Shown: piece after piece, positions 1-64,000 of the stretch
Layout: the number at the start of each line of letters is the position of its first letter
Position numbering within the stretch: the first letter of the stretch is position 1
DNA from: Ignavibacteria bacterium
GTDB lineage: Bacteria; Bacteroidota; Ignavibacteria; Ignavibacteriales; SURF-24
Direction: 5' to 3'
NCBI GenBank assembly: GCA_025612245.1
Contig: JAAXKQ010000005.1
Location: forward strand, 1-64,000
Length of the DNA stretch: 64,000 bases
Made by a program: the position numbers and the translations under genes
The notes under the pieces: generated by a model
The model's input: the letters and a program-made list of their open reading frames with translations, nothing else
What the model was told of the DNA's origin: nothing
Database searches by the model: none

Positions 1-91
1 CGTGATGATCTATAACATTATCCGGCTTCCAAAGCGTTTCCCGAATTTTGACTTTATAATGGAATACAGCACTCCTGAAAAGGTAAGCTAA
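1..91 (+). CDS. 3' end of an unidentified gene
   Basis: An open frame enters from the left edge in frame 2 and stops at a TAA at 89-91. It encodes 29 residues with ordinary composition, ending EYSTPEKVS. A strong hairpin terminator follows 25 bases later, which supports a real gene end. The fragment is too short to assign a family. Confidence 0.5.
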   Translation, partial: VMIYNIIRLPKRFPNFDFIMEYSTPEKVS

Positions 92-115
92 AAAAAAAGT
101 CAGTCCGATTAAATA

Positions 116-150
116 AAAATGCCGGCTTAAGTGCCGGCATTTTTGTTTTT
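116..150 (+). terminator. bidirectional rho-independent terminator
   Basis: An 11-bp perfect stem (116-126 with 133-143) has a 6-base loop, TTAAGT, and runs into a T tract on the plus strand. The A-rich left flank gives a T tract on the minus strand. It sits between two convergent genes and probably ends both. Confidence 0.85.
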
Positions 151-179
151 ACACCATTAAGGGGAGAGTAAATGGATTT

Positions 180-2573
180 TTACTTGAGGAGTACGAGCTT
201 CTTTGTTATTACGTTTCCTCCGGCTTCAAGTCTGTAGAGGTACATTCCGCTGGTCAGCTTGCTTCCGTCAAAGACCACTACGTGCTCACCGGCAGATTGC
301 TTGCCGTCTACAATTGTTGCCACTTCGCTTCCCAGAAGATTAAATATCCTCAGCGAAACGTACTCCTCATTTGGAATCGAGTATTTGATTTTAGTTGAAG
401 GGTTGAACGGGTTGGGATAGTTCTGCCCGAGTGCAAAGGTTACGGGAACCCTTTTCTCTTCCTTCATGCTCGTGACGCTGATGGAGGCGGCATTACTGTA
501 ACCCGATTGAACATCTTTTGTAAACGCTCTAACCCTGTACTGGTAGCTGCCCGGTGCTTTAGCGGTTGTATCTGTAAATGAAGTCTGGTTAGGTCCGGTA
601 GTACCTATCTGGCTGAAGTCAGCGTCTGATTTTCTTTCTATGGTGAATCCCGCCTCATTGTTCGTGTTGTCTTTCCAGGTAAGCACCACCATTTGGGATT
701 CCACGGCTACCCTGAGGCTGTCCGGATTATAGAGCTTTGTGGTGAAGCTCCAGACAGTAGAATATGGGCCTGCACCTGTTGCATTATTGCCGCGCACCTG
801 CCAGTAGTACCTGAGGCCGTTCTTGAGGCCCTTGAACTCCTTGCTCGTTGAAGCAAGACCGGAATCGGAATAGGCCAGGCTGCTGAAATTCTCGTCTTCA
901 CTTATATTGATTCTGTATGAAGCAGCATTCTGTAAGCTGTTCCAGGAAAGAGAGGCATTCTCTTCAATGTTCAGGGCATTGTTGGCGGGCGACTTTAACA
1001 ATGGAGCTGCCGGAAGCGGTAGAATCGTAAAGTTGCGGACTTCGGACCATGGGCCGGAGCCTCCGGAAATTCTGGCCTGTACTTTCCAGTAGCACTTCAT
1101 GTTGGTGCTGAGATTCAGCAGCTGAAGCATGGTATCGGCGGCTGCCGGTTCATTTATTAAAAGGACGGTAAAACCGGTATCGTTTGATACTTTTACCGCA
1201 TAGCTTTCGGCTAAGTCGGTTTTCTTCCATTTCAGCACTAACTTTGAAGGGTCAACTGACGCTCCGCTCTTGGGGCTAATAAGAAGGGGAGTCTTTAAGA
1301 TAACGATGCTGAAATTTGAAGGACTTACTCCGTAGAGCGCAGTGTCAGCGACAGATTCCACTTTAATTCTGCACAAATCTGACTCTCTTGCGGGCACCGT
1401 GATATCCTCGGCTCCGTCGTTAGGGGTGTTTGAAGCCAGGGTGATGGGGTAAGTTGCACCCTCGTCTAGAGAAAGTTTTATATTGACGTTGCCGCTGATG
1501 CTCTTGCTCGTCCAGGTTATTCTCTGGCTGCTGCCGGAGGCCCATTTGGCGCCTGCTTCAGGCCCGTTAAGGCTGAGGTTTTTTAAGACTATGCCGTTTT
1601 CGTTATAGATGAATAATCCTTTTGTATAGGTGCCAATCCATTTGTTGTTGTATTTGTCGACTGCAACGGAGACAACGCAGGTATCATTTACGGGTGAATT
1701 CAGCGAGTCGAACTGTGTCCAGGTTTCCGAGCCATTTACCGTCTCGAATTTCCAGAGGCCGAAATTGTTCATGCCGACCCACTTTGCGCCGTTTTTATCC
1801 AGTGCAACGCCGAGAACCCATTTATGTTCCAGCGGGTGAGAAAAATGCGGGAAGTAGCTGCCCCAGCCCCACTTGGTGCCGTCGAACATCTCAAGTCCGC
1901 CGTTATAGGTTCCTGCCCACAATACACCTTTGGGGTCAAATACGAGTGAGATGAAAGAGTTGCATGCCGTATATGAATTAGCCTTGGTGTAGAATGTCCA
2001 GTTTACGCCGTCGAATTTTCCAAGTCCGCCGCCGCTGGTTCCGATCCATTTAACATTATTTGCATCAACGGCAACGGTATTGATAAAGTTGACGAGTCCC
2101 GGAGTATTGGAAGCATCAAAGATCCTCCAGTTATAGCCGTCGAACCTGGCGACGCCTGCTTCCTTTGTGCCGGCCCAGATAAAGCCGTCTTTATCAATGG
2201 CTACGCCGCGGATGCGGTTATCGGGAAGAGAGGAGTTGTTTTTTGTAAAAACGGTCCAGTTTTTCCCGTCGAATTTTACGAGACCGCTGTCTGTCCCGAT
2301 CCATTTATTGCCCTTGGAATCGATAGCCAGGCCGCGGACAGTATTGTTTGGCAGGCCTGAGTTGGCCTTGTTATATGAGGTCCAGTTCGTTCCGTCGAAC
2401 CTTCCCAGACCGACGCCTGTAGCGACCCATTTTATATCCTGATTGTCGATGACTACCTGGTAAATTGTATTGTTTGGAAGACGCGAGCTGGCACTGTTGA
2501 AATTTATCCAGTTCCCCTGTCCTAAAGACAGAGAAGAAATCAGTAAAACAAAAAGTACAGAAAGTTTATTCAT
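180..2573 (-). CDS. secreted propeller/fibronectin surface protein with type IX sorting domain
   Basis: The 797-residue protein starts with a signal peptide (about residues 1-18). Residues about 20-330 carry repeated WIGT..GL.KFDG..W units, the two-component-regulator-propeller type, which should form a beta-propeller. An Ig-like segment (about 335-425) and three fibronectin-III-like modules (about 430-705) follow. The last 85 residues are a type IX secretion sorting domain with the QNYPNPFNPST signature and a KKLVLLK end. It is probably exported across the outer membrane and anchored at or released from the surface. There is no kinase domain, so it is not a sensor kinase despite the propeller name. 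It appears to be transcribed alone, with a promoter candidate upstream and a shared terminator downstream. Ligand unknown. Confidence 0.9.
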   Translation of the reverse strand: MNKLSVLFVLLISSLSLGQGNWINFNSASSRLPNNTIYQVVIDNQDIKWVATGVGLGRFDGTNWTSYNKANSGLPNNTVRGLAIDSKGNKWIGTDSGLVKFDGKNWTVFTKNNSSLPDNRIRGVAIDKDGFIWAGTKEAGVARFDGYNWRIFDASNTPGLVNFINTVAVDANNVKWIGTSGGGLGKFDGVNWTFYTKANSYTACNSFISLVFDPKGVLWAGTYNGGLEMFDGTKWGWGSYFPHFSHPLEHKWVLGVALDKNGAKWVGMNNFGLWKFETVNGSETWTQFDSLNSPVNDTCVVSVAVDKYNNKWIGTYTKGLFIYNENGIVLKNLSLNGPEAGAKWASGSSQRITWTSKSISGNVNIKLSLDEGATYPITLASNTPNDGAEDITVPARESDLCRIKVESVADTALYGVSPSNFSIVILKTPLLISPKSGASVDPSKLVLKWKKTDLAESYAVKVSNDTGFTVLLINEPAAADTMLQLLNLSTNMKCYWKVQARISGGSGPWSEVRNFTILPLPAAPLLKSPANNALNIEENASLSWNSLQNAASYRINISEDENFSSLAYSDSGLASTSKEFKGLKNGLRYYWQVRGNNATGAGPYSTVWSFTTKLYNPDSLRVAVESQMVVLTWKDNTNNEAGFTIERKSDADFSQIGTTGPNQTSFTDTTAKAPGSYQYRVRAFTKDVQSGYSNAASISVTSMKEEKRVPVTFALGQNYPNPFNPSTKIKYSIPNEEYVSLRIFNLLGSEVATIVDGKQSAGEHVVVFDGSKLTSGMYLYRLEAGGNVITKKLVLLK

Positions 2574-2648
2574 ATGGACCCCCGAAGTTTGTTCATCATT
2601 ATCTTAATTAGTGAAATGCATATGGCGAAGTGTTTGTGCATCAATAAT

Positions 2649-2676
2649 AATATAGAGTATGCGGGGATACTATCAA
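2649..2676 (-). promoter_or_regulatory. candidate sigma70-type promoter of the propeller gene
   Basis: On the minus strand, TTGATA (2671-2676) is followed after 16 bases by TATATT (2649-2654). This would give a leader of about 70 bases before the start codon at 2573. Matched by eye only. Confidence 0.4.
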
Positions 2677-2788
2677 GATGCTGTGATTTGCAGCAACAAG
2701 GAGTTTGGAAAAATGTACGGGACCTGTAAAAGGGAAACCCGTTTTATAAAAGTTTTTTTGCCGGGACAGAATGAAGGGGAAACGGGGC

Positions 2789-2828
2789 CGGCTTTACGCG
2801 GGCTTAAAGGGGCCCCTGCGTAAAGCCG
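2789..2828 (-). repeat. inverted repeat at the 3' end of the lipoprotein gene, possible terminator
   Basis: An 11-bp perfect stem (CGGCTTTACGC at 2789-2799 with its complement at 2818-2828) encloses a GC-rich loop that can pair further through GGGC and GCCC. It lies just past the stop codon at 2835. No T tract follows on the minus strand, so it may stabilise the mRNA end rather than terminate transcription. Confidence 0.5.
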
Positions 2829-2834
2829 TAAGAA

Positions 2835-3455
2835 TTATTTGCCTGAAGAAAATCTTTTGTTCCATGGAATATTCGGGACACTTATATATTTGTTATTTTT
2901 CCACCTGTAGAGCGTTGCACTTACAGGAAGTATCTCTTTTTCCTTTGTCTTTCTGTTTTTAACCAGGTCGACGTTTGTAATCAAAATGCTCAGGTCTTCC
3001 GAGACCTTGTTCTCGTAGAAAAGTTCGGGATATGACTGCGAATATCCTTCCAGCACATTTGACACCCTGCCGTTGCTGAAATTGTATACGCGGAAGTTGT
3101 ATGTAACTCCCGACTCCCAGATTGTCATTAGATTGCCTGAATTGTCCCTCATGGGAAATACCGCAATGGGGAAATTTCTCCCGCGCTGTGAAAAAATTAA
3201 ATAGCTGTTTTTTATGGAGTCCGTGTAAAAAGAAATATTATTGAGCTTATAGCCCGCGCTGTCGACTTCTTCAACTACGCACTGAATGGTAGTCTGGTTA
3301 TTTACCCAGGGTACAAGGAAGCTGATTTTCCCGGATGTTGTCCCGGCCTTCAGCACGCTATGGTCCTCCGCCTGTTTTAGCGGAGCCGAGCATCCGTTAA
3401 GAACGAGGGAGGCAGAGAATACAAAATATATGATGACGTAAGTGAGGTTCTTCAT
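2835..3455 (-). CDS. lipoprotein of unknown function
   Basis: The 206-residue product has a lipoprotein signal with lipobox LVLNGC, so Cys22 should be lipidated and the mature protein tethered to a membrane. No family was recognised. The mature part is soluble and mixed in composition, with a glycine-poor, beta-rich look and a conserved-looking stretch around SGVTYNFRVYNFSNG. It seems to be a single-gene unit, with a 261-base gap to the propeller gene on the same strand and a hairpin at its end. A carbohydrate-binding or Ig-like fold is possible but not shown. Confidence 0.75.
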   Translation of the reverse strand: MKNLTYVIIYFVFSASLVLNGCSAPLKQAEDHSVLKAGTTSGKISFLVPWVNNQTTIQCVVEEVDSAGYKLNNISFYTDSIKNSYLIFSQRGRNFPIAVFPMRDNSGNLMTIWESGVTYNFRVYNFSNGRVSNVLEGYSQSYPELFYENKVSEDLSILITNVDLVKNRKTKEKEILPVSATLYRWKNNKYISVPNIPWNKRFSSGK

Positions 3456-3911
3456 TTTTCCTTTTTGCTTGATTTTAAGTTAAACGTATTTACATGCACA
3501 ATTCCTACCATATAAAATAACGAAAATCCGGATAAAGAAGGGAGTAAAGAAGTACTATATGAACCGGTATTCTTTATTCACACGCGCACCAGGTTAAATT
3601 CCTCTTTACTTCTGCCGGGAGCGAAAAATTACTGCACCTGTAAAGACTTTTATAATTCGGGAACAATCTTTATCTTTCGGAGTAAAAATAGGACATGCTG
3701 TACTAATTAATGAACAAGCCTGGAAATTACTACCGTTAAATCCTACAATTTGAGCAGGCAGCGTCTTTGGCATCAGTTTTGCCTCATAATAGTTGTGAAG
3801 AAAATAATTCATTGATTATTATGAATATAATGATGAGTTTCTAAGCGTACGCAAAATGAGTAAGAATAATTAACTTAAATTAAGCTAACATTTAACAAAA
3901 ATGGAAGGAAT
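3456..3911. other. intergenic stretch without a convincing gene
   Basis: These 456 bases separate two divergent genes. A plus-strand open stretch (3596-3727) and a minus-strand 68-codon frame (3606-3812) overlap each other. Neither has a Shine-Dalgarno site or a recognisable product. The stretch presumably holds promoters for both neighbours. Confidence 0.4.
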
Positions 3912-4247
3912 ATGAAAAGTAGAAATCTGGTTCTCGCAGCTTTGTTTTCAGTGTCTGTTTTAGGTTCAGCCGCATTTGCGCAGCAGAAGGACGGCGACGG
4001 AAAGAAAATTTTTGAAGCAAATAAATGCACAATGTGTCATTCATTAAAGGCGGAAAAGATTGAAGCAACAGGAAAATCAAAAGCTCCTGATCTTTCGACT
4101 GTCGGTGCCAAGCAGAAACCCGAGTGGATTGAAAAATTCCTGAAGAAAAATGAGAAGCTGGAAGGGAAGCAGCACCCGATGGCATTTAAGGGAACTGATG
4201 CCGAACTGAAGACACTGGCTAGCTGGCTTGCTTCACACAAGAAATAA
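3912..4247 (+). CDS. small class I cytochrome c
   Basis: The 111-residue protein has a signal peptide ending near AFAQQ (about residue 24), so it is periplasmic. The haem-binding motif is Cys39-x-x-Cys42-His43 (CTMCH), and Met90 in the HPMAF segment is the likely sixth haem ligand. Size and layout fit a monohaem electron-carrier cytochrome c. The mature part is rich in lysine, as is usual for carriers that dock on oxidases. The start is supported by GGAAGGA seven bases upstream. It is a single gene followed at once by a hairpin terminator. The redox partner cannot be told from the neighbours. Confidence 0.9.
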   Translation: MKSRNLVLAALFSVSVLGSAAFAQQKDGDGKKIFEANKCTMCHSLKAEKIEATGKSKAPDLSTVGAKQKPEWIEKFLKKNEKLEGKQHPMAFKGTDAELKTLASWLASHKK

Positions 4248-4274
4248 ATGGTATTCGAAATATTGTCCTGAAAA

Positions 4275-4310
4275 AGCCCTGTAACTTATAACTGCAGGGC
4301 TTATTTGTAT
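4275..4310 (+). terminator. rho-independent terminator of the cytochrome gene
   Basis: A 7-bp stem, AGCCCTG (4275-4281) with CAGGGCT (4295-4301), is followed by TATTTGT. It lies between convergent genes. Confidence 0.7.
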
Positions 4311-4323
4311 CCGGAAAAGCTTT

Positions 4324-4743
4324 TCAGATCATTCCTTTTTCCTTCATTTTCACGGGATTCAGGAAACGTGCCATTCCCGTTTTCATGGCTGAGAAGCCCA
4401 GTTTAGAATAAAAGCCCTCTTTGCCGGGGCTGGCATAAAGTATTATGTTGCAGGATTCGACCTTCTCAATTATGTGTGAGATGATGAGCCTGCCTAAACC
4501 CCTGTCCCGGAATTCGGGCAGAACCACGACGTCATATATGGCCGCCTGGTAGGCTCCGTCGGAAATTGCCCTTCCGAAGCCTGCCAATTTTCCGGCGTTG
4601 AAAACAAATACAACTGCATAGCTGCTCCGGAAGGCTTTCTCGTGCAGGTGGGCTTCATAGTACCCCATACCGGCATCTTTAAGGTATTCTCTTACCTGAA
4701 GCCAGTCAATTCCTTCGCAGTTTTCCTGAATTCTAAAATCCAT
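4324..4743 (-). CDS. GNAT family N-acetyltransferase
   Basis: The 139-residue protein carries the GNAT acetyl-CoA-binding motif V-V-L-P-E-F-R-D-R-G-L-G-R (about residues 74-86) and a C-terminal segment around EGFYSKLGFSAM, typical of the fold. It should transfer an acetyl group from acetyl-CoA to an amine; the substrate is unknown. It is a single-domain cytosolic protein of normal size for the family. It lies 35 bases downstream of the amine oxidase gene on the same strand, so the two are probably co-transcribed and may both act on an amine compound. That pairing is inference from position only. Confidence 0.85.
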   Translation of the reverse strand: MDFRIQENCEGIDWLQVREYLKDAGMGYYEAHLHEKAFRSSYAVVFVFNAGKLAGFGRAISDGAYQAAIYDVVVLPEFRDRGLGRLIISHIIEKVESCNIILYASPGKEGFYSKLGFSAMKTGMARFLNPVKMKEKGMI

Positions 4744-4778
4744 TTAACGACGTTCCCAAATTAAATTTTTCAAAAAGA

Positions 4779-6053
4779 CTATAGTTTTCCTGCCGCGGCG
4801 GCCCCGCTGGTTAAAGCGGCCTCAACGGTACCCATTGCAGGGCCTTCATAGAAGGCTTCGCCTGCAAAGTAGATTGTATTTTGTACGGGCTCGGATGCCT
4901 TCTCAAGCGCTTCTTTTGTTTTGACTGTCGTATAGGCGTAGGCCCCCAGGGAAAAAGGATCCTTGTTCCAGTTTACGGCTTTTGAAGAAACAAGTTGTGC
5001 TTTAAGGCTTTCAGTCTCCATTCCGAAGATGTTGGACAGGGAATTGAGTGCCCGGGCGATAATTTCCTCTTCACTCATTCCGGCGAGTTTATCGGAGTCC
5101 GGTCCGGCAATCCATCCCGTCAAGACAGGCACACTCTCAGGAAGCTGCGTCCACCAGGTCGGGATTTCGGCCTCTGAAAGGAGGAATCCTAGCTCCGGGG
5201 CTTTAAGCTTGTTCCAGAAGGGATCCTGAAATTCCAGGAATAATTTTATTGCAGAACCAAATCCCATGGATTTGAAAGCTTCAAAAGCCTCCGGAAGTCC
5301 GGGCCGGAAGCGGACGTAAGCCCTGCTTTCTTCGGGTGCCTGAAGCACCCCAAGGGGGATGGTAAAAAGAGCCTTCCGGGCTGAGAACCGTTCACCGTTT
5401 TCGCAGAAGACTTCAACGGAGCCGGCCTGCCAGCGAATTTCTTTAGCCACGCTTGAAGTATAAATTCTGCAGCCAAGGCTTTTACTTTCCCCGGCAAGAA
5501 AATCGACAAGTTTTATGTATCCTTCTTTAATTCTCACTGGTGCGGTGCTGCCTTCACTATCCCATTCTTCACGAAGTGCAATGCTGCTTACGCGGCTGAT
5601 ATCGGAAGCGTCATAGCCCTGGGCGTATCTTGTGACGGAATTTCTCAGCTCAGCGAATTTTGCGTCCGGGAAATGGGCCTCAAGAAAGTCAGAAAGCGTC
5701 ATATCCGTCTTCAGGCTTTCAAGCTTTCTAAGGAGCTCCCGGAAGCCTTCGATGAATTCGTCACTTTCCCTCAAGGTGCCATTTTGCGCCTGATAAGTTT
5801 TCCCCTCCATAGGGACCGGCGTAAGTCCGGCTTCTTTTAAGAGTGCTCCGGTTAAGGGCAGCTCTCCGTGCACAAACTCGGCGCCTTTTTCAACAGGTGC
5901 GCTGAAGCCCTCGCCTGAAGAAGTAAAAATACGGCCTCCGATGCGGTCGCGTGCTTCAAGCAGGATGACACTTCTGCCCTTTTTAGCCGTCTCACGCGCG
6001 GCCATGAGGCCGCAGATTCCGGCACCAATAATAATTACATCTGAATGGGTCAT
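4779..6053 (-). CDS. flavin-containing amine oxidase
   Basis: The 424-residue protein opens with an FAD-binding Rossmann motif, GAGICGLMAARE (about residues 11-22), followed by LLEARDRIGGRI, the dinucleotide-binding signature of the monoamine oxidase family. The C terminus has the family's second flavin motif, YFAGEAF...GTVEAAL. Length fits bacterial flavin amine oxidases. It should oxidatively deaminate an amine using oxygen, giving aldehyde, ammonia and peroxide. No signal peptide is seen, so it is cytosolic. It is probably first in a two-gene unit with the GNAT acetyltransferase. Substrate class (polyamine, aromatic amine or other) cannot be told. Confidence 0.88.
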   Translation of the reverse strand: MTHSDVIIIGAGICGLMAARETAKKGRSVILLEARDRIGGRIFTSSGEGFSAPVEKGAEFVHGELPLTGALLKEAGLTPVPMEGKTYQAQNGTLRESDEFIEGFRELLRKLESLKTDMTLSDFLEAHFPDAKFAELRNSVTRYAQGYDASDISRVSSIALREEWDSEGSTAPVRIKEGYIKLVDFLAGESKSLGCRIYTSSVAKEIRWQAGSVEVFCENGERFSARKALFTIPLGVLQAPEESRAYVRFRPGLPEAFEAFKSMGFGSAIKLFLEFQDPFWNKLKAPELGFLLSEAEIPTWWTQLPESVPVLTGWIAGPDSDKLAGMSEEEIIARALNSLSNIFGMETESLKAQLVSSKAVNWNKDPFSLGAYAYTTVKTKEALEKASEPVQNTIYFAGEAFYEGPAMGTVEAALTSGAAAAGKL

Positions 6054-6109
6054 ATAAACTTAAATAATAATTCAAAAATCTGTTATTCAATAATAAACCT
6101 TAAATAATC

Positions 6110-7108
6110 CTACTTTATCAATTCCTTAAATTGCGGATTATCGTGCAGGCCTTTAAGGTCGTTATCGCCTTGGGCCTGTTGCTTCAGTTTTGGGTTCAGC
6201 GTGAGTGCCTTTTTAAGTGTTTCCAGGGATGCCTCTTCTTTACCGGCAGCAAGCTCTATAACCGCAAAGTCGTATAAGAGTTCTGGGTTTGCGGGCTGAA
6301 GTGAAACTGCACGCTCCACGTAGGGAAGCGCCTCCTGTGGCTTTTTTTGCGTAAAGAGTGTCCATGCCTCATTCCATGCGTAATTCATCTGTGCATAGTC
6401 GAGCAGTCGGCCAAGCTCTTTGAATGGCTCCGGGTTATCGTCTACCCTGATATCGATAGCCCTGTCCGTATAGCCGCCGTAGCCGGCCTTGTCCTTTACC
6501 ACGATAAGGGCAGCGGACTGCTTTCCCCTTGAGTCGCCTCCTGCCCTGTCGCCTGCAACGAGTGCCGCGTACATTCGACTGGCAAGTGTGCCTTTGGTTG
6601 TAAGGAAAGCTTTCTCCATATTAATGACAACGTCTTCACCCGTAAGGATATTTCCCTGAACGGCATAGTTTTTCCCGCTCCTGCCGCCAGCCCAGGGGAG
6701 GCATTTGGAGCCTGTATAAGTAACGGACTTGCCATTAGCCGAGACAATGCCAAGCTGCCTTTGCTCAGGGTTATCATCATCCTTAAGGAGTGCCTTTAGC
6801 ACCTCTTCGGGTGTTAAGCCATTACGCAGCATTTCGAGGCCGCGCGGGCCGAAAGAAGTATTTGCAAATGACTGTGTTGCGACGGCTCCGGTATTGGCAC
6901 TGGCCCAGGGAACCACGGTGCCGACGGCAAAGAACCTTGAAGCCACGGCAACTCCAAGTTCGCCCGTAGCCGAGTCCCTAGCTGCAATTGAAAACGTGCA
7001 TACGAGCCTGCCCGTGGGCGTCTGTGCCGTTAGAGAGGAATTCAGAGAAAGGCCAAAGACGCAGATAAATGCGATAAGCCAAGTCAGGGTTCTGTAATTC
7101 AGTTTCAT
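6110..7108 (-). CDS. exported DUF1028 protein with C-terminal TPR region
   Basis: The 332-residue protein has a signal peptide (about 1-28). Residues about 35-235 form a DUF1028 domain, seen in FSIAARDSATGELGVAVASR, the WASANTGAVATQSFAN segment, and the GRSGKNYAVQGNILTGEDV and GDRAGGDSRGKQSAALIV blocks. The family is Ntn-hydrolase-like but its reaction is not established. Residues about 250-330 look like two tetratricopeptide units, which usually bind protein. An AGGAGG Shine-Dalgarno site precedes the ATG. It is divergent from the trehalase gene and 56 bases downstream of the amine oxidase start on the same strand. The Cys-Thr pair just before FSIAARD could be exposed by processing, which is speculative. 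Confidence 0.85.
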   Translation of the reverse strand: MKLNYRTLTWLIAFICVFGLSLNSSLTAQTPTGRLVCTFSIAARDSATGELGVAVASRFFAVGTVVPWASANTGAVATQSFANTSFGPRGLEMLRNGLTPEEVLKALLKDDDNPEQRQLGIVSANGKSVTYTGSKCLPWAGGRSGKNYAVQGNILTGEDVVINMEKAFLTTKGTLASRMYAALVAGDRAGGDSRGKQSAALIVVKDKAGYGGYTDRAIDIRVDDNPEPFKELGRLLDYAQMNYAWNEAWTLFTQKKPQEALPYVERAVSLQPANPELLYDFAVIELAAGKEEASLETLKKALTLNPKLKQQAQGDNDLKGLHDNPQFKELIK

Positions 7109-7334
7109 GGCAAAGCCTCCTTTAGTGATAAGTAAATATTTCCTTGCAGGCGCCGGAAAGGAACTTTAGAACTTAATTTATTAAGATACTGATTTTAATT
7201 GACAGATGAATCCACCTATGGCAACATTGCCTGTGCAGCCCCAAATGAATTTATAATCATAAACAAAGCCTCCTCTTGTTAATGCCAGTGCCGTTTTATA
7301 TTATTTATAATAAGCTTTTTATGTAGGAACGCCG

Positions 7335-8963
7335 GTGAAAAGGACCGTACTGCTTGCAATAATATTATTATTATCCGTTTCCCATGCGCAGGATTTTGAC
7401 TCCCTGAGGGCGCTCAAGAAAAGCTACATACAATTAAGCGGTGAGTTGTTCCGGGATGTACAGACTTCGGGAGTTTTTACTGACTCCAAGACATTTGTCG
7501 ACTGCCTGCCCAGAAGAAATCCGGCTTTAATCAGGAAGGAATATGATTCAGTCAAGGTGCTTCCGGGATTCAAGCTGAAAGAGTTTGTCGGAGAAAACTT
7601 TTTCCTGCCTGAAAGTAGATACGATTCCATCAGGCTTCCAAAGGGGCAGGCGATGATGCCTCACATTGAAACGCTCTGGGGGTATCTCTTAAGAAAACCG
7701 GATACCGTGGGAAACAGCTACAGCACGCTGATACCATTAAAGTATTCTTACGTTGTTCCGGGGGGAAGGTTCAGGGAAGTTTATTACTGGGATAGTTACT
7801 TTACAATGCTTGGACTCATCTCCGGGGGACACTTTCAGGAAGCGGAAGATATGGTGCGTAACTTTGCATATTTAACCCAAAGCCTGAAAATGATTCCTAA
7901 CGGCAACAGGCTTTATTATGTTACGCGTTCACAGCCCCCGTTTTTTGCGCTCATGGTGGACCTTATTTCCTGGTACAAAAAAGATTATTACTGGGGCCTT
8001 CAGTTCCTGGATGAACTTTTAACGGAATACCGGTTCTGGATGCATGGCCTGGAGGAACTCTCAAACGGGAAGAACCGGTCGCTTTACAGGCTGGTCCTTA
8101 TGGACGATGAGGCCGGCGTGCTGAACCGGTACTACGACTCTGACACCATACCGAGGGAGGAATCCTACCAGGCAGACTACAAGGCATCACTGAAAATCCC
8201 GGACTCGCTGAAAGGGTTATTTTACAGGAACATCAGGGCAGCCGCAGAATCGGGATGGGACTTTTCAAGCAGGTGGTTTAAGGATGAAAAGTCGCTGCTT
8301 GCTATTCAGACAACCGATATACTGCCGGTTGACCTGAACTGTCTGCTTTATTTTCTGGAAGACAGGCTGGGTTATCTCTATGAACTATCGGGCAGTCTGG
8401 AAAGGAGTGAATTCTTCAAGACAAAGGCATCTAAAAGGTTCAGACTCATAAATAAAATATTCTGGAATGAAGAGGACGGCTTCTACCACGATTACAACTG
8501 GAAAGAGGGGAGGCAGACTAAGGTTACTTCACTTGCCGGGTGTTTCCCTTTGTACTTTGGAATTGCCAGGCCCGAATACGCCGAAAGAATTGCTGAAAAA
8601 ATCAGGAAAGAATTCCTCATGCCGGGCGGACTCGTTACTACGCTTAAGGAGACCGGTGAGCAGTGGGATGCCCCGAACGGCTGGGCGCCATTGCAGTGGA
8701 TTGCGGTAAAAGGGCTAAGGCAATACGGTTTTGATTCACTGGCAGAAGAAATTAAAACCAGGTGGGTAAACTTAAACGGCAGCGTTTATAAAAGGACGGG
8801 CCGCATGCTGGAAAAATACAACGTTGAAAACCTGGAGCTTTTTGCCGGCGGCGGTGAATACCCGCTGCAGGACGGCTTCGGCTGGACAAACGGCATCATT
8901 GAAGCATTTTTCAATAATCTGGACGAACACTTCTCAGTGAAGATCTTAAAGAATAACTATTAA
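7335..8963 (+). CDS. treA: periplasmic alpha,alpha-trehalase (GH37)
   Basis: The 542-residue protein has a signal peptide (about 1-18). Both GH37 signatures are present: [15 protein letters not shown] (about 142-156) and [10 protein letters not shown] (443-452). Asp309 in GWDFSSRW and Glu508 in [16 protein letters not shown] fit the general acid and base of the E. coli periplasmic enzyme. It hydrolyses trehalose to two glucoses, inverting the anomeric centre. The periplasmic site suggests use of external trehalose as carbon source or recovery of leaked osmolyte. It stands alone, divergent from the DUF1028 gene, and its stop codon overlaps the convergent recQ stop by four bases. No trehalose transporter lies nearby. 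Confidence 0.96.
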
Positions 8964-11125
8964 CTTTTCTTTTCGATCAGGTATAGAAGTCTGAGGAGCC
9001 TCAGGTCGTCGTAGCTTATCTCTCCATTGAGTTTTTCAAAGACCGGGGCAAGCCTTTCTGTACCTTCAGTGGCGAAAAGAGAAAATATATTATTGCGCAT
9101 TGCTCTGGGCAGTATTGTAAATTCCTCAATGCCCTCTTGCCTGAGCAGGTTGCCTTCAAGGAAATACTTTAAGAGATGGTCCAGTATTGTGATTTCCTTG
9201 ACTTTATAGTTTTCCATGAGTCGGCTTATGGAAGTGCCTTTATTAAAGGCCTCGCCGATTTCCACGTGTCTGGGCTTTTTCTGTCTGGAGCCTGCAGCTA
9301 AGGAAGGCGCAGGTTGTAAGGCAGTTTCTTCAATTTCATTTTCCCTGCAGTAGTTATCTATTACTTCTATAAATGTGTTGCCGTATTTCTCAGCCTTAAA
9401 CTGCCCGACACCCTGGACTTTAAGTAACCGGTCGGTTGATCTGGGGAAATTGGCAGACATTTGTATAAGGGTTTTGTCGGAGAAGATTACATAAGGGGGC
9501 ACGTTTGCCTCTTCGGCAAGGTCTTTTCTTTTCTTCCTTAAAAGTTCAAAAAGCACCGTGTCGTAATTCTCCTCGTCCGTCTTGGGCTTTTTAGGCTTTG
9601 CTTCTTTCTCTTTAATGTCGGCATGTACCTTAGCGTTTTTAAGCAATACCTCATAGGCTTTTTTAGTCAGCTTAAGGCTGCCGAACTGGAGGCCCTTTAC
9701 GATTATATGGTCTGCAAGAAGCTGTCTGGAGAGCTTAAGCCATTCGATTCTTGTAAATTCTTTTCCTATGCCGTAAACGCTCAGGTTCTGGTGCCCGAAG
9801 CTGAATATCCTGTCTGTCTCGGCGCCAAGAAGGACGTCAATCAAGTAGTTAGCCCCGAAAATCTCGCCCGTCCTTTTTATGCAAGAAAGGAGCTTCTGTG
9901 CTGCAACAGTAACATCGGCGAGTTCTTTTTTTTCTGAAAGGCAGTTGTCGCACATGCCGCAGTATTCTTCCTGGTATTCCTCGCCGAAATATCTTATTAG
10001 CGGGATCCTGCGGCATATGCTGGCTTCGGCAAAGCGCACCATGGACTCCAGGTGCAGTTTTGCGACTGTTTTCTCGACGTCGCTATATTTTTGCTGCACG
10101 AAATAGTTTATTTTGCTTATATCCCCGTAGCTGAAAAGCAGGAGGCATTCGGACTTCAGGCCGTCGCGCCCAGCTCGCCCAATCTCCTGGTAGTACGACT
10201 CCAGGTTCTTTGGAAGGTCGTAATGAATTACAAAGCGGATATTGGATTTATTAATACCCATGCCGAAGGCAATGGTTGCAATTATTATCTGGATCTTGTC
10301 TTTAAGAAATAGTTCCTGGTTCTCACTTCTTTGTCCGGCATTGAGTCCCGCGTGGTAGGGCTTAACGGAAAATCCAAGAGAAGCAAGCTTATCTGAAAGA
10401 AGGTCGACCTGTTTTTTAGAAAAGCAGTAAATAATTCCGGGTTCATCCGTGTGTTCATTTAGGAAATCGAGTGTCTGCTGAAAAGCGTCTGTCTTTGGAA
10501 CTACTCTGATAAAGAGGTTCTCGCGGTTAAAGCTGGCAAGAAACTTGGTAGCTTTTACGAGGTTCAGATTTCTTTGTATGTCCTCCTGGACTCTCGGCGT
10601 AGCGGTTGCCGTCAGTGCAATGCACACGGCCTGCGGGTATTTTTTCCTGAAAAGGCCAAGCTGCCTGTATTCGGGGCGGAAATCGTGTCCCCACTCCGAG
10701 ATGCAGTGGGCCTCGTCAATTGTAATGCAGTCGAGTTCCACCTCTGCTAGAAGCTGCTGGATTTCGTCCTTAAAGAGCGATTCGGGCGCAAGATAAAGGA
10801 GCTTTGTTTTTTTATTTCTTACTTCTTCATAGTTTAGCCTGTATTCACGGGCGCTTAACGAGCTATTGAGTAAGACGGCCTTAATGCCGAGCTCATGAAG
10901 CTGCTCTACCTGATCTTGCATGAGTGCGATCAGAGGGGAAACGACAATTGTAAGTCCTTCAAATACTACGGCCGGGATCTGGTAGCAGATTGACTTACCC
11001 CCGCCTGTTGGCATAATAACCAGTGTATCTTTCTTTAGAAGCACATTTTGAATGATTTCGCTCTGAAGAGGTCTGAATGTATCGTATCCGAATACGTCTT
11101 TTAATATTTTTTTCGCCCGGTCCAT
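8960..11125 (-). CDS. recQ: ATP-dependent DNA helicase RecQ
   Basis: The 721-residue protein has the RecQ order of domains. The helicase core shows Walker A MPTGGGKS near residue 40, the DEAH box in [19 protein letters not shown] near 137, and motif [10 protein letters not shown]. Next come the zinc-binding segment with Cys residues around [10 protein letters not shown], the winged-helix RQC domain, an HRDC domain (about 530-605, with [16 protein letters not shown]), and a C-terminal helix-turn-helix extension (about 625-690) found in Bacteroidota and Firmicutes RecQ proteins, which makes it longer than the E. coli enzyme. It unwinds DNA 3' to 5' in recombination and repair. It is a single gene, convergent with treA and overlapping it by four bases. 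Confidence 0.96.
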
Positions 11126-11362
11126 CTATAAATTCTTATTTTAAGAAAAAAGCAATCCAATATACGAAAAAGGCCTGAAAGCCCCCTTCTTTTGAAGCCA
11201 GTTAACATTGCAATAACAGTGAAAACACCTTTAAAGTTTATATGAATCATCCATTATCCGGGGTAGAAAAGGAAATTTGGGTGGTAAAAATGGGCGTTTC
11301 CAAATATCTATATTGTTCCGGATATGGAAAAACTTATTATTTATTAAAACTTCAGGAGGATC

Positions 11363-12076
11363 ATGTCAAAAGAGAAGCTTTCAAAAATCAACAAAATCCT
11401 CATAAAGCACTATGGTCTGCCCAGGCAGGAGAACCCGGAGCCGGATCCCTTGGATATACTCATAGCAACAATTCTTTCTCAGAATACAAACGACAGGAAC
11501 TCTTATAAGTCATTTCTGAACCTGAAGAAAAAGTATCCCGACTGGAAAGCCTGTGCGCGGGCTGAGATCACCTCTTTGGAAGAGCCCATAAAGTCTGCAG
11601 GCTTCAGTCATCCTAAGGCCAGGGCAATTAAGGAAATACTTAACTATCTTTTGGAAAACTACGGGAAAGTATCGCTGGACTTTCTTAAAGACATGGATAC
11701 TGACAGGGCAATTGAAAGCCTTACCTCGCATAAGGGAATAGGAATTAAAACAGCGCAGTGCGTGATGATGTTTGCCTTTCACAGAAATGTATGCCCTGTA
11801 GACAGGCACATATTCCGTGCATTAAACAGGATTGGTGTAATTAAGGCAACGACACCTGAGAAAACCTCGCTTCAGCTGAACAAGATTCTTCCCGAAGCCT
11901 CGGCGCACTCACTGCATGCAAACCTGATACGCTTTGGAAGAGAGATTTGCCGTCAGACGCTGCCAAACTGCTCAATATGTCCTTTGCTGGAAATATGTGA
12001 ATACGACAATAAGAACCTCACGGAAGTAAATGAATATAAAGGTGGCACATTTCTGTTACTGGATCACGTGGGCTAA
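11363..12076 (+). CDS. nth: endonuclease III-like DNA glycosylase/AP lyase
   Basis: The 237-residue protein belongs to the HhH-GPD superfamily. The hairpin HKGIGIKTAQC contains Lys129, the expected Schiff-base residue, and CPVDRH contains Asp147, the expected catalytic acid. A C-terminal 4Fe-4S cluster loop has the exact endonuclease III spacing, Cys196-x6-Cys203-x2-Cys206-x5-Cys212. It should excise oxidised pyrimidines and nick abasic sites in base excision repair. The start at 11363 is chosen because CAGGAGG lies seven bases upstream; an earlier frame from 11242 has no product resemblance. Compared with standard Nth the N terminus diverges somewhat, so a related glycosylase specificity is possible. 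Confidence 0.93.
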   Translation: MSKEKLSKINKILIKHYGLPRQENPEPDPLDILIATILSQNTNDRNSYKSFLNLKKKYPDWKACARAEITSLEEPIKSAGFSHPKARAIKEILNYLLENYGKVSLDFLKDMDTDRAIESLTSHKGIGIKTAQCVMMFAFHRNVCPVDRHIFRALNRIGVIKATTPEKTSLQLNKILPEASAHSLHANLIRFGREICRQTLPNCSICPLLEICEYDNKNLTEVNEYKGGTFLLLDHVG

Positions 12077-12086
12077 TATTGAAATA

Positions 12087-12113
12087 TGGGCGGGAAGACA
12101 ATCTTTCCGCCCT
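12087..12113. terminator. hairpin between convergent genes
   Basis: An 11-bp stem with one G-T pair (12088-12098 with 12102-12112) has a 3-base loop. It lies between the glycosylase gene and the convergent methyltransferase gene. There is no long T tract. Confidence 0.55.
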
Positions 12114-12133
12114 GAAAAGTTTAGGGTTAAAGG

Positions 12134-12997
12134 CTATAAGCCGGCTCTTTTTATCAGTTTGGGGTCGAGTGGTTTCATGGTCCCAATTACGCGTTTGGCT
12201 TTGAAGGCAAGGAGGTTACTATCCTCTTTTTCAAGCGTTCCCTGGAACGTGTTTTCCATTGCCTTAGCCTTAAAGGTGTGTTTTACCTGCCTTTCGCCTA
12301 CATTTCTTAAAACCGAAAATTCGAGCGAGTCGCCGTCGAGCTTTGTATTCATAAGCTGGTAAGATTCTTTCCCGATGCGGAGTGTTCCGCTGACCTTCTG
12401 GAACTTCTGGTTCAGCTCCAGGACGTACTTTTCATCTGAAGTGCCGTTTGGAATTATCCACTCCCAGCGCCCCGAGGTATTGGCAGGAATTTTCCAGAAG
12501 TAGAGCGTGCGTCCGTTGACCACATTTATGCGGTCTGGCTCCCAGTCATCCATGTCGAAGCTGTTTGAGACCACCCTGCTTCCGGGTCTTAATTCATCGA
12601 AGAGTTTCGGGCGGAGTTTTACATTTATGTCGCTCAACAGGTAAAGCGTTACAACGGTAGCCTTGCTGAGGTTGGTCTTAAAGAGATTCTCCTGAAGGAT
12701 TTCGACCTTGTCTTTAACCCCGTTCATCTCGACGTTTTCTCTGCTTTCTCTGACCCTAATGGAGTCGTTATCCACTCCGAGTCCATGTGCTCCGAATTTT
12801 GTGGCGGCAGTAACAACTATCCTCCCGTCGCCGCAGCCCAGGTCGTAGACTAAGTCGTTTTCCGTTACATTTGCAAGCTTAAGCATACCTTGGACCACGT
12901 CATAGGGGGTGGGAACAAAGGGCACCTGTGAAAAAACGACGTTCTGAAGTAAAAAAATGGCAAGTATGGAAAAATAATATTTTCTGGCGTATCTCAT
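12134..12997 (-). CDS. exported class I SAM-dependent methyltransferase-like protein
   Basis: The 287-residue protein has a convincing signal peptide (about 1-24, ending VVFSQ). It then has the SAM-binding core: PTPYDVVQGMLKLA, motif I YDLGCGDGRIVV (about 56-67), acidic loop VDND, and later LYLLSDINVKLRPKLFDELRPGSRVVSN. The N-terminal half resembles the methyltransferase fold of many bacterial proteins; the last 110 residues are an added beta-rich segment (about 175-287). SAM is not expected outside the cytoplasm, so the exported form is odd; see findings. Its ATG overlaps the stop of the permease gene as ATGA, so the two are translationally coupled. Substrate unknown. Confidence 0.85.
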   Translation of the reverse strand: MRYARKYYFSILAIFLLQNVVFSQVPFVPTPYDVVQGMLKLANVTENDLVYDLGCGDGRIVVTAATKFGAHGLGVDNDSIRVRESRENVEMNGVKDKVEILQENLFKTNLSKATVVTLYLLSDINVKLRPKLFDELRPGSRVVSNSFDMDDWEPDRINVVNGRTLYFWKIPANTSGRWEWIIPNGTSDEKYVLELNQKFQKVSGTLRIGKESYQLMNTKLDGDSLEFSVLRNVGERQVKHTFKAKAMENTFQGTLEKEDSNLLAFKAKRVIGTMKPLDPKLIKRAGL

Positions 12998-14367
12998 TTT
13001 TGCTCCTCCTTTTTTTCTGTTGTGTCATTTTTTATAAATAGAAATGGAATTCCTGCAAGAAGAACACAAACACCAATCAGTGCGCCTATTCCTGTATAGC
13101 TGAGGCTAGAGTGGAGCATATAGGCTGCACTCAGGCAGAAGAGTATGGGTACAAGGGGATAGAGCGGGACCGTAAAGGGGCGGAATTTATGGGGCTCTTT
13201 ATAGCGCAATATAAAAAGCGTAATGCCTGCAAGGAGAAAGAAAAACCAGAATACGGGTGCCGTATACTCGACCATTGTTACAAAGCCGCTTCTTGTAAGG
13301 CTTCCAAGAACTATGAGCAGGAGTGCAATTGCGCTCTGGAAGAGGAATGCATTCTTTGGCGATTTTTCATCCGGACTCCACCTGGCAAGGAATCTGAAGA
13401 ATCTGAAATCCTGGCCAAGCGCATAGTTCGTCCGGGCCCCGGTAATCATCACTGCGTTTACGGTGCTCAAGGCCGAAGCCGAGATTAAAAGGCTGATCAT
13501 TTTTACCCAGTTTCTCCCGAGCCGGGTCATTACAAAATCCGCTGCAACAGCTTCCGAGGCGGCTACATTGCTGAAGCCGAACCCTTTCAGGAGTGAGAAA
13601 TTTATGATGAGATAGGTAAAAGTAATTATTCCGGTGCTGTAGAGCAAAACCCTCACGATACCGTTTTTATTTCTTTTTACGTCTGCCGATATATAAGCTG
13701 CCTCATTCCAGCCCCCGTAGGTAAGTAAGACGAAAATCATTGCCCTGCCCGGTGCCAGGCTTGTCTGAGCTGGGAGAGCTGCTGCTGCACGGACTCCGGC
13801 AGAAGGAAGGTAAGAGGAATAAAGGCCCGTAAGAACAATAGTCATAATACCAAAGAGCATTCCAGAGAGAAGCAGCATCTGAAGCCTGCTGCTTGAGCGG
13901 AGGCCGGAGAGGTTAATTCCCGTTAAGACCAAAACCGTCAGGGCGGCATAAATTGAAGATGAGTAAGTGCCAAGGCGAAGTGCCTCGGAAGCATAGTCGC
14001 CGATGATAAAAGAAAGCATTACGATTGAGCCTGTTTGAATGACAGTCATGCGGGCCCACGCAAACAAAAAGGCTAAACGTTTGCCGAAAGACTTTGAAAG
14101 GAAGTGGTATTCCCCTCCTGCATGTGGGTAAGTGCTGGTAAGTTCCGCATAACAAAGCGCGCCAAGCAAAGAGATTACGCCGCCCAGGAGCCAGAGCCCT
14201 AGTGTGAAAATTTCACTTCCGGAGTTCGCTGCAACAATTGAGGGGGTTTTGAAGATTCCGGGGCCGATTACCATTCCGCTTACAATGGCTACGCCTCCGG
14301 CAACGGATATCTGCTTTGAGGTAACAAGAAATTCTCCCGCGGAGTTATTTTTTCCCGATTCATGCAT
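12994..14367 (-). CDS. APC family amino acid permease
   Basis: The 457-residue protein is an integral membrane protein with about twelve hydrophobic segments. It starts with the APC-family signature GGVAIVSGMVIGPGIFKTPS in its first membrane helix (about 24-43), where the GIF motif takes part in substrate binding. The pattern is closest to the LAT-like branch that exchanges neutral amino acids. It should move amino acids across the inner membrane. It is first in a two-gene operon with the exported methyltransferase-like protein, the two overlapping by four bases. Substrate specificity cannot be set from sequence alone. Confidence 0.9.
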   Translation of the reverse strand: MHESGKNNSAGEFLVTSKQISVAGGVAIVSGMVIGPGIFKTPSIVAANSGSEIFTLGLWLLGGVISLLGALCYAELTSTYPHAGGEYHFLSKSFGKRLAFLFAWARMTVIQTGSIVMLSFIIGDYASEALRLGTYSSSIYAALTVLVLTGINLSGLRSSSRLQMLLLSGMLFGIMTIVLTGLYSSYLPSAGVRAAAALPAQTSLAPGRAMIFVLLTYGGWNEAAYISADVKRNKNGIVRVLLYSTGIITFTYLIINFSLLKGFGFSNVAASEAVAADFVMTRLGRNWVKMISLLISASALSTVNAVMITGARTNYALGQDFRFFRFLARWSPDEKSPKNAFLFQSAIALLLIVLGSLTRSGFVTMVEYTAPVFWFFFLLAGITLFILRYKEPHKFRPFTVPLYPLVPILFCLSAAYMLHSSLSYTGIGALIGVCVLLAGIPFLFIKNDTTEKKEEQK

Positions 14368-15032
14368 AAGCCATAACCAGGGTAAATTTTTAATAATTAC
14401 CTTTAAAACTGCATTTAGGGAAATTCTTTTTCGCCCGGGGAGAATCCTAAGAAAGCGAATTTAATGTAGGAGCATATATTGGATGGAAAGAAGCGCTATT
14501 TCTTCCCGGTAATTAAACCGGGGCTGAATATAATTCCATTAAAAAGTTTCTTTTAAGTATTCTAAATTTTTCCTCTTAAATATCAAGCTTCTTTCCCGTC
14601 GCCCCAGGGGTAAGTGAAATTAGCTTCCGGAATTTGAAGAACTAAATGCCGGAATTAAAACCGACACTTTTCCTGATACCGTACAGGTCGAAGTTAAGGG
14701 CATACCCCAAAATCACCGTCAGGGAAACAGGAAGGAATAAGAATGCAAACATGATCAGTTTATCGCGGAAGAACTGTTTGAATTCTTTTTTTTTTGAGAT
14801 TGCCAGTATCCTGTTCACTGCGGGCATGGAATGGTGCAAGCGCAGGAAAGATGAAATTGCTATAACACTGCTTGCATGTAATTCGTGACGGGATTATATT
14901 TCCCTTCGTCGATTTTACCTTCTGCACTTTTGTTCACTTAAAATGGCTATAACATTAAGCCGCATATAGCTAAAAATCTTACGTTGTCGCTCAATTAACT
15001 ATCATATACAAAATAAGGTTAGGGGGATCTAT
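14368..15032. other. gene-poor stretch holding a permease relic
   Basis: These 665 bases lie between the permease start and the ankyrin lipoprotein. The only recognisable content is the minus-strand ABC-2 permease fragment at 14642-14839, listed separately. The rest has no supported gene. The region directly before 15033 carries a good ribosome site (AGGGGG) but no clear promoter. Confidence 0.5.
14642..14839 (-). pseudogene. N-terminal relic of an ABC-2 type transporter permease
   Basis: A 65-codon frame contains NRILAIS-KKKEFKQFFRDK followed by a hydrophobic run and GYALNFDLYGI. This is the start of ABC-2 permeases of the YhhJ/DrrB type: a short cytosolic KEF.Q..RD segment, the first membrane helix, then GYALN.D. 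A full permease has about 370 residues. Here a TAG follows about eight residues after the match and no continuation is visible in any downstream frame. No ABC ATPase or membrane-fusion gene is nearby. It is best read as what remains of a deleted or decayed exporter operon. Confidence 0.65.
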
Positions 15033-15857
15033 ATGGAAAAGACTAAACACGCCATTTTGTTCTTTACAGTAGCAATAGCCATTAATTTTATGTTTTCGGG
15101 TTGTGCTCTTGTCTACAGGTCTATGACAGGTTATAAATCTAATGTACAAGTAATATCAGCACCTGAAAACCTAAAAGTAACCGAAGATGGAAAGCCGGTT
15201 CCTATAGTTGACTATGAAGAAGATATGAGGGCAGGGGACTGGGTATATACTTATACAAGAAAAAAACTGGAGCTTGACCCGCGTGTAAGCCATAAGCTGA
15301 AATTCAGTTCAAGGGGCAAAGAATTTGAGGCAGAACTCGTGCCAAGGATGAACTGGAACTGGATCTGGGCGGGCTGGGCATTTACGGCAATTGACTATGC
15401 TACAAAAGCCGGATACAAATTTGACGATTTTAACCTGGCAGACCACATGGACGTCTACAACAGGTATGATTCCAAATTTGCCAGCACAAAAGAGCAGGAA
15501 TTTATTTATGCCGCCATGGAAGGCAAAGAAGGCAAACTTGAAGATATGTTAAAAGAAGGCGGCATCGACATGAATGCAATAGACCCGACTTTTGGAATGG
15601 CGGCCCTGCACTGGGCAATTATTGCAGAGGAGGATGATGCAGTGGAATTTCTGCTTGAGAATAAGGCAAATCCCGATATAAGGGATGACGAAGGTTATAC
15701 CCCTCTTCACCGTGCTGTAATGATGAAAAGCGAAGACATGGTGAAACTTCTGAAAAAGTATCATGCCGATGTGAACGCTAAGGGGCCTAACGGTACAGCT
15801 ATTGAAATGGCTAAAGCGTTGGACGAAGATGACCTGGTTGAAGCTCTTACCAATTAA
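15033..15857 (+). CDS. lipoprotein with C-terminal ankyrin repeats
   Basis: The 274-residue protein has a lipoprotein signal with lipobox FMFSGC (Cys about residue 24), so it should be membrane-anchored on the outer side of the inner membrane or in the outer membrane. The middle part (about 30-150) is of unknown family and contains a tryptophan-rich WNWIWAGWAF segment that may touch the membrane. Residues about 185-274 form ankyrin repeats, for example GMAALHWAIIAEEDDAVEFLLENKANPDIRDDEGYTPLHRAV cut across two units, which usually bind proteins. It stands alone, with a GC-rich hairpin 21 bases after the stop. Function unknown. Confidence 0.85.
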   Translation: MEKTKHAILFFTVAIAINFMFSGCALVYRSMTGYKSNVQVISAPENLKVTEDGKPVPIVDYEEDMRAGDWVYTYTRKKLELDPRVSHKLKFSSRGKEFEAELVPRMNWNWIWAGWAFTAIDYATKAGYKFDDFNLADHMDVYNRYDSKFASTKEQEFIYAAMEGKEGKLEDMLKEGGIDMNAIDPTFGMAALHWAIIAEEDDAVEFLLENKANPDIRDDEGYTPLHRAVMMKSEDMVKLLKKYHADVNAKGPNGTAIEMAKALDEDDLVEALTN

Positions 15858-15878
15858 GAGACATTTGTCACAAAGAAG

Positions 15879-15903
15879 GCGGGAAGGTAATAAGCCTTCC
15901 CGC
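15879..15903 (+). terminator. hairpin after the ankyrin lipoprotein gene
   Basis: A 9-bp perfect stem, GCGGGAAGG (15879-15887) with CCTTCCCGC (15895-15903), has a 7-base loop. No T tract follows. Confidence 0.55.
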
Positions 15904-16047
15904 AGATTATGATCCTTTCCCGATAGATAAAATCCGCAAAAAATAAATTTCTGCTTTCTTAATAAAATAAATTCAGCTAATTTGAAGACCCGGTATCTTA
16001 TTACCGCGCATGGGGTGGTATTTCTAACAATAACAAGAGGAGTATAA

Positions 16048-16227
16048 ATGGAAGTAGTTCAGCAGGTGCTTGAGACGATGAAAAAAGCACAAAAGGCATT
16101 ATCGGCAGGCCAGATTTCTGAGATTTCCGGCATAGAAAGAAAAGAAGTAGATAAGGCCATGAAAAAATTAAAAACCGAGGGTAAAATAGTTTCGCCGAAG
16201 AACTGTTACTGGGAGCCCGCAAAATAA
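16048..16227 (+). CDS. 59-residue winged-helix protein
   Basis: A short frame starts at ATG 16048 behind AAGAGGAG (about eight bases upstream) and ends at TAA 16225-16227. The product has a three-helix pattern followed by a wing: [39 protein letters not shown], then [14 protein letters not shown]. This looks like a minimal winged helix-turn-helix similar to DNA-binding parts of ArsR or TrmB regulators. It could bind DNA as a dimer. A near-perfect hairpin lies 35 bases downstream, so it is probably a transcription unit of its own. Its targets are unknown, and no single cysteine motif suggests metal sensing. Confidence 0.75.
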
Positions 16228-16261
16228 AGAGCTCTTCCGGAAAAAATTAGTTTTTGTTCAT

Positions 16262-16298
16262 GCATTGGCCGCCTTTCTTAAAGAAAGGCGGCCAATGC
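16262..16298. terminator. very strong palindromic hairpin
   Basis: A 16-bp perfect stem (16262-16277 with 16283-16298) encloses five bases, TTAAA, which can pair further. There is no T tract directly after it. It separates the small winged-helix gene from the DUF488 gene and may work as a terminator or a protein-binding site. Confidence 0.6.
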
Positions 16299-16338
16299 TA
16301 TTACACTGTATATTCATTTTTTTTTAGGAGTAAAGGAA

Positions 16339-16689
16339 ATGATTAAGCTAAAACGCATTTATGAAGGCTATGACGAGCAGGATGGCTTCAGGATACTCAT
16401 CGACAGGCTGTGGCCCCGGGGGATAACTAAGGAAGATGCGCATCTTGACCTCTGGCTAAAGGAGATAGCACCAAGTAATGAATTAAGAAAATCCTTTCAC
16501 CAGGAAAATATTAGCTGGGAGGATTTTAAGAAGAGGTACCTCCTGGAACTTTCAGCTAAGAAAGATCTGCTGGAGGAAATAAGGCAAGCCGAAAAAGAAA
16601 ACCCGGTTGTCACGCTTCTTTTCGGTGCGAAAGACCTCAGGCAGAACCAGGCGGTTATAATTGCCGAAGTGCTCAAAGAACATGCCTGA
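16339..16689 (+). CDS. DUF488 family protein (YeaO-like)
   Basis: The 116-residue protein matches the YeaO-type DUF488 family along its whole length. Seen features are the start IKLKRIYEG, the block GFRILIDRLWPRGI (about 17-30), WLKEIAPSNELRKSF (about 39-53) and VTLLFGAKDLRQNQA near the end. The family is cytosolic and of unproven function. It is a normal-length copy with an AGGAG Shine-Dalgarno site about seven bases before the ATG. It lies between two hairpin-bounded regions and is 160 bases upstream of the UPF0182 gene; co-transcription with the latter is possible. Confidence 0.9.
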   Translation: MIKLKRIYEGYDEQDGFRILIDRLWPRGITKEDAHLDLWLKEIAPSNELRKSFHQENISWEDFKKRYLLELSAKKDLLEEIRQAEKENPVVTLLFGAKDLRQNQAVIIAEVLKEHA

Positions 16690-16849
16690 AAACTCCAGGA
16701 TATGTTTTATAACAACAGGTTAAAAAATCTCACAATCCTTTTCTTACCATAATGTAATTACGTCAGCATTGTTGTTACTGAGAGTTAATGTATCTATATT
16801 AGCATTAAATTTGAATCCGCTTTTATTATTGTTCCCGTGGAGATAAAAA

Positions 16850-19702
16850 ATGTACAATGCTTTATTTATAATTCTTCTTGCCATTGCTGCTTTCCTGTTC
16901 TTTACAGGCGCCAAAAGACAGATAAAGGTAAGGATGTTTACGGGTGCGTTACTTGCCGCACTGACGATTCTTTTTTTCTGGTTCATGGACTTCTGGGGTG
17001 AGGCCCTGTGGTACGAAAGCCTGGGCTATGGCGACCGCTTCTGGATAATTAACACATCAAATATAGGTTTTGGGATTGCAGGAGCCGTTCTGGGCTACCT
17101 GCTGGTCTACCTTTTAATGCTCCCGATTCCCAAAAGGAACAAGGTGGTCCACAGGCTTGCCGGATTGCTTGGTCTCGTAATGGGCGGGCTCTGGGGGTAT
17201 TCCAACTGGGAGGTGATCTTAAAATTCTGGAACAGGGTTGATACCGGAATGCGTGACCCGATACTGGGAAAGGACGTCGGGTTTTATCTGTTTTCACTTC
17301 CTTTTTACGATTCGCTTTACTGGCTTTTAGTGCTTACTTCAGCTATAGCACTCATAGCGGCACTGGTAGTGTCATTTACGCGTTTCAGGGAAAACAATAT
17401 ATTTCTGTACTTCCCCTATGAGTTTGAAATGAACAGCACTGAATGGTCTTCCCCGGTATTCCTTACTGCCTCGGTTTTTGTTTTTGTACTTGCCCTGGGA
17501 AGGTTTTTAGAGCGCTATCACCTCATGTTTTCCACAACAGGTGTTGTTGCGGGTCCCGGCTGGACGGACGTGAATATTCTCCTTCCTGCCTACGCTGTTG
17601 TAATAGCGTTACTTATTGTAATAGGAATATTATTACTTGTCCCTTATACAAGAAGGAAGGCGGGGGAGTTCTATTCAAGGAAGTTCCGGCTTTTCCCGGA
17701 CCGCCCTTATATCGGCGTGCTTGCATTTCCGGCGGTTATCATTATAGCCATATGGATAATAGCCTTTGCCGCGCTGCCGCAGGTTTTCCAGTGGCTTGTA
17801 GTTGAGCCCAATGAAATAACCTTTGAGCGCCCTTATATACAAAATAACATCAAGTATACGCGTACGGCGTTTGGACTGGACAGAATTGAGGAGAAGGAAT
17901 ACCCTCTTACGGGCACTTTTACGCAGGAGACTGTTGCAGACAACCCAAACATCTTTAACAACGTCCGCCTCTGGGACTGGAAGGCGCTTGACGCAGTTTA
18001 CAGACAGTTCCAGTCAATTCGCTTATACTATGAATTCTCGGATGTTGACGTTGACCGCTACAACATAGACGGGAAAGTAAGGCAGGTGATGGTTTCAGGA
18101 AGGGAAATTAACCTGGATAACCTGCCGCCTCAAAGCCAGACCTTTGTAAACCAGAGGTTCCAGTACACACACGGCTACGGAATAACGATGGCAGCGGTAA
18201 ATGAATTTACAGAACAGGGGCTGCCGCACCTGTTAATAAAAGACATTCCGCCGGTAAGTGAATCCCCTTCACTTGCGGTCAAAAGGCCGCAGATATATTT
18301 TGGGGAGGACACAAAGTCGCCCGTAGTTGTAAACACGAAGGCCAAGGAATTCGATTACCCGAGCGGCGAGGATAATGTTTATACGAAATATGCCGGGAAA
18401 GGGGGCGTTGAGCTTTCAAACTTCTGGAGAAAATTCCTCTACGGATGGAAATTTGACGGAACTAACTTTCTGTTCTCGGATTACCCAACTTCGCAGAGCC
18501 GCATCATGTTTCACCGCCAGGTTCAGGAAAGGGTAAAGCTGCTTGCACCTTTTCTTAATTTTGACAAGGATGCCTATCTTGTGCTTGCCAACGGGAGGCT
18601 CTACTGGATGCTGGATGCTTATACGACATCGGGCAACTACCCCTACAGTCAGCCGTTTTCATCACGGGAGAATATTCCATACAAGGAGGGAAACGAGACA
18701 AAAAACCTGACAACAGACTTCAGCGATTACCTGGATGGAATAAATTACATCAGGAATTCTGTTAAGGCTGTTGTTGACGCGTACGACGGGACCGTCAACT
18801 TCTACATCATGGATAAGAAAGATCCCATAATAACTGTCTGGAGCAGGATATTCCCCCGCCTTTTCAAGGCAAAAGAGGAAATGCCCAAAGAGCTCCTTTC
18901 ACACCTGAGATATCCGATGGAGATGCTTCTGACACAAGGGATTGTATATTCGAAATACCACATGATGGACCCAACGGTATTTTATAACCAGGAAGACCTA
19001 TGGGTAAGGGCTACGGCAAAGTATTACAATGAGGTGCAGCCTGTTGACCCTTATTACATCATGTGGCAGGTGCCGGGTACAAACAAGCAGCAGTTCGTGC
19101 TGATGCTTCCATTTACACCCAAAAACAGGCAGGTGCTCATTGGCTGGATTGCCGGAATGTGCGACCCTGAGAACTACGGGCGCTTTATATCGTATCAGTT
19201 TCCAAAGGATCAGACCGTTCTTGGGCCGCAGCAGGTTGAGACAAAAATTGACCAGGACAGTTACCTTTCAGGACAGCTTACACTGTGGGATCAGCACGGC
19301 AGTAAGGTTATAAGGGGCAACGTGCTGGCAATTCCGGTAAACAATACGCTTTTTTACGTAGAGCCAATTTATCTGCAGGCTGAAACTGCGGCATATCCGG
19401 AATTGCGCCTTGTAGTTGTAATGCACCAGGAGAATATGAGCTATGCAAAGACATTTGAAGAAGCTCTAAGCGGGCTTTTCAGCAGGGGGCCTGTGGTAGT
19501 TGAAAAGCAGGCAGCTTCGACCTCCGTGAAGCCTCCTTTGTCGCAGCAGGCGCCGCCGCCGGTGGGGGTGCAGATTAAAGCTGCCAATGATGCGTTTAAT
19601 AACTACCTGAGGCTTCTTGGCGAGAAAAAATTTCCGGAGGCTGCAAGGGAGCTTGAAAAGCTGCAGCAGTCGCTCCAGTCACTTTCAAATCAGGCCAAGT
19701 AA
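16850..19702 (+). CDS. UPF0182 family large membrane protein
   Basis: The 950-residue protein has about seven membrane helices in the first 330 residues, with the family blocks FFWFMDFWGEALWYESLGY (about 43-61) and FLERYHLMFS. A large outside domain follows, containing NNIKYTRTAFGLDRIEEKEY, FVNQRFQYTHGYG and MPKELLSHLRYPMEMLLTQ, all typical of UPF0182. The last 80 residues are a proline-rich linker and a helical tail, as in other members. The family is widespread in Actinobacteria, Cyanobacteria and some Bacteroidota relatives; its function is unknown. The gene is complete and ends eight bases before the convergent DUF116 gene. Confidence 0.93.
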   Translation: MYNALFIILLAIAAFLFFTGAKRQIKVRMFTGALLAALTILFFWFMDFWGEALWYESLGYGDRFWIINTSNIGFGIAGAVLGYLLVYLLMLPIPKRNKVVHRLAGLLGLVMGGLWGYSNWEVILKFWNRVDTGMRDPILGKDVGFYLFSLPFYDSLYWLLVLTSAIALIAALVVSFTRFRENNIFLYFPYEFEMNSTEWSSPVFLTASVFVFVLALGRFLERYHLMFSTTGVVAGPGWTDVNILLPAYAVVIALLIVIGILLLVPYTRRKAGEFYSRKFRLFPDRPYIGVLAFPAVIIIAIWIIAFAALPQVFQWLVVEPNEITFERPYIQNNIKYTRTAFGLDRIEEKEYPLTGTFTQETVADNPNIFNNVRLWDWKALDAVYRQFQSIRLYYEFSDVDVDRYNIDGKVRQVMVSGREINLDNLPPQSQTFVNQRFQYTHGYGITMAAVNEFTEQGLPHLLIKDIPPVSESPSLAVKRPQIYFGEDTKSPVVVNTKAKEFDYPSGEDNVYTKYAGKGGVELSNFWRKFLYGWKFDGTNFLFSDYPTSQSRIMFHRQVQERVKLLAPFLNFDKDAYLVLANGRLYWMLDAYTTSGNYPYSQPFSSRENIPYKEGNETKNLTTDFSDYLDGINYIRNSVKAVVDAYDGTVNFYIMDKKDPIITVWSRIFPRLFKAKEEMPKELLSHLRYPMEMLLTQGIVYSKYHMMDPTVFYNQEDLWVRATAKYYNEVQPVDPYYIMWQVPGTNKQQFVLMLPFTPKNRQVLIGWIAGMCDPENYGRFISYQFPKDQTVLGPQQVETKIDQDSYLSGQLTLWDQHGSKVIRGNVLAIPVNNTLFYVEPIYLQAETAAYPELRLVVVMHQENMSYAKTFEEALSGLFSRGPVVVEKQAASTSVKPPLSQQAPPPVGVQIKAANDAFNNYLRLLGEKKFPEAARELEKLQQSLQSLSNQAK

Positions 19703-19710
19703 AACTTCCA

Positions 19711-20886
19711 TTATAAAACAGGCGTTGAATGTCCGGGGTGTGCTAAAATATTTTTTAGCTGCCGGACGTTCAACTCTGTCTCAAGCCCTTCTTTGTGCCA
19801 GTGCTTATTGCATCCGCAGAAGTCCAGTATTACGCACTGAGCCGGCACGTCATAGCGTTTAAGTTCCCATCCGCCCTCGACGAGAGTTGTAATGCAGGCA
19901 GATGCAACAACGCCCCGGCTTGGAAAGCCTTCCTTGGGGGACCAGAGTGAAAGGTCGGAGGCGTGGGGGATGACGTAGACCTCAAAATTATATTTCTTCC
20001 CCATTTCACGGAGCTGGTTTACGTGGCAGCCGGCAAGGCATCCCTCGCAGTGAAGGCCGCCCGGAACTTTTGTAGCCTTGCAGTCTTCAGCCGCGCGGCC
20101 CCTCATGCACCCGGGAAGCAGCAGGGCTTTGGTTTCAGTCTTCAGGAATTCTTTTCGAAAAGCCCGGTTCATTAGTTCGGCCCCCACCATGTTCAGGTGA
20201 TACTCCAGTCGCGAACGGGTGCAGGAGATGCGGTCTTCACGCCAGAGGTAATGATTAAATGAGTTCCGAAGGAAACTTTCCACATTGACAGTATACTTGC
20301 CCAGGGAATCAAGGGACTTATCCCTGAACCAGTTCGTGAAATTGTGTATGGCAAGAAATGTTCTCTTTAGTTCATCCTCGCTTTTTGTATTCCAGAAAGC
20401 TCTCCAGCGTATAAAACGCAGCGCCTGTTCCTTGAATTCACCCGTGGCTTCAAACCATTTGCAAACGTGGTCTAACTGGGCCAGGCTGGGAAAAGAAGTC
20501 ATTGGGGAATTTGATTTTCCGGGCAGAAGGAAAAGCGTTGTCAGGACGCCGCGGGCAATGTCTATGTATGGCTTTACTTTCTGGTGTTTTTTTCGCCAGT
20601 CCGCCATGTGGGATAAAGTTACAAAAGGCGCCACGCGGACTTTGAGTGCAACGCGGGAATATGTATGCCACAGTACGCCGAAGCTGATCAGTTCAAGGAT
20701 GTATTCTTCATCCTCACGGACTTCCTCCAGTTTATATTTAAGAATGTATTCCTTGAATTCATCTACCAGAGGCAATAGGGAATCTCTTGTATTTATCAGT
20801 ACTTCGTCAGTAAACCTGCTTACAGTCTGGTAATATTCCTGAGAATTATTACTTCCGCATCTTAGAGAATATGTTATCGTTTCCAT
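19711..20886 (-). CDS. DUF116 domain protein, cysteine-rich
   Basis: The product is 391 residues from the ATG at 20886; a GTG four codons earlier is less likely. The N-terminal 220 residues are helical and not assigned. The C-terminal half is a DUF116 domain with many cysteines: LLLPGCMRGRAAEDC, GGLHCEGCLAGCHVNQ, VVASACITTLVEGGWE and ILDFCGCNKHW. The cysteine pattern suggests iron-sulfur or zinc binding, but the family has no proven reaction. No signal peptide is present, so it is cytosolic. It stands alone between the convergent UPF0182 gene and the GH97 gene. Confidence 0.88.
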   Translation of the reverse strand: METITYSLRCGSNNSQEYYQTVSRFTDEVLINTRDSLLPLVDEFKEYILKYKLEEVREDEEYILELISFGVLWHTYSRVALKVRVAPFVTLSHMADWRKKHQKVKPYIDIARGVLTTLFLLPGKSNSPMTSFPSLAQLDHVCKWFEATGEFKEQALRFIRWRAFWNTKSEDELKRTFLAIHNFTNWFRDKSLDSLGKYTVNVESFLRNSFNHYLWREDRISCTRSRLEYHLNMVGAELMNRAFRKEFLKTETKALLLPGCMRGRAAEDCKATKVPGGLHCEGCLAGCHVNQLREMGKKYNFEVYVIPHASDLSLWSPKEGFPSRGVVASACITTLVEGGWELKRYDVPAQCVILDFCGCNKHWHKEGLETELNVRQLKNILAHPGHSTPVL

Positions 20887-21039
20887 GAACAATCTCACTT
20901 ATAAATTCACTAATCATCCACAGGAAATATAAGTAAAATCGGGACTGTTTCAAGAGTGAAAGTTGAGTGACAGCAAGAAAAGTCCCCCAAAAAATCAGTT
21001 CTTTTCAGGGGATGAAAGTGGTAATTACTTTCACTTCAG

Positions 21040-23040
21040 CTATTCAGCAGGGGTTAAAATGGCAGCGTAGCCTCCGCCCGGAGCCAGTTTAATTTTTAAT
21101 ATGTCTGAAGGTTTAACGCTTCCTGTTCCATATCTATAATCTGAAGCGTTGCGGTTTGCATTTACTCCGTCTTCAACATATTCCAGTCTGTAGCTTTTAG
21201 CCTCAAGAAATGAGAGGGGAATTTCCATCTGCCGGCCTTCCCAGTCTGTCATTGCTCCGATATACCAGAGGTTCCCATTTTTTCTTGCAAGGGCAACAAA
21301 TTCCCCGGCCTTTGAGGTAAGCCCCACGGTTTTATCCCACGTGGACGGCATGCGTGTAATGAAGGAGGTAAAGACAGAGTCTTTCAGGTAATTTGAAGGG
21401 CTGTCTGAGAACATCTGAAGCGGGCTTGTATAGACGACGTACATTGCTGCCTGGTGGCAGCGCGTGCCCTGGCTCATCGGCTCTGAGAAGATGGCGCGGA
21501 AGTCTTCCTTGTTTGCATTAATCATAGCCCCGGGCGTAAAATCCATCGGTCCGGCCACCATTCTAGTAAAAGGCAGTGTTACGTCGTGCTTCGGGGTAAC
21601 GTCGGTGCTCCACTTGGAATGTTCCAGTCCTTTTACACCCTCCTGTGAAAGCACGTTAGGGTATTTGCGGTTCAGTCCCGAGGGTTTATAAGCGCCGTGG
21701 AAATCAACTGCGAGATTTCTTTTTGCGGCCTCGGAGGCCACGCGTTCATAAAAGTTTACCATATACTGGTCGCCTCTTTGCATGAAGTCGACCTTAATGC
21801 CTTTAATGCCCCAGCTGGCAAACTGGTTGAGCGCCACAGTCATGTTTTCATCCAGGGCGTTCCAGAGAACCCACAAAATGAGTCCCACATTTTTCTTATT
21901 TGCATACTGAACGAGTTCCTTCAGGTCCATCTCCGGCACTGTATGGAGGAGGTCGTGGCTTGAAAGTGACCAGCCTTCATCCAGAATGACATATTCCAGT
22001 CCAAACCTGGAAGCAAAGTCAACATAATATTTATACGTATTTGTATTGATGCCGGAAGGAAAGCCGACGTTATAGATGTTGCGGTCATTCCACCAGTCCC
22101 AGGCGACCCTGCCGGGTTTTATCCAGCTCGTATTTTTAATTACATTTGGGGAGGAAAGCTTAAAGACGAGGTCGGTTTCAAGGAGATCCTTATCGCTTTC
22201 TGCAACTAGAATAACCCGCCAGGGGAAGTTTCTTTTTCCTTTTACGACGGCAATATAGTCGGCAAGCTTTGTGATGTCGTCATCCCTGTCATTGACATGT
22301 TGAAGGGCAAGTGTGACTTTGGGAAATGCGGTCCTGAATGCAGTCTCATCCGTTCCATAGAGGAACATATTGGGATAGTCATAAAGGTCCGCCTCCGTAA
22401 TGAGAAGTTTTGCCTTATTCCCGGCAGAAAGCAGAACAGGAAGGGAGCAGAACTGTGTATCTTTAATTGCGGCGAGGTTTGTATCTTTATAGGAACGTTC
22501 ATAGTGAGAAACAAAATCCCATAGTTCCTCTTCCGGAAAGAAAACCCTGTAGTTACCTGCAAAGTTAAACCTGGCATTTTCCCACTCGACCGTTATTTCA
22601 TCTCCGGGGAAAGATGTAATAAACCTGTAGGCCATTCCGTCGTCATATGCCCTGAATGAAATGCTGTAGTTGCCTTGGAATGACATCAGGAGCTCATTAT
22701 AGTTATTCCTGATCGTCTTATTTTTTACCGGCACAACTGCTTCAATGGTTTCGTCTACCGAGTCATTCTTTATACCCGTAAGCACGGGGTTCAAGCCAAG
22801 TTCAATTGAGTTTTTAAGCCTCATTGAAATGGGGCTGGAGTTAACCAAAGCGCTGCCGCTTAGTGAAACAGAAAAGCTTATCCTGTCGGTAACAGAAACC
22901 GTAACGAGGAGCCTCCCGTTGGGGCTTTTAAGTGAGTATTCTTTTGCCGGCGTAAGGCAAGGAAACATTAGCAGGCATAGAAACATAAATCCGGAGAAAA
23001 AAGAGGTAAGGAAAGAGCCTGCAGCTATATTTGAAAACAT
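21040..23040 (-). CDS. glycoside hydrolase family 97 protein
   Basis: The product has 666 residues from the ATG at 23040, chosen because GGGAG lies eight bases upstream; a start at 23055 lacks such a site. A long signal peptide (about 1-32) is followed by the GH97 N-terminal beta domain, KEYSLKSPNGRL. The barrel shows GRVAWDWWNDRNI, FGLEYVILDEGW and WGIKGIKVDFMQRGDQ (Asp about residue 418). The Asp in KVDFM fits the nucleophile of retaining members such as the Bacteroides alpha-galactosidase, rather than the inverting SusB type. It probably removes alpha-linked galactose or glucose from oligosaccharides in the periplasm. No SusC/D genes are next to it. Confidence 0.92.
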   Translation of the reverse strand: MFSNIAAGSFLTSFFSGFMFLCLLMFPCLTPAKEYSLKSPNGRLLVTVSVTDRISFSVSLSGSALVNSSPISMRLKNSIELGLNPVLTGIKNDSVDETIEAVVPVKNKTIRNNYNELLMSFQGNYSISFRAYDDGMAYRFITSFPGDEITVEWENARFNFAGNYRVFFPEEELWDFVSHYERSYKDTNLAAIKDTQFCSLPVLLSAGNKAKLLITEADLYDYPNMFLYGTDETAFRTAFPKVTLALQHVNDRDDDITKLADYIAVVKGKRNFPWRVILVAESDKDLLETDLVFKLSSPNVIKNTSWIKPGRVAWDWWNDRNIYNVGFPSGINTNTYKYYVDFASRFGLEYVILDEGWSLSSHDLLHTVPEMDLKELVQYANKKNVGLILWVLWNALDENMTVALNQFASWGIKGIKVDFMQRGDQYMVNFYERVASEAAKRNLAVDFHGAYKPSGLNRKYPNVLSQEGVKGLEHSKWSTDVTPKHDVTLPFTRMVAGPMDFTPGAMINANKEDFRAIFSEPMSQGTRCHQAAMYVVYTSPLQMFSDSPSNYLKDSVFTSFITRMPSTWDKTVGLTSKAGEFVALARKNGNLWYIGAMTDWEGRQMEIPLSFLEAKSYRLEYVEDGVNANRNASDYRYGTGSVKPSDILKIKLAPGGGYAAILTPAE

Positions 23041-23187
23041 AACCTGCACTCCCATTTATGAATCAATTTTTGACACTTTAATTCAAAACTTTCAGGGAAT
23101 AGTTACAGATATAACTCAGGAGGGAATATAAAATAAAAAAGGTAAACTTCATACTTTTATGTCGCTTACGGGGTTTAATAGCAATTA

Positions 23188-23228
23188 GCCCTCCGGATAC
23201 TTCCCTTAAAGGGATGTGGCCGGAGGGC
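23188..23228. terminator. hairpin after the BNR-repeat gene
   Basis: A 9-bp stem, GCCCTCCGG (23188-23196) with CCGGAGGGC (23220-23228), and an inner TCCC/GGGA pairing form a two-part hairpin. It lies 19 bases past the stop codon of the minus-strand gene. No T tract follows. Confidence 0.6.
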
Positions 23229-23246
23229 CAAGAAAAACTGACATTA

Positions 23247-24560
23247 TTACTTAAGCAGCATCAGCTTTTTGCTTTCGGTAAATGAACCTGCCTGAATTCT
23301 ATATATATACATTCCGCTGGGCAGGTGGCTTCCATCGAAGCTGACGGAATATGTTCCGGGACTTTTCAGCTCATTTGTAAGCACTGCAACTTCTTTTCCC
23401 AGTATGTCGAATACCCGGATGCTGACAAGTCTTGCTTCGGCAATAGAATAGCTTATTGTAGTAGATGGGTTAAAGGGATTAGGGTAATTCTGGCTTAAGG
23501 TGTAGGACTTGGGTGCAGCAGTGCCTGAGATCACTGCAAGTGATTCGGAATGCGAGTGCAGACCGATTGTAATACCCCCTTTTTCCCTTACAGCCCATGC
23601 ATTCCCTTCACCGCTTCTGGCCTGTGTCAGGTAAAGGTATGAAGTGGTGTCGGGTGCGGTATAGACGACATTCCACGTGCTGTCGCCGAAATTCTGTGCT
23701 CCGTAGATATGCAGGCCGGGCGAGGCTTTTGTACCTGTTCTTGCCATAAAGCTGTCCCAGTTATCGTGTACTATAACACCGGCAATGAGACCTGATCCGG
23801 GGGTGGAAATTTTTCTCCATGTATTGCCGGCGTCTGAGGTTCTTAGCAGCTCTGTGCCTCCGACAAGGCCGTTCGAGGTTGAAAAATAGATGGCAGTGAT
23901 ATCCTTGAGGCCGGTTGTTTTCCGTGTGCTCCAGGTTTTTCCGGAGTCGGTTGAAACGAACATGGTGGAATCATTGGTTCCAAAGACGAGTGTGTGCGTT
24001 GAGGTGTCGCCCCAGATGGCGTTATTCCAACCGGAGTCAGTCAAAGCCGCGCTTGGAATTTTAACGCCCGAAGAGTCCCAGGTCTCGCCGCCGTTACTTG
24101 TAATCCAGATGGACCAGCGTCCGTTGACAGGATTACCACAGGCTACACCGCGGCTGGTGTCGAGCATAAAAATGCCGTTTATTTTTCCTCCTGTCTGTGT
24201 AAACACCGTCTTCCAGGTTTTCCCGCCGTCGATTGTCCTGAAGATATGGGTTGTAGTTGTATGAAGAATTGTGTCTGAAACGGGGGAAGCGCTGCAAAGG
24301 GCTCTTGAAGAGTCAAGGGCAAAGATGTTCATGATGTCCATGGTATCGAGTACATTGCCGCCTCCGACGCTCTGCCATGCAGCACCTTCATTTATGGTGC
24401 GGAGGACTGTGCCGTGTCTGCCGCTTATCCATGCAATTTTATTTGTTACGGCTGAAACAGAAAGCAGATCCCTTTTTGTCCCCGAAGCCTGTTCCTTCCA
24501 GTCGTGTGCGTTAAGCGAAAAAGTAAAAGCTAAGAAAAAGAAAATGACAAAACGTTTCAT
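23247..24560 (-). CDS. secreted BNR/Ycf48-like repeat protein with type IX sorting domain
   Basis: The 437-residue protein has a signal peptide (about 1-18). Residues about 20-345 contain repeats with S.DGGKTW/S.NGGETW-type turns (for example TIDGGKTWKTV, TSNGGETWDSS, STDSGKTWSTR), the BNR/Ycf48 pattern that builds a beta-propeller. The last 85 residues form a type IX sorting domain with SQNYPNPFNPSTTI and a KKLMLLK end. It should be a surface-exposed or released propeller; partner or ligand unknown. In plants and cyanobacteria Ycf48 is an assembly factor, but here the match is to the fold only. It is a single gene with a hairpin terminator and an 8-bp inverted repeat in its leader. Confidence 0.88.
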   Translation of the reverse strand: MKRFVIFFFLAFTFSLNAHDWKEQASGTKRDLLSVSAVTNKIAWISGRHGTVLRTINEGAAWQSVGGGNVLDTMDIMNIFALDSSRALCSASPVSDTILHTTTTHIFRTIDGGKTWKTVFTQTGGKINGIFMLDTSRGVACGNPVNGRWSIWITSNGGETWDSSGVKIPSAALTDSGWNNAIWGDTSTHTLVFGTNDSTMFVSTDSGKTWSTRKTTGLKDITAIYFSTSNGLVGGTELLRTSDAGNTWRKISTPGSGLIAGVIVHDNWDSFMARTGTKASPGLHIYGAQNFGDSTWNVVYTAPDTTSYLYLTQARSGEGNAWAVREKGGITIGLHSHSESLAVISGTAAPKSYTLSQNYPNPFNPSTTISYSIAEARLVSIRVFDILGKEVAVLTNELKSPGTYSVSFDGSHLPSGMYIYRIQAGSFTESKKLMLLK

Positions 24561-24880
24561 AGACTATCCTGGCCTTTCTGTTATTCATTTGTGATGAATA
24601 ATTTTTATTGCTTAAAAGTTAATTAACTGCAAGTAACCTTTTTTCCCACTCAGGCCAGATTGTCTTAACCGCGCGCAGAGCACCATTATGTTTGGAAAGA
24701 TGCTTTTATAGAAATTCCGGCATTTTAACGTAAAATGGGATTAAGTCTTTAATAGAAATGGATCTAATTAATAGAGTAAGGCTGGATGCATCCAAATGCA
24801 AGGTAAATTGGAAAGAACCTCATTTGGGGGACCTTTCCAATTATTGTCTGACCGAACCCGAATTGAAAGCTTCAAGGCCG
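24561..24880. other. intergenic stretch of 320 bases
   Basis: It lies between two minus-strand genes. A perfect inverted repeat (24581-24588 with 24594-24601, loop TTGTG) sits about 20 bases before the BNR-gene start, and a second hairpin (24869-24896) covers the stop of the epimerase gene. A 96-codon plus-strand frame here runs antisense into the epimerase and is not credible. Confidence 0.5.
24581..24601 (-). repeat. leader inverted repeat of the BNR-repeat gene
   Basis: An 8-bp perfect inverted repeat, TTATTCAT and ATGAATAA, with a 5-base spacer. Its position just before the ribosome site of the gene at 24560 would suit an operator or an mRNA hairpin. Confidence 0.4.
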
Positions 24881-25810
24881 TTAGCCTCCTTGAAGCAGGT
24901 CCTGCAGAGCGTCTTCAAAGCGGGTGAACCGGAACTGGTAACCCAGCTCCAGAGTTCTTTTTGGCAAAACCTTAATTCCTTCTGTTACCGGAACGGAAGC
25001 CTCGCCAATTGCGGCTTTAATCGGGAATTCCGGTATTTTGAGCCATGAGGGCCTGTTCATCACGCTGCCCAGTGTATCCATAAATTCCTTCATCCTGACC
25101 GGATTTGGGGCAACTGCATTTAGAGGTCCGCTTACAAAGCTGTTATCCAGGGCAAAGACAAATATATTTGCCACGTCAGCCAGATGGATCCATGAGATCC
25201 ACTGGTTGCCTTCCCCGACGGTTCCCCCAAGGAAGTACTTAAACGGCGTAAGGAGTTTTTCCAGCGCGCCTTCTCTTTTATCCAGGACAATTCCCACTCT
25301 TATGCTTGCCCTTCTAAGGCCAAAGCTTTCGGCCTCTGCGGCCTCTGTTTCCCAGCGCTTGCAGACCTCGGCCAGGAAGCCCTCGCCGGGAAGGCTCTCT
25401 TCGGTATAAGTAACGTTATTTTCAGAAGACCCGTAGTAGCCGATTGCAGAGGCGGAAATAAAGCTTTCAGGCTTGTTTTCGGCCTTGCTGACTGCAAAAA
25501 CGAGGCTTCTTGTGCCTAGCTCCCTACTTTTAAGGATTTTTTCCTTGTAATCATCACTCCAAAGAGCGCCAAGCAGGGGTTCACCTGCAAGGTGTAGAAT
25601 GGCATCCTTGCCTTCAATGCGGCTTTGCCAGCTGCCTGTTTTCTCAAAAGAGTCCCACTGAACGAACTCATGTGCACCCGGCAGTTCATTTTTGGCAGAA
25701 TTGGGTGAACGTGTAAAAACGGTTACCTCGTCTCCGCGGGCGCTTAAGAGCTGCGTGATATATTTCCCAATGAGTCCTGTTGCACCGGTGATAATAATTT
25801 TCTTTCCCAT
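24881..25810 (-). CDS. TIGR01777-type NAD-dependent epimerase/dehydratase
   Basis: The 309-residue protein starts with the Rossmann motif GATGLIGKYITQLL (about 7-20), followed by the family's ILHLAGEPL and FISASAIGYYGSS blocks. The latter holds the Tyr that replaces the classical YxxxK. The rest fits the YfcH/TIGR01777 branch: WISWIHLADVANI, GPLNAVAPNPVRMKEFM and a C-terminal DUF1731 end GYQFRFTRFEDALQDL. The branch is related to extended short-chain dehydrogenases; the substrate is unknown. The protein is cytosolic and of normal length. It seems to be a single gene, with a GCTTCAAGG/CCTTGAAGC hairpin overlapping its stop codon. Confidence 0.9.
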   Translation of the reverse strand: MGKKIIITGATGLIGKYITQLLSARGDEVTVFTRSPNSAKNELPGAHEFVQWDSFEKTGSWQSRIEGKDAILHLAGEPLLGALWSDDYKEKILKSRELGTRSLVFAVSKAENKPESFISASAIGYYGSSENNVTYTEESLPGEGFLAEVCKRWETEAAEAESFGLRRASIRVGIVLDKREGALEKLLTPFKYFLGGTVGEGNQWISWIHLADVANIFVFALDNSFVSGPLNAVAPNPVRMKEFMDTLGSVMNRPSWLKIPEFPIKAAIGEASVPVTEGIKVLPKRTLELGYQFRFTRFEDALQDLLQGG

Positions 25811-26084
25811 ATTCCTCTCAACTTCCTTATCAATATTATTTACGAAGCCGTGCCAATTATTTCAAGGGGAATCATTTTCTTGTAAGAAAGTTCCCCCAAG
25901 GCACTTGATACTGAAAATATAATGTTTTAGCTTTCGCATGGTTATTCCAATCGCTTGGAGGTTCTAAACTCCGATTGCGAAATAAAAGGTATTCTGGCTC
26001 ATGTTTGCTTGACTTTTGTTCGCTTTTCAAATTTCGTCTTATTCTTTAATTCATCACATTTATCAATTATTTCAGGGATTCCAA

Positions 26085-29000
26085 ATGAAGAAAGTTTTTT
26101 CAATTGTGGGGCTATTCCTGATACTATTTTCCTGTAGTATCTATGGACAGTTGAATTACAAGTTCTCTGCGGGTTCAGGTACGTTTACGCCTATTACGGG
26201 CGCATCACAATTTACCTGGAACCTTACTACTGCGAATGATGAAGAATATTCTGCAGCAACAGATATCGGCTTTACTTTTACTTATGCCGGAACGGAATAT
26301 ACGCAGTTCCAGGTTTCGACTAATGGTTTCTTAAGGTTCGGAGGAAGCGGTTTAACTGCTGCAACCTCGGCCGATGCTCTTGACGGATCACTAAGACAGA
26401 TAGTGGCCCCATTGTGGGATAACCTGTCGGTAGGTCTGACTGCTACAGACATTACATACCTTCGTGAAGGTAGCGAGCCAAACCGGGTGCTTACGGTTGA
26501 ATGGAAAAACGTAAAGTGGAATAAAGCGGCCTCGGCTGTAAATGCCCAGTTCCAGGTGAAACTTTACGAAGGAAGCAACAAAATAGAATTTGTTTATGGC
26601 AATATGGTACAGCCTGCTTCGGTCAGTGCCTCCATAGGCCTGGTTGATAATACTCCAATTACAACGGCCGGCTGGGCGACGGGAAAATTCCTAAGCATCA
26701 ATGTCGGCGGAACTGCCGGCGCAAGGACATACCACCAGACAATGAGCATTCCATTTAGTGCCATATCAAATGCTCCCGATCCGAATACCGTTTTTACTTT
26801 TGAGCCTGTGACAAAGACTCCAATTGCTGCCGGCACATATACCATAGGCGGAACAAATCCCGACTACAAGACATTAAGCGATGCAGCAACAGCGCTGAAC
26901 GTCAATGGTGTCGCGGGTCCGGTCGTATTTAAGGTCCGTGAGGGTACTTACGACGATATCTTCCATCTGATTGCAGTGGAAGGAACCTCGGAGACCAATA
27001 CAATTACTTTGATGAATGAAAGCGGAACGGTTGTTCTCTCGCCAAGAAATGGCTCCAGCGGCAGCACTTCAGGGGGCTACAATGCCGATGGCATAATTCG
27101 ACTTGACGGCACCCAGTATGCGACCATTCAGGGTCTGACCTTAAATGACAACGGCCAGTCAAGTACACAGCTGAAATTTGAATTTGGCGTTTGTGTAGGA
27201 AACTCACTTCTGAATAATAGAATGGCGCAAGGTGCAAAGTTTAATCATCTTAAAGATCTTGTTATTGACATGAAACCTACTACCGGCACCACTCATTCAG
27301 GTGCAATAGGTATTCGTTACTTTACTCAATGGGCAACGGGTACAAATGAGACAGATACCAGCATGACAACAAGCTATAATACAATTGAAAACTGTACATT
27401 CAAAGGCTACTGGCGCGCAGGAATTAAAACCTTTGGTGTCAGCGGTGTAAATCCGGACCGCGGCAATGTAATTAAAGGCTGCACGTTCGGAGACTTTTCA
27501 ATTAAAACGGGTACCGGCTCAGACATACGTACAATGGAGATTGACTGTGAGAACGGGATGGTGATTGAAAACAACACGATCCATAATATTGAAGCTACAA
27601 TTATGTCCAGTAACAATATTTATGGTATCTGGTTTAACCCGGCTTCGAGCGGATCAAATCTGAGCAGCGGAAAAATAATAATCAGCAATAACGAAATCGA
27701 TTCAATATCCAACAGCGGCACCGGAGTAACCAGTGGTGTTGCAAGAGCCATTTGCATAAATGCCGTTGCAAACAATACCGATGTACAGATTTATGGAAAT
27801 AAAATCCATAATCTTTACTCGAGCGGTACAACGGGCAGCGCCGATGGAATATTTGAAAACATCAGTGCCGGAACGCCTTTTACTTCGGAAGTTTACAACA
27901 ACATGATCTACGATCTGAAAGCGCCGAAATCCTCATATGCACAGATGCCTGTCAGGGGAATTGCCTTCCAGAACGTGGCAGGAAACGGGGTTTTTACGGT
28001 TTATAACAATACGGTTTATCTGGATAATGCAGTTCCGCCGGCAGTAAGCGGAACAAACGTTGCACACCGTTCGGCCTGTATGTATGTAGGAAGCTTTTCC
28101 ACAGGTGTTCTCGATCTTAAGAACAACGTATTTGTAAACACCATGGGTACAAGCTCTACCGGAACTGGTGTCTCGGCAGCATCATGCTTTGGCACTTCAG
28201 CTTCTTCGCTGCTTTTGACGCTGAAAGCTACAAGCGGCAACAACTTATACTTTGCCGATACAACAATTGCAAATAACTGTATTGCATATGATGGCACTAA
28301 AGTTTATAAAACACTGGCTGAATTAAAGGGGATCGCAAATTTTGCACCAAGAGAATCAAACTCTTTCTCGGCTGACTCCAGAACTTCCTTTGTCAGCTCA
28401 GTAAAGCCTTATGACGTGCATATTTCCCCTGCCTCATGGCTCGTTAAGTCGCAGGGTGAACCCAATGCTCTTGTGGCTAAGGACATTGACGGTGATGTAA
28501 GAAGCACCGATCCGGCTACAGGTCCTGTATCCATTGGTGCAGATGAATATCAGCCTACCGGCAACCCCCCGGTTACAGTAAGTGGAAAAATTGCAGATGG
28601 CGAAACCTCAACCTTTACAGGTGTTGACGGCAGAACGGTTGGTGAAATAACCTGGCACGCCGGAAAAGCTGCATTGCCGGATTCTGTGGCCTTTGCTTAT
28701 CTACCCGGCACCCAGTTAATACCTCCTTCTGTAACATCCATATTCAAAAACTATTCAGTCCTGACATACGGCGGAACAACGGGCTGGAATGCTGACCTTA
28801 AGCTTTATTACAACCCGTCTACAGAGCTGAATGGTGTTTCCGAATCCGCTCTGAAGGTTCACCAGAAAAAAGGGGAAAACTGGAGACAGCTTTCTTCAAG
28901 TGTCAGTGCAGAAAAACATTTTGTCCTGGCAAACATTATCTCAGGAGCAGACTTTACCTTAGGAAATGCAGCTCCTGTTCCTACGGCTTTAATTGAGGGA

Positions 29001-30563
29001 GTCAGGCTGGATGACAATGGCGACCTCAGGCCGGACAGGCTCGGAGAGACATTAAAGATCACGGGTGTTGTGGTCTCAGGTGACTTTGCAGCCAGCGACA
29101 CCGGAAGCAGTTATTACATTAACGACAGGACCGGCGGCATTTTATTGTCCACAACAAAGAAACTCTCGGCAGCCTTGAGCCTGGGCGACAGCCTGCAGGT
29201 AACAGGTGTCGTGGGGCAGTATAAGGGTGAAACGGAATTTGTTCCTGCTGATACCGTTGTTGGCGAAAGCGGAAGCATTGTTGTACTGAAAACAAATGCA
29301 CTAGTTCCGGCTCCCATAGTAATCAACCTGAAGGATCTTAATTCCGAAAAGTATGAGGGAAATCTTGTTGTCGTAAGGGGCATCACAAAAATGCCTTCAA
29401 GCCTCCCGTGGCCGGTTTCCGGCGATACGACCCTAACGGTTGGCTTCGGCACGGATTCAGCCTCATTGTTTGTTGATCACGATGCCAAGCTCGGAAGCGA
29501 ACCGGAGTGGCTTTTGGACGTGACGGGCATTGTTGCTCAGAATTCTGAAAACCTGAGTGACGGTTACAGGCTCATGCCAAGAAGCGCTGCAGACGTCACG
29601 GTACCTGTTCTTACACTGGCATCGGCAAGAGAAGACTTGAATAACGACTTTATACCTGACAGAAAGGGTCAGATCCTGAAAGCCAGGGGTGTTGTTATTT
29701 CACCGGATTTTACGGCAAGCCACCAGTCGAATAACAACTACTATATGATGGATGGAACTGCCGGAATACTGGTGTTCTCTTCCAAAAAGCTCACTTCTGC
29801 TTTGAATATTGGCGACAGTATTCTTGTAAAGGGAAAGATCGACCAGTATAAGGGGGCCACTGAATTCGTACCCCTTACAGCTGAAGTTGGAGAAAAGGGA
29901 AGCGTTGTTGTTCTGAAGACCAATGCATATGTTCCGGAACCAGTTACCATTACCGTAAAAGACGTCAATTCAGAAAAATATGAAGGATGCCTGGTAAAGG
30001 TAAAAGACCTTAGAAAGATGATCTCAAGCGCACCATGGCCTGCTGAAGGCGCAAATGCGGGAATGAGAGTAGGGGCTGATAACGACTCCACGACTCTCTT
30101 TATTGATCTTGATACCGACATCGATGGTTCGAAAGAAATAATTTGGCCTGCCAACATTACGGGTATTGTCAGTCAGTTTTCTTCATCACCAAGCCTTAAT
30201 GACGGTTATGAACTGCTCCCAAGAAAGAGAGCGGATATAGACTATATTGACGGCGTTGTTGATAATTTATCGAAGATACCTGCCAGCTATGCCCTTAACC
30301 AGAATTATCCGAATCCGTTTAATCCTTCAACTACCATCAGCTTCGATCTGAAGTCAAACGCAAATGTTACGTTGAAGATATACAGCATTCTTGGACAGGA
30401 AGTTACAACGCTTGCAAATGGCACTCTTATGCCTGCCGGCCATAAGACGCTGAACTTCAATGCATCCAGTCTGCCCAGCGGAATGTACATATACAGGCTG
30501 GAAGCCAAGGGAATTGACGGATCTAACTTTACAGGCATTAAGAAAATGATGCTTCTGAAGTAA
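26085..30563 (+). CDS. giant secreted beta-helix protein with duplicated module and type IX sorting domain
   Basis: The start is placed at ATG 26085, which gives a signal peptide (MKKVFSIVGLFLILFSCSIYG) and a 1492-residue product. An earlier in-frame ATG at 26016 would put 23 residues before the signal. Domains in order: an N-terminal beta-sandwich-like segment (about 20-250); a right-handed parallel beta-helix region (about 255-820) with many NN.I.N turns and the IDGDVRSTDPATGPVSIGADEY close typical of these proteins; a linker; two tandem copies of a roughly 205-residue module (about 970-1390); and a C-terminal sorting domain, QNYPNPFNPSTTI. It is probably displayed at the cell surface. Carbohydrate binding or lyase activity is possible for the beta-helix, but no catalytic site was identified. 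Confidence 0.88.
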   Translation: MKKVFSIVGLFLILFSCSIYGQLNYKFSAGSGTFTPITGASQFTWNLTTANDEEYSAATDIGFTFTYAGTEYTQFQVSTNGFLRFGGSGLTAATSADALDGSLRQIVAPLWDNLSVGLTATDITYLREGSEPNRVLTVEWKNVKWNKAASAVNAQFQVKLYEGSNKIEFVYGNMVQPASVSASIGLVDNTPITTAGWATGKFLSINVGGTAGARTYHQTMSIPFSAISNAPDPNTVFTFEPVTKTPIAAGTYTIGGTNPDYKTLSDAATALNVNGVAGPVVFKVREGTYDDIFHLIAVEGTSETNTITLMNESGTVVLSPRNGSSGSTSGGYNADGIIRLDGTQYATIQGLTLNDNGQSSTQLKFEFGVCVGNSLLNNRMAQGAKFNHLKDLVIDMKPTTGTTHSGAIGIRYFTQWATGTNETDTSMTTSYNTIENCTFKGYWRAGIKTFGVSGVNPDRGNVIKGCTFGDFSIKTGTGSDIRTMEIDCENGMVIENNTIHNIEATIMSSNNIYGIWFNPASSGSNLSSGKIIISNNEIDSISNSGTGVTSGVARAICINAVANNTDVQIYGNKIHNLYSSGTTGSADGIFENISAGTPFTSEVYNNMIYDLKAPKSSYAQMPVRGIAFQNVAGNGVFTVYNNTVYLDNAVPPAVSGTNVAHRSACMYVGSFSTGVLDLKNNVFVNTMGTSSTGTGVSAASCFGTSASSLLLTLKATSGNNLYFADTTIANNCIAYDGTKVYKTLAELKGIANFAPRESNSFSADSRTSFVSSVKPYDVHISPASWLVKSQGEPNALVAKDIDGDVRSTDPATGPVSIGADEYQPTGNPPVTVSGKIADGETSTFTGVDGRTVGEITWHAGKAALPDSVAFAYLPGTQLIPPSVTSIFKNYSVLTYGGTTGWNADLKLYYNPSTELNGVSESALKVHQKKGENWRQLSSSVSAEKHFVLANIISGADFTLGNAAPVPTALIEGVRLDDNGDLRPDRLGETLKITGVVVSGDFAASDTGSSYYINDRTGGILLSTTKKLSAALSLGDSLQVTGVVGQYKGETEFVPADTVVGESGSIVVLKTNALVPAPIVINLKDLNSEKYEGNLVVVRGITKMPSSLPWPVSGDTTLTVGFGTDSASLFVDHDAKLGSEPEWLLDVTGIVAQNSENLSDGYRLMPRSAADVTVPVLTLASAREDLNNDFIPDRKGQILKARGVVISPDFTASHQSNNNYYMMDGTAGILVFSSKKLTSALNIGDSILVKGKIDQYKGATEFVPLTAEVGEKGSVVVLKTNAYVPEPVTITVKDVNSEKYEGCLVKVKDLRKMISSAPWPAEGANAGMRVGADNDSTTLFIDLDTDIDGSKEIIWPANITGIVSQFSSSPSLNDGYELLPRKRADIDYIDGVVDNLSKIPASYALNQNYPNPFNPSTTISFDLKSNANVTLKIYSILGQEVTTLANGTLMPAGHKTLNFNASSLPSGMYIYRLEAKGIDGSNFTGIKKMMLLK
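28984..30255 (+). repeat. two tandem copies of a ~205-residue module in the beta-helix protein
   Basis: Copy 1 (about 28984-29605) and copy 2 (about 29615-30255) share the same order of blocks: a calcium-type acidic loop (DDNGDLRPDR / DLNNDFIPDR), LKITGVVVS / LKARGVVIS, SLGDSLQVTGVVGQYKGETEFVP / NIGDSILVKGKIDQYKGATEFVP in shortened form, SIVVLKTNA / SVVVLKTNA, NSEKYEG in both, and DGYRLMPR / DGYELLPR. The module looks like an OB-fold domain found in exported proteins of this phylum. Confidence 0.8.
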
Positions 30564-30585
30564 TACAGATAGTACTTATCCTTGA

Positions 30586-30615
30586 AAAGCCGGCTCACCG
30601 TAGCCGGCTTTTTTG
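30586..30615 (+). terminator. rho-independent terminator of the beta-helix gene
   Basis: A 10-bp stem, AAAAGCCGGC (30586-30595) with GCCGGCTTTT (30604-30613), has an 8-base loop and a T tract on the plus strand. Confidence 0.88.
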
Positions 30616-30696
30616 TATCCTGAATTTTTTAACCATGCTAACTCCTTTATTTTAAGGACCTTCAGACCTGCCCATTCCCCGGAAGGAGAAATATCT

Positions 30697-30725
30697 TTGC
30701 ATAATTGGGTATTTTGTGCTATAAT
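30697..30725 (+). promoter_or_regulatory. candidate sigma70-type promoter of ldh
   Basis: TTGCAT (30697-30702), 17 bases, then a perfect TATAAT (30720-30725). The start codon lies about 75 bases after the predicted transcription start. GAGG before ATG 30805 is the ribosome site. Confidence 0.6.
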
Positions 30726-30804
30726 TATTTAAGTTTTAATGGGGTCATTCCCGAAAAGTTTTCTTATTTCACATAAACATTGTTTCAGAAAAGTGAGGTA
30801 ACTT

Positions 30805-31788
30805 ATGAAGGTTGGAATTGTTGGCGCCGGAATGGTTGGCGCTACTTCAGCTTACGCTATTGTAATGACAAAAGCTGCAAGTGAAATTGTATTAATAGAT
30901 GCCAACGAAAAACGTGCAATTGCTGAAGCCGCAGATATTCAGCACGCGGTTCCTTTTACGCACGCAACCGAAATATATGCCGGAGGTTACGAGGACCTTA
31001 CGGATGCAAAAGTTGTAATAATTGCTGCCGGGGCAAGCCAGAGGCCGGGAGAAACCAGACTGATGCTTTTTGAAAGAAATGCCGCCATATTAAACCAGAT
31101 AATTCAAAATACGGTAAAATATGCTCCGAATGCAATATTCCTCATTGCTACAAACCCGGTTGACATCATTACACATATAAGCACAAAGATTGCAATTAAG
31201 TACGGAGTTCCCCCGACACACGTTATAGGTTCAGGCACTACTCTGGACACGGCACGTTTCAGGGCGCTGGTTGGCAACCACGCAGGAGTTGATTCGCAGC
31301 ACGTACATGGATATGTAATTGGCGAACACGGGGATTCCGAAGTCCTCACCTGGTCTAACATCGATATCAGTGGTATTCCTCTGGAAGACTTTATACAGTT
31401 CAGGAAAGTTGAATTTAACGACCAGGTAAAGCGCACAATTGATGAAGGAGTCCGCAATGCCGCCTACAAGATCATTGAAGGCAAGGGGTCGACTTATTAC
31501 GGAATTGGCGCCGCAATAGCACGAATTGTTGATGCCATCAACAGGGATAACCGTGCCGTACTGACGGTTTCGACCATAAACGAAGAAGTAGAGGGGATAA
31601 GGGAAGTAGCACTTTCCCTGCCGCACCTGATAAGCGGCAACGGGGATCTTGGAACGCTGCCTCTGAGGTTAAGCTATGAGGAAAGACTTTTACTCAGAAA
31701 AAGTGCCGAAATAATAAAAGAAAAAATTGACGAATACGAAAAGAAAGAAGTAAGTAGCAAGGAATCAAAAGTAACAGATAAAAAGTAG
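30805..31788 (+). CDS. ldh: L-lactate dehydrogenase
   Basis: The 327-residue protein has an N-terminal NAD-binding motif, GIVGAGMVGATSAY. Gln79 in AGASQRPGETR is the residue that marks lactate rather than malate dehydrogenases, where Arg is usual. The catalytic His175 lies in GEHGDSE, and LDTARFR holds the substrate-binding Arg. It reduces pyruvate to L-lactate with NADH in the cytosol, regenerating NAD during fermentation, or runs in reverse. The C-terminal 25 residues are a charged, lysine-rich extension beyond the usual end. It is a single gene with a good promoter and no clear terminator before the convergent methyltransferase gene. Confidence 0.94.
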   Translation: MKVGIVGAGMVGATSAYAIVMTKAASEIVLIDANEKRAIAEAADIQHAVPFTHATEIYAGGYEDLTDAKVVIIAAGASQRPGETRLMLFERNAAILNQIIQNTVKYAPNAIFLIATNPVDIITHISTKIAIKYGVPPTHVIGSGTTLDTARFRALVGNHAGVDSQHVHGYVIGEHGDSEVLTWSNIDISGIPLEDFIQFRKVEFNDQVKRTIDEGVRNAAYKIIEGKGSTYYGIGAAIARIVDAINRDNRAVLTVSTINEEVEGIREVALSLPHLISGNGDLGTLPLRLSYEERLLLRKSAEIIKEKIDEYEKKEVSSKESKVTDKK

Positions 31789-31970
31789 AAAGTTGTGCGG
31801 CACACGAAAGCCGCATCCAAAGTTGGGGAAATGAAGGCTGCAGGGTAAGGAATTTTTTGTAAATAGAATTCTTAACCTGAAATCCTGTTGTTAAAAGAGT
31901 CCTGGATTGGGAAAGAGGAATGGAGAGTGGAAGAGGCTTAGGGTTGATGAAAAAGAAGAAAAGTGATCTT

Positions 31971-32600
31971 TCATTTTTCAAACCTGAAGGAAATGAGCCT
32001 GGGAAGGCCCGACTGATCCTTTTCGTGGCGCCACTCTCTTAAGTCCCTGAGGTTAAGGCCGTTGCTTTTAGCCGCCAGTAAAAAGCCGGAGATATCGTGC
32101 ACGTGCGCTTTAATTTCAATTCTGTTGCCCCCGCGCTCAAACCTGGCTTTTTTACCCTGGTACTGCCTGAAAGGATGGAGCTCGCAGACAAAGAACGTTC
32201 CGCCACGTTTAAGTACGCGTGCGGCTTCCGAGAAAATGAAATTAAGGTCTTCAACGTGTTCTAAAACTAGATTTACTAAGATCAAATCGAAGACGTTTTC
32301 TGAAAAGGGCCAGGGTTTTGTAACGTCTGCAAGCGAAAATATGACGTTTCTTGCTTCAGCCTTTTCTCTGGCTTTACTGAGCATGCCTTCCGAAAAGTCC
32401 ACTGCCCACACTTTTGCTGAGACAGAGGAAAGGAAAGCCGTGTTTTTACCAGTGCCGCATCCAAGTTCAAGAACCGCATTAAAGTGACTTCCTTTGAGGC
32501 TCTCCCGTGTAACCGTTTCGTCCAGGTCCCGTGTCAGGTTGATGTCCGAGTCATAAGTTTCAGACCAGCTGTCATAGGCTTTTTTAACCAACATATCCAT
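31971..32600 (-). CDS. class I SAM-dependent methyltransferase
   Basis: From the ATG at 32600 the product has 209 residues; a TTG six codons upstream is a weaker start. The SAM-binding motif I is VLELGCGTGKN (about 43-53), followed by VWAVDFSEGML and FDLILVNLVLEHV, the methyltransferase-11 pattern. The C-terminal third is a cap that likely picks the substrate. It is cytosolic. The start, YDSWSETYDSDIN, resembles small-molecule methyltransferases of the UbiE/BioC type, but no biotin or quinone genes are close. Substrate unknown. It is convergent with ldh and divergent from the TonB-dependent receptor gene at 32888. Confidence 0.9.
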   Translation of the reverse strand: MDMLVKKAYDSWSETYDSDINLTRDLDETVTRESLKGSHFNAVLELGCGTGKNTAFLSSVSAKVWAVDFSEGMLSKAREKAEARNVIFSLADVTKPWPFSENVFDLILVNLVLEHVEDLNFIFSEAARVLKRGGTFFVCELHPFRQYQGKKARFERGGNRIEIKAHVHDISGFLLAAKSNGLNLRDLREWRHEKDQSGLPRLISFRFEK

Positions 32601-32821
32601 TCTTCTTTTTTTACGCAATGGTATAATTTATAAAAATTCCGCGAAATTTCTATCCGAACTCGCAATGAAGTTACCCTTTTACTGAATTTTTTGAAACATT
32701 TTTCTTCCTTTATTTTCTCAATCTCCCTTTAGTCCGCAGGCTACAATTTTTGGCACAAGTACCTGACTCCAGGCGCTTATACATTTTGTAATTAATTTCG
32801 TAAGTTTACACCCGGAATCTA

Positions 32822-32834
32822 ACCGTTAAACGGT
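32822..32834. promoter_or_regulatory. perfect palindrome in the divergent promoter region, operator candidate
   Basis: ACCGTT-A-AACGGT is a perfect 6-1-6 inverted repeat, 54 bases before the TTG start of the TonB-dependent receptor gene. It could be a repressor site. No matching regulator was identified. Confidence 0.35.
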
Positions 32835-32887
32835 CAGCTTATTCATTTCTCAAAGATCGTTTGTGGTAATAATTAAGAGGAGTCAAA

Positions 32888-35272
32888 TTGAAGTATTTAT
32901 TAATAATATTTGCGATTATTTTCTGCGCTGAAGTGTCTTATCCGCAGAATTATACAGTTAAAGGAACAGTAAGGGATCTATATTCCGGACAGTCCATTTC
33001 TGAAGTAAAGGTAATGCTTCCTTCGGACAAATTTAATGCTGAAACCGACAGTCTGGGTAATTTTACTCTCAGAAATATTCCTGAAGGGGAGTACCCTGTT
33101 ACCTTTTCGCGCATCGGATATTCTTCGAAAACAGTAGCACTTAGACTGCTTCCGGAAAAGGAGGACGCAGTTCTGGAAATTCAACTAATGCCAATGCCCG
33201 TTACGCTGCAGGACGTTTACGTAACGAGCATGCGATATGGAAAAAACATCAGTGAAATTCCTCTTCCGATGGAAGTTATGACGGGAAGTGAAATTGAGAA
33301 GATTGCTGCCGTTTCCGTTTCGGACCTGTTAAAAAATAAACCCGGAGTTGCTCTTCAACGGGATGGAATCTGGGGAACAAGCGTCAGCATCAGGGGATTA
33401 AGCCGTGCGGGAATTGTAACCTTAATTGATGGGAACAGGATTGAAACCGCCACAGACATTTCGGCAGGATTATCACTCATTGATGTGAACAACATTGAAA
33501 GAATTGAAGTAATAAAAGGCGCCGCCTCTTCGCTCTACGGTACCGGTGCACTGGGAGGAATTGTAAATATAATTTCAAAAACCGGGCATTACAGCGACAG
33601 CTTTAAGACAGGCGGCTCAATCAGCAGCGGATACAATACCGTTAATAAAAACGGTTTTGGAAATGCCTCCTTAAGTGCAGGAGCAAAGCGGTGGTTTGCA
33701 CACCTGAGCGGATCATTAAGAGATGCAGGCAACGTGAAGACGCCACGCGGCACCTTAAGCAACAGTCAGTTTAAGGATAACAGCTTTGCTGCCGATTTGG
33801 GTTTTAAGCCTTTAACTGATAATGAGCTTAAGGTCAATTACCAGAGGGTCTACGCAACTAATGTCGGCATACCCGGCGGAGGAAGCCTTTTCCCAGCAAA
33901 TGCGCTTGTAAGATACCCGAGTGAGGAAAGAAGGCTTTTCAGCGCTGAATATAACATTCAGAACATATCGGCAAATTTCCTGAAACTTTCGGCCAAGTAT
34001 TACTATCAGTATATTTTGAGGAATGTTGAGAACATTCCGGGTACTGTTACAAAAACTCCGGCACAGAACGGGCAGCCTGCCAAACAAACCAGTGTCCTTA
34101 TGATTACTCCGAATGCAAGGCATTATACAAACGGACTGCAGCTTCAGACGGACTGGACGTTTGGAGAAAGGAATTATGTCATAGCCGGTGTGGATGCATG
34201 GCAAAGACAGCTCGACAGCAGGCGTGAAAGAAAAATTCAGGTTGCAATGTTAAACGCCAGAGGTGATTCCGTCGTAAAGGTAAATAACCAGATTGTTGGC
34301 GAAAGGCCACTCCCCGAGTCGCGCTTCCGCAGCATTGGTTTCTTTGCACAGGATGAGGTGACACTCATAAAGAATAAATTGAAAGTGACGCTGGGAGGAA
34401 GATACGACCAGATTACCATTAAAAATGACAGCGTAGCCAATCCGGTCTATACGGTTTTAAACGGCGTTAGAAATAACGCTCCTGCGGTTACTTCCTCATG
34501 GTCTTCGGGAAAAGCAAACAACCATTCCTGGAGCGCAAATGCCGACCTGCTTTATTCATTTATGAAGGGAGGCAACTTGAATTTCAATGTTGCGCGTTCT
34601 TTCAGGGCCCCTTCGCTTGAAGAAAGGTTCAAGTACATCGACCAGGGAAACGTGGTTTATCTTGGTGATATTAACCTAAAACCCGAGGACGGCTTCAGCA
34701 CTGATGCCGGTGTAAGGATATTTAATGAGGCATTTTCAGTTGAGTTTAACGTATTCTTAAACAGTCTGACAAATATGGTTGTAGATAAACCTTCCACTTA
34801 TGAGGGCAGGCCCGCATTCATAAGCTCAAACGTCGGGAAGGCAAGGCTCTATGGCTTCGACTTAAGCGCTGAATTTAATCCATTCAGGGATTATGTGTGC
34901 TACATGTTGACCTCATATGTATCAGGAAGGGATGTTGACAAGGATCTTGATCTGCCTCAGATGCCGCCATTGAATGGAAAGCTGGGCCTCAGGCTTCCGG
35001 TTATGGAGTACGCGAACGTTGACCTCTCGGCCACTGTTTTCGCGGCACAGAATAACGTAGCACCGGGTGAGATGAAAACCCCTGGTTATGCATACTTCGA
35101 CCTATATCTGAATTCAGTTCCAGTTGATCTGGCAGGCAGCCACGTTACGTTTTTTGCCGGGGTTGAGAACATTACCGATAAGGCTTACAGGAATCACCTG
35201 GCATCGAACCGCGGGCTCTTGAACGTGGAGCCGGGAAGAAACTTCTTCCTTAAGATGAGTTTGAACTGGTAG
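32888..35272 (+). CDS. TonB-dependent receptor with carboxypeptidase-like N-terminal domain
   Basis: Translation starts at a TTG codon, supported by AAGAGGAG six bases upstream and by the signal peptide that follows directly (about 1-20, ending SYPQ). The 794-residue protein then has a carboxypeptidase-regulatory-like beta domain (about 22-100), a plug domain (about 115-235; VSVSDLLKNKPGV, VSIRGLSRAGI, IERIEVIKGAASSLYG) and an outer-membrane beta-barrel ending in the aromatic FFLKMSLNW. It should import a scarce nutrient, such as a metal chelate or vitamin, using TonB energy. There is no SusD partner, so glycan import is less likely. The neighbouring DMT transporter gene starts 39 bases later and may be co-transcribed. 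Confidence 0.92.
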   Translation: MKYLLIIFAIIFCAEVSYPQNYTVKGTVRDLYSGQSISEVKVMLPSDKFNAETDSLGNFTLRNIPEGEYPVTFSRIGYSSKTVALRLLPEKEDAVLEIQLMPMPVTLQDVYVTSMRYGKNISEIPLPMEVMTGSEIEKIAAVSVSDLLKNKPGVALQRDGIWGTSVSIRGLSRAGIVTLIDGNRIETATDISAGLSLIDVNNIERIEVIKGAASSLYGTGALGGIVNIISKTGHYSDSFKTGGSISSGYNTVNKNGFGNASLSAGAKRWFAHLSGSLRDAGNVKTPRGTLSNSQFKDNSFAADLGFKPLTDNELKVNYQRVYATNVGIPGGGSLFPANALVRYPSEERRLFSAEYNIQNISANFLKLSAKYYYQYILRNVENIPGTVTKTPAQNGQPAKQTSVLMITPNARHYTNGLQLQTDWTFGERNYVIAGVDAWQRQLDSRRERKIQVAMLNARGDSVVKVNNQIVGERPLPESRFRSIGFFAQDEVTLIKNKLKVTLGGRYDQITIKNDSVANPVYTVLNGVRNNAPAVTSSWSSGKANNHSWSANADLLYSFMKGGNLNFNVARSFRAPSLEERFKYIDQGNVVYLGDINLKPEDGFSTDAGVRIFNEAFSVEFNVFLNSLTNMVVDKPSTYEGRPAFISSNVGKARLYGFDLSAEFNPFRDYVCYMLTSYVSGRDVDKDLDLPQMPPLNGKLGLRLPVMEYANVDLSATVFAAQNNVAPGEMKTPGYAYFDLYLNSVPVDLAGSHVTFFAGVENITDKAYRNHLASNRGLLNVEPGRNFFLKMSLNW

Positions 35273-35311
35273 GCAAAAATTAAATATTCAATAATTTAAC
35301 GTCCGGGTGCA

Positions 35312-36187
35312 ATGAACTGGTTTTTATTAGCTTTAATTTCGGCTGTCTTTTCTGCAATGGCAGCCATTTCACAGAAGAAGGTACTCTTCAGGATAGAGGG
35401 TCTTGAGTTCTCGTTTTTAGTTTCACTGGTAAGCCTTTTGTTCTCAATTCCCTTTATAGCGCTTACTGATTTCAGTACGCTTGATCCCATGAATCTATTT
35501 ATACTTTATCTTAAGACGATTCCCGGAACAATAGCGTTTCTTTTTGTAATGCTTTCACTGAAGAACCTAGAGATAAGCAAGGCTCTTCCCTTACTGGCGC
35601 TTACTCCGGGACTTGTAGCAATATTTGCTTTTATTATACTCAGAGATGAGCTGACGCTTGCAGAAACGGGCGGAATAGTTCTTCTTTTCATAGGCACATA
35701 CCTGATAGAAACCAGGCCGGGCCAGAAAATATTGGACCCATTTGTTACAATAGTTAAATCGAAAAAGTACCACTATGTCATTGGCGCACTGCTTCTTTTT
35801 ACAGCTACATCTATCATTGACAGGTGGCTTCTCGGGCGTTATAAGCTGATGCCCGGGACCTTTATGGGGTTTCAGCAGCTTTTTATGGGAATGAACTTTT
35901 TTGTAATTGTACTCATAATTAAAAAGAATCCCTTTCACGTTCTAAGAGCAACAGACTCAACAGTATGGAAGTGGATTGTGCTGATAGCGCTTCTTACAAT
36001 TGTCTACAGGTACACGGAGATTCTGGCTGTAAAAAGTGCCTCTGTGGCCCTGGTACTGGCGGTAAAGAGAATATCCGTGTTTATTGCTGTTGTGATAGGG
36101 GGAAAGTTATTTAAGGAAAGCAGCCTCCTTATTAGGGCGGCTGCTACGGTTATAATAATAGCCGGGTTATTTGTAATTGCAGGATAA
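35312..36187 (+). CDS. EamA/DMT superfamily transporter
   Basis: The 291-residue protein has ten hydrophobic segments in two homologous halves, as expected for EamA-type drug/metabolite transporters. The first half starts MNWFLLALISAVFSAMAAI and ends in a conserved GGIVLLFIGTYLIE segment; the second half ends with VIIIAGLFVIA. It should move a small metabolite across the inner membrane. The start ATG follows a weak ribosome site, GTCCGGG. It lies 39 bases downstream of the TonB-dependent receptor, so an outer- plus inner-membrane uptake pair is possible, though most DMT proteins export. A clear hairpin terminator follows. Confidence 0.9.
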   Translation: MNWFLLALISAVFSAMAAISQKKVLFRIEGLEFSFLVSLVSLLFSIPFIALTDFSTLDPMNLFILYLKTIPGTIAFLFVMLSLKNLEISKALPLLALTPGLVAIFAFIILRDELTLAETGGIVLLFIGTYLIETRPGQKILDPFVTIVKSKKYHYVIGALLLFTATSIIDRWLLGRYKLMPGTFMGFQQLFMGMNFFVIVLIIKKNPFHVLRATDSTVWKWIVLIALLTIVYRYTEILAVKSASVALVLAVKRISVFIAVVIGGKLFKESSLLIRAAATVIIIAGLFVIAG

Positions 36188-36199
36188 TTTTACTTTCGT

Positions 36200-36228
36200 C
36201 TGAGGCAGAGCTTCCCGCTCTGCCTCAG
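36200..36228. terminator. terminator hairpin between convergent genes
   Basis: An 11-bp perfect stem, CTGAGGCAGAG (36200-36210) with CTCTGCCTCAG (36218-36228), has a 7-base loop and is followed by a T-rich CTTTATTCTT. Confidence 0.8.
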
Positions 36229-36262
36229 AGCTTTATTCTTACGCGAGAGAAATTTAACCCGC

Positions 36263-36988
36263 TCATTGGAAATACAAACTCAGTCCAAGTTTTACACTGC
36301 TTGCATCCAAATTCCAGCCATGCGCATTCCGTTCTTCTTTCGTTATAGTGAGCCGGCCGACAGACTTGATTTCATTTTTATTCCACGAGTAACCGGCTTT
36401 CAATCCATATTCGGCCATTAAGGAAATTCCTTTTGCAGCAAACCATTCAACACCCAGTGTACCTAAAATGCCGGCGGACCAATTTCGGGCTTTTCCTTCA
36501 GTGGAGGTAACAGAGGGGATATATTGGATCGGATTACTATCGTAGGTTTCCTTGTCATGATTGGAAGAGTAGCCATACCCTAAAAACGGGCCAGTCCCGC
36601 CGTAAAGCAGAAGTTTTGCCCCGGGATTTAAGTACCAGATATACTGTGTGTTCAGCTGAAAACTGTTTGTCCTCTCATCAGAATTTGACAGATGACGCTG
36701 TAACAAGGTATCAATGTCCATGTTAATCCCGTTGCTGGCATAGTCGGAATTATTAGTCCTGAATGAAATGCTCAGGCCAATTCTTAAGGCTGACTTCTGA
36801 GTGAAATGGTGCATATAGGAAATAGCCGTGCCTTGGAAAGATATAAGAGTAAAATCATTGCTAATCTGGAACTGAAGTGCCCTGGAACTGTCCGACAAAT
36901 CACTTACATAAGGCGTTTGTGTCTGTGCATTCAACTGCAGAGCAGAAAAAGCCATGAATAAGACGGCGGCAGGAAAGAAGTTTTTCAT
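36263..36988 (-). CDS. predicted outer-membrane beta-barrel protein
   Basis: The 241-residue protein has a signal peptide (about 1-22, ending LNAQ). The mature part alternates polar and hydrophobic residues, with short turns such as TDSSRALQFQ, SALRIGLSIS and LGVEWFAAKGISLMAEYGLKA cut at turn points. It ends in an aromatic residue (LGLSLYFQ). These are features of small outer-membrane barrels of the OmpA/porin-like type common in Bacteroidota. No peptidoglycan-binding domain is present. Function unknown. It is 84 bases upstream of the small secreted-protein gene on the same strand, which may make a pair. Confidence 0.75.
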   Translation of the reverse strand: MKNFFPAAVLFMAFSALQLNAQTQTPYVSDLSDSSRALQFQISNDFTLISFQGTAISYMHHFTQKSALRIGLSISFRTNNSDYASNGINMDIDTLLQRHLSNSDERTNSFQLNTQYIWYLNPGAKLLLYGGTGPFLGYGYSSNHDKETYDSNPIQYIPSVTSTEGKARNWSAGILGTLGVEWFAAKGISLMAEYGLKAGYSWNKNEIKSVGRLTITKEERNAHGWNLDASSVKLGLSLYFQ

Positions 36989-37072
36989 TTTTACTCCCCG
37001 TAATGTTGAAGAATTATTTATTTAAAAAATGAAGCCGGAATATAGCCATGCCTTTTTAAGAAATTATTCCTC

Positions 37073-37555
37073 TTATCTCAGGCAAACTGAAGTGCCGTAA
37101 AATCTGATATTTTCCTCATTCTGCCCTGGCAAAGGATTTAATTCAATCCTGGCAGGGCCCTTGTCGTATGTCTTAAAGTCAAAGCTGAAGGTATAGAATT
37201 CATGGGGGCGGATTGTAAGCATCTCTTCGTTGATGACAGCACGATAATTATTGCCATTTGAAAAAATGAAATGGACTTCCAGGGGCTTATTCCACACGAA
37301 ATTTTCGCCGTCCAAAATGATCATTAAATCTATTCTGTAGAGGTAGCCATCAAAGACCTTTCTATATCCAGTCCGGTCCGATATTTTGCTGCCTCTTAAG
37401 CCGCTTGAAGCAGTGTAAACCTCTCCCATAAAACAACTTTCGGCACGGTGTGCCGTAATGATATTTGTGGGGCTCGGGCAGATGTCCTGCGAATGCAGGG
37501 CCTGAAGGAAGCCTAGTTGGAAAAACAGTATGAATAGTGCCGCAGATAATTGCAT
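37073..37555 (-). CDS. small secreted protein of unknown function
   Basis: The start is placed at ATG 37555, where AGGAAAG lies five bases upstream and a typical signal peptide follows (MQLSAALFILFFQLGF...HSQ). This gives 160 residues; an earlier in-frame start would put an odd 29-residue extension before the signal. The mature protein has two cysteines near its N-terminal part and one near the end, and reads as an immunoglobulin-like beta sandwich (for example LYRIDLMIILDGENF, LEVHFIFSNGNNYRAVI). No family was recognised. It is probably periplasmic or at the surface, downstream of nothing on its own strand. Confidence 0.6.
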   Translation of the reverse strand: MQLSAALFILFFQLGFLQALHSQDICPSPTNIITAHRAESCFMGEVYTASSGLRGSKISDRTGYRKVFDGYLYRIDLMIILDGENFVWNKPLEVHFIFSNGNNYRAVINEEMLTIRPHEFYTFSFDFKTYDKGPARIELNPLPGQNEENIRFYGTSVCLR

Positions 37556-37751
37556 CGCTACTTTCCTGAAAATTTTCAGCCGTTGGAAAATAATGACTTT
37601 AACATAGGAGTACAATATCCGTGCCGGAAGAATTGCTGTCAAAAGGGCAGTTTTCGGGGGAGAGATGGACAGTTGTGTTCAGTATAGGCTACATTAAACT
37701 CCCAATTGGTGTACACTGTTGCTTTTAGGTGTAATTGTCATTATCTGAATT

Positions 37752-37779
37752 TTGACAATAGTTGCAAAGGTGATATATT
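37752..37779 (+). promoter_or_regulatory. candidate sigma70-type promoter of the hemerythrin gene
   Basis: A perfect TTGACA (37752-37757), 16 bases, then TATATT (37774-37779). The predicted leader to ATG 37831 is about 45 bases. Confidence 0.55.
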
Positions 37780-37830
37780 ACTTTATGGAAGCTCCTGGTA
37801 ATAACTACAGAAAACTGTATATGGAGGGAA

Positions 37831-38550
37831 ATGTCTATGATGATTTACAAGGACCGAAGAAAATTTCTGAAAACAGCCTGTATGATGGCAGGAACCCTTC
37901 TTTTTTCAAAGTTCAATGACTCCAATGCTGCACGGTATGTTCCCAGAGATGAAGAAGAAAAAAAAGTGCCGGTTTCGGAAGATCTTATGAGAGAGCATGG
38001 TGTACTAAGGAGAGTTCTTCTTTCATACAATGAGATATCGGGAAGGATTCTGAAAGGGAAGAATTTCCCACCTGAGGCTCTTAAAAACTCTGCCGAGATA
38101 ATCCGGTCATTTATTGAAGGATACCATGAAAAACTGGAAGAAGATTATCTTTTCCCGAGATTTGAAAGGGAAGGGAAAATGGAGGACCTGGTAAAAGTTC
38201 TCAAACAACAGCACGAAGCAGGGCGCAAACTTACCGCTCTAATAATGAAGAGTGTGGATTCGAAAGATAAACGCGTACTGAAGGGATATATTGATGAGTT
38301 CCATAGAATGTACACTCCACATGCCGCAAGGGAAGATACAGTTTTGTTCCCGGAATTCCGGAAGATAGTTTCGGATAAGGAATACGATTCACTGGGCGAG
38401 GAGTTCGAGAGAAAGGAAAAGCAGATGTTTGGTGAGAGTGGTTTTGAAAAGATGGTTCAGAGAGTCGAACAAATAGAAAAGGAACTGGGCATATATGAGC
38501 TATCCGGATTCACGCCCAGGCTTTCCGGCAAGTCGGCAAATAATGGATAA
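37831..38550 (+). CDS. hemerythrin-domain protein with export signal
   Basis: The 239-residue protein begins with DRRKFLKTACMMAGTLLF, which resembles a Tat-type signal (one Arg pair followed by F-L-K) and suggests export. Residues about 50-190 form an HHE hemerythrin bundle with ligands in the expected order: His56, His99, Glu103 or Glu104, His128, His158, His164 and Glu168. It should bind a diiron centre and handle oxygen, nitric oxide or iron. GGAGGGA before the start allows initiation at 37831 or at ATG 37837. It is a single gene with a strong promoter candidate and a bidirectional terminator. The Tat assignment is an inference from the short motif. Confidence 0.85.
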   Translation: MSMMIYKDRRKFLKTACMMAGTLLFSKFNDSNAARYVPRDEEEKKVPVSEDLMREHGVLRRVLLSYNEISGRILKGKNFPPEALKNSAEIIRSFIEGYHEKLEEDYLFPRFEREGKMEDLVKVLKQQHEAGRKLTALIMKSVDSKDKRVLKGYIDEFHRMYTPHAAREDTVLFPEFRKIVSDKEYDSLGEEFERKEKQMFGESGFEKMVQRVEQIEKELGIYELSGFTPRLSGKSANNG

Positions 38551-38565
38551 AGGGGTAAGTAAGAC

Positions 38566-38604
38566 GTGCAAAGAGAGAAAGCAGGCAGGCTTTTCTCTTT
38601 GCAC
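38566..38604. terminator. bidirectional terminator
   Basis: A 10-bp stem, GTGCAAAGAG (38566-38575) with CTCTTTGCAC (38595-38604), has further partial pairing inside. It sits between the hemerythrin and esterase genes, which converge. Confidence 0.7.
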
Positions 38605-38610
38605 AAAAAA

Positions 38611-39567
38611 CTATGCTCTCTCCAGGCTATCCGGAGACTTTACCTTACCAATATGCTCTTTTATAAATGTGAGGATTTCTTCCATAGCTTCCCTAGACTC
38701 GGGAACAAATGCGGGCAGGAACGCATAACAGTGAAGCATTCCTTTACCCTTCCTGAATGTAACATCCACGCCGGCATCTCCTGCTTTTTCTGCGAACTGA
38801 ACAGAGTCGTCAAAGAGTTCATCATCTTCTCCCGCCTGAAGCAAAAGGGGCGGGAGGCCGTGAAGGTCTCCATACAAAGGGGAGATCAAAGGGTTGCCGG
38901 GGTCATTATCGCAGGCGTAATATTTGCTGAAAACGGTCCATGAATTTAGCGGCGCTACGGATACATCGTTTTTTGTCCTATATGATTCACCCGTGCACTT
39001 GAGGTCCGTCCAGGGGGAAACGGCAACGGCGGCCGAAGGCAGTTCGATCCCTTTTTCCTTGAGTGCAAGCAACGTTGCAAGGGCCAGGCCGCCTCCTGCT
39101 GACTCACCTATAATTACAATATTGGAAGGGGAAACTCCCTGGCTTAACACCCATTTGTAAGCCTCGACCGAATCTTCAATGGCACCCGGAAAGGGAACCT
39201 CCGGTGCCAGCCGGTACTCAAAAAGGAGAGCCGGAATATTTACGGCCTTGACTATCCTTGAGACCAGACCGCGGTGGTCGGAGCATGAACCTGAAACGTA
39301 ACCGCCCCCGTGTGTATAAAAAACTACTTTGTCTTTTCCTACACCTTTAGGCACTATCCATTCGGCCTTAATATGGCATATATTAACGGGAGTGACTTCA
39401 ATGGTTTCGGGGAGTTTGCCGAACATACCTGCCCCTTTTTCGCAATCCTCGCGGAAGCCGGCAATTGAGGTGTTGAAATCAAAAACATCCTTTTTCTTCA
39501 GCTGAAAACGAAGTAAATGCCTGTGCTTTATGACAAAACGGATCAGGCGGCTTTGAAAACTTGGCAT
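38611..39567 (-). CDS. alpha/beta hydrolase, hormone-sensitive-lipase-like esterase
   Basis: The 318-residue protein shows the HSL-type signature: the oxyanion HGGG (86-89) and the nucleophile motif GESAG with Ser156. The triad is completed by Asp248 or Asp249 in AGEDDELFDDS and His279 in GMLHCYAF. It should hydrolyse short-chain carboxyl esters in the cytosol. The N terminus (residues 1-60) is a helical cap typical of the group. It is a single gene; a short inverted repeat, CTGACA-ATAAC-TGTCAG, lies about 60 bases before its start and could be an operator. Natural substrate unknown. Confidence 0.92.
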   Translation of the reverse strand: MPSFQSRLIRFVIKHRHLLRFQLKKKDVFDFNTSIAGFREDCEKGAGMFGKLPETIEVTPVNICHIKAEWIVPKGVGKDKVVFYTHGGGYVSGSCSDHRGLVSRIVKAVNIPALLFEYRLAPEVPFPGAIEDSVEAYKWVLSQGVSPSNIVIIGESAGGGLALATLLALKEKGIELPSAAVAVSPWTDLKCTGESYRTKNDVSVAPLNSWTVFSKYYACDNDPGNPLISPLYGDLHGLPPLLLQAGEDDELFDDSVQFAEKAGDAGVDVTFRKGKGMLHCYAFLPAFVPESREAMEEILTFIKEHIGKVKSPDSLERA

Positions 39568-39843
39568 GCTGCCTCCTTAAAAGAAATTTTTTGAATTGCT
39601 AAAACTCTATGCTTGCACGGAGGATACTCTGACAATAACTGTCAGGTGAAATAATTGCTGAAATAAAGTTAATGAAACTGGCTTTTATTGTAAATACCAG
39701 GGCCTGCAACAAAGCCTTTGTTTATTCATCCCATTAATTGACACGTTTGGGAATGTCTGTAAAAATACTATTTCATGATAAAACGGTGATCCAAAGAGCA
39801 CTTCCCAATAAAGGCTGAGAAAGCCTGTGGTACCTCAAAAGGC

Positions 39844-41892
39844 TCAGCTTTGAACTGCCTCCTCCATTAAAGAGGGAAGTGTGAAGGAAAAAGTTGTGCC
39901 TTTATCAGGCTGGCTTTCAACGCTTATTTCCCCTCCGTTTTTCTCTACGAGTTCTTTACAAAGAATTAACCCCAGGCCCGAACCAGCCTCGCCCCTTGTT
40001 CCTTTCTCGCTGTGGGCGGAGTCTATGCTGAATAACTTTTCCTTGACTTCTTCTTTTATTCCTATACCCGTATCTGTAACGGAAATTTCCAGGAATTCTC
40101 CCTTTGTTTGAGAGCCAATTGATATGCTGCCGCCTGTTCCGGTAAATTTAATTGCATTTGAAATGAGATTCCTTAAGACCGTTTCGACCATCTTTTTGTC
40201 TGCAACTGCCAGGCTATAGCTGTCGACCTTGTTAACTATAGTAATGGATTTATTGAGTGATGATGAGAGGAAAAGCCCCTTTATGTTTTCCACTTCATCG
40301 TGAAGGTTCAGCCTTACAAGTTCCGGATTAATTCTGCAGCTTTGAAGCAGCGACCATTCAAGGAGGTTGTTAACAAGGTTAAATATTTTTTTTGCCGACT
40401 GGTTAAGAATTCCGGCATATTCCGAGATCTCTTTGCTGTCCAGGTTTTCGGCATTTTTCTCCAGTTCATCCGAAATGCCAAGAAAACCGAAAAACGGGCT
40501 CCTGAGGTCATGTGCAATGATAGAGAAGAACTTGTCTTTTGTTGCATTTGAGACCTTCAGTTCATCGTTAAGCCTTTTTAACTCCTCATGGTGGGAGCTG
40601 ATCTCGCGGTTTTTTTCTTCAAGCAGCAGGTTAGTTCTTTTTTTTGACCTATATGCGGCAAGGCTTCCTACGGCAATAATAGTTACCAGTATAAATCCGG
40701 CAATAAGCGAATTGCGAACCGTTTTTTGAATAATATTATCTTTCTGCAGCAGGGCGATTTCCTTATCCTTTTTCTCGTTTTTATACTGCATGTCCATTGA
40801 AGTCAGCTTCTGGAGAGTCTGGGCTTTGTTGAGGCTGTCTTTATAAGCAAAGAAAAGGCTCTGGTTTTCGTACGCTTTCTTATAGTTGCCGAGTTTTTCA
40901 TAGACCGTGCTCAGATAGAAATAAGACCTTGTAAGCCCGCGTTTGTCTTTTATTTCCTGCCTGATCTCACGGGATCTAAGAAAGTTATTCAGTGCCAGCT
41001 GGTACCTGCCGAGTACAATATACAGCTCACCGAGGCTTGTAAGCGTGGAGGCGATGCCGCGTTTTTCACCCAGTTCCTCCCTGAGGCGCAATGCTTTTGT
41101 GAAGTAGTTTATGGCAATATCGAATTTATTGAGGAGCCTGTAAACCATGCCGATATTATGGTAAACCTCGGCAACGCCGATTTTGTCGTTAAGCTCTCTT
41201 TTGACGTTGAGTGAAAGCAGGTTGAATTTCAGCGATTCATCAAATTTCTTGAGGTCATAGTTAATAAGTCCCATCAATTCGTATGAATTTGACAAGCCTT
41301 CGGCATTCTTTGACTTTTCCCTGATTCTAATGGCCCTGTGGCAATATTCGAGTGCTCTTGGATAATCCTGCAGTATGTAGTGAAGAGTTGCAACCAGGCT
41401 GTAAGAAGTAGAAAGCTCCTTCAGGTCCGAATTTGCCTCTTCGATATCGATTGCCCGGTAGTAGTTTTTCATTGCCTGGTCATAATTGCCAAGGTGCTCC
41501 AGGAGTCCGCCAATTGAATTGAGCGATGCGGCCACGCCATGCATATCGTGCATGGAATTTCTTATTTCGAGGGCTTTTTTGTGGTACCGCAGCGCGGTAT
41601 GATAGTCGGAGAGGTTTGTATATATCTCACCGAGGTTTGTATAACTGCCGGCCAAACCTTTTGCATAATTTATACCTTCAGACATTTTCAGGGCACGTGA
41701 GGCTATCTGAAGTCCTTTCTGGGGATTCAGGTTCTTGTAGTAATCTGCGAGGCCCAGCATGGCATCAACTTTTTCGGTGCCTGTTTTAGCACTAATTTTT
41801 GCTTCGAGGCTGTCGGGCTGGTTAAGCGCAAATACAGTACAGCTTAAAGAGCACAGAAATGCGGTAATAAGTGTCAATGTTGAAGGTTTCAT
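39844..41892 (-). CDS. sensor histidine kinase with periplasmic TPR domain
   Basis: The 682-residue protein has a signal peptide (about 1-22) and a long tetratricopeptide array (about 30-370; for example GDYHTALRYHKKALEIR-like units). One membrane helix (about 393-412) and a coiled coil (about 415-450) follow. The kinase core starts with phospho-acceptor His461 in IIAHDLRSP. The ATP-binding part shows the N box ISNAIKFT, the G1 box VTDTGIGI and the G2 box GSGLGLILCKELV. It should sense a signal or partner protein in the periplasm through the TPRs and phosphorylate a response regulator, but none is encoded nearby. It is a single gene with a small hairpin (41922-41939) in its leader. Confidence 0.93.
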   Translation of the reverse strand: MKPSTLTLITAFLCSLSCTVFALNQPDSLEAKISAKTGTEKVDAMLGLADYYKNLNPQKGLQIASRALKMSEGINYAKGLAGSYTNLGEIYTNLSDYHTALRYHKKALEIRNSMHDMHGVAASLNSIGGLLEHLGNYDQAMKNYYRAIDIEEANSDLKELSTSYSLVATLHYILQDYPRALEYCHRAIRIREKSKNAEGLSNSYELMGLINYDLKKFDESLKFNLLSLNVKRELNDKIGVAEVYHNIGMVYRLLNKFDIAINYFTKALRLREELGEKRGIASTLTSLGELYIVLGRYQLALNNFLRSREIRQEIKDKRGLTRSYFYLSTVYEKLGNYKKAYENQSLFFAYKDSLNKAQTLQKLTSMDMQYKNEKKDKEIALLQKDNIIQKTVRNSLIAGFILVTIIAVGSLAAYRSKKRTNLLLEEKNREISSHHEELKRLNDELKVSNATKDKFFSIIAHDLRSPFFGFLGISDELEKNAENLDSKEISEYAGILNQSAKKIFNLVNNLLEWSLLQSCRINPELVRLNLHDEVENIKGLFLSSSLNKSITIVNKVDSYSLAVADKKMVETVLRNLISNAIKFTGTGGSISIGSQTKGEFLEISVTDTGIGIKEEVKEKLFSIDSAHSEKGTRGEAGSGLGLILCKELVEKNGGEISVESQPDKGTTFSFTLPSLMEEAVQS

Positions 41893-41921
41893 AGAATTCT
41901 TTCGGGAAAATATTAAATACG

Positions 41922-41939
41922 GCGGTTAAACCTAACCGC
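41922..41939 (-). repeat. inverted repeat in the leader of the histidine kinase gene
   Basis: GCGGTTA (41922-41928) and TAACCGC (41933-41939) pair perfectly around a 4-base loop, 30 bases before the start codon. It could be an operator or an mRNA hairpin. Confidence 0.4.
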
Positions 41940-42304
41940 GAGCTGAAAAAACACATGAAATTGTAGTGAATTCAATCCATTGCCGGATTATCATAACAAA
42001 CATAAATATATTATAATCCAAATTCTTAATTATTTTAGGTGGACATTCCTCACCGTGGAAGGCCGGTTTGGAGAAAATGATATCTTTTGGGGTGGCTAAT
42101 ATTGGCCATGATGGTGGCAATTTGATCCCTTTAATTATCCCTTGGTTGGCAGAATTTCATCCCTTTTCTTGGAATTTAGCGTAGAAACGGGCAATTGCTT
42201 GTAGATCTTTTACTTGTTTTTCAGATTTTGGGTCTGGTCCGGAAGTTGGGTCTTATTAAATAGAAACGATGTTTATTCAAGATTTTTATTTATAAGGGCA
42301 CGAA
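41940..42304. other. intergenic stretch with a possible decayed reading frame
   Basis: No intact gene was found in these 365 bases. On the minus strand one reading frame runs from 42252 down to 41932 with a single in-frame TGA (42157-42159). The part upstream of that stop reads as a plausible helical protein end, KSEKQVKDLQAIARFY...FQEKG. It may be the remains of a gene, at low confidence. Confidence 0.3.
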
Positions 42305-42469
42305 ATGAGAACTAAGAAGCAGATATCGATGAAAGAGTATATGAGCCTCCAGGTACGTTTTATTTTATATGTTTCACAGGCTAATAAGATAGACAATCTA
42401 ACGGCAGCCGAAATTTACGCTCCTTTACTGGCACAGAAAATCAGAAGCAAATACGACGTGATGTTTTAG
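42305..42469 (+). CDS. 54-residue protein of unknown function
   Basis: A short frame starts at ATG 42305 (weak AAGGG upstream) and ends at TAG 42467-42469. The product is MRTKKQISMKEYMSLQVRF..., basic at the N terminus, with two likely helices and the end DNLTAAEIYAPLLAQKIRSK. Codon use looks normal. A clean rho-independent terminator begins 40 bases after the stop, which supports a transcribed unit. No family was recognised. The basic amphipathic start could bind nucleic acid or a membrane, but that is a guess. Confidence 0.5.
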   Translation: MRTKKQISMKEYMSLQVRFILYVSQANKIDNLTAAEIYAPLLAQKIRSKYDVMF

Positions 42470-42508
42470 TGAGAATATTGAGTTTTAATATAAATTAAAG
42501 TGTTTAAG

Positions 42509-42541
42509 AAAGCCTGAAAATCCTGCATCTTCAGGCTTTTG
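42509..42541 (+). terminator. rho-independent terminator of the 54-residue gene
   Basis: A 10-bp perfect stem, AAAGCCTGAA (42509-42518) with TTCAGGCTTT (42530-42539), has an 11-base loop and ends in a short T run. Confidence 0.8.
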
Positions 42542-42728
42542 CTGTCTTGGAATTCTAGTTAACATAAGGATTCCGGGGCAGTTCAATTAAGTCGAACCCC
42601 TCGCTATTTAATAACTTTCCACACCTGACGGTTGGCTTTTCAAGAAAAATAATTGCGCATAAATTTGTGGGCTGAGATAATTTCATCTTGTAGAGAAAGT
42701 TGAAGATGCTACGGCTAACGCGTATCAT

Positions 42729-42887
42729 TTAACAAAGGCTCAAGCGGCTTGTTAAAAAAAGATTTATTACCCATGAAGCCAGATAATCATTATTAAAGTA
42801 AGTATCCTTTAATTCATCCAGGTCGGTGGATTTGCTGATTCTCTTTATGTTTTCTTCATGCATTTTGTAAGAAAGATTCTCGAACAT
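42729..42887 (-). CDS. 52-residue protein of unknown function
   Basis: On the minus strand, ATG at 42885-42887 follows GAGGGGATAA, an excellent ribosome site. The frame runs to TAA at 42729-42731. The product, MFENLSYKMHEENIKRISKS... with DLDELKDTYFNND and a hydrophobic end, YLASWVINLFLTSR, is acidic to neutral and likely helical. No family was recognised. The gene faces the other very small gene (42305-42469) across 259 bases. The C-terminal hydrophobic stretch could be a short membrane anchor. Confidence 0.55.
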   Translation of the reverse strand: MFENLSYKMHEENIKRISKSTDLDELKDTYFNNDYLASWVINLFLTSRLSLC

Positions 42888-43099
42888 TTATCCCCTCAAA
42901 TTAGTATGTATATGTGTGAAGAAGAACGAATTTTCAGGACAGAACGAATCATCAAACAAATTTTTAGAACAATTTAGCTGGCGTAATTTAAGTAAAATTT
43001 CATAATTGTGATGGATTATTTTGGAAAATGTCTGAGCTTTCTTTCGGCATGTCAAAAAATATTCCGGTAGTTCCCATAAGTCCACATTTTCTCACGTCT

Positions 43100-43128
43100 T
43101 TGACAATCAAAAACTTCCTTATTAAAAT
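43100..43128 (+). promoter_or_regulatory. candidate sigma70-type promoter of the BtuB-like receptor
   Basis: A perfect TTGACA (43100-43105), 17 bases, then TAAAAT (43123-43128). This gives a leader of about 30 bases to ATG 43167, with AGGGAGA as ribosome site. The leader is too short for a cobalamin riboswitch. Confidence 0.6.
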
Positions 43129-43166
43129 TTCCTTGTTATATTTGCAGTTCAAACTTCAGGGAGATT

Positions 43167-45014
43167 ATGAAAGCTTTATATAGATTAGGGGCTCTGGTTG
43201 CTCCTGCCTTATTGGTGGTCTTTTCTATAAGTGTTTCAGATGCTTACGCGCAGGAGCCTGAAGACACGGTTGTAACAGAGGATGTTTATGTAACGGCAAA
43301 GAAAATTGCCGAACTTACGATGGAATCTTCGAAAAATATAACCGTGGTTTCTAGGGAAGACATTCAGAATGCACCGGTTGAGAACCTTCAGGACCTGTTG
43401 GGTTACTTCGCCGGCATGGATGTAAAGAAGCGCGGACCTTCGGGCGTGCAGGCAGACGTAAGCATCCGAGGGGGATCATTTGAGCAGATACTAATCCTCA
43501 TAGACGGGGTGAAGCTAAGTGATCCGCAGACGGGGCATAATAATCTCAATTTGCCGGTGAACATGGACGACATTGAGAGAATTGAAATCCTGAAAGGCCA
43601 GGCCTCGAACATTTACGGCGCCAATGCACTTTCGGGTGCAATCAACATAATTACAAAGAAAGCCAAAGAAAGCTCGCTCCTCTTAAAGGCTTCAGGAGGG
43701 GAGAAAGGCTTTTATAAGGGCAGCTTATCCTTAGCCTATGCGCCCGGGAAACTGTCCAATACGATTTCACTTTCCAGGGAGAAGTCGGCTGGCTACAGGT
43801 ACAATACCGGTTTTGACATCTTAACTGCTGCCTTAAATTCATACCTCCCGTTCAATTCCGGCGGCGGAAAGTTTTCCATTGGCTTTACGGACAAGAAGTT
43901 CGGCGCCAACGGATTTTATTCCGACAGTTATCCCGGCCAGTGGGAGCGCTTAAAAACGGCCTTCTCGTCCTTCAGTATGAACTATGCGATTGAAAACGTC
44001 TCTATCTCCCCGAAGCTTTACTGGCGCAATAACCGGGATAACTACCTGCTCGACTTCTCAAGGCCGGATTTCTACAATAATGTTCATACTACAAATTCCT
44101 ACGGCGCCGAGCTTCAGAGCTCATGGACGCATGAATTCATCAGTGTAGTGCTGGGAGGTGAGATAGGTTATGACGACATCGTAAGCACAAACTTAGGCAA
44201 CCACAACAGAGAAAAAGGCGGGTTTTCGCTATCGGCTGTTGTGAGTCCGCTTGGCAACTTAAAGATTGCTGCCGGTGGTTTCCTGTACAACTACGACAAC
44301 TTCGGCTGGAAGTACTGGCCTGGGCTGGACCTTTCTTACCAGTTTACTGATAACGCAAGCCTTAAGGCTTCGGCAGGCAAATCATTTTGCATTCCGACAT
44401 TTACAGAGTTATACTACAACAGTCCCGCACAGACAGGTAACGCACTTCTGAAGCCTGAGGAGGCCACCTCTTATGAGACAGGGTTTTATTACGCAAGCGC
44501 GTGGATTTCAGGAAGCGTGTGTGTTTTTACAAGGAAAGGCAATGACCTGATCGACTGGATAAGGTATTCTTCTGAGAAGCCCTGGCAGGCAGAAAACATG
44601 ACAAAAACCAGCACTACAGGAGTTGACGTTGATTTTTCCCTCAGGCCCTCTTTATTTGACAGGCGCATGGTGCTCAAGAAAATCAGCCTTGGATACTCTT
44701 ATCTGAATTCAGACCTTAAAACCGGGAATTACCAGTCGAAGTACATTCTGGACCACCTGAGGCACCAGTTTGTTGCAGAAATAATGCACCTGCTTCCTTT
44801 TGAAGTTGAAATGAACTGGGCCTTCAGGTATGAAAAAAGGCTCAACCAGGATGCTTATTTTATTGCTGATTCCAAGCTTACGCGTCAGTTCCGGGATTAT
44901 GAGTTTTTCCTTTCTGCTACAAACCTTTTCAACAAGAATTACCTGGATTTCAGCGGAATACCCATGCCGGGGCGCTGGATTATTGGCGGTCTGAAAGTCA
45001 AGTTTGCCCTTTAG
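43167..45014 (+). CDS. TonB-dependent receptor, BtuB-like
   Basis: The 615-residue protein has a signal peptide (about 1-28) and a TonB-box-like DTVVTEDVYV (about 33-42). Next come a plug domain (VSREDIQNAPVENLQDLLGY, VSIRGGSFEQILILIDGVKL, DIERIEILKGQASNIYGANA cut to blocks) and a beta-barrel ending KVKFAL. Length and plug order fit the BtuB/colicin-receptor group of vitamin B12 or siderophore receptors. It imports a scarce nutrient across the outer membrane. No cobalamin riboswitch or BtuCDF genes are present, so B12 is only one option. It has its own promoter candidate and converges on the Bcr/CflA gene. Confidence 0.92.
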   Translation: MKALYRLGALVAPALLVVFSISVSDAYAQEPEDTVVTEDVYVTAKKIAELTMESSKNITVVSREDIQNAPVENLQDLLGYFAGMDVKKRGPSGVQADVSIRGGSFEQILILIDGVKLSDPQTGHNNLNLPVNMDDIERIEILKGQASNIYGANALSGAINIITKKAKESSLLLKASGGEKGFYKGSLSLAYAPGKLSNTISLSREKSAGYRYNTGFDILTAALNSYLPFNSGGGKFSIGFTDKKFGANGFYSDSYPGQWERLKTAFSSFSMNYAIENVSISPKLYWRNNRDNYLLDFSRPDFYNNVHTTNSYGAELQSSWTHEFISVVLGGEIGYDDIVSTNLGNHNREKGGFSLSAVVSPLGNLKIAAGGFLYNYDNFGWKYWPGLDLSYQFTDNASLKASAGKSFCIPTFTELYYNSPAQTGNALLKPEEATSYETGFYYASAWISGSVCVFTRKGNDLIDWIRYSSEKPWQAENMTKTSTTGVDVDFSLRPSLFDRRMVLKKISLGYSYLNSDLKTGNYQSKYILDHLRHQFVAEIMHLLPFEVEMNWAFRYEKRLNQDAYFIADSKLTRQFRDYEFFLSATNLFNKNYLDFSGIPMPGRWIIGGLKVKFAL

Positions 45015-45029
45015 CCTCATGCTTCAGTG

Positions 45030-45056
45030 AGAAAAGGGGAGCTATTCCCCTTTTCT
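45030..45056. terminator. bidirectional terminator
   Basis: An 11-bp perfect stem, AGAAAAGGGGA (45030-45040) with TCCCCTTTTCT (45046-45056), sits between two convergent genes. Its loop contains the stop codon of the Bcr/CflA gene. Confidence 0.8.
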
Positions 45057-46241
45057 GAGGCGCAAATTCTTCATCCTGTCATACAAAATGGCCACTAGTC
45101 CCAAAACGGAAAAGATCATTAAAAATGCGGCCATAGGCAGGGCAGTTCCGTTATGGAAAAGGCTTACCAGTGCAGATGCCGCGGCGCCGAATACCATCTG
45201 CATGCTGCCAAGCATTGCCGATGCGGTGCCGGCATTTTTCTTAAAAGGCTCAAGTGCAAGTGAAGTAGTATTGGGGTTCAGGAATCCGAGCCAGAAAAGA
45301 TAGAAAAATATCAGGGCCATTACTATTAAATGATGCACATTCAAAATAACTGAAGCTACAAGAATTACCGATGCGGCAAACTGCAGGATGATAGTTACTA
45401 TTGTTATCTGCCTGCTTGTTCTTCCTGAAAGCCACAGCCTGTTGAACTGGCTGGCAGAAACAAGAGCCATGGCGTTTAAGCCGTATATCCAGCCGAAATA
45501 GGCTTCCGGGATGCCAAAAAGCTGTATGAAAACAAAAGAAGAATCGGAAATATAGCTGAACAGTGCTGCCGAGGCAGCACCGCTTGCCACGGCATAAACA
45601 AAGAATGTTCTGTTGCTGAACAAGGAGAAATATCCCGATACCAGCTTAAAAGGGTGGAAGGATACTGCAGGGTCTGCCTCCTTGGTCTCGGGCAGGTATT
45701 TATTAATTACAAAAGTCATCGCCGCGGAAACAATGAGCAGCAGGAGAAATATGTATCGCCATCCGGCCGAGGCGACAATGAAGCCTCCAAGTATTGGTGC
45801 CAGAATCGGGGCCACACCCATTACAAGCATCATCATCGAGAACACCTTTGCCGTTTCGTGGGCTGAGAAAAGGTCCCTTACAACGGCACGGGAGGCCACC
45901 ATGCCGACGCAGCCACCTATGGCAAGTAAAAACCTGTACGCAATAAGAAGGCCGATCGACGGTGCAAACGCGCATCCAATGGCTGAGGCCATATAAATGG
46001 CCAGGCCCGCAAGGAGCGGCTTTTTCCGTCCAAAGCGGTCCAGTACCGGTCCGTAGAGGAGCTGTCCGATTGATATTCCAATGAAGTAGCTCGTAAGTGA
46101 GAGTGTAACGTGTTCAATATCTGTCTGCAGATCCTGTGCAATTGAAGGAAAACCGGGAATATAGGCGTCAATTGAAAAAGGACCTATTGCCGTTAGAAAT
46201 CCCAGTACATATATAATTCTTAAGTGTGCTTTATTTTCCAT
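45042..46241 (-). CDS. Bcr/CflA family MFS drug efflux transporter
   Basis: The 399-residue protein has about twelve membrane helices. The first helix shows the Bcr/CflA signature, GPFSIDAYIPGFPSIA (about 20-35). The MFS loop motif GPVLDRFGRKKPLL follows (about 63-76), and SRAVVRDLF is the drug/H+ antiporter motif region. It should export small toxic compounds or dipeptides in exchange for protons at the inner membrane. It lies 211 bases downstream of the degenerate ROK regulator gene on the same strand. Two TTGCGCGC-type palindromes in that gap could control it. Confidence 0.92.
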   Translation of the reverse strand: MENKAHLRIIYVLGFLTAIGPFSIDAYIPGFPSIAQDLQTDIEHVTLSLTSYFIGISIGQLLYGPVLDRFGRKKPLLAGLAIYMASAIGCAFAPSIGLLIAYRFLLAIGGCVGMVASRAVVRDLFSAHETAKVFSMMMLVMGVAPILAPILGGFIVASAGWRYIFLLLLIVSAAMTFVINKYLPETKEADPAVSFHPFKLVSGYFSLFSNRTFFVYAVASGAASAALFSYISDSSFVFIQLFGIPEAYFGWIYGLNAMALVSASQFNRLWLSGRTSRQITIVTIILQFAASVILVASVILNVHHLIVMALIFFYLFWLGFLNPNTTSLALEPFKKNAGTASAMLGSMQMVFGAAASALVSLFHNGTALPMAAFLMIFSVLGLVAILYDRMKNLRLRKGE

Positions 46242-46387
46242 TTATCTTAAAAAAATCCAAAAACTTAAATATAGCCAATCGGTCGTAAAAATCTCTATAA
46301 AAAAGATTGCTTAGCGTATTTTCTGTTTTTTTATTGATGAGGGTTCCCAACGTGGGGCAAAACGGCCTGGGAAGTCCGCAAAGCCTT

Positions 46388-46420
46388 TTGCGCGCAAGAA
46401 AAAAAGTATTGCGCGCGCAA
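46388..46420. promoter_or_regulatory. pair of GCGC palindromes upstream of the Bcr/CflA gene
   Basis: TTGCGCGCAA (46388-46397) and TTGCGCGCGCAA (46409-46420) are both perfect palindromes. Their centres are 22 bases apart, two helical turns, so they would lie on the same face of the DNA. They sit between the ROK gene stop and the transporter start and look like a double operator. Confidence 0.45.
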
Positions 46421-46452
46421 TTGGAAGGTCACAATCGGGATTCTGGGGGAAG

Positions 46453-47637
46453 TTAATAATTAGACATTGGCAGCTTGAAGAAATTGCTTAGTACCAGCGA
46501 TGCAGCCCCAACGGCAACGGAAAACTGCTGGTTTTTGCCTGCGGCAATTTTCAGAGTGTTACTCGTTACGGCAAGGACGTTCATCTGAATTGCGTTTTCA
46601 ATGGGATTAATAATAATTTGGCCCAGCTCTGAGATTGTCCCGGTTATTATAAGTGTATCCGGATTCAGAAGTGCAATTGAAGGAGCAATTATTTCCCCTA
46701 CTTTTCCCCCGAACATCTTAAAGATCAAGAGCGCAATTTCATCTCCCTGCCTTGCCATTTCAATCAGGTTTTTGACGTCCAGCTCTTCAGGTGAGGATAC
46801 ATAATCCTTTAGTATTTTTCCTTCCGGAAATCTGGGCCTGACCATGTCAATCATCTGCCTGAGGTTAGGCATGTGGGGGTAAAGTTCTCCGGCACTGAAT
46901 GAGGCTCCGCGATATATGTTCCCCTCCAGAATGATTCCAATTCCGAGTCCTGCAACACTTATATCGAACTCAATTAAAAGCACCATAAAGTTGTTTTTGT
47001 TTTTACCTTCCCCAATCCACTTTTCACCTATCGCAGCGGCGTTTGCGTTGTTTTCAATGAGTATGGGGAATCTGAATCTGTGCTTCAGCTTATCGAGGAG
47101 CTGGAGGTTCAGGTTGAACAGCACTCCCGACATTACGACAATTCCTCTTAGATAGTCTACGATGCCGGTAAAAGCGATGCAGCAGCCCAGGATTTTTCCC
47201 TCATCTATGCCCGAATCCGAGATGATGCTGTTAATTACAAATATAATGCTTTCAACGAGTTCATCGAGGTTATTGGAAACATCCACTTTATAGATATTTT
47301 TTTTGATTGTCTTGCCCGTAAGGTCCAGAATTACAGCCGTCATCTCGCCAATTTCTACGTCAATTCCGATGGCATAGTATGCCTCTGCATTCAGCTGCCA
47401 CAAGGAAGGGCGCACGCCGCCTTTTTCGGTTGCCTCTCCCTTCCCGGTGCTTACAATAAGGGATTTGCAGGAGAGTTCCTTGAGTATGCTGAATATGGTG
47501 GATTTATTCAGGTTCGTCAATCTGATGAGTTCTGAGCTGGAGACAATGGCATTTTCCCTGATCACATTCAGTGTGAGTTTTTCATGGTAGCCTTTTACCG
47601 CCGACGGGTCAAAAGTGAAATGCTTCCTGGTTTTCAT
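46453..47637 (-). CDS. ROK family transcriptional regulator lacking kinase and zinc motifs
   Basis: The 394-residue protein has an N-terminal winged helix-turn-helix (about 20-80; SSELIRLTNLNKSTIFSILKEL) and a ROK domain (about 90-390; IGIDVEIGEMTAVILDLTG, CIAFTGIVD). The usual END.A motif with its catalytic Asp reads ENNAN (Asn197 in the Asp place), so sugar kinase activity is unlikely. The cysteine zinc motif CxCGxxGC is also absent where GELYPHMPNLRQM stands. It is therefore a pure regulator or a decayed paralogue. It is divergent from a second, complete ROK gene across 245 bases, and upstream of the Bcr/CflA exporter on the same strand. Its effector is unknown. Confidence 0.88.
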   Translation of the reverse strand: MKTRKHFTFDPSAVKGYHEKLTLNVIRENAIVSSSELIRLTNLNKSTIFSILKELSCKSLIVSTGKGEATEKGGVRPSLWQLNAEAYYAIGIDVEIGEMTAVILDLTGKTIKKNIYKVDVSNNLDELVESIIFVINSIISDSGIDEGKILGCCIAFTGIVDYLRGIVVMSGVLFNLNLQLLDKLKHRFRFPILIENNANAAAIGEKWIGEGKNKNNFMVLLIEFDISVAGLGIGIILEGNIYRGASFSAGELYPHMPNLRQMIDMVRPRFPEGKILKDYVSSPEELDVKNLIEMARQGDEIALLIFKMFGGKVGEIIAPSIALLNPDTLIITGTISELGQIIINPIENAIQMNVLAVTSNTLKIAAGKNQQFSVAVGAASLVLSNFFKLPMSNY

Positions 47638-47833
47638 GCTGCTGATTCCTTTAAGAAAAATTTAGAAGTCAGTAAGTTGCCCGGAACAACTGACTGTGAC
47701 AAATATACTAAAAATTACCGTAACAAAAAAATATTATACGAAATTAAGCTAAAATCGCATAAAACAAGGCGGCGCTGTTCAAGGAGCTTGACATATAAAA
47801 ATAAAAAGATTAGATTTGGATTGAAGTTAGTTT

Positions 47834-47861
47834 GTTTGGCGGAAGAACCAAACGATTTTTT
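47834..47861 (+). promoter_or_regulatory. short hairpin followed by T tract before the second ROK gene
   Basis: GTTTGG (47834-47839) and CCAAAC (47848-47853) pair across 8 bases and are followed by GATTTTTTT. This resembles a weak terminator placed about 20 bases before the ROK start and could be an attenuator. The stem is short. Confidence 0.3.
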
Positions 47862-47882
47862 TCACTTTGAGGCCATGAACTG

Positions 47883-49082
47883 ATGAACGACGAAAGCTTT
47901 ATTGCCGGGAATGCAAAGGTCGTTAGAAGCATAAACCGGGCAATGATCTTAAATTTAATCCGCACCAAGCAGCCGATCCCAAGGACGGAGATTGCAAGGA
48001 TTACGGGGTTAAATAAAAGTACCGTCTCAAGCATTGTCTCAGGCCTCCTCCAGGAAAACCTGGTCTATGAGCAATTAACCAGCGATCAGAATGTAGGCCG
48101 TAATCCGGTCAATCTTTTCCTCAGAAAAAACAGATATTATGCGGGCGCTATAAATATAGATCGTGAACTGGCCACTCTGGCTGTTGTAGACGTTGACGGA
48201 AGCATTATTGGCACAGCGACTCTTAGAACATCACAAGGAGATCTGCACGGTTTCATCAGGCAGGCTATTGAAGAGATCAAAAGGCTGTGCAGGGAAAACG
48301 AAATCAGGGATCTTGAAGGAATAGGACTGACAATTGGCGGAATTGTAGACCCCGGGAACAGGATTCTAAGCTACAGGCCCGGCAAGCGCTGGGAAGACTT
48401 TGATGTATGCGAAGCAATAAAAAAGGAATGGCCGGAGCTGAAAATTGTTTCAGTTGGCAATGATGCGAAATCCTGCGCCCTGGCCGAGCTTTGGTTCGGC
48501 AGCAGTGCAGCAAATCTTTCGAGTTTTGTATTTGTTTTAGTAGGCCACGCCATAAACTCCGGAATTGTTATCGACGACAGGCTGCTTGACGGCGGCTCGC
48601 AGGCTTCCGGTGAATTCGGGCACATAACAATTATTGAAGGCGGGGAAGAATGCGAGTGCGGAAACAATGGCTGCTGGGAAAAATACGCCTCCGATTCTGC
48701 AACTCTTAAGAGATACCGCGAAAGGTTATCGGGCGCTAAGAATGGCAAAGTGACTCTAAAAGCAGTTATCGATTCGGCAGTTCACGGCAATAAGGTCTCT
48801 ATAGCTACACTGAAGGAAACCGGGTATTATCTCGGACTTGGAATTGCAAATATAATACGTTCCATCGATCCCAAGGCGGTAATTCTTTCAGGAAACATTA
48901 CGCTGGCTTGGGATATAATATATCCCGAAATCATCAAGGTATTAAAAGAAAGGGCATTCTCCGGCAGGGAAAGGGACATTCAGATCATGTTTTCATCGCT
49001 ATCTGAGAATTCAAGGCTGCTCGGGGCAGCAACTCTGGTGATAAAAGAAATATTTGACTATTACAGGATTACTTCAGAATAG
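47883..49082 (+). CDS. ROK family transcriptional regulator (NagC/XylR type)
   Basis: The 399-residue protein has an N-terminal winged helix-turn-helix (about 15-75; IPRTEIARITGLNKSTVSSIV) and a complete ROK domain. Asp194 in GNDAKSCALAE is the catalytic-type Asp. The zinc site is intact: His247 in GEFGH, then Cys257, Cys259 and Cys264 in CECGNNGC. It should bind a sugar, most likely GlcNAc or a GlcNAc phosphate, and repress the genes that follow. It starts about ten bases after GAGG. The TonB-dependent receptor gene begins 40 bases after its stop, so both are probably in one transcript with chitobiose genes further on. The effector is inferred from that context. Confidence 0.9.
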   Translation: MNDESFIAGNAKVVRSINRAMILNLIRTKQPIPRTEIARITGLNKSTVSSIVSGLLQENLVYEQLTSDQNVGRNPVNLFLRKNRYYAGAINIDRELATLAVVDVDGSIIGTATLRTSQGDLHGFIRQAIEEIKRLCRENEIRDLEGIGLTIGGIVDPGNRILSYRPGKRWEDFDVCEAIKKEWPELKIVSVGNDAKSCALAELWFGSSAANLSSFVFVLVGHAINSGIVIDDRLLDGGSQASGEFGHITIIEGGEECECGNNGCWEKYASDSATLKRYRERLSGAKNGKVTLKAVIDSAVHGNKVSIATLKETGYYLGLGIANIIRSIDPKAVILSGNITLAWDIIYPEIIKVLKERAFSGRERDIQIMFSSLSENSRLLGAATLVIKEIFDYYRITSE

Positions 49083-49122
49083 ATTAAGTAATAGCATCCA
49101 GTAAAAACGTGGAGAGGAAAAA

Positions 49123-52053
49123 ATGCGAAGAATTTACTCTTTTCTAAGTCTTTTGCTCATATTTCTCACTGTTTTAGCATCCAGGGCCCACGCACAGGCC
49201 AACGTTGAAGGAGTCATTCTGGACTCTCAGACCAAGGAGCCTCTCCTGGGAGCGACAATCATACTTGTAGGCACTAGCAAAGGAGCTACGAGCAATATCG
49301 AAGGCAAATTTGCCATCAGGAACGTGCCGGCAGGATCCTATACAATCCGTACTACATTTATCGGTTATGTTGAAGCAAGAAGAGATATTGTAGTAAAAGA
49401 CAATGCAAACTTGGAGCAGAATTTTGCGCTCGATCCCGTAACCATAGAAGGGCAGGAAGTGGTTGTAACCGGGCAGGCGCTCGGGCAGAAACAGGCCATA
49501 AATGAGCAGCTTGCCGCAAATAACATACTGAACGCCGTTTCCTCGGCCAGAATACAGGAACTTCCGGACGCAAATGCTGCAGAATCGATAGCCAGGCTTC
49601 CCGGCCTTTCCATCCTGAGAAGCGGTGGCGAAGGCAACCAGGTCGTTGTCAGGGGTCTTTCACCAAAGTATAACCAGATTACAATTGACGGCGTGCAGAT
49701 GTCCGCCTCAAACCCGAACGACAGAAGTGCCGACCTGAGCATGGTTTCGTCAAACATGCTGGAAGGGATACAGGTTTCAAAGAGTAACACCGCCGAAATG
49801 GATGCCGACGTAATTGGCGGAACGGTAAACTTCGAGCTCAAAGAGGCAAAGCAAAGCGATACGCGAATACCTTTTATATTTAATTTCCTGGCTCAGACAG
49901 GCTACAATGGCCTTTCCAATGCATACAACAAGTATAATAATTATAAGTACGTAGGAAGCCTTGAGAACAGGTTCTCTGACGGCCTTCTGGGGGTCTTTGC
50001 GCAAATTGACGTTGAAAGAAAGAATCTTACGTCCAACGAGCTGGGGGCTTCGTACTCATATTTCCAGCAGGACCCAAGGAGTCTGACCGACTTCAGCACC
50101 ACCGGTCTTACTCTTTCGGACATTCCGAGGGACAGGCAGAGAATAAATGGCGCCCTGGTGCTGGATTACCAGGTGCCTGACGGAAAAATTAAACTTACAA
50201 ACTTCGTCAGCTCCGGGAACACTGATGCGCGCAGCAGGCAGGAGTATTTTGACATACTGAACACGCAGTACAGCTATTCCCTTTCTTACTCAAAAAGCAA
50301 ACTCAGCATACTTACAAATTCGCTCGACTATAAGCAGTCTTTACCTGTTTTTAATGTACATACCAGGCTGTCCCATACTTATTCCGAGACAAAGGATCCC
50401 AACGACTGGGCGGTAACGTTCATGCAGAGAGATCAGACGGGGCTAAACCAGTTCATTGCCGCTAAAAACGTCAATCCCCAGGAAATCCAGAGATCGGCTA
50501 CTCCAAATGTCAACGATACATACTTAAGAAGCATTCAGACAACCAACAGCTTTTCAAGGGAGCGCGCCCTGGAAGCAAAACTTGATATCGACCGTGATTT
50601 CAACTTTTCAGATCTTATCAGTGCAAACTTTAAGATGGGCGGAAAATTCAGGCATCAGACTCGCTCCTACGACTACAACCTTATTGGCCAGGGCGGAGGT
50701 TCATTTATAGATCATAGCGCAAGTCCAATTACCTCTCTAATTCTCGGTACCTTTGGCATTCCGCCAAGCGATAATCCGGACGAATTGCCGATGACATATT
50801 TTGTCGACCCGGGCTTCAACTATGGGGAATTCTTAGGAGGCGACTACCAGATGGGAGCCCCGATGGATTTTGCAAAAATAAATGCCATGGTGGATCTTGT
50901 AAAGAAAAACGCGTATCTCAACGTCCCGGCCTATGCCCCGGACGACTTTAATTCGAGAAGTTTCGATTATTCGGGTTATGAAGACAGGAGTGCTTTTTAT
51001 GTGATGTCCACCATGAACATCGGACAGCAGATTACATTTATTCCCGGCATCCGCTATCAGAATCTTAAGACCAGCTACAAGGCTGCGCAGGGACAGGCAA
51101 ATACTACGGCTACGGTTTTATATCCGCACATGGATACAACAGTCGTACAGAACCATCCCTTCTGGCTGCCAAGCGCATCGCTCAGGTACAAACCGTTTTC
51201 ATGGTTCGACATACGTCTTTCCTACTCTCAGACGCTTGCATATCCAGACTATAATGCAGTTATTCCGAGGATCTCGGTTAATGGTACTGCCATTGCATAT
51301 AATAACAACAGACTGAAGCCTTCACGCTCGGCAAATTACGATGTTTACCTTTCATTCTATGACAACTCGATTGGGCTTTTTACAGTTGGCGGCTTTTTGA
51401 AGAGAATTGACGACCTTATTTTTGCTCAGAGAATTCACGTTACCGGAAACCAGGCCGCGCAGTACGGGCCTCCTTCAAGTGTATTTAAGCCGGTTCCTAC
51501 GCAGACATATTTTGTTAGTACCTATATTAACAGTCCTTTCAGGATCGATGATTACGGGATGGAACTTGACTGGCAGACTCATTTCTGGTATTTGCCGGGA
51601 CCTTTATCGGGTTTGGTTTTCAACGTCAACTACACGCATATTTTCTCTAAAGCAACGTATCCTTATCTGCATCAGGTAAAGTCAGGCCGTTTTGTAACTT
51701 ATATTGATACCTCTTATACCGAACGCCTATTAGATCAGCCGAATGACATTGTCAACATGTCGCTGGGCTTTGACTATGGCGGCTTCTCAGCCAGAGTATC
51801 GATGCTTTACCAGACACACGTTTTTACGGCAACGGATCTCTACCCGCAGCTAAGGACCAATACGTCGGCCTACAGAAGGTGGGATCTTGCGGTCAAACAG
51901 GACCTCCCGTGGTTCAATCTCCAGGTCTACGGGGATATCAACAACATTAATGGTGCAAGAGATGTCAGCGTAATCCAGGGCGGCGGCGGGGTGCCCAGAT
52001 CACTTCAGGACTATGGTATGACGGCTGACGTGGGTGTACGCTTCAAGTTATAA
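49123..52053 (+). CDS. large TonB-dependent receptor of the chitobiose locus
   Basis: The 976-residue protein has a signal peptide (about 1-25, ending HAQA) and a carboxypeptidase-like beta domain (about 26-105; GVILDSQTKEPLLGATI). The plug domain (about 115-245) has LPDANAAESIARLPGLSI and QVVVRGLSPKYNQITIDGV, followed by a 22-strand-type barrel ending ADVGVRFKL. The plug wording is that of the sugar-importing receptors of the Caulobacter MalA type rather than SusC. It should import chito-oligosaccharides across the outer membrane, judging from the chitinase and phosphorylase genes downstream. No SusD-like lipoprotein accompanies it. GGAGAGG precedes the ATG. Confidence 0.92.
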   Translation: MRRIYSFLSLLLIFLTVLASRAHAQANVEGVILDSQTKEPLLGATIILVGTSKGATSNIEGKFAIRNVPAGSYTIRTTFIGYVEARRDIVVKDNANLEQNFALDPVTIEGQEVVVTGQALGQKQAINEQLAANNILNAVSSARIQELPDANAAESIARLPGLSILRSGGEGNQVVVRGLSPKYNQITIDGVQMSASNPNDRSADLSMVSSNMLEGIQVSKSNTAEMDADVIGGTVNFELKEAKQSDTRIPFIFNFLAQTGYNGLSNAYNKYNNYKYVGSLENRFSDGLLGVFAQIDVERKNLTSNELGASYSYFQQDPRSLTDFSTTGLTLSDIPRDRQRINGALVLDYQVPDGKIKLTNFVSSGNTDARSRQEYFDILNTQYSYSLSYSKSKLSILTNSLDYKQSLPVFNVHTRLSHTYSETKDPNDWAVTFMQRDQTGLNQFIAAKNVNPQEIQRSATPNVNDTYLRSIQTTNSFSRERALEAKLDIDRDFNFSDLISANFKMGGKFRHQTRSYDYNLIGQGGGSFIDHSASPITSLILGTFGIPPSDNPDELPMTYFVDPGFNYGEFLGGDYQMGAPMDFAKINAMVDLVKKNAYLNVPAYAPDDFNSRSFDYSGYEDRSAFYVMSTMNIGQQITFIPGIRYQNLKTSYKAAQGQANTTATVLYPHMDTTVVQNHPFWLPSASLRYKPFSWFDIRLSYSQTLAYPDYNAVIPRISVNGTAIAYNNNRLKPSRSANYDVYLSFYDNSIGLFTVGGFLKRIDDLIFAQRIHVTGNQAAQYGPPSSVFKPVPTQTYFVSTYINSPFRIDDYGMELDWQTHFWYLPGPLSGLVFNVNYTHIFSKATYPYLHQVKSGRFVTYIDTSYTERLLDQPNDIVNMSLGFDYGGFSARVSMLYQTHVFTATDLYPQLRTNTSAYRRWDLAVKQDLPWFNLQVYGDINNINGARDVSVIQGGGGVPRSLQDYGMTADVGVRFKL

Positions 52054-52241
52054 CTTCCACTTTGTTTTTTGCCGCTGTTATCCGGCAGCTTGTTCTTTGG
52101 CATTCCTGGTAATTAGGTATTCGTAATTGTTCTGTTCCTTTTCTCTGTTCTTTTCTTTGGTAGTAGTGTTTATAAGAAGCGTTCAGTAAATAAATGTGAT
52201 TCCTTACTAACATAAACCAAAAACAGGAAGGGGGTACTTTT

Positions 52242-53975
52242 ATGAAATCATTAGTGTCTACGTTATTGGTTACTTTTGTGGTCTTAATTTCTGGTCTTTT
52301 GAATGTCACCTACGGAGCAAATGATACGCTTGTTGTTTATGCAAATTCGGACAAGACTCTCGACCAGATAATAAGTGCTGATGTTACAAGCGGCGGTGCA
52401 CAGGTGCACAAAGCATACAAGCTTGTTTCAACGGATACTACTTACATATTCAGTGCTGCCATTACGGCAACCTCAGATATCGCAATAGTCGGTAAGCTTG
52501 GCGCAGACGGCAGGCCTCCCTGCATTCAGCCTGACGTGCTACCGGATGCAAGTGTTCCGGGAACCCTGCTTATACTCAATGCGAATGGCATAAAAGCACG
52601 GCTGGAGAACCTCTACATTACGGGCCAGTCAATAACGGGTTCCGTAAACTCTCCAAATGCAATCGGGGTGATAATAAAAGGTGACAATGTACGCCTTGAG
52701 GTAAACAATTGCGTCTTTGAACAGTGGGATCAGTATGCGCTTAATTATCAGGGAAACATGGACAAGCTGTTCGTCTACAACACCAAATTCAGGAACATGG
52801 CTAACAGTGCCGGCCAGTGGTACGTCGGTGAAGCCGTCCGTAATTCTGGCGGAAATGGAACAGACTCCCTGGTAATGAAAAACAATACTTTCTTCTGCAT
52901 AAATGCTTATGCAGCCTGCCCGGTAACGGGAAAAATATGCAATTACTTCGAGTTCGTTCATAATGATGTTGTCTGGATGTTCAAAAATCCGTTGTTTGCT
53001 TTTAACGTTACAAAAGCAAAGATCAACGACAACATTTTCTATGCTGCATATTCTGGCGGTATCAGCAAGTCTGAATACCCATGGTGGGATCAGCTGCGCT
53101 CTCCGGAAATCGGTTCTATAATTGACCTGGATACGCTGAATGTGGCAATTGCCAAGATATTCGACTCGCAGGATTCTACAAATGCCAATGTCAGGATGCT
53201 TGCTGAAGCAAAGAGGACGGTTGAGGTAAAGAACAATGCATATTTCTGGCCCACGAAACTTACAAATTACTGGAAAGCCTGGAACGATACTGCTCATACC
53301 GACTCGATTTACACGCCAAGCTGGATGAACCAGAGAACGACAAACATGTTTGCAAATAAGACTACCTGGCCCGGCTTTACGGAATCTGGCAACCAGAATG
53401 TGGATCCGACATTCGGAGCCTCAATTGACTCTGTAATGGATAACAAACCGGAATTCGGTGTGGGATTCCTGGAGTACTTCAAAGCAGTCAGGACGGCTAA
53501 GATCTCAACCGAAGTCTGGGGCTATCACCTTCAGCACGTAGCTTCAGGCAGCAACTGGGTTCCTCAGTGGCCGCTGCCCGAGGCAAAGGACCTGAAGTAC
53601 ACCAATGCAACTCTTCTTACCGCGTCAACAGACGGAAGGCCGCTTGGTGATTTGAACTGGTTTGGTATGGTTTCCTCTGTTGAGGAGAAATACAGCAAGA
53701 CTACACCACAGAGCTTTATACTTTATGAAGCCTATCCGAATCCGTTTAACCCGTCAACCAAAATTAAATTCGAACTGCCGGAAAACGGAAACGTCACATT
53801 GAAAATATATGACATTCAGGGAAGGCTGGTTACCACGGTGCTGAACAATGAATTAAAGAACCGCGGAACTTATGAGTACAAAGTTGACATGGATAAAATG
53901 GCAAGCGGCATTTACCTCTATACACTGCAGTATAATGGCAGAATGCAGACAAAGAAAATGGCTTTATTGAAGTAG
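52242..53975 (+). CDS. secreted beta-helix protein with type IX sorting domain
   Basis: The 577-residue protein has a signal peptide (about 1-26, ending TYGA). Residues about 30-460 read as a right-handed beta-helix (ARLENLYITG, VRLEVNNCVFEQW, LVMKNNTFFCINAY, AKINDNIFYAAY), similar in layout to polysaccharide-binding or lyase-like proteins of Bacteroidota. The last 85 residues form a type IX sorting domain with AYPNPFNPSTKI and a KKMALLK end. It is probably on the cell surface and, from its place in the locus, may bind chitin or help present oligosaccharides to the receptor. No catalytic residues were identified. An excellent ribosome site, AGGAAGGGGG, precedes it, and a hairpin follows. Confidence 0.85.
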   Translation: MKSLVSTLLVTFVVLISGLLNVTYGANDTLVVYANSDKTLDQIISADVTSGGAQVHKAYKLVSTDTTYIFSAAITATSDIAIVGKLGADGRPPCIQPDVLPDASVPGTLLILNANGIKARLENLYITGQSITGSVNSPNAIGVIIKGDNVRLEVNNCVFEQWDQYALNYQGNMDKLFVYNTKFRNMANSAGQWYVGEAVRNSGGNGTDSLVMKNNTFFCINAYAACPVTGKICNYFEFVHNDVVWMFKNPLFAFNVTKAKINDNIFYAAYSGGISKSEYPWWDQLRSPEIGSIIDLDTLNVAIAKIFDSQDSTNANVRMLAEAKRTVEVKNNAYFWPTKLTNYWKAWNDTAHTDSIYTPSWMNQRTTNMFANKTTWPGFTESGNQNVDPTFGASIDSVMDNKPEFGVGFLEYFKAVRTAKISTEVWGYHLQHVASGSNWVPQWPLPEAKDLKYTNATLLTASTDGRPLGDLNWFGMVSSVEEKYSKTTPQSFILYEAYPNPFNPSTKIKFELPENGNVTLKIYDIQGRLVTTVLNNELKNRGTYEYKVDMDKMASGIYLYTLQYNGRMQTKKMALLK

Positions 53976-53997
53976 ATTAGATCATAACACTCCTTTA

Positions 53998-54025
53998 GGG
54001 GCTGCTTCAAGACAAGAAGCAGCCC
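53998..54025 (+). terminator. hairpin after the beta-helix gene
   Basis: A 10-bp perfect stem, GGGCTGCTTC (53999-54008) with GAAGCAGCCC (54016-54025), has a 7-base loop, then ATTCTTATG. It may end or weaken transcription before the permease gene. Confidence 0.65.
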
Positions 54026-54156
54026 ATTCTTATGTTGAAATTAAATTGTTTTTCGGACATAACAATTTTGGGAAATAATGACCTTAAACTTATTGACTTT
54101 GGAGATTAACCCCGGAGAGCATGCTGGAACAATAATAATCTTTTTCAGGTAGTAAA

Positions 54157-55464
54157 ATGAATAATATAACAAAGAAAACACTTAATCCTGCCTTCTGGGT
54201 GACAACGCTTTATTTTGCCGAAGGTCTCCCGTTTGTTGCAGTTGCAACGGTTTCAGTTTTAATGTATAAAGACATGGGGCTTTCCGACTCGCAGATAGCC
54301 TTTTTTACGACACTGATTGCATGGCCTTGGACGCTGAAGCCTTTGTGGGGACCAGTGCTGGAAATGTTCAAAACCAAGAAGTATTTTGTAATTGCAACAC
54401 AGTTTATTGGCGGCGTCACGTTCGGGCTACTTGCCCTGACGCTTCCGTTGCAAGGTTTTTTTAAGTATTCACTGGTCCTTTTTGCAATAATAGCCTTTAA
54501 TTCGGCCACGCACGATATTGCCGCCGACGGACTTTATATAAATGTGCTCTCGGAAAAGGAACAGGCAAAATTTGTCGGCTGGCAGGGGGCGTTTTACAAC
54601 ATTGCAAAGGTTTTTTCGCAGGGTGCGCTGGTCTATATTGCGGGCAGGCTCGAACTCAGTGCCGGTGTAACGCAAGCCTGGATGATAGTAATGGGGATAT
54701 TCGGGCTGGTTCTTCTGTGCCTGAGCCTTTATCACATGAAGGTGCTTCCGGCAGGCAAGCCTGCCGAAAGGGTAGGAAGCCTGAAAGAGGCATTTGGGAC
54801 TTTCTGGGATGTGGTCAAAACATTTTTTAAGAAAAGGAACATCTGGTGGGGCATAACATTCATAGTTTTATACAGGTTTGCCGAGGGACAGGCAGTTAAG
54901 ATTGTACCCCTTTTTCTGCGCTCAAGCCGACTGCAGGGGGGACTAGGCCTTAGCACATCCGAAATAGGGATAATCTATGGCGTATTCGGGGCAGCGGCAT
55001 TTGTGCTGGGTTCAATACTTGCGGGCTACTTTACCGCAAAGCGCGGCCTGAAAAATTCCTTGTTCACACTTGCATGTTTCTTTAACATTCCGTTTGCGGT
55101 TTATGCCTTCCTGGCAATAACCGCCCCGGAGAACTTTTTCATAATAGGCCTGGCCGTTGTATTTGAGTACTTTGGTTACGGCTTTGGCTTCGTAGGACTC
55201 ATCCTGTTTATGATGCAGCAGATTGCCCCGGGAAAATACAAGATGGCGCACTATGCGTTTGCCACAGCGCTGATGAATCTTGGATTCATGATCCCGTCGA
55301 TGATAAGCGGATTTTTATCCGACTTCCTGGGTTATAAAACCTTCTTTATATGGGTTGTTATTGCAACAATTCCTTCATTTCTGATTACCTGGCTGGTGCC
55401 TTTTACAGAACATGAGGATGAGGGCAAGACAGAAGAGCGCCTTAAGGCCAGCATTAATGAGTAA
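54157..55464 (+). CDS. AmpG-like MFS permease, probable chitobiose importer
   Basis: The 435-residue protein has about twelve membrane helices and the AmpG-type start YFAEGLPFVAVATVSVLMY (about 18-36). It also has FFTTLIAWPWTLKPLWGPVLE and the FNSATHDIAADGLYINVL block, which is very typical of AmpG muropeptide permeases. AmpG carries GlcNAc-anhydroMurNAc peptides; a relative that carries chitobiose fits this locus. It should bring the disaccharide across the inner membrane with protons. The chitobiose phosphorylase gene starts 37 bases later, so the two are likely co-transcribed. A role in peptidoglycan recycling is the alternative, but no AmpD/NagZ genes are near. Confidence 0.88.
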   Translation: MNNITKKTLNPAFWVTTLYFAEGLPFVAVATVSVLMYKDMGLSDSQIAFFTTLIAWPWTLKPLWGPVLEMFKTKKYFVIATQFIGGVTFGLLALTLPLQGFFKYSLVLFAIIAFNSATHDIAADGLYINVLSEKEQAKFVGWQGAFYNIAKVFSQGALVYIAGRLELSAGVTQAWMIVMGIFGLVLLCLSLYHMKVLPAGKPAERVGSLKEAFGTFWDVVKTFFKKRNIWWGITFIVLYRFAEGQAVKIVPLFLRSSRLQGGLGLSTSEIGIIYGVFGAAAFVLGSILAGYFTAKRGLKNSLFTLACFFNIPFAVYAFLAITAPENFFIIGLAVVFEYFGYGFGFVGLILFMMQQIAPGKYKMAHYAFATALMNLGFMIPSMISGFLSDFLGYKTFFIWVVIATIPSFLITWLVPFTEHEDEGKTEERLKASINE

Positions 55465-55501
55465 AATAATTTAAGACTGAATAAATTTCAGGAGATATAT
55501 A

Positions 55502-57904
55502 ATGAATTACGGTTATTTTGATGACTTGAACAGGGAATATGTTATTGAGCGCCCTGATGTTCCGGTCTCCTGGACCAACTATCTGGGGGTAGAGGATTTC
55601 TGTACGGTAATTTCGCACAATGCAGGCGGCTATTCTTTTTATAAATCACCCGAGCACCACAGGATCACGCGCTTCCGGCAGAATGGAATTCCGCTCGACC
55701 GTCCCGGACATTACGTTTACATACGCGACGATGAAACGGGAGAGTTCTGGACGGTATCATGGCAGCCCGTGGGAAAAGATTTTACGAAAGCCAAATATAT
55801 AACCAGGCACGGGTTGTCTTATTCAAAGTTTCAGTGCAACTATAACGGCATAGAAGCCGAACAGCTTGTGTTTGTGCCTTTAGGGGAGGATATGGAGCTC
55901 TGGGACCTCAGCATTAAAAATGCTGGCAACAAGGAGCGGAAGCTGAGCGTATTCAGCTACGTGGAATTTTCTTATCATCATGTTGAAATAGATAATCAGA
56001 ACCTGCAGATGAGCCTTTATGCAAGCGGTTCAAATTATAAAGATGGCATAATTGAATACGACTTTTTTTATGAGCCGTGGACGTATCACTTCTTTGCCTC
56101 CAGCTTTGAGCCCGATAGCTTTGACGCCGTTCGCGACACTTTTATCGGCAGCTATCATAGCGAGACAAACCCCGTGGCAGTTGAAAACGGAATATGCAGT
56201 AACTCTTCAGAACTCGGAGGCAACCACTGTGCTTCACTTCATAAGAAGCTGAGGCTTGAGGCGGGTGAGGATATAAGGCTCATTTTTATGCTTGGCGTCG
56301 GCTCCAGGGAAGAAAAGGGATACGCTGCCAAGGAAAAGTACACGAGAAAGGAAAATGTGGATGAAGCCTTCCGGAAGCTGAAAGAATACTGGGATAGTAA
56401 GCTTGCCATATTCCAGTGCTCCACTCCTCACGCCGGAATGAACACGATGATAAATATCTGGACGCTTTACCAGGCAGAAGTTTGCGTAATATGGTCGAGG
56501 TTTGCCTCATTTATTGAAGTCGGTGGGCGCGTTGGCCTGGGCTACCGCGATACATCTCAGGATGTTATGGGGGTTGTACATACAAATCCGAAAAAGACCA
56601 GGGAAAGAATAATACAGCTTTTAAGGGGGCATACCTCTATGGGCTTCGGGCTTCACCTCTTTGACCCGAACGTATTTGAGCCCGAGGAAGACAAGCTGCC
56701 CGGAGTCAAGCTGCCTACTGTGGTTCCGACACCAAGCCCGCAGGATATAATCCACGGCATTAAGGACGTGTGTTCCGATGACGCACTCTGGCTCGTTGCC
56801 TCAATATGCGAGTGGATAGTTGAAACCGGCGACTTTGAGTTCTTTAATTATGTGGTCCCATACGCAGATAAAGGCGAAGGAAGCGTTTATGAGCACCTGA
56901 AAAAGATACTGGACTTTTCTGCCGAGTACGTCGGGAAAAACGGCATCTGCCAGGGCTTAAGAGCAGACTGGAACGACTGCCTTAACCTGGGTGGCGGCGA
57001 AAGTGCAATGGTTTCTTTTATGCATTACTGGGCAATTAGTATTTTCCTTTCGGCGGCAAGGAAACTCGGGCGTGAGGATGACGTCAAAAAGTATACTGAA
57101 ATGGCAGAGAAAGTCAACGAGGCCTGCCAGAGGGAGCTCTGGGATGGTGAATGGTATTTAAGGGGATTTACAAAAAAAGGGATCAAGATAGGTACCAGTA
57201 AAACAGAGGAAGGGAAGATATTCCTGAATTCACAGAGCTGGGCCGTATATTCAGGCGTGGCAGATGCGGAAAGGGGAGTTAAATGTATGGATGCCGTCGA
57301 CAGGTACCTTTCCTCCAGGTACGGGCTTCACCTCGTCTGGCCGGCGTATTCAAAGCCTGACGATGACATAGGCTATATTACCAGGGTATACAAGGGCATA
57401 AAAGAAAACGGATCCATTTTCAGCCATCCAAACCCATGGGCCGTTATTGCGGAATGCAAGCTCGGGCGCGGAAGCCGTGCAATGAAATTCTATGATGCAA
57501 TACTTCCTTATAACCAAAACGACATTATTGAAACCAGGCAGGCTGAACCATATTCATATTGTCAGTTTATAATGGGACGGGACCACACGGCTTTCGGAAG
57601 GGCACGCCATCCATGGCTTACCGGGACGGCAGGATGGTTCTATACGGCGGTTACCAAGTACATACTTGGAATAAGGCCGGATTACGACAGCCTTGTAGTT
57701 GACCCGTGCATTCCCGGGGACTGGCCGGGCTTTGAGGTTAAAAGAAAGTGGAGAGGCGCTCTTTATAAGATAAAAGTTCAAAATCCCGATGGGGTTGAAA
57801 AGGGAGTTAAATGCATCACGCTTAATGGAAAGACCATTGAAGGACCAATCCCTGTTCAGCCTGAAGGAACTGAAAATGAAATTGAAGTTACTATGGGCAA
57901 GTAA
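55502..57904 (+). CDS. chbP: GH94 N,N'-diacetylchitobiose phosphorylase
   Basis: The 800-residue protein matches the Vibrio-type chitobiose phosphorylase along its length: MNYGYFDDLNREYVI, TVISHNAGGYSFY, FIEVGGRVGLGYRDT, QGLRADWNDCLNLGGGES, FSHPNPWA and GRDHTAFGRARHPWLTGT, each close to the family pattern. Asp492 in DWNDCLN falls at the same number as the general acid I recall for the Vibrio proteolyticus enzyme. It splits chitobiose with phosphate into GlcNAc-1-phosphate and GlcNAc in the cytosol, saving an ATP. Length is normal and there is no signal peptide. Cellobiose phosphorylase is a less likely alternative, given the chitinase next door. Confidence 0.93.
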   Translation: MNYGYFDDLNREYVIERPDVPVSWTNYLGVEDFCTVISHNAGGYSFYKSPEHHRITRFRQNGIPLDRPGHYVYIRDDETGEFWTVSWQPVGKDFTKAKYITRHGLSYSKFQCNYNGIEAEQLVFVPLGEDMELWDLSIKNAGNKERKLSVFSYVEFSYHHVEIDNQNLQMSLYASGSNYKDGIIEYDFFYEPWTYHFFASSFEPDSFDAVRDTFIGSYHSETNPVAVENGICSNSSELGGNHCASLHKKLRLEAGEDIRLIFMLGVGSREEKGYAAKEKYTRKENVDEAFRKLKEYWDSKLAIFQCSTPHAGMNTMINIWTLYQAEVCVIWSRFASFIEVGGRVGLGYRDTSQDVMGVVHTNPKKTRERIIQLLRGHTSMGFGLHLFDPNVFEPEEDKLPGVKLPTVVPTPSPQDIIHGIKDVCSDDALWLVASICEWIVETGDFEFFNYVVPYADKGEGSVYEHLKKILDFSAEYVGKNGICQGLRADWNDCLNLGGGESAMVSFMHYWAISIFLSAARKLGREDDVKKYTEMAEKVNEACQRELWDGEWYLRGFTKKGIKIGTSKTEEGKIFLNSQSWAVYSGVADAERGVKCMDAVDRYLSSRYGLHLVWPAYSKPDDDIGYITRVYKGIKENGSIFSHPNPWAVIAECKLGRGSRAMKFYDAILPYNQNDIIETRQAEPYSYCQFIMGRDHTAFGRARHPWLTGTAGWFYTAVTKYILGIRPDYDSLVVDPCIPGDWPGFEVKRKWRGALYKIKVQNPDGVEKGVKCITLNGKTIEGPIPVQPEGTENEIEVTMGK

Positions 57905-57921
57905 AAAAAATGCGGAGCATT

Positions 57922-59535
57922 ATGAAGTCATTTCCTGCAATATTGTTGCTTTCGGTATTTATAATGCATGTCCCCATAAAGGCACAGCAGGTGAAGGAAA
58001 TCATTGCCTATTATCCTGAGTGGGGAGCCGAGAACCTCCGATATACTGTAAAGGACCTTGAGAAAAGCGGAGCGGCAGATAAACTTACCACGATCATGTA
58101 TGCTTTCTGCTACCCGGCACCCGACAGTATGGGTAACATTGTTCCTATGTTTATGAATGCTTATGCGGCTTACCAGCAGCCTTATTCGGCCGGGATGAGC
58201 ATTGACAGCGTTGCCGACGACAGCGCAAAAGGGCAGGTGCTGATGGGGCAGTTTAACCAGCTGAAGAAACTTAAAGCCCGTTACCCCCGGCTCAGAGTGA
58301 TGATATCAATTGGCGGCTGGACGGGCTCGGTTTATTTTTCAGATGCTGCACTTACAAAGGAAGCGAGGGAGAAATTTGTTGACGCAGTTATCGACAGGTA
58401 CATCCTGGGTGACCTGCCCGTTGTGGAAAACGGAGCAGGAGGCAAAGGCGCTGCCAAAGGGGTTTTTGACGGGATTGACATCGATTGGGAATACCCCATA
58501 GCGGGCGGCAATGAAGGAATCCATAATAATCCCGCCGATAACGATAACTGTACGGAGATGCTTGCACTTTTCAGGAAGAAACTTGATGAGGTAAGACCGG
58601 GGCTACTGCTGACTGCCGCGGTTCCAACCGCATCCAGGCTCGTGCACAACTTTAACGTCAATAAGGACCAGGAGTACCTGGACTGGTACAATGTAATGAC
58701 CTATGACCTCAGGAGCTCATGGAGCAGTGTAACAGGCCACCACACAAACCTGTTTTCGACATTAAGCGCTTTGCTGCCGGATGGGATGAAGGAATCTATG
58801 GACTATGCAGTCCGTTTATTCCGGGATTCTCTGGGGGTTGCAAATAAAAAGATTGTCCCCGGAGCAGCTTTCTATGGAAGGGGCTGGATCACTAAAGATA
58901 CAATAAACTGTGGCCTCTACAGGCAGGGGACGGTTGCACCGGGAGTGCATGAGAGCGGGTACAATTACTATTCCGATCTATCAAAGCTCCTGCAAAATGA
59001 CTACTGCTACAGGTGGGATGACCTCGCCATGGCGCCAACAATATTTGACCATAAAAGCAAGGCGTTCTGGACGTTTGATGACCCGAAGTCGGTTGCGCTT
59101 AAGTCACGGTACGTAGATGCATACGACTTAAGGGGCATTATGTTCTGGGAAATAAGCGGCGACGACTCAACGGGAAGCCTCTTAAATGCTATCTACAGAG
59201 CCGACATGATGGTTGATGCTTCGACGGTGAACCTGAAGGCAAAGTATGAAGGGACGGATAAGGTCAGGGAGATTAAAATTACGAGTCCCGTCAGTTCTGC
59301 TAATTTAACCCAAGGCACAAGCCTGGTCATTACGACCGATGGAATCAGTAACGCGGACAAGCTGATAAAAGTGGAATTCTTTGTGGACAATAAATATCTG
59401 GGATCCGATACAAATGTGCCATTTAGCTGGGCCTGGTTTAATATTTCCAAAGGGCAGCACGAGTTAAGCGTGGTTGGAACTGATGCCAGGGGCCGAAAGG
59501 TAAATTCTGACAAAGTAATTGTAAAAGTTGAGTAA
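57922..59535 (+). CDS. secreted GH18 chitinase with C-terminal Ig-like domain
   Basis: The start is placed at ATG 57922, where GCGGAG lies upstream and a signal peptide follows (MKSFPAILLLSVFIMHVPIKA). The product has 537 residues. The GH18 barrel (about 25-430) shows SIGGWTGS and the catalytic DGIDIDWEYP with Glu190 as acid. NVMTYDLRSSW and FWEISGDD complete the site. Residues about 445-537 form an Ig-like domain (IKITSPVSSANLTQGTSL...), often used for substrate contact. It cleaves chitin, probably releasing chitobiose, outside the cytoplasm. It starts 17 bases after chbP, so the two are co-transcribed. It lacks a type IX sorting domain, so it may stay in the periplasm and act on imported oligomers. 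Confidence 0.93.
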   Translation: MKSFPAILLLSVFIMHVPIKAQQVKEIIAYYPEWGAENLRYTVKDLEKSGAADKLTTIMYAFCYPAPDSMGNIVPMFMNAYAAYQQPYSAGMSIDSVADDSAKGQVLMGQFNQLKKLKARYPRLRVMISIGGWTGSVYFSDAALTKEAREKFVDAVIDRYILGDLPVVENGAGGKGAAKGVFDGIDIDWEYPIAGGNEGIHNNPADNDNCTEMLALFRKKLDEVRPGLLLTAAVPTASRLVHNFNVNKDQEYLDWYNVMTYDLRSSWSSVTGHHTNLFSTLSALLPDGMKESMDYAVRLFRDSLGVANKKIVPGAAFYGRGWITKDTINCGLYRQGTVAPGVHESGYNYYSDLSKLLQNDYCYRWDDLAMAPTIFDHKSKAFWTFDDPKSVALKSRYVDAYDLRGIMFWEISGDDSTGSLLNAIYRADMMVDASTVNLKAKYEGTDKVREIKITSPVSSANLTQGTSLVITTDGISNADKLIKVEFFVDNKYLGSDTNVPFSWAWFNISKGQHELSVVGTDARGRKVNSDKVIVKVE

Positions 59536-59566
59536 GCCTCCCGCATACTAAGCGTACTCAAACTTA

Positions 59567-59592
59567 CCCGCCGGGAGTATAAACCCGGCGGG
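59567..59592. terminator. hairpin between chitinase and alcohol dehydrogenase genes
   Basis: A 9-bp perfect stem, CCCGCCGGG (59567-59575) with CCCGGCGGG (59584-59592), has an 8-base loop. It lies between two convergent genes. No T tract. Confidence 0.6.
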
Positions 59593-59615
59593 ATCAAAGA
59601 TAGAGCAATTGCAGT

Positions 59616-60794
59616 TTATTTATAAGCGTTTTTTATTATCGAGACAGTTTCCTGAAATGAAAGTGGATAAGGATCGACTGCGAAAAGTTTCCCCATGGTT
59701 TCCCTTGCATTTTTAGCCGCAGTTTCCATCTCGGAGGCTTTAATTCCAAATTGCGACATTTTAAGTTCACTCACGCCGCAGACTTCCTGCAATTCCTTAA
59801 GCGCCTCGATGAAACGGCATGCACCTTCTTCTGCTGTCAGGCCCTTTATATCCCTGCCCATTGCATCCGCCATTTGTGAGAGCTTTTCGGGAACATGCTT
59901 CATGAAGAACGAGAAATATGAAACCGAAAGCATTATGAGCCCTGCTCCATGAGGAAGTTCGGGATGCAGTGCGCTAAGGGCGTGCTCCATGGAATGCTCT
60001 GAAGTGCAGTTGGAAGTTGATTCAACCATGCCAGAAAGAGTATTTGCAAGAGCGACATTTGTGCGTGCTTCAAGATTGTTCCCGTTTTTAACGGCCGCGG
60101 GCAGATACTGGCTTAAAAGTCCGATGCTTCTGAGTGCAAGTATGTCGCTTAAGGGAGTTGCAGTTTTGGCAATAAAACCCTCTGCGGCGTGAAAGAAGGC
60201 ATCAAAACCCTGGTATGCCGTTAGGTGAGGCGGAATTGATATCATCAGTTCCGGGTCCACAATTGAAAGGCAGGGGAAAGTATCGGGCGTTCCAAAGCCA
60301 ATCTTTTCATTGCGCTCTTCGTGGGTAATTACGCTCCATGGGTCCGCTTCGGTGCCTGTTCCGGCAGTAGTAGTAACCGCAACAATTGGAAGCGCTCCGT
60401 TTAGGACCGGTTTGCTCTTGCCACTTCCGCCATTGATGTAATCCCAATAGTCACCCGGGTTTTTTACCATTACGGCGATGCTTTTTGCGCTGTCTATGGA
60501 GCTTCCGCCGCCCAGTCCCAGGATGAAATCGCAATTATTTTCCTTTGCCATTGCCGCACCTTCCATGACGTGGCGGCGGATTGGGTTCGGGAGTATTCTG
60601 TCGAAGACGACCGCTTCGGTGCCATTTCTTTTAAGCAGTTCGACTACTCTATCCAGGTAGCCGTACTTTTTCATGGAAGAACCACCGGAGATGACGATCA
60701 AGGCTTTCTTCCCGGGGAGCTTTTCTGTGGAAAGCTTATCAAGCATTCCGGCTCCGAATAAAATTTTTGTTGGAATGAAATACTGAAAATTCAT
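59616..60794 (-). CDS. iron-containing alcohol dehydrogenase
   Basis: The 392-residue protein is a type III alcohol dehydrogenase. It has the NAD-binding GLGGGSSIDSAK (about 93-104) and a metal site made of Asp198, His202, His267 and His282 (GFDAFFHAAEG and EHSMEHALSALHPELPHG cut to their ligands). The FGAGMLDKL start and TTTAGTGTEAD block fit the 1,3-propanediol/butanol dehydrogenase branch. It should interconvert an alcohol and an aldehyde with NAD(P)H in the cytosol. It is a single gene with AAGGAG upstream and converges on the chitinase. Substrate unknown; a link to lactaldehyde or fermentative alcohols is possible. Confidence 0.92.
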   Translation of the reverse strand: MNFQYFIPTKILFGAGMLDKLSTEKLPGKKALIVISGGSSMKKYGYLDRVVELLKRNGTEAVVFDRILPNPIRRHVMEGAAMAKENNCDFILGLGGGSSIDSAKSIAVMVKNPGDYWDYINGGSGKSKPVLNGALPIVAVTTTAGTGTEADPWSVITHEERNEKIGFGTPDTFPCLSIVDPELMISIPPHLTAYQGFDAFFHAAEGFIAKTATPLSDILALRSIGLLSQYLPAAVKNGNNLEARTNVALANTLSGMVESTSNCTSEHSMEHALSALHPELPHGAGLIMLSVSYFSFFMKHVPEKLSQMADAMGRDIKGLTAEEGACRFIEALKELQEVCGVSELKMSQFGIKASEMETAAKNARETMGKLFAVDPYPLSFQETVSIIKNAYK

Positions 60795-60938
60795 TTATAT
60801 GAGCTCCTTTAATATTTTAGGTTACAGTGGAAATAAATTCCGCCCGGGGAAATTTACAAATTTTAGCGCGCAATTCGTAAAAGAATGAGCTCGGGGGAGA
60901 GAAAAATTATTATGTGGGTAAAAGCCTTAAGTAAGGGC

Positions 60939-60957
60939 GGCTGTCAAAGGGACAGCC
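60939..60957. terminator. hairpin after the methyltransferase gene
   Basis: A 7-bp perfect stem, GGCTGTC (60939-60945) with GACAGCC (60951-60957), has a 5-base loop, 22 bases past the minus-strand stop at 60979. Confidence 0.5.
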
Positions 60958-60978
60958 ACCCATAAAATCTGAGAGCAG

Positions 60979-61794
60979 TTAGAATTTCAAGTGCACCATA
61001 TACATCATCTTGTAATGGTCCGCCAGGCTTGAAATTATTTTATTTTTCACTGACAGGCCTTTTTTCATTCCCTTATACATCAGATATTGTTCAGCGGATT
61101 TAAGCTTAATGTCCCACTGCCTGATCTCGGAGGCATCGGGAAGTGCCCACTTCATAAAGGATTTTTCGTCGAGACCAACTTTCTTAATCAGCTGCTCATT
61201 GGCAGCCTTGAGTCCGACGGGGGAGGCCGCGTCAAAAATAAAATCGCTGTCCGGGAAGAAAGACGCGAGGCTACGGAAAATCTGTTTTACTTCCTGCTCA
61301 TTAAAATAATAGAGCACTCCGGCAGCCATGAAAAGAACGCCGTTGCCGGCCCGGATTTCCGGGAACCAGCTTTCATCCAGGAATGAAGAGCTGATGAATT
61401 TTCTCCTGGGTGTTTCCGGAATAAATCTCCGCCTTAACTCAATTACGTCAGGCAGGTCCAGCTCGTACCACATTAGCTTTCCGTTATCAACCCTGTCGAA
61501 GGTTGTATCCAGACCGCAGCCGGCGTTTACAATTGAAGCCTCAGGATGCACCCGAAGGAACTCTTTGATTGTCCTGTCGATATGAATGCTTCGGCATATC
61601 CATTCGAACTGAGTGACGTCCTGTACGTTTAATGCCATCCTGGAAAAATCATAATCGATCTTACTGATAATTTCTTCGGCTGTTTCATCCCGCAGCAAAG
61701 GTTTTTGCTTTCTTGTCTCAATTGCTCTTCCCCACAGGGGAAGGAGTAAAGTTAGCTGCACACTGCCTAATTCGACCGACATTTTTCCCGACAT
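60979..61794 (-). CDS. leucine carboxyl methyltransferase family O-methyltransferase
   Basis: The 271-residue protein has the family's SAM motif, SIVNAGCGLDTTFDRV (about 87-102), followed by MWYELDLPDVIELRR, the aspartate-rich segment of LCM/TcmP-type enzymes. YYFNEQEVKQIF is also characteristic. It should methylate a carboxylate or hydroxyl group of a small molecule; related enzymes act in polyketide tailoring. The N terminus (GSVQLTLLLPLWGRAIETRK) is typical of this branch. It is cytosolic. GGAGAGG lies before the start. It is 79 bases downstream of the GIY-YIG fusion gene on the same strand and could be co-transcribed with it. Confidence 0.88.
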   Translation of the reverse strand: MSGKMSVELGSVQLTLLLPLWGRAIETRKQKPLLRDETAEEIISKIDYDFSRMALNVQDVTQFEWICRSIHIDRTIKEFLRVHPEASIVNAGCGLDTTFDRVDNGKLMWYELDLPDVIELRRRFIPETPRRKFISSSFLDESWFPEIRAGNGVLFMAAGVLYYFNEQEVKQIFRSLASFFPDSDFIFDAASPVGLKAANEQLIKKVGLDEKSFMKWALPDASEIRQWDIKLKSAEQYLMYKGMKKGLSVKNKIISSLADHYKMMYMVHLKF

Positions 61795-61873
61795 TGGCGC
61801 CTCTCCGGATTATTTTTGTGTGAGAGCCTGCTTTAGTTAAGCAAAAAAAAATCAGGAACCCTCTGGGAAAAGC

Positions 61874-62917
61874 TTAACTTAAAGTTTTTCTTACTCTTTT
61901 CTTATTGTAGCCCCTTTCGCCATAGGGCTGAAGTTTCTCAAGCCACATATCTTCAAGAACCTCAAGGTCTTTTGCATAATTGTATGTTGCAGGGTAGTCT
62001 TTTTTGGGCTCGAGCGTATCTAATATTTCAAACGCCACCCCGTTTTCACCCAGTTCGTTCCAGGCCTCCTGGAGCTCTTTAATTTCATGAAGGCCCCATT
62101 CTTTCAGGGCAACCATGTGAAGATTCCTTTTCGCTTCCAGGTTCTTTCCGCTTCCGACAAAGATTTTGCCGTTCTTCAGGTTTTTTAACTGGTAGATTCC
62201 CATGGTAGTGTGAGGGTTTTCCTTGTAGTTTCTCACTATTTCTTTTCTTTTTGCCGTATCCATTTTCTTCTCCCTATCTGCCGGCGCCGATAACTTGCTT
62301 GGCGTCTTCTCCAGGCCGGATTTTCTCTGGAATTCGGGGGCATCCGTGCCTGAATTGTTAATGTATTTGGGGTTTACGCGGTAGCTTCCCCTTTCCCTTT
62401 GCATCATGTTTTCATCTATAAAGTAACGTCTCAAAGAGCAGTAGTCTTCGTTTATCTCCTCCAGCATGGAATCAATTTGCTTTTCGGGATATGTCATGGT
62501 TTTCTCAAAGAGCTTTATTATCTCCTCCAGGACAATGAGGCGTTTTTTGTGCTGAGAGGGAATTCTCAGGAGCCGTCCATTGCTGAAGTATGTAGAAATT
62601 ACCTTTTCTCTGTACTGTTTCATCCTTTCATCCTGCAAAGGTTTTTCCGCGTTTTCAAACGAAACGATGTCTTTGAGTGTATTTGAAAAAATATCCTTAT
62701 TTACCGAAAAGACGGCGTAATACTGCTCCTTTTGCCTTAAAACGAGCCCGGAATTTTCCAGCTTTTTCATGTGAAAGCTGACGGTCGATTCCGAGAGGTT
62801 AAGGCGTTTTGCCAGTTCCTCAAGGTACTGCGGCTTTTCCATGAGTGAGTTTACGATTAAAAGCCTGGAAGTATCTCCAAGCGCCTTCATAATATTAATA
62901 CTTTCGTTTATTTCCAC
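61874..62917 (-). CDS. ArsR-type HTH / DUF2087 / GIY-YIG fusion protein
   Basis: The start is placed at GTG 62917 (ATG 62890 is possible), giving 347 residues; a TTG at 62983 would add an unlikely hydrophobic tail. Three domains follow. An ArsR-like winged helix (about residues 8-88 from the GTG) has MKALGDTSRLLIVNSL and LSESTVSFHMKKLE. A DUF2087 domain (about 113-183) has RLLRIPSQHKKRLIVLEEI and YCSLRRYFID. After a polar linker comes a GIY-YIG-type domain (about 236-338) with GIYQLKNLKNGKIFVGSG, a following Arg and His, a Glu-rich helix ending WLEKLQPYGERGYN. The GIY-YIG residues needed for DNA cleavage appear kept. It probably binds DNA; whether it cuts is unknown. A palindrome lies just upstream. 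Confidence 0.85.
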   Translation of the reverse strand: MEINESINIMKALGDTSRLLIVNSLMEKPQYLEELAKRLNLSESTVSFHMKKLENSGLVLRQKEQYYAVFSVNKDIFSNTLKDIVSFENAEKPLQDERMKQYREKVISTYFSNGRLLRIPSQHKKRLIVLEEIIKLFEKTMTYPEKQIDSMLEEINEDYCSLRRYFIDENMMQRERGSYRVNPKYINNSGTDAPEFQRKSGLEKTPSKLSAPADREKKMDTAKRKEIVRNYKENPHTTMGIYQLKNLKNGKIFVGSGKNLEAKRNLHMVALKEWGLHEIKELQEAWNELGENGVAFEILDTLEPKKDYPATYNYAKDLEVLEDMWLEKLQPYGERGYNKKRVRKTLS

Positions 62918-62984
62918 GAAGAGAATTCCAATTGTTATTACTTTGACAAATATCGAAGTAAATATAATAAATAACTTTCTCAAT

Positions 62985-62999
62985 TCAAATATAATTTGA
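62985..62999 (-). promoter_or_regulatory. palindromic operator candidate before the ArsR fusion gene
   Basis: TCAAAT-ATA-ATTTGA is a perfect 6-3-6 inverted repeat, 68 bases before the GTG start. An ArsR-type protein often binds such a site in its own promoter. A second motif, TATCGAA, occurs on both sides of it (62950 and 63008 areas). Confidence 0.45.
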
Positions 63000-63178
63000 T
63001 GACTATCGAATTATATGCCGCCCGTCACAAAAAATTAGAGGCCGGGGAAAAGTATATCCAACTTTGATGCGGTGAAGTTTGCTCCCGAATGAAATCGGCA
63101 AGGCATGGGCGTCACGGCCTGAGAAAGCCATGGGAGAAAATCAGGTCCGCGGCGCCCGGGGTCAGGTATTTGAAATTC

Positions 63179-63622
63179 CTAGTGGTGCATGAGTTCGTGC
63201 AGAATTCCTATCTGGCGCATGACTGTAACAAGGTCAGTATAGGATTTCCAGCTGATTACTTTTCCATTGTGAATCTTGATTAAATCGCAGCATTTAAGAT
63301 TAATGTTTTTCCCGCTTGGAGGGAATTCATCCCCGCCCGGGAAAGGGTATTTACCGTCGTTTTTCCCTTTCAGGCCGTATTCGGCTGCCACCGTATCCTC
63401 GCAGCTAACAATGTTTGTAACATCATATTTAACATCGGAAGATATGCTCTTCCTGAGCTCTAAGAACTGTCTGAAACCTTCAGGCCCCTTGTAGACATGT
63501 TCCCTGGGAATAATCGCTGATTCGGCATTCCTATCAAAAAATTTCAGCGCGCTCTCGAAATCCCCGAGGTTAATAGCCCGAAATATAGAGCGAACAATTT
63601 CCTCGTTTTCCTGCGCAGTCAT
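63179..63622 (-). CDS. SnoaL-like (NTF2-fold) protein
   Basis: The start is placed at ATG 63622, five bases after AGGAGG; the ATG one codon earlier is too close to it. The product has 147 residues and the pattern of a SnoaL/NTF2 fold: EEIVRSIFRAINLGDFESALKFF at the N terminus (a helix pair), then five beta strands with the GPEGFRQFLELR helix and KIHNGKVISWKSYTD near the end. Members act as polyketide cyclases, hydrolases or binding proteins. The reaction cannot be told from the sequence. It is cytosolic, single, and 262 bases from the ArsR fusion start. Confidence 0.82.
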   Translation of the reverse strand: MTAQENEEIVRSIFRAINLGDFESALKFFDRNAESAIIPREHVYKGPEGFRQFLELRKSISSDVKYDVTNIVSCEDTVAAEYGLKGKNDGKYPFPGGDEFPPSGKNINLKCCDLIKIHNGKVISWKSYTDLVTVMRQIGILHELMHH

Positions 63623-63823
63623 CATTACCTCCTTTCATATAAGTTTTGAAAGTAAGAACTCCTTACTGCCCAATAAAGTCGGTCCGGATTGAAGCTCTGC
63701 TCTTCTCTTTGTTTGCAGAGACAATAAATCCATTTACAGGCAACTAATAAATACCAATATTTTTACCAGAAGGAGAATCTTTCTTCAATAGCGGGTACTA
63801 TCAGGTTAATCATAGAGGTCACT

Positions 63824-64000
63824 TCAGAAGCTGCTTGAGTGAATGATTTCTGCCCCAAGGCGTTTTATTTCATTCATCTTTTCAACCGACTCCTTCTCGT
63901 TGATCGGCATTGAAGCATCTTCAATGACCGCAATATTAAACCCCTCGTGCAGTGCATCCTTAACTGAATAATAAACACAGAAGTCCTTGGCAAGTCCTGC
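63824..64000 (-). CDS. pncA: nicotinamidase/isochorismatase family protein, C-terminal part
   Basis: This minus-strand frame runs from the right edge of the window to TGA at 63824-63826 and encodes 58 residues. It reads AGLAKDFCVYYSVKDALHEG and then FNIAVIEDASMPIN, the C-terminal part of nicotinamidase (PncA) with the catalytic Cys in the DFCV motif. The enzyme turns nicotinamide into nicotinate for NAD salvage. The N-terminal part lies outside the window. Other isochorismatase-like hydrolases share this motif, but the AxDFCVxxxVxDAL layout is most typical of nicotinamidases. Confidence 0.8.
   Translation of the reverse strand, partial: AGLAKDFCVYYSVKDALHEGFNIAVIEDASMPINEKESVEKMNEIKRLGAEIIHSSSF

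Follow-up and report, generated by a model that had tools for sequence, protein, structure and literature searches.

The SusC/SusD pair is the standard marker for polysaccharide utilization loci. Within the accessible part of a paddy-soil study, susCD were scarcely detected in the gene clusters of Ignavibacteriales and were absent in Ca. Kapabacteria, and that part names no replacement for susCD (PMC10576277). We have examined a locus of an Ignavibacteria bacterium, lying in a stretch of 64,000 nucleotides (the window), that a first-pass annotation had described as a phosphorolytic chitin-use locus without SusD, and that raises the question of what does the work of SusC/SusD at its outer membrane. 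Our best explanation, to which we assign a probability of roughly 0.6, is that the locus serves to take up chitin oligosaccharides and to cleave them by phosphorolysis, with a TonB-dependent receptor and a beta-helix protein replacing SusC/SusD at the outer membrane.

Organization of the locus

Six ORFs, all open on the + strand as the first-pass annotation had claimed, span positions 47883-59535 of the window. The labels given there (ROK, TonB-dependent receptor, type IX-secreted, AmpG-like, GH94 and GH18) agree with Pfam and NCBIfam models; statements about the whole genome of the window rest on profile searches. The first gene (47883-49082, + strand) encodes a NagC-like ROK regulator with a winged HTH (PF00480, 164 bits; HTH_IclR), whose best NCBIfam match is NagC at 200 bits, below the cut-off of 650, and ROK genes also stand 5′ of the receptor gene in several orthologous loci. 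A second ROK-family gene (46453-47637, − strand; ROK, 105 bits) diverges from the locus, and this divergent neighbour is also kept in a genome of the same genus (G001, locus L021); its product may be a co-regulator, its membership in the unit being uncertain.

Directly 3′ of the beta-helix gene, at 53999-54025 (+ strand), lies a hairpin with a G+C-rich, perfect stem of 10 bp. Similar stems were found behind 55 of 91 beta-helix genes, compared with 53 of 460 other same-strand gaps, and they occurred after 14 of 47 other T9SS genes and in 6 of 98 spaces between receptor and beta-helix gene. The hairpin is likely an attenuator or the 3′ end of a receptor/beta-helix transcript. Because terminator-like sites are at chance level in the window (12 found, 15.0 expected), this proposal relies on the comparison across loci and not on that scan; promoter-like sites were at chance level as well (21 found, 20.9 expected). 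No inverted repeats of at least 8 nt were listed around the start of the regulator or before the beta-helix gene, and no Rfam family reached the gathering score in the window.

The receptor is of the TonB-Xanth-Caul type and the unit carries no SusD

The receptor gene (49123-52053, + strand) encodes a protein of the TonB-Xanth-Caul (MalA) type with a CarboxypepD_reg-like N-terminal domain. It passed the TIGR01782 cut-off of 310 with 371 bits, the only over-cut-off match to this model found in the genome, and failed the SusC/RagA model TIGR04056 (65 bits against a cut-off of 368). Profile comparison with the true SusC of the same genome gave an alignment over 209 N-terminal columns only. The predicted structure (pLDDT 82) has the fold of a TonB-dependent transporter (TBDT), and its fold matches include 8blw, 8p97 and 9gbc (BtuB-BtuG, XusA-XusB and similar); SusC is not among the fold matches listed, which in itself proves nothing. 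The description of the locus as SusD-free was upheld: the unit contains no SusD gene, Pfam gave no SusD match for the beta-helix protein, PF14322 has no match in the whole genome and PF07980 has a single partial one (36.5 bits), on contig C36. One separate SusC/SusD-like pair exists elsewhere in the genome.

The beta-helix protein is a predicted T9SS cargo

The third gene (52242-53975, + strand) encodes a protein with a T9SS sorting domain (PF18962, 48 bits), a domain present in 26 of 26 members of the full-length alignment A1. SprA scored over the cut-off in all eight genomes tested, that of the window included, and the protein is thus a predicted T9SS cargo by virtue of its sorting domain and of a translocon encoded in the genome. 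Structure prediction yielded a right-handed beta-helix with a mean pLDDT of 85.4, bearing out the label that had been given from the letters. Foldseek's own ranking was poor for this model. The best fold match in the PDB was the C-terminal domain of the PL6 lyase 7dmk (residues 424-747 of the chain; Z 30.6, rmsd 2.7 over 299 residues), followed by the PL6 entries 7o7t/7o77 and 8bwk (Z 23.9-24.5), with the listed non-PL6 matches at 22.7 or less. Sequence searches of the PDB with A1 and with the core alignment A2 returned only T9SS tails, weak beta-helix matches or chance matches.

These fold matches bear on a first alternative, in which the protein acts as an enzyme at the cell surface, be it a polysaccharide lyase, an esterase or a hydrolase, and trims the glycan ahead of its uptake by the receptor. 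Right-handed beta-helices are common among lyases and esterases, the matches listed are PL6 lyases, other polysaccharide-active enzymes and phage depolymerases, and the available part of one report ascribes a weak lyase activity to the C-terminal domain of BcAlyPL6 (PMC8618178). However, as far as the available parts of two reports describe it, the active site of PL6 lyases lies in the N-terminal domain (PMC11381880, PMC8618178), and the match is to the C-terminal one. Furthermore, the differing enzyme sets found beside the family (see below) would be odd for a single catalytic activity, and chitin lacks the uronic acid that a lyase would need. We consider a surface enzyme unlikely and favour a glycan-binding partner of the receptor.

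The protein probably is a distant relative of the DUF4957/DUF5123 lipoproteins. The gathering scores of these families were not reached, with 2 of 32 and 1 of 32 members matching (best E values 0.012 and 0.72). Comparison of the beta-helix core with these lipoproteins by hhalign gave 97% over 212 columns, while unrelated beta-helices, as single sequences, gave 18% and 27% and a single DUF5123 sequence gave 3%, which makes these controls poor; alignment at full length weakened the link to DUF5123 (86.5%, 85 columns). In all six loci read from other classes of the phylum the DUF4957/DUF5123 protein is encoded 3′ of SusD, behind a large ORF resembling a TonB-dependent receptor, and in the accessible part of a Bacteroides thetaiotaomicron table a TonB-dependent receptor stands beside a DUF4957 protein (BT1025-26; PMC10434189). 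Four DUF5123 loci from the window's own order (L304-L307) encode proteins with T9SS tails and do not show the SusC-SusD-DUF5123 order.

The receptor and the beta-helix protein form a recurrent pair

Relatives of the beta-helix protein were collected with the core alignment A2, which found matches at an E value of 1e-15 or better in at least 41 of 296 genomes of the phylum, a lower bound because at most five candidates were scored per genome (5 of 17 in the window's genome). This search replaced one with the full alignment A1, whose matches in 59 of 59 genomes, with 23 candidates scored in each, were mostly to T9SS tails. The fetched loci, including 40 regions from the A2 matches listed, gave 121 rows, of which 120 were kept after one duplicate was dropped, the window's own pair being excluded. 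In 110 of these 120 homologues the gene is preceded on its strand by that of a receptor, at a distance of no more than 700 bp (median gap 112 bp), a frequency that may flatter the family since the regions were mostly fetched from the stronger matches and not at random. The T9SS tail is present in 107 of the 110 receptor-paired proteins. As for the unpaired copies, L064 and L054 border on the end of a contig or locus, L215 is the latter half of a gene broken into two overlapping ORFs, gene order is reversed in L153, the receptor of L262 is interrupted, L240 and two copies from L242 are T9SS proteins that are supernumerary or stand alone, and L221 and L228 are devoid of a T9SS tail. The beta-helix, receptor and tail HMMs used here were built from these loci and applied with thresholds of our own choice (90, 100 and 30 bits), and related loci are not independent of each other.

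The reverse test, carried out in eight genomes, placed a protein with the beta-helix core directly behind 34 of 35 full-length TIGR01782 receptors of at least 280 bits, the sole exception being G047:C12:360785. This count includes L262, whose receptor fragment (82.7 bits, below our own threshold for receptors) ends 25 bp before the beta-helix gene, and L250, whose partner is cut by the contig end, and it leaves out TIGR01782 matches below 280 bits, among them G040:C76 and weaker, mostly partial ones. Among the matches below 280 bits, L145, L153 (reversed) and L169 have a beta-helix partner and L264 and L265 have a T9SS protein without the beta-helix core.

The two proteins also diverge in parallel. 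Across 100 pairs the Mantel r was 0.895 (best of 1000 permutations, 0.12), and within genomes the pooled r was 0.88 (117 comparisons in 13 genomes, of which G034 and G038 contributed eight pairs each), the best of 2000 permutations of partners within genomes reaching 0.72. Values for single genomes vary (0.24 in G015, 0.28 in G047 and −0.89 in G314, with three pairs each). Nearest neighbours agreed between the two proteins for 67 of 100 pairs. They crossed the label of chitin or other enzyme set in 12 of 100 cases for the beta-helix protein and in 16 of 100 for the receptor, so chitin specificity cannot be read from the sequence alone. The beta-helix family accompanies GH18/GH94, GH2 exo-glucosaminidase, GH3+GH125, GH2 beta-galactosidase-like and Melibiase-like sets. 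The beta-helix protein is not chitin-specific, being paired with the receptor family beside several other enzyme sets, and the first-pass suggestion of a new chitin-handling part was too narrow in confining it to chitin.

Two genes passed on jointly as a cassette would also be expected to stay adjacent and to diverge in parallel, and adjacency alone is no proof of function. The beta-helix protein might then have a structural or adhesive role at the surface and merely travel with the cassette, with the receptor working alone as Caulobacter MalA does; no such partner is known to be required by TIGR01782 receptors of Caulobacter-type bacteria, and a few beta-helix copies occur without a receptor (L240, L242, L221 and L228). 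The pairing in both directions (110/120 and 34/35), the hairpin that follows the pair and the parallel divergence seen within genomes speak against such a passenger, to which we give little credence. We met no description of a receptor/beta-helix pair in the open-access literature searched, and the available parts of three articles name none (PMC4704652, PMC7618045, PMC5317091).

A predicted phosphorolytic route for chitobiose

The GH94 gene (55502-57904, + strand; GH94, 606 bits) is identified by sequence as encoding a chitobiose phosphorylase, predicted to be cytoplasmic, with no signal peptide visible by reading. A phmmer search of the PDB matched it over residues 1-799 to the chitobiose phosphorylase 1v7v with 1204.6 bits, against 549 bits for the next match, the N,N′-diacetylchitobiose phosphorylase 8bou, and at most 523 bits for cellobiose phosphorylases; the pattern described beforehand as almost identical to chitobiose phosphorylase was thus borne out. 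Its active-site WND stretch matches that of 1v7v, with Trp490 and Asp492 identical in number, and Val629/Glu635 align to Val631/Glu637; in 1v7v we take Asp492 to be the catalytic residue and Val631 to belong to the N-acetyl pocket. Upstream lies the gene of an MFS permease (54157-55464, + strand) that is AmpG-like and not AmpG, as it scores 139 bits against a TIGR00901 cut-off of 350. Outside the genus, beta-helix loci carry homologues of this permease next to GH94, at 63-77% identity, and we propose it as the importer of chitobiose across the inner membrane. The last gene (57910-59535, + strand) encodes a GH18 chitinase (PF00704, 210 bits) with a signal peptide, by reading, and a Big_7 domain. 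Its predicted catalytic motif DGIDIDWE at residue 187 conforms to the DxxDxDxE pattern, and named chitinases are four of its first five PDB matches.

The best 80 of 320 chitobiose-phosphorylase relatives were kept, giving 79 loci with 61-79% identity, and gene content was compared in these and two more. As had been suggested at the outset, gene order was compared across genomes, and orthologues of the chitobiose phosphorylase stand in a comparable arrangement in MAGs titled Ignavibacteria, Bacteroidetes, Calditrichota and KSB1. The 81 loci contained GH18-type genes in 31 cases, GH20 in 9, GH20-like in 4, NagB-type in 8 and NagA-kind amidohydrolases in 6, counts to be read knowing that the greedy ORF picker misses some genes (e.g. 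the MFS gene of L055) and that stretches end at contig ends. GH18 is not a fixed member of the locus: within the stretch fetched it is present in 17 of 26 beta-helix loci, and the same-genus genome G001 has none beside GH94. In a relative (G040) the run extends on into GH20, NagA and NagB. The NagA, NagB and GH20 genes of the window's genome sit on other contigs, and no dedicated GlcNAc-1-P mutase was recognised there among three PGM/PMM proteins (the best 32% identical to the Vibrio-type enzyme). Of the complete path first described, the phosphorolytic chitobiose locus without SusD therefore stands and its completeness does not. Likewise, the contrast with typical loci holds for the missing SusC/SusD and is weak for the hexosaminidase, GH20 being encoded in the genome and in some sister loci; we dropped its lack as a feature of the locus.

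Of the readings of the locus, chitin use is the most likely. Chitobiose could nonetheless come from sources other than chitin, since a GH125 (alpha-mannosidase) type gene adjoins GH94 in four sister loci (L046, L051, L052 and L054, cluster 21; the call comes from a domain scan of one copy, that of L054), a finding that raised the weight we give to another GlcNAc glycan, such as the N-glycan core or peptidoglycan fragments, and slightly lowered that of our best explanation. GH18 also includes endo-N-acetylglucosaminidases, GH3+GH125 accompany another receptor/beta-helix pair (L155), which would fit an N-glycan diet, and the permease resembles the muropeptide permease AmpG; but the window's locus has no GH125, its GH18 is closest to chitinases and genes for GH20 and exo-beta-glucosaminidase enzymes occur in related loci, and a source other than chitin appears improbable.

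A proposed mechanism and its implications

Gene identities, order, conservation, pairing, parallel divergence and the hairpin behind the pair are read from the sequence; binding and complex formation we infer. The best reading is that the beta-helix protein binds glycan at the cell surface as the receptor's partner, a lid or platform in SusD's place. GH18 would cut chitin outside the cell or at the outer membrane, and the exported beta-helix protein, held at the surface, would bind the oligosaccharide beside or over the receptor, which would draw it into the periplasm on TonB energy. The AmpG-like permease would then move chitobiose into the cytoplasm, where GH94 is expected to split it with phosphate into GlcNAc-1-phosphate and GlcNAc, and NagA and NagB, encoded elsewhere, may end the route after a mutase or kinase step.

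The pair would be a general module of Ignavibacteria and their relatives that is combined with different glycosidases to serve different glycans, and the chitin locus would be one instance of it. At slightly less than even odds, we extend this to the tentative proposal that in Ignavibacteria, Calditrichota and relatives a T9SS-exported beta-helix protein held at the surface joins a MalA-type receptor in a complex, either stable or substrate-gated, and takes over the task of SusD, that it arose from a scaffold which survives in other classes only as an accessory beside SusD, and that this explains the uptake of large glycans by SusD-poor bacteria. Should the pair be a replacement for SusCD, it could serve as a new marker by which to find glycan loci in several lineages that are poorly cultivated. 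It would also add a new type to the TBDT partners open to study and allow one to test directly whether oligosaccharide uptake generally requires a lid or binder on the receptor.

Comparison with known systems

The Vibrio-type chitobiose operon has an orthologous GH94 (1v7v; L109 and L110, 62-63% identical), standing there between GH20 and phosphoglucomutase-type genes, together with other genes. Its fetched stretch has no receptor/beta-helix pair, and its mutase gene is found in none of the 26 beta-helix loci within the stretch fetched. Two-domain PL6 alginate lyases share the predicted fold of their C-terminal beta-helix domain with our protein, which does not imply a shared function, and they differ in possessing the N-terminal PL6 domain missing here and in an identity of only 15-17%. 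DUF4957/DUF5123 proteins have a lipoprotein-type N-terminus, by reading, and are additional to SusD, whereas here a T9SS tail is found in a SusD-less locus. The likeness to BtuB-BtuG and XusA-XusB is one of concept, a TBDT with a surface-exposed partner other than SusD, although their partners are, according to the entry titles, lipoproteins for B12 or siderophores. Finally, the locus departs from SusC/SusD loci in its TIGR01782-type receptor and in a T9SS-tailed beta-helix partner without SusD match, but resembles them in that a receptor gene is followed by a surface-protein gene among glycosidases, a permease and a regulator, and in that some genomes hold several receptor/partner pairs.

The chitin locus and its enzymes

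The six ORFs of the locus lie at 47883-59535, all on the forward strand and spaced by 40, 188, 181, 37 and 5 bases, and Pfam and NCBIfam upheld the labels that the first-pass annotation had given them: ROK regulator, TonB-dependent receptor (49123-52053), beta-helix protein with a type IX secretion (T9SS) tail (52242-53975), AmpG-like permease, GH94 enzyme and GH18 chitinase. The proposed likeness of the GH94 enzyme to chitobiose phosphorylase was borne out by a full-length match to 1v7v (1204.6 bits), followed by 8bou as the next-best PDB entry (549 bits) and by cellobiose phosphorylases at 523 bits or less. It keeps the WND catalytic stretch and a Val/Glu pair aligned to 1v7v Val631/Glu637, residues with functional roles in chitobiose phosphorylase. 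By the sequence tests applied, the GH94 enzyme is a chitobiose phosphorylase. The DxxDxDxE motif is present in the GH18 protein, and four of the top five PDB hits are named chitinases. Signal peptides were recognised by reading on the GH18 protein, the receptor and the beta-helix protein, and none on the GH94 enzyme. The locus genes include no SusD gene, as had been claimed, and the chitin/phosphorolysis reading is likely right.

Elsewhere in the window there are two further TonB-dependent receptors of other types (43167-45014 and 32888-35272, both forward strand; BtuB-like below cut-off and generic) and, at 61874-62983 on the reverse strand, an odd regulator fusion of an ArsR-type HTH and DUF2087 with a C-terminal part that is GIY-YIG-like by reading only. 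No Rfam riboswitch reached the gathering score in the 64 kb.

The rest of the amino-sugar pathway

The locus had also been described as a complete path. The genome encodes NagB (C14:125891), NagA (C14:131394, with two more copies over cut-off on contigs C36 and C21) and two GH20 matches on contig C9, including a strong one (337 bits, 694-residue ORF); no clear gene for the step from GlcNAc-1-phosphate to GlcNAc-6-phosphate was recognised in it. The closest of its three PGM/PMM proteins is 32% identical to the mutase adjoining GH94 in L109 (Thaumasiovibrio). With the mutase gene unclear and NagA, NagB and GH20 encoded elsewhere, the cell as a whole plausibly has the complete route, but the locus by itself does not demonstrate one. 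In a relative's genome, G040, the corresponding gene run, on the contig that also holds L035, continues into GH2 exo-glucosaminidase, MFS, ROK, GH20, SSF symporter, NagA and NagB genes, and therefore the gene set is tied to amino-sugar use. In four sister loci the chitobiose phosphorylase gene is directly followed by a GH125-type gene, of the alpha-mannosidase family (L046 12540-13976, L051 12716-14158, L052 4493-5935 and L054 12666-14108, the last being the copy scanned). This arrangement hints at N-glycan use in those genomes and counts against a pure chitin reading.

Conservation of chitobiose phosphorylase loci

GTDB genome contigs were scanned with the GH94 sequence; the best 80 of 320 relatives gave 79 distinct loci (61-79% identity), and two more, from the same-genus genome and from G047, brought the comparison to 81. 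The beta-helix gene was present in 26 of these loci and accompanied by the receptor in 25. The named MAGs among the 26 are labelled Ignavibacteria/Ignavibacteriales, Melioribacteraceae, Bacteroidetes, Calditrichota/Calditrichia, KSB1 or just bacterium. Within the stretches compared, GH18 occurred in 17 of the 26 and a phosphoglucomutase-type gene in none, the latter being found in 23 of all 81 loci; in the same-genus genome no GH18 gene was found beside GH94.

Several other genes were observed in these loci. In MAGs of Anaerolineales and of Acidobacteria type (L090, L058, L068, L073, L076, L096), the mutase gene that adjoins chitobiose phosphorylase is long (718-769 residues); in L090 (7835-9988) a nucleotidyltransferase is fused to the phosphoglucomutase, a fusion that might lead directly from GlcNAc-1-P to UDP-GlcNAc. 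A sugar nucleotidyltransferase-like gene adjoins a NagB-type gene in L037 (12520-13785; the copy scanned, with NTP_transf_4 and Hexapep domains) and L066 (4447-5733). A family of ~780-810 residues recurs in L033 (14123-16474), L039 (6185-8614), L045 (6322-8706), L055, L060, L062 and L069; of three copies scanned, two lacked a Pfam match and that of L033 matched Glucosamine_iso at 23 bits, below cut-off. Finally, five chitin loci (L024 2255-3499, L042, L044, L055, L060) encode a ~415-residue protein (cluster 20) immediately ahead of the receptor but on the other strand; the two copies scanned had no Pfam match.

The beta-helix protein is a regular partner of the receptor family

The beta-helix protein had been put forward as a possible new chitin-handling part. 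It is the most interesting member of the locus, and a regular partner of this receptor family in loci with differing glycosidase sets. Homologues outside chitin loci were taken from relatives and the wider phylum, the phylum picks being mostly stronger matches; the 121 beta-helix rows, less one duplicate and with the window's own pair excluded, left 120. In 110 of these, a same-strand receptor of the window's type preceded the beta-helix gene by no more than 700 bp (median gap 112 bp). A T9SS tail was found in 107 of the 110 paired proteins. The ten unpaired rows comprised five edges or rearrangements (contig or locus edge in L064 and L054, a gene split into two overlapping ORFs in L215, reversed order in L153, an interrupted receptor in L262) and five real exceptions (L240, two in L242, L221, L228). 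In L262 the break in the receptor gene lies around an opposite-strand ORF of 290 residues (5666-6538) that by reading resembles part of an IS transposase; the beta-helix gene that follows keeps an open reading frame. The core proteins of L221 (6884-8404) and L228 (7300-8907) have neither T9SS tail nor adjoining receptor and possibly represent a differently exported branch.

In the reverse direction, receptors were chosen by TIGR01782 alone (at least 280 bits, eight genomes), and a beta-helix-core protein came next in 34 of 35, counting L262 and L250, whose partner is cut by the contig end. The sole unpaired receptor (G047:C12:360785, L253) is followed by an apiosidase-like large ORF. Weaker TIGR01782 receptors in L264 (5816-8761) and L265 (4323-5960) precede T9SS proteins without beta-helix core; the receptor family may have other T9SS partners as well. 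The window's genome has one TIGR01782-type receptor over cut-off and at least one beta-helix core (5 of 17 candidates scored). Searches of the PMC library yielded no prior description of such a pair.

Neighbours of non-chitin pairs include GH3 with GH125 (L155; GH3 in L150), GH2 beta-galactosidase-like (L142, L209), Melibiase-like (L141, L143) and GH2 exo-glucosaminidase genes (L144, L147, L164). The closest sequences to the beta-helix protein of the same-genus locus L021 include those of L141, L143, L144, L147 and L149 (49-54% identity), so an amino-sugar branch of the family may exist. Chitin and other labels are nevertheless intermixed: nearest neighbours crossed the chitin/other label for 12 of 100 beta-helix proteins and 16 of 100 receptors.

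Receptor and beta-helix distance matrices correlated over 100 pairs (r = 0.895, against at most 0.12 in 1000 permutations), with concordant nearest neighbours in 67. When the species-tree effect was removed by comparing only paralogous pairs within one genome, the pooled r was 0.88 (117 comparisons, 13 genomes; 2000 shuffles of partners within genomes reached at most 0.72), single genomes scattering at 0.92 (7 pairs), 0.86 (8) and 0.52 (8), and three-pair genomes at 0.24, 0.28 and -0.89. Such parallel divergence fits true partners and is also expected of a cassette that always moves together.

A hairpin behind the pair

The beta-helix gene is followed by a hairpin with a perfect 10-bp stem (53999-54025). 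Across the fetched loci, stems of at least 8 bp with four G-C pairs occurred in 55 of the 91 gaps that follow a beta-helix gene against 53 of 460 other same-strand gaps, in 6 of 98 gaps between receptor and beta-helix gene, and in 14 of 47 gaps after other T9SS genes. Of 110 stretches downstream of the gene, 69 contained a stem, whereas single-base shuffles averaged 5.2. Given this enrichment, the pair resembles a dicistron that has a 3' end of its own within longer runs; the effect may partly be a trait of T9SS genes generally.

Predicted fold of the beta-helix protein

Pfam recognised the T9SS tail in the window's copy; all 26 members carry it, and 10 match Beta_helix at E 0.1 or better. The AlphaFold2 model (from 26 sequences; mean pLDDT 85.4) predicts a right-handed beta-helix, a segment containing several helices (about 300-478) and a beta tail domain. 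By VIA-align the top match was the PL6 lyase 7dmk (Z 30.6 over 299 residues, 2.7 A), aligned on its chain residues 424-747. Three other PL6 entries came next (Z 23.9-24.5, residues 440-756; 7o7t and 7o77 are one protein), and the remaining matches listed had Z 22.7 or less; PL6 was not at the top under Foldseek's own E-value ranking. The C-terminal beta-helix of PL6 enzymes has been described as a second domain with no known role that would aid substrate access (PMC11381880), or as one that would fix substrate and has weak activity of its own (PMC8618178).

Relation to SusD systems

SusD is rare among the 59 relatives' genomes: PF14322 matches 6 of them, 4 over cut-off, and PF07980 matches 12, 11 over cut-off. 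Contig C36 of the window's genome, away from the chitin locus, encodes one true SusC (578 bits) and a SusD-like protein of 428 residues. The beta-helix protein is a candidate stand-in for SusD, and a putative role for the pair would be a physical complex that binds glycan.

Profile comparison linked the beta-helix core to DUF4957/DUF5123 (97%, E 8.1e-11 for a single comparison, 212 collinear columns; 86.5% with the full-length alignment), with controls that were not like for like. Six loci read from other classes of the phylum each show in succession a large ORF (1074-1087 residues; weak receptor-HMM match in five), SusD (over the Pfam cut-off in all six) and a DUF5123 protein. This gene order was not seen in four loci of the window's taxonomic order (L304-L307), whose DUF5123 proteins carry T9SS tails. 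From the six-locus order and the profile link, a probably related scaffold is thus an accessory beside SusD in some classes, whereas in the window's locus SusD is missing and the beta-helix gene directly follows the receptor.

Follow-up and report, generated by a model that had tools for sequence, protein, structure and literature searches.

What does a protein do that carries an ArsR-type DNA-binding head, a domain of unknown function and a GIY-YIG-type fold in a single chain? The question is raised by a gene within a stretch of 64,000 nucleotides from an Ignavibacteria bacterium (contig JAAXKQ010000005.1, positions 1 to 64,000; hereafter the window), which an initial annotation had described as a three-domain fusion tying a regulator to a possible nuclease. 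The reading frame is indeed free of breaks and encodes 347 amino acids from a GTG start, a choice that agrees with the N-termini of homologues (MEI.ESI.IMKAL), and each of the three domains was matched (Table 1).

Table 1. Features of the fusion gene, its promoter region and its downstream neighbor (positions within the window).
Feature	Position	Strand	Basis or remark
Fusion gene: ArsR winged helix, DUF2087, linker, GIY-YIG	61874..62917	-	Pfam, phmmer, AlphaFold2
ArsR/SmtB-type winged helix, residues 1-86	62660..62917	-	HTH_5 48.9 bits; Z 14.7 to ArsR 6j05
DUF2087, residues 115-180, predicted winged-helix-like	62378..62575	-	Pfam 73 bits
Flexible, fast-evolving linker, residues 183-221	62255..62371	-	pLDDT, dN
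GIY-YIG-fold domain, residues 239-338	61904..62203	-	phmmer and AlphaFold2 model against I-TevI
Putative operator 2, promoter-proximal	62942..62957	.	TTCGATATTTGTCAAA on the minus strand
Putative promoter between the operators	62958..62994	-	TTG ... TATATTTA, Bacteroidota type; alignment of 20 upstream regions
Putative operator 1, promoter-distal	62995..63010	.	TTCGATAGTCATCAAA on the minus strand; 53 bp from operator 2
LCM-type methyltransferase, downstream	60979..61794	-	PF04072 49.6 bits

The ArsR head is recognized both by class profile and by fold: the Pfam HTH_5 match covers residues 16–59 (cut-off 22 bits), and the AlphaFold2 model contains a complete winged helix-turn-helix. It has no cysteine-type metal site, the sole cysteine of the whole protein being residue 160 in DUF2087, and it falls below the cut-off of the NCBIfam HTH_metalloreg model (52.6 against 55 bits). 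The DUF2087 match (PF09860, which we take to be the same as COG3860; curated cut-off 22.4 bits) includes the conserved motif DYC(T/S)(I/L)RR. This domain is predicted to be a second winged helix, given its predicted secondary structure (H-E-H-H-E-E) and weak winged-helix matches in the PDB (best Foldseek E 0.04, Z about 6 with a maximum of 6.3). A linker follows, with pLDDT below 50 at residues 202–215. The GIY-YIG part scores only 16.1 bits against the PF01541 profile, below the 22.6-bit cut-off, and yet we regard the assignment of its predicted fold as secure: phmmer aligns it to I-TevI (1mk0) with E 9e-6 for the full protein and 1.2e-6 for the domain alone, and the AlphaFold2 model (mean pLDDT 92) superimposes on I-TevI 1ln0 with a Z of 12.5 and 2.3 Å over 91 residues (33% identity). 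The structure prediction thus bears out the fold that had been proposed for the C-terminal part.

A fold is not an active site, and here the correspondence is incomplete. Residue equivalences were taken from the phmmer alignment to I-TevI, which is gap-free across the Tyr17–Arg27 stretch; it places F253 at the position of Tyr17 and K263 at that of Arg27, with R264 one residue past the latter. Tyr242, His267, His277, Glu322 and Asn338 are kept, and the catalytic set Tyr6/Tyr17/Arg27/His-or-Tyr31/Glu75/Asn90 accordingly reads Y F K H E N, which is not the set of a canonical nuclease. The active-site residues listed in the initial annotation are therefore correct for the GIY-YIG tyrosine, the F-V-G segment with Phe253, the histidine, the glutamate and the final asparagine, while the arginine it counted as retained is not at the catalytic position. 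One reading of this site is that the protein is an active nuclease under tight autorepression (an anti-phage or stress effector encoded by a single gene, for instance), working with phenylalanine in place of Tyr17 and lysine in place of Arg27. The retained Tyr242, His267, Glu322 and Asn338 are consistent with it, as is the residual activity of I-TevI and R.Eco29kI after replacement of the arginine, although in R.Eco29kI this residual activity (R104A, equivalent to Arg27) is about 2%; in the same enzyme H108F and E142A have no activity and N154L about 10% (PMC1952068).

The departures are not peculiar to the window. Among 54 domains of the family, none has the complete I-TevI set; Tyr17 is present in 12, Arg27 in 17, a histidine or tyrosine at position 31 in 35, and Glu75 and Asn90 in 44 each. 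By comparison, 34 other GIY-YIG domains of the same genome set (UvrC and small GIY-YIG proteins), aligned by the same procedure, have Tyr17 in 34, Arg27 in 32, His/Tyr31 in 34 and Glu75 in 33, Asn90 lying outside the control scoring. Catalytic degeneracy is thus a trait of the whole branch, and one that looks new. Small GIY-YIG proteins are often annotated as nucleases by default, and the branch-wide loss of the catalytic set makes that annotation doubtful. All 54 domains share instead an asparagine at I-TevI position 29 (N265 in the window protein).

Degeneracy of this kind could mean that the domain descends from a GIY-YIG homing endonuclease that a regulator captured and is now a functionless relic, and we note that I-TevI is its closest solved relative and that the catalytic residues are eroded. 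Divergence between the window protein and that of a congener (G001) indicates otherwise: the GIY-YIG domain has a dN of 0.125, nearly as low as that of the HTH (0.104), against 0.44 for the linker, with the domains at 0.10–0.15 overall and synonymous sites saturated. Because the asparagine is invariant and purifying selection is strong, the comparisons show a GIY-YIG domain that is maintained rather than decaying; the repetition of fusion or pairing described below also speaks against a relic, and we consider that explanation very improbable. Since the canonical catalytic set is lost, binding to a DNA or RNA structure is the likeliest role of the GIY-YIG part, or else cleavage that is weak or chemically altered; an ordinary nuclease is disfavored. 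Weak cutting is possible, in that nine members have Tyr6, Arg27, His31, Glu75 and Asn90 and miss only Tyr17, and a lysine at position 27 is a conservative change.

The joining of these domains had been thought unusual, but it recurs across the order, and the same architecture was reported in a 2006 survey (PMC1564403). In a sample of 164 genomes of the order, 28 carry an HTH-DUF2087 protein of this type; it is fused to GIY-YIG in nine, has an adjacent GIY-YIG gene in 18, lying downstream and often overlapping, and is at a contig edge in one. The fused state changes five times on the GIY-YIG tree, and because at least four of these changes are forced by well-supported branches, fusion has either recurred or been undone. 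About 30 further genomes of the order have the GIY-YIG protein alone, with no HTH-DUF2087 partner. Outside the order, DUF2087 and GIY-YIG are fused on Bacillota plasmids of Priestia, in the same order as in the window, and are neighboring genes on a Peribacillus plasmid, with a weak LuxR-type (GerE) match. A search of viral contigs found no relatives, and one of phage records gave only homing endonucleases and weak matches. Two loci merit separate mention. Upstream of one stand-alone GIY-YIG gene (L149, G340:C10) the DNA, though interrupted by stop codons, still matches the C-terminal portion of DUF2087, possibly a decaying HTH-DUF2087 partner, and at L079:5692-7167 (G173:C40, minus strand) DUF2087 is found at the C-terminus of a saccharopine-dehydrogenase-type protein that has no DNA-binding head.

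The region upstream of the HTH gene contains two 16-bp palindromes with the consensus TTYGAYRNNYRTCRAA. The initial annotation had pointed to one palindrome here; it is present, and is moreover doubled and conserved as a pair. Of 26 loci with the genes fused or paired, 20 have the two copies 53–56 bp apart, or five helical turns, and such a pair occurs in a fraction of 0.0002 of shuffled upstream regions. Bacteroidota promoters have a TTG at -33 and TAnnTTTG at -7, and alignment of the 20 upstream regions reveals a TTG(AC)...TAnnTTT promoter between the paired palindromes. This conserved promoter cassette with dual palindromes looks new. By contrast with the fused and paired loci, none of 22 stand-alone GIY-YIG genes has a strict operator site upstream (one has a site with two mismatches). 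Many GIY-YIG relatives thus stand alone with neither regulator nor operator, so the function of the domain does not need the regulator, a point against the module favored below.

The exact palindrome occurs at only two places in the window's genome (4.84 Mb), both at the gene's own promoter, and when up to one mismatch is allowed the number of sites (22) stays below that of a reversed-pattern control (56). By the simplest reading of this confinement, the protein is very likely a dedicated autorepressor, with the proviso that a scan by strict consensus would miss degenerate sites elsewhere. In 14 genomes other exact matches are few and mostly near the reversed-pattern control, with more in G056, G277 and G022; six of the extra matches were inspected, and most are inside reading frames, with one in G019 before an unrelated ArsR gene. 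A strong operator-like palindrome lies within a reading frame at L130:3977 (G056:C56:17476), far from the regulator gene.

Another explanation is that the protein is a conventional ligand- or damage-responsive regulator whose GIY-YIG fold serves as a sensor and which acts at degenerate sites on further targets, among them the methyltransferase gene downstream. That gene is on the same strand, at a distance of 79 bp in the window and 3 bp in G001, and may share the transcript of the fusion gene; such an operon would be confined to this genus. The completeness of the ArsR winged helix is in keeping with such a regulator, and BtmL, a Streptomyces protein with DUF2087, modulates a biosynthetic gene (PMC7113386). 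Nonetheless, strict operator sites are nowhere else in the window's genome, the methyltransferase is next to the fusion gene only in the window's genus, and the GIY-YIG domain stands alone in many genomes and is therefore not a mere appendage for sensing, so that a sensor-regulator seems quite unlikely.

Surrounding genes offer little that would place the locus in a defense system. Apart from generic families, an all-against-all comparison of the ORFs from 43 loci turned up no neighbors common to different lineages, no recurrent defense or mobile-element genes were seen around the loci, and no defense-system model fits the whole protein. PADLOC matches to Csa3, CasR and CARF models, which might have indicated a restriction-modification or CRISPR link, span only the generic winged helix, and we rejected them. 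Membership in the Uzume anti-phage system was likewise set aside; relatives match only the C-terminal GIY-YIG part of UzuA, and a comparison with UzuA at E 0.1 gave nothing for the window protein. In favor of an active nuclease, UzuA is a validated defense protein whose GIY-YIG domain is related to some members of the branch (E 7e-7 to 3e-5), and tight autorepression would suit a toxic product. But UzuA has the canonical residues and lacks DUF2087, and with neither defense model nor recurrent context to support it we think an active nuclease rather unlikely. The device first envisaged thus survives as a regulator joined to a GIY-YIG fold, whereas its DNA cutting is weakened as a proposition by the two substitutions in the window protein, the absence of a complete site across the family against near-complete controls, and the lack of defense-gene context.

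We favor, with confidence somewhat better than even, an autorepressed effector module whose GIY-YIG part is a nucleic-acid binder or a poor cutter. Its ArsR-type domain, which probably dimerizes, would bind the two palindromes, spaced by five helical turns, on either side of the module's own promoter, with two dimers probably acting together on the two operators and DUF2087 acting as a second nucleic-acid-binding winged helix; occupancy of the dual operator would shut off the promoter and keep the transcript low. The main output of the circuit would be the GIY-YIG domain on its flexible linker or, in the split relatives, a protein encoded separately within the two-gene operon, and any altered chemistry would center on the invariant asparagine and the retained glutamate and histidine. 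I-TevI sets a precedent: it too has a GIY-YIG domain and acts as repressor of its own promoter (PMC2988022). Repression, dimerization, operator cooperativity and a nucleic-acid target are all elements that we infer. A more ambitious proposal, which we put forward tentatively and as less than probable, is that these proteins form an undescribed GIY-YIG-fold family in which the nuclease site has been dismantled and a new asparagine is invariant, the proteins acting as a nucleic-acid sensor or an effector of altered chemistry and repeatedly wired, by fusion or operon, to a private dual-operator repressor, so as to make a self-contained stress or genome-defense switch. The two-part system with its defined 16-bp operator is directly testable, and it gives a way into the study of DUF2087, a domain of unknown function in thousands of proteins.

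Among known systems, the nearest in architecture is a Symbiobacterium thermophilum protein (GI 51893458) in the survey of Dunin-Horkawicz (2006), with a winged helix, COG3860 and GIY-YIG in the same order as in the window; its head is a LuxR-type module rather than ArsR-type, the available excerpt presents no analysis of its operator, gene pairing or active site, and the architecture as such is already known (PMC1564403). No paper naming DUF2087 and GIY-YIG together was found in the open-licence literature. BtmL and similar ArsR-like regulators with DUF2087 have an SmtB/ArsR-like winged helix followed by DUF2087, as here, but BtmL is presented as a single putative regulator for the bottromycin cluster and the available part of that paper mentions no GIY-YIG domain (PMC7113386), which the window protein has. 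UzuA, too, is a single protein whose C-terminal GIY-YIG domain shows a detectable relationship to this branch; it differs in its N-terminal part and in keeping the canonical residues. UzuA-like Bacteroidota proteins (L104–L108 and L110) have these canonical residues in a C-terminal GIY-YIG domain, which suggests that Uzume is a nuclease-based defense. I-TevI shares the fold and, like the window protein, carries it on a linker to a DNA-binding part, although its GIY-YIG domain is N-terminal, the reverse of the order here, its DNA-binding part is different, and the window protein has other residues in place of its Tyr17 and Arg27; I-TevI occupies an operator that overlies its promoter and acts there as a repressor without cutting efficiently (PMC2988022).
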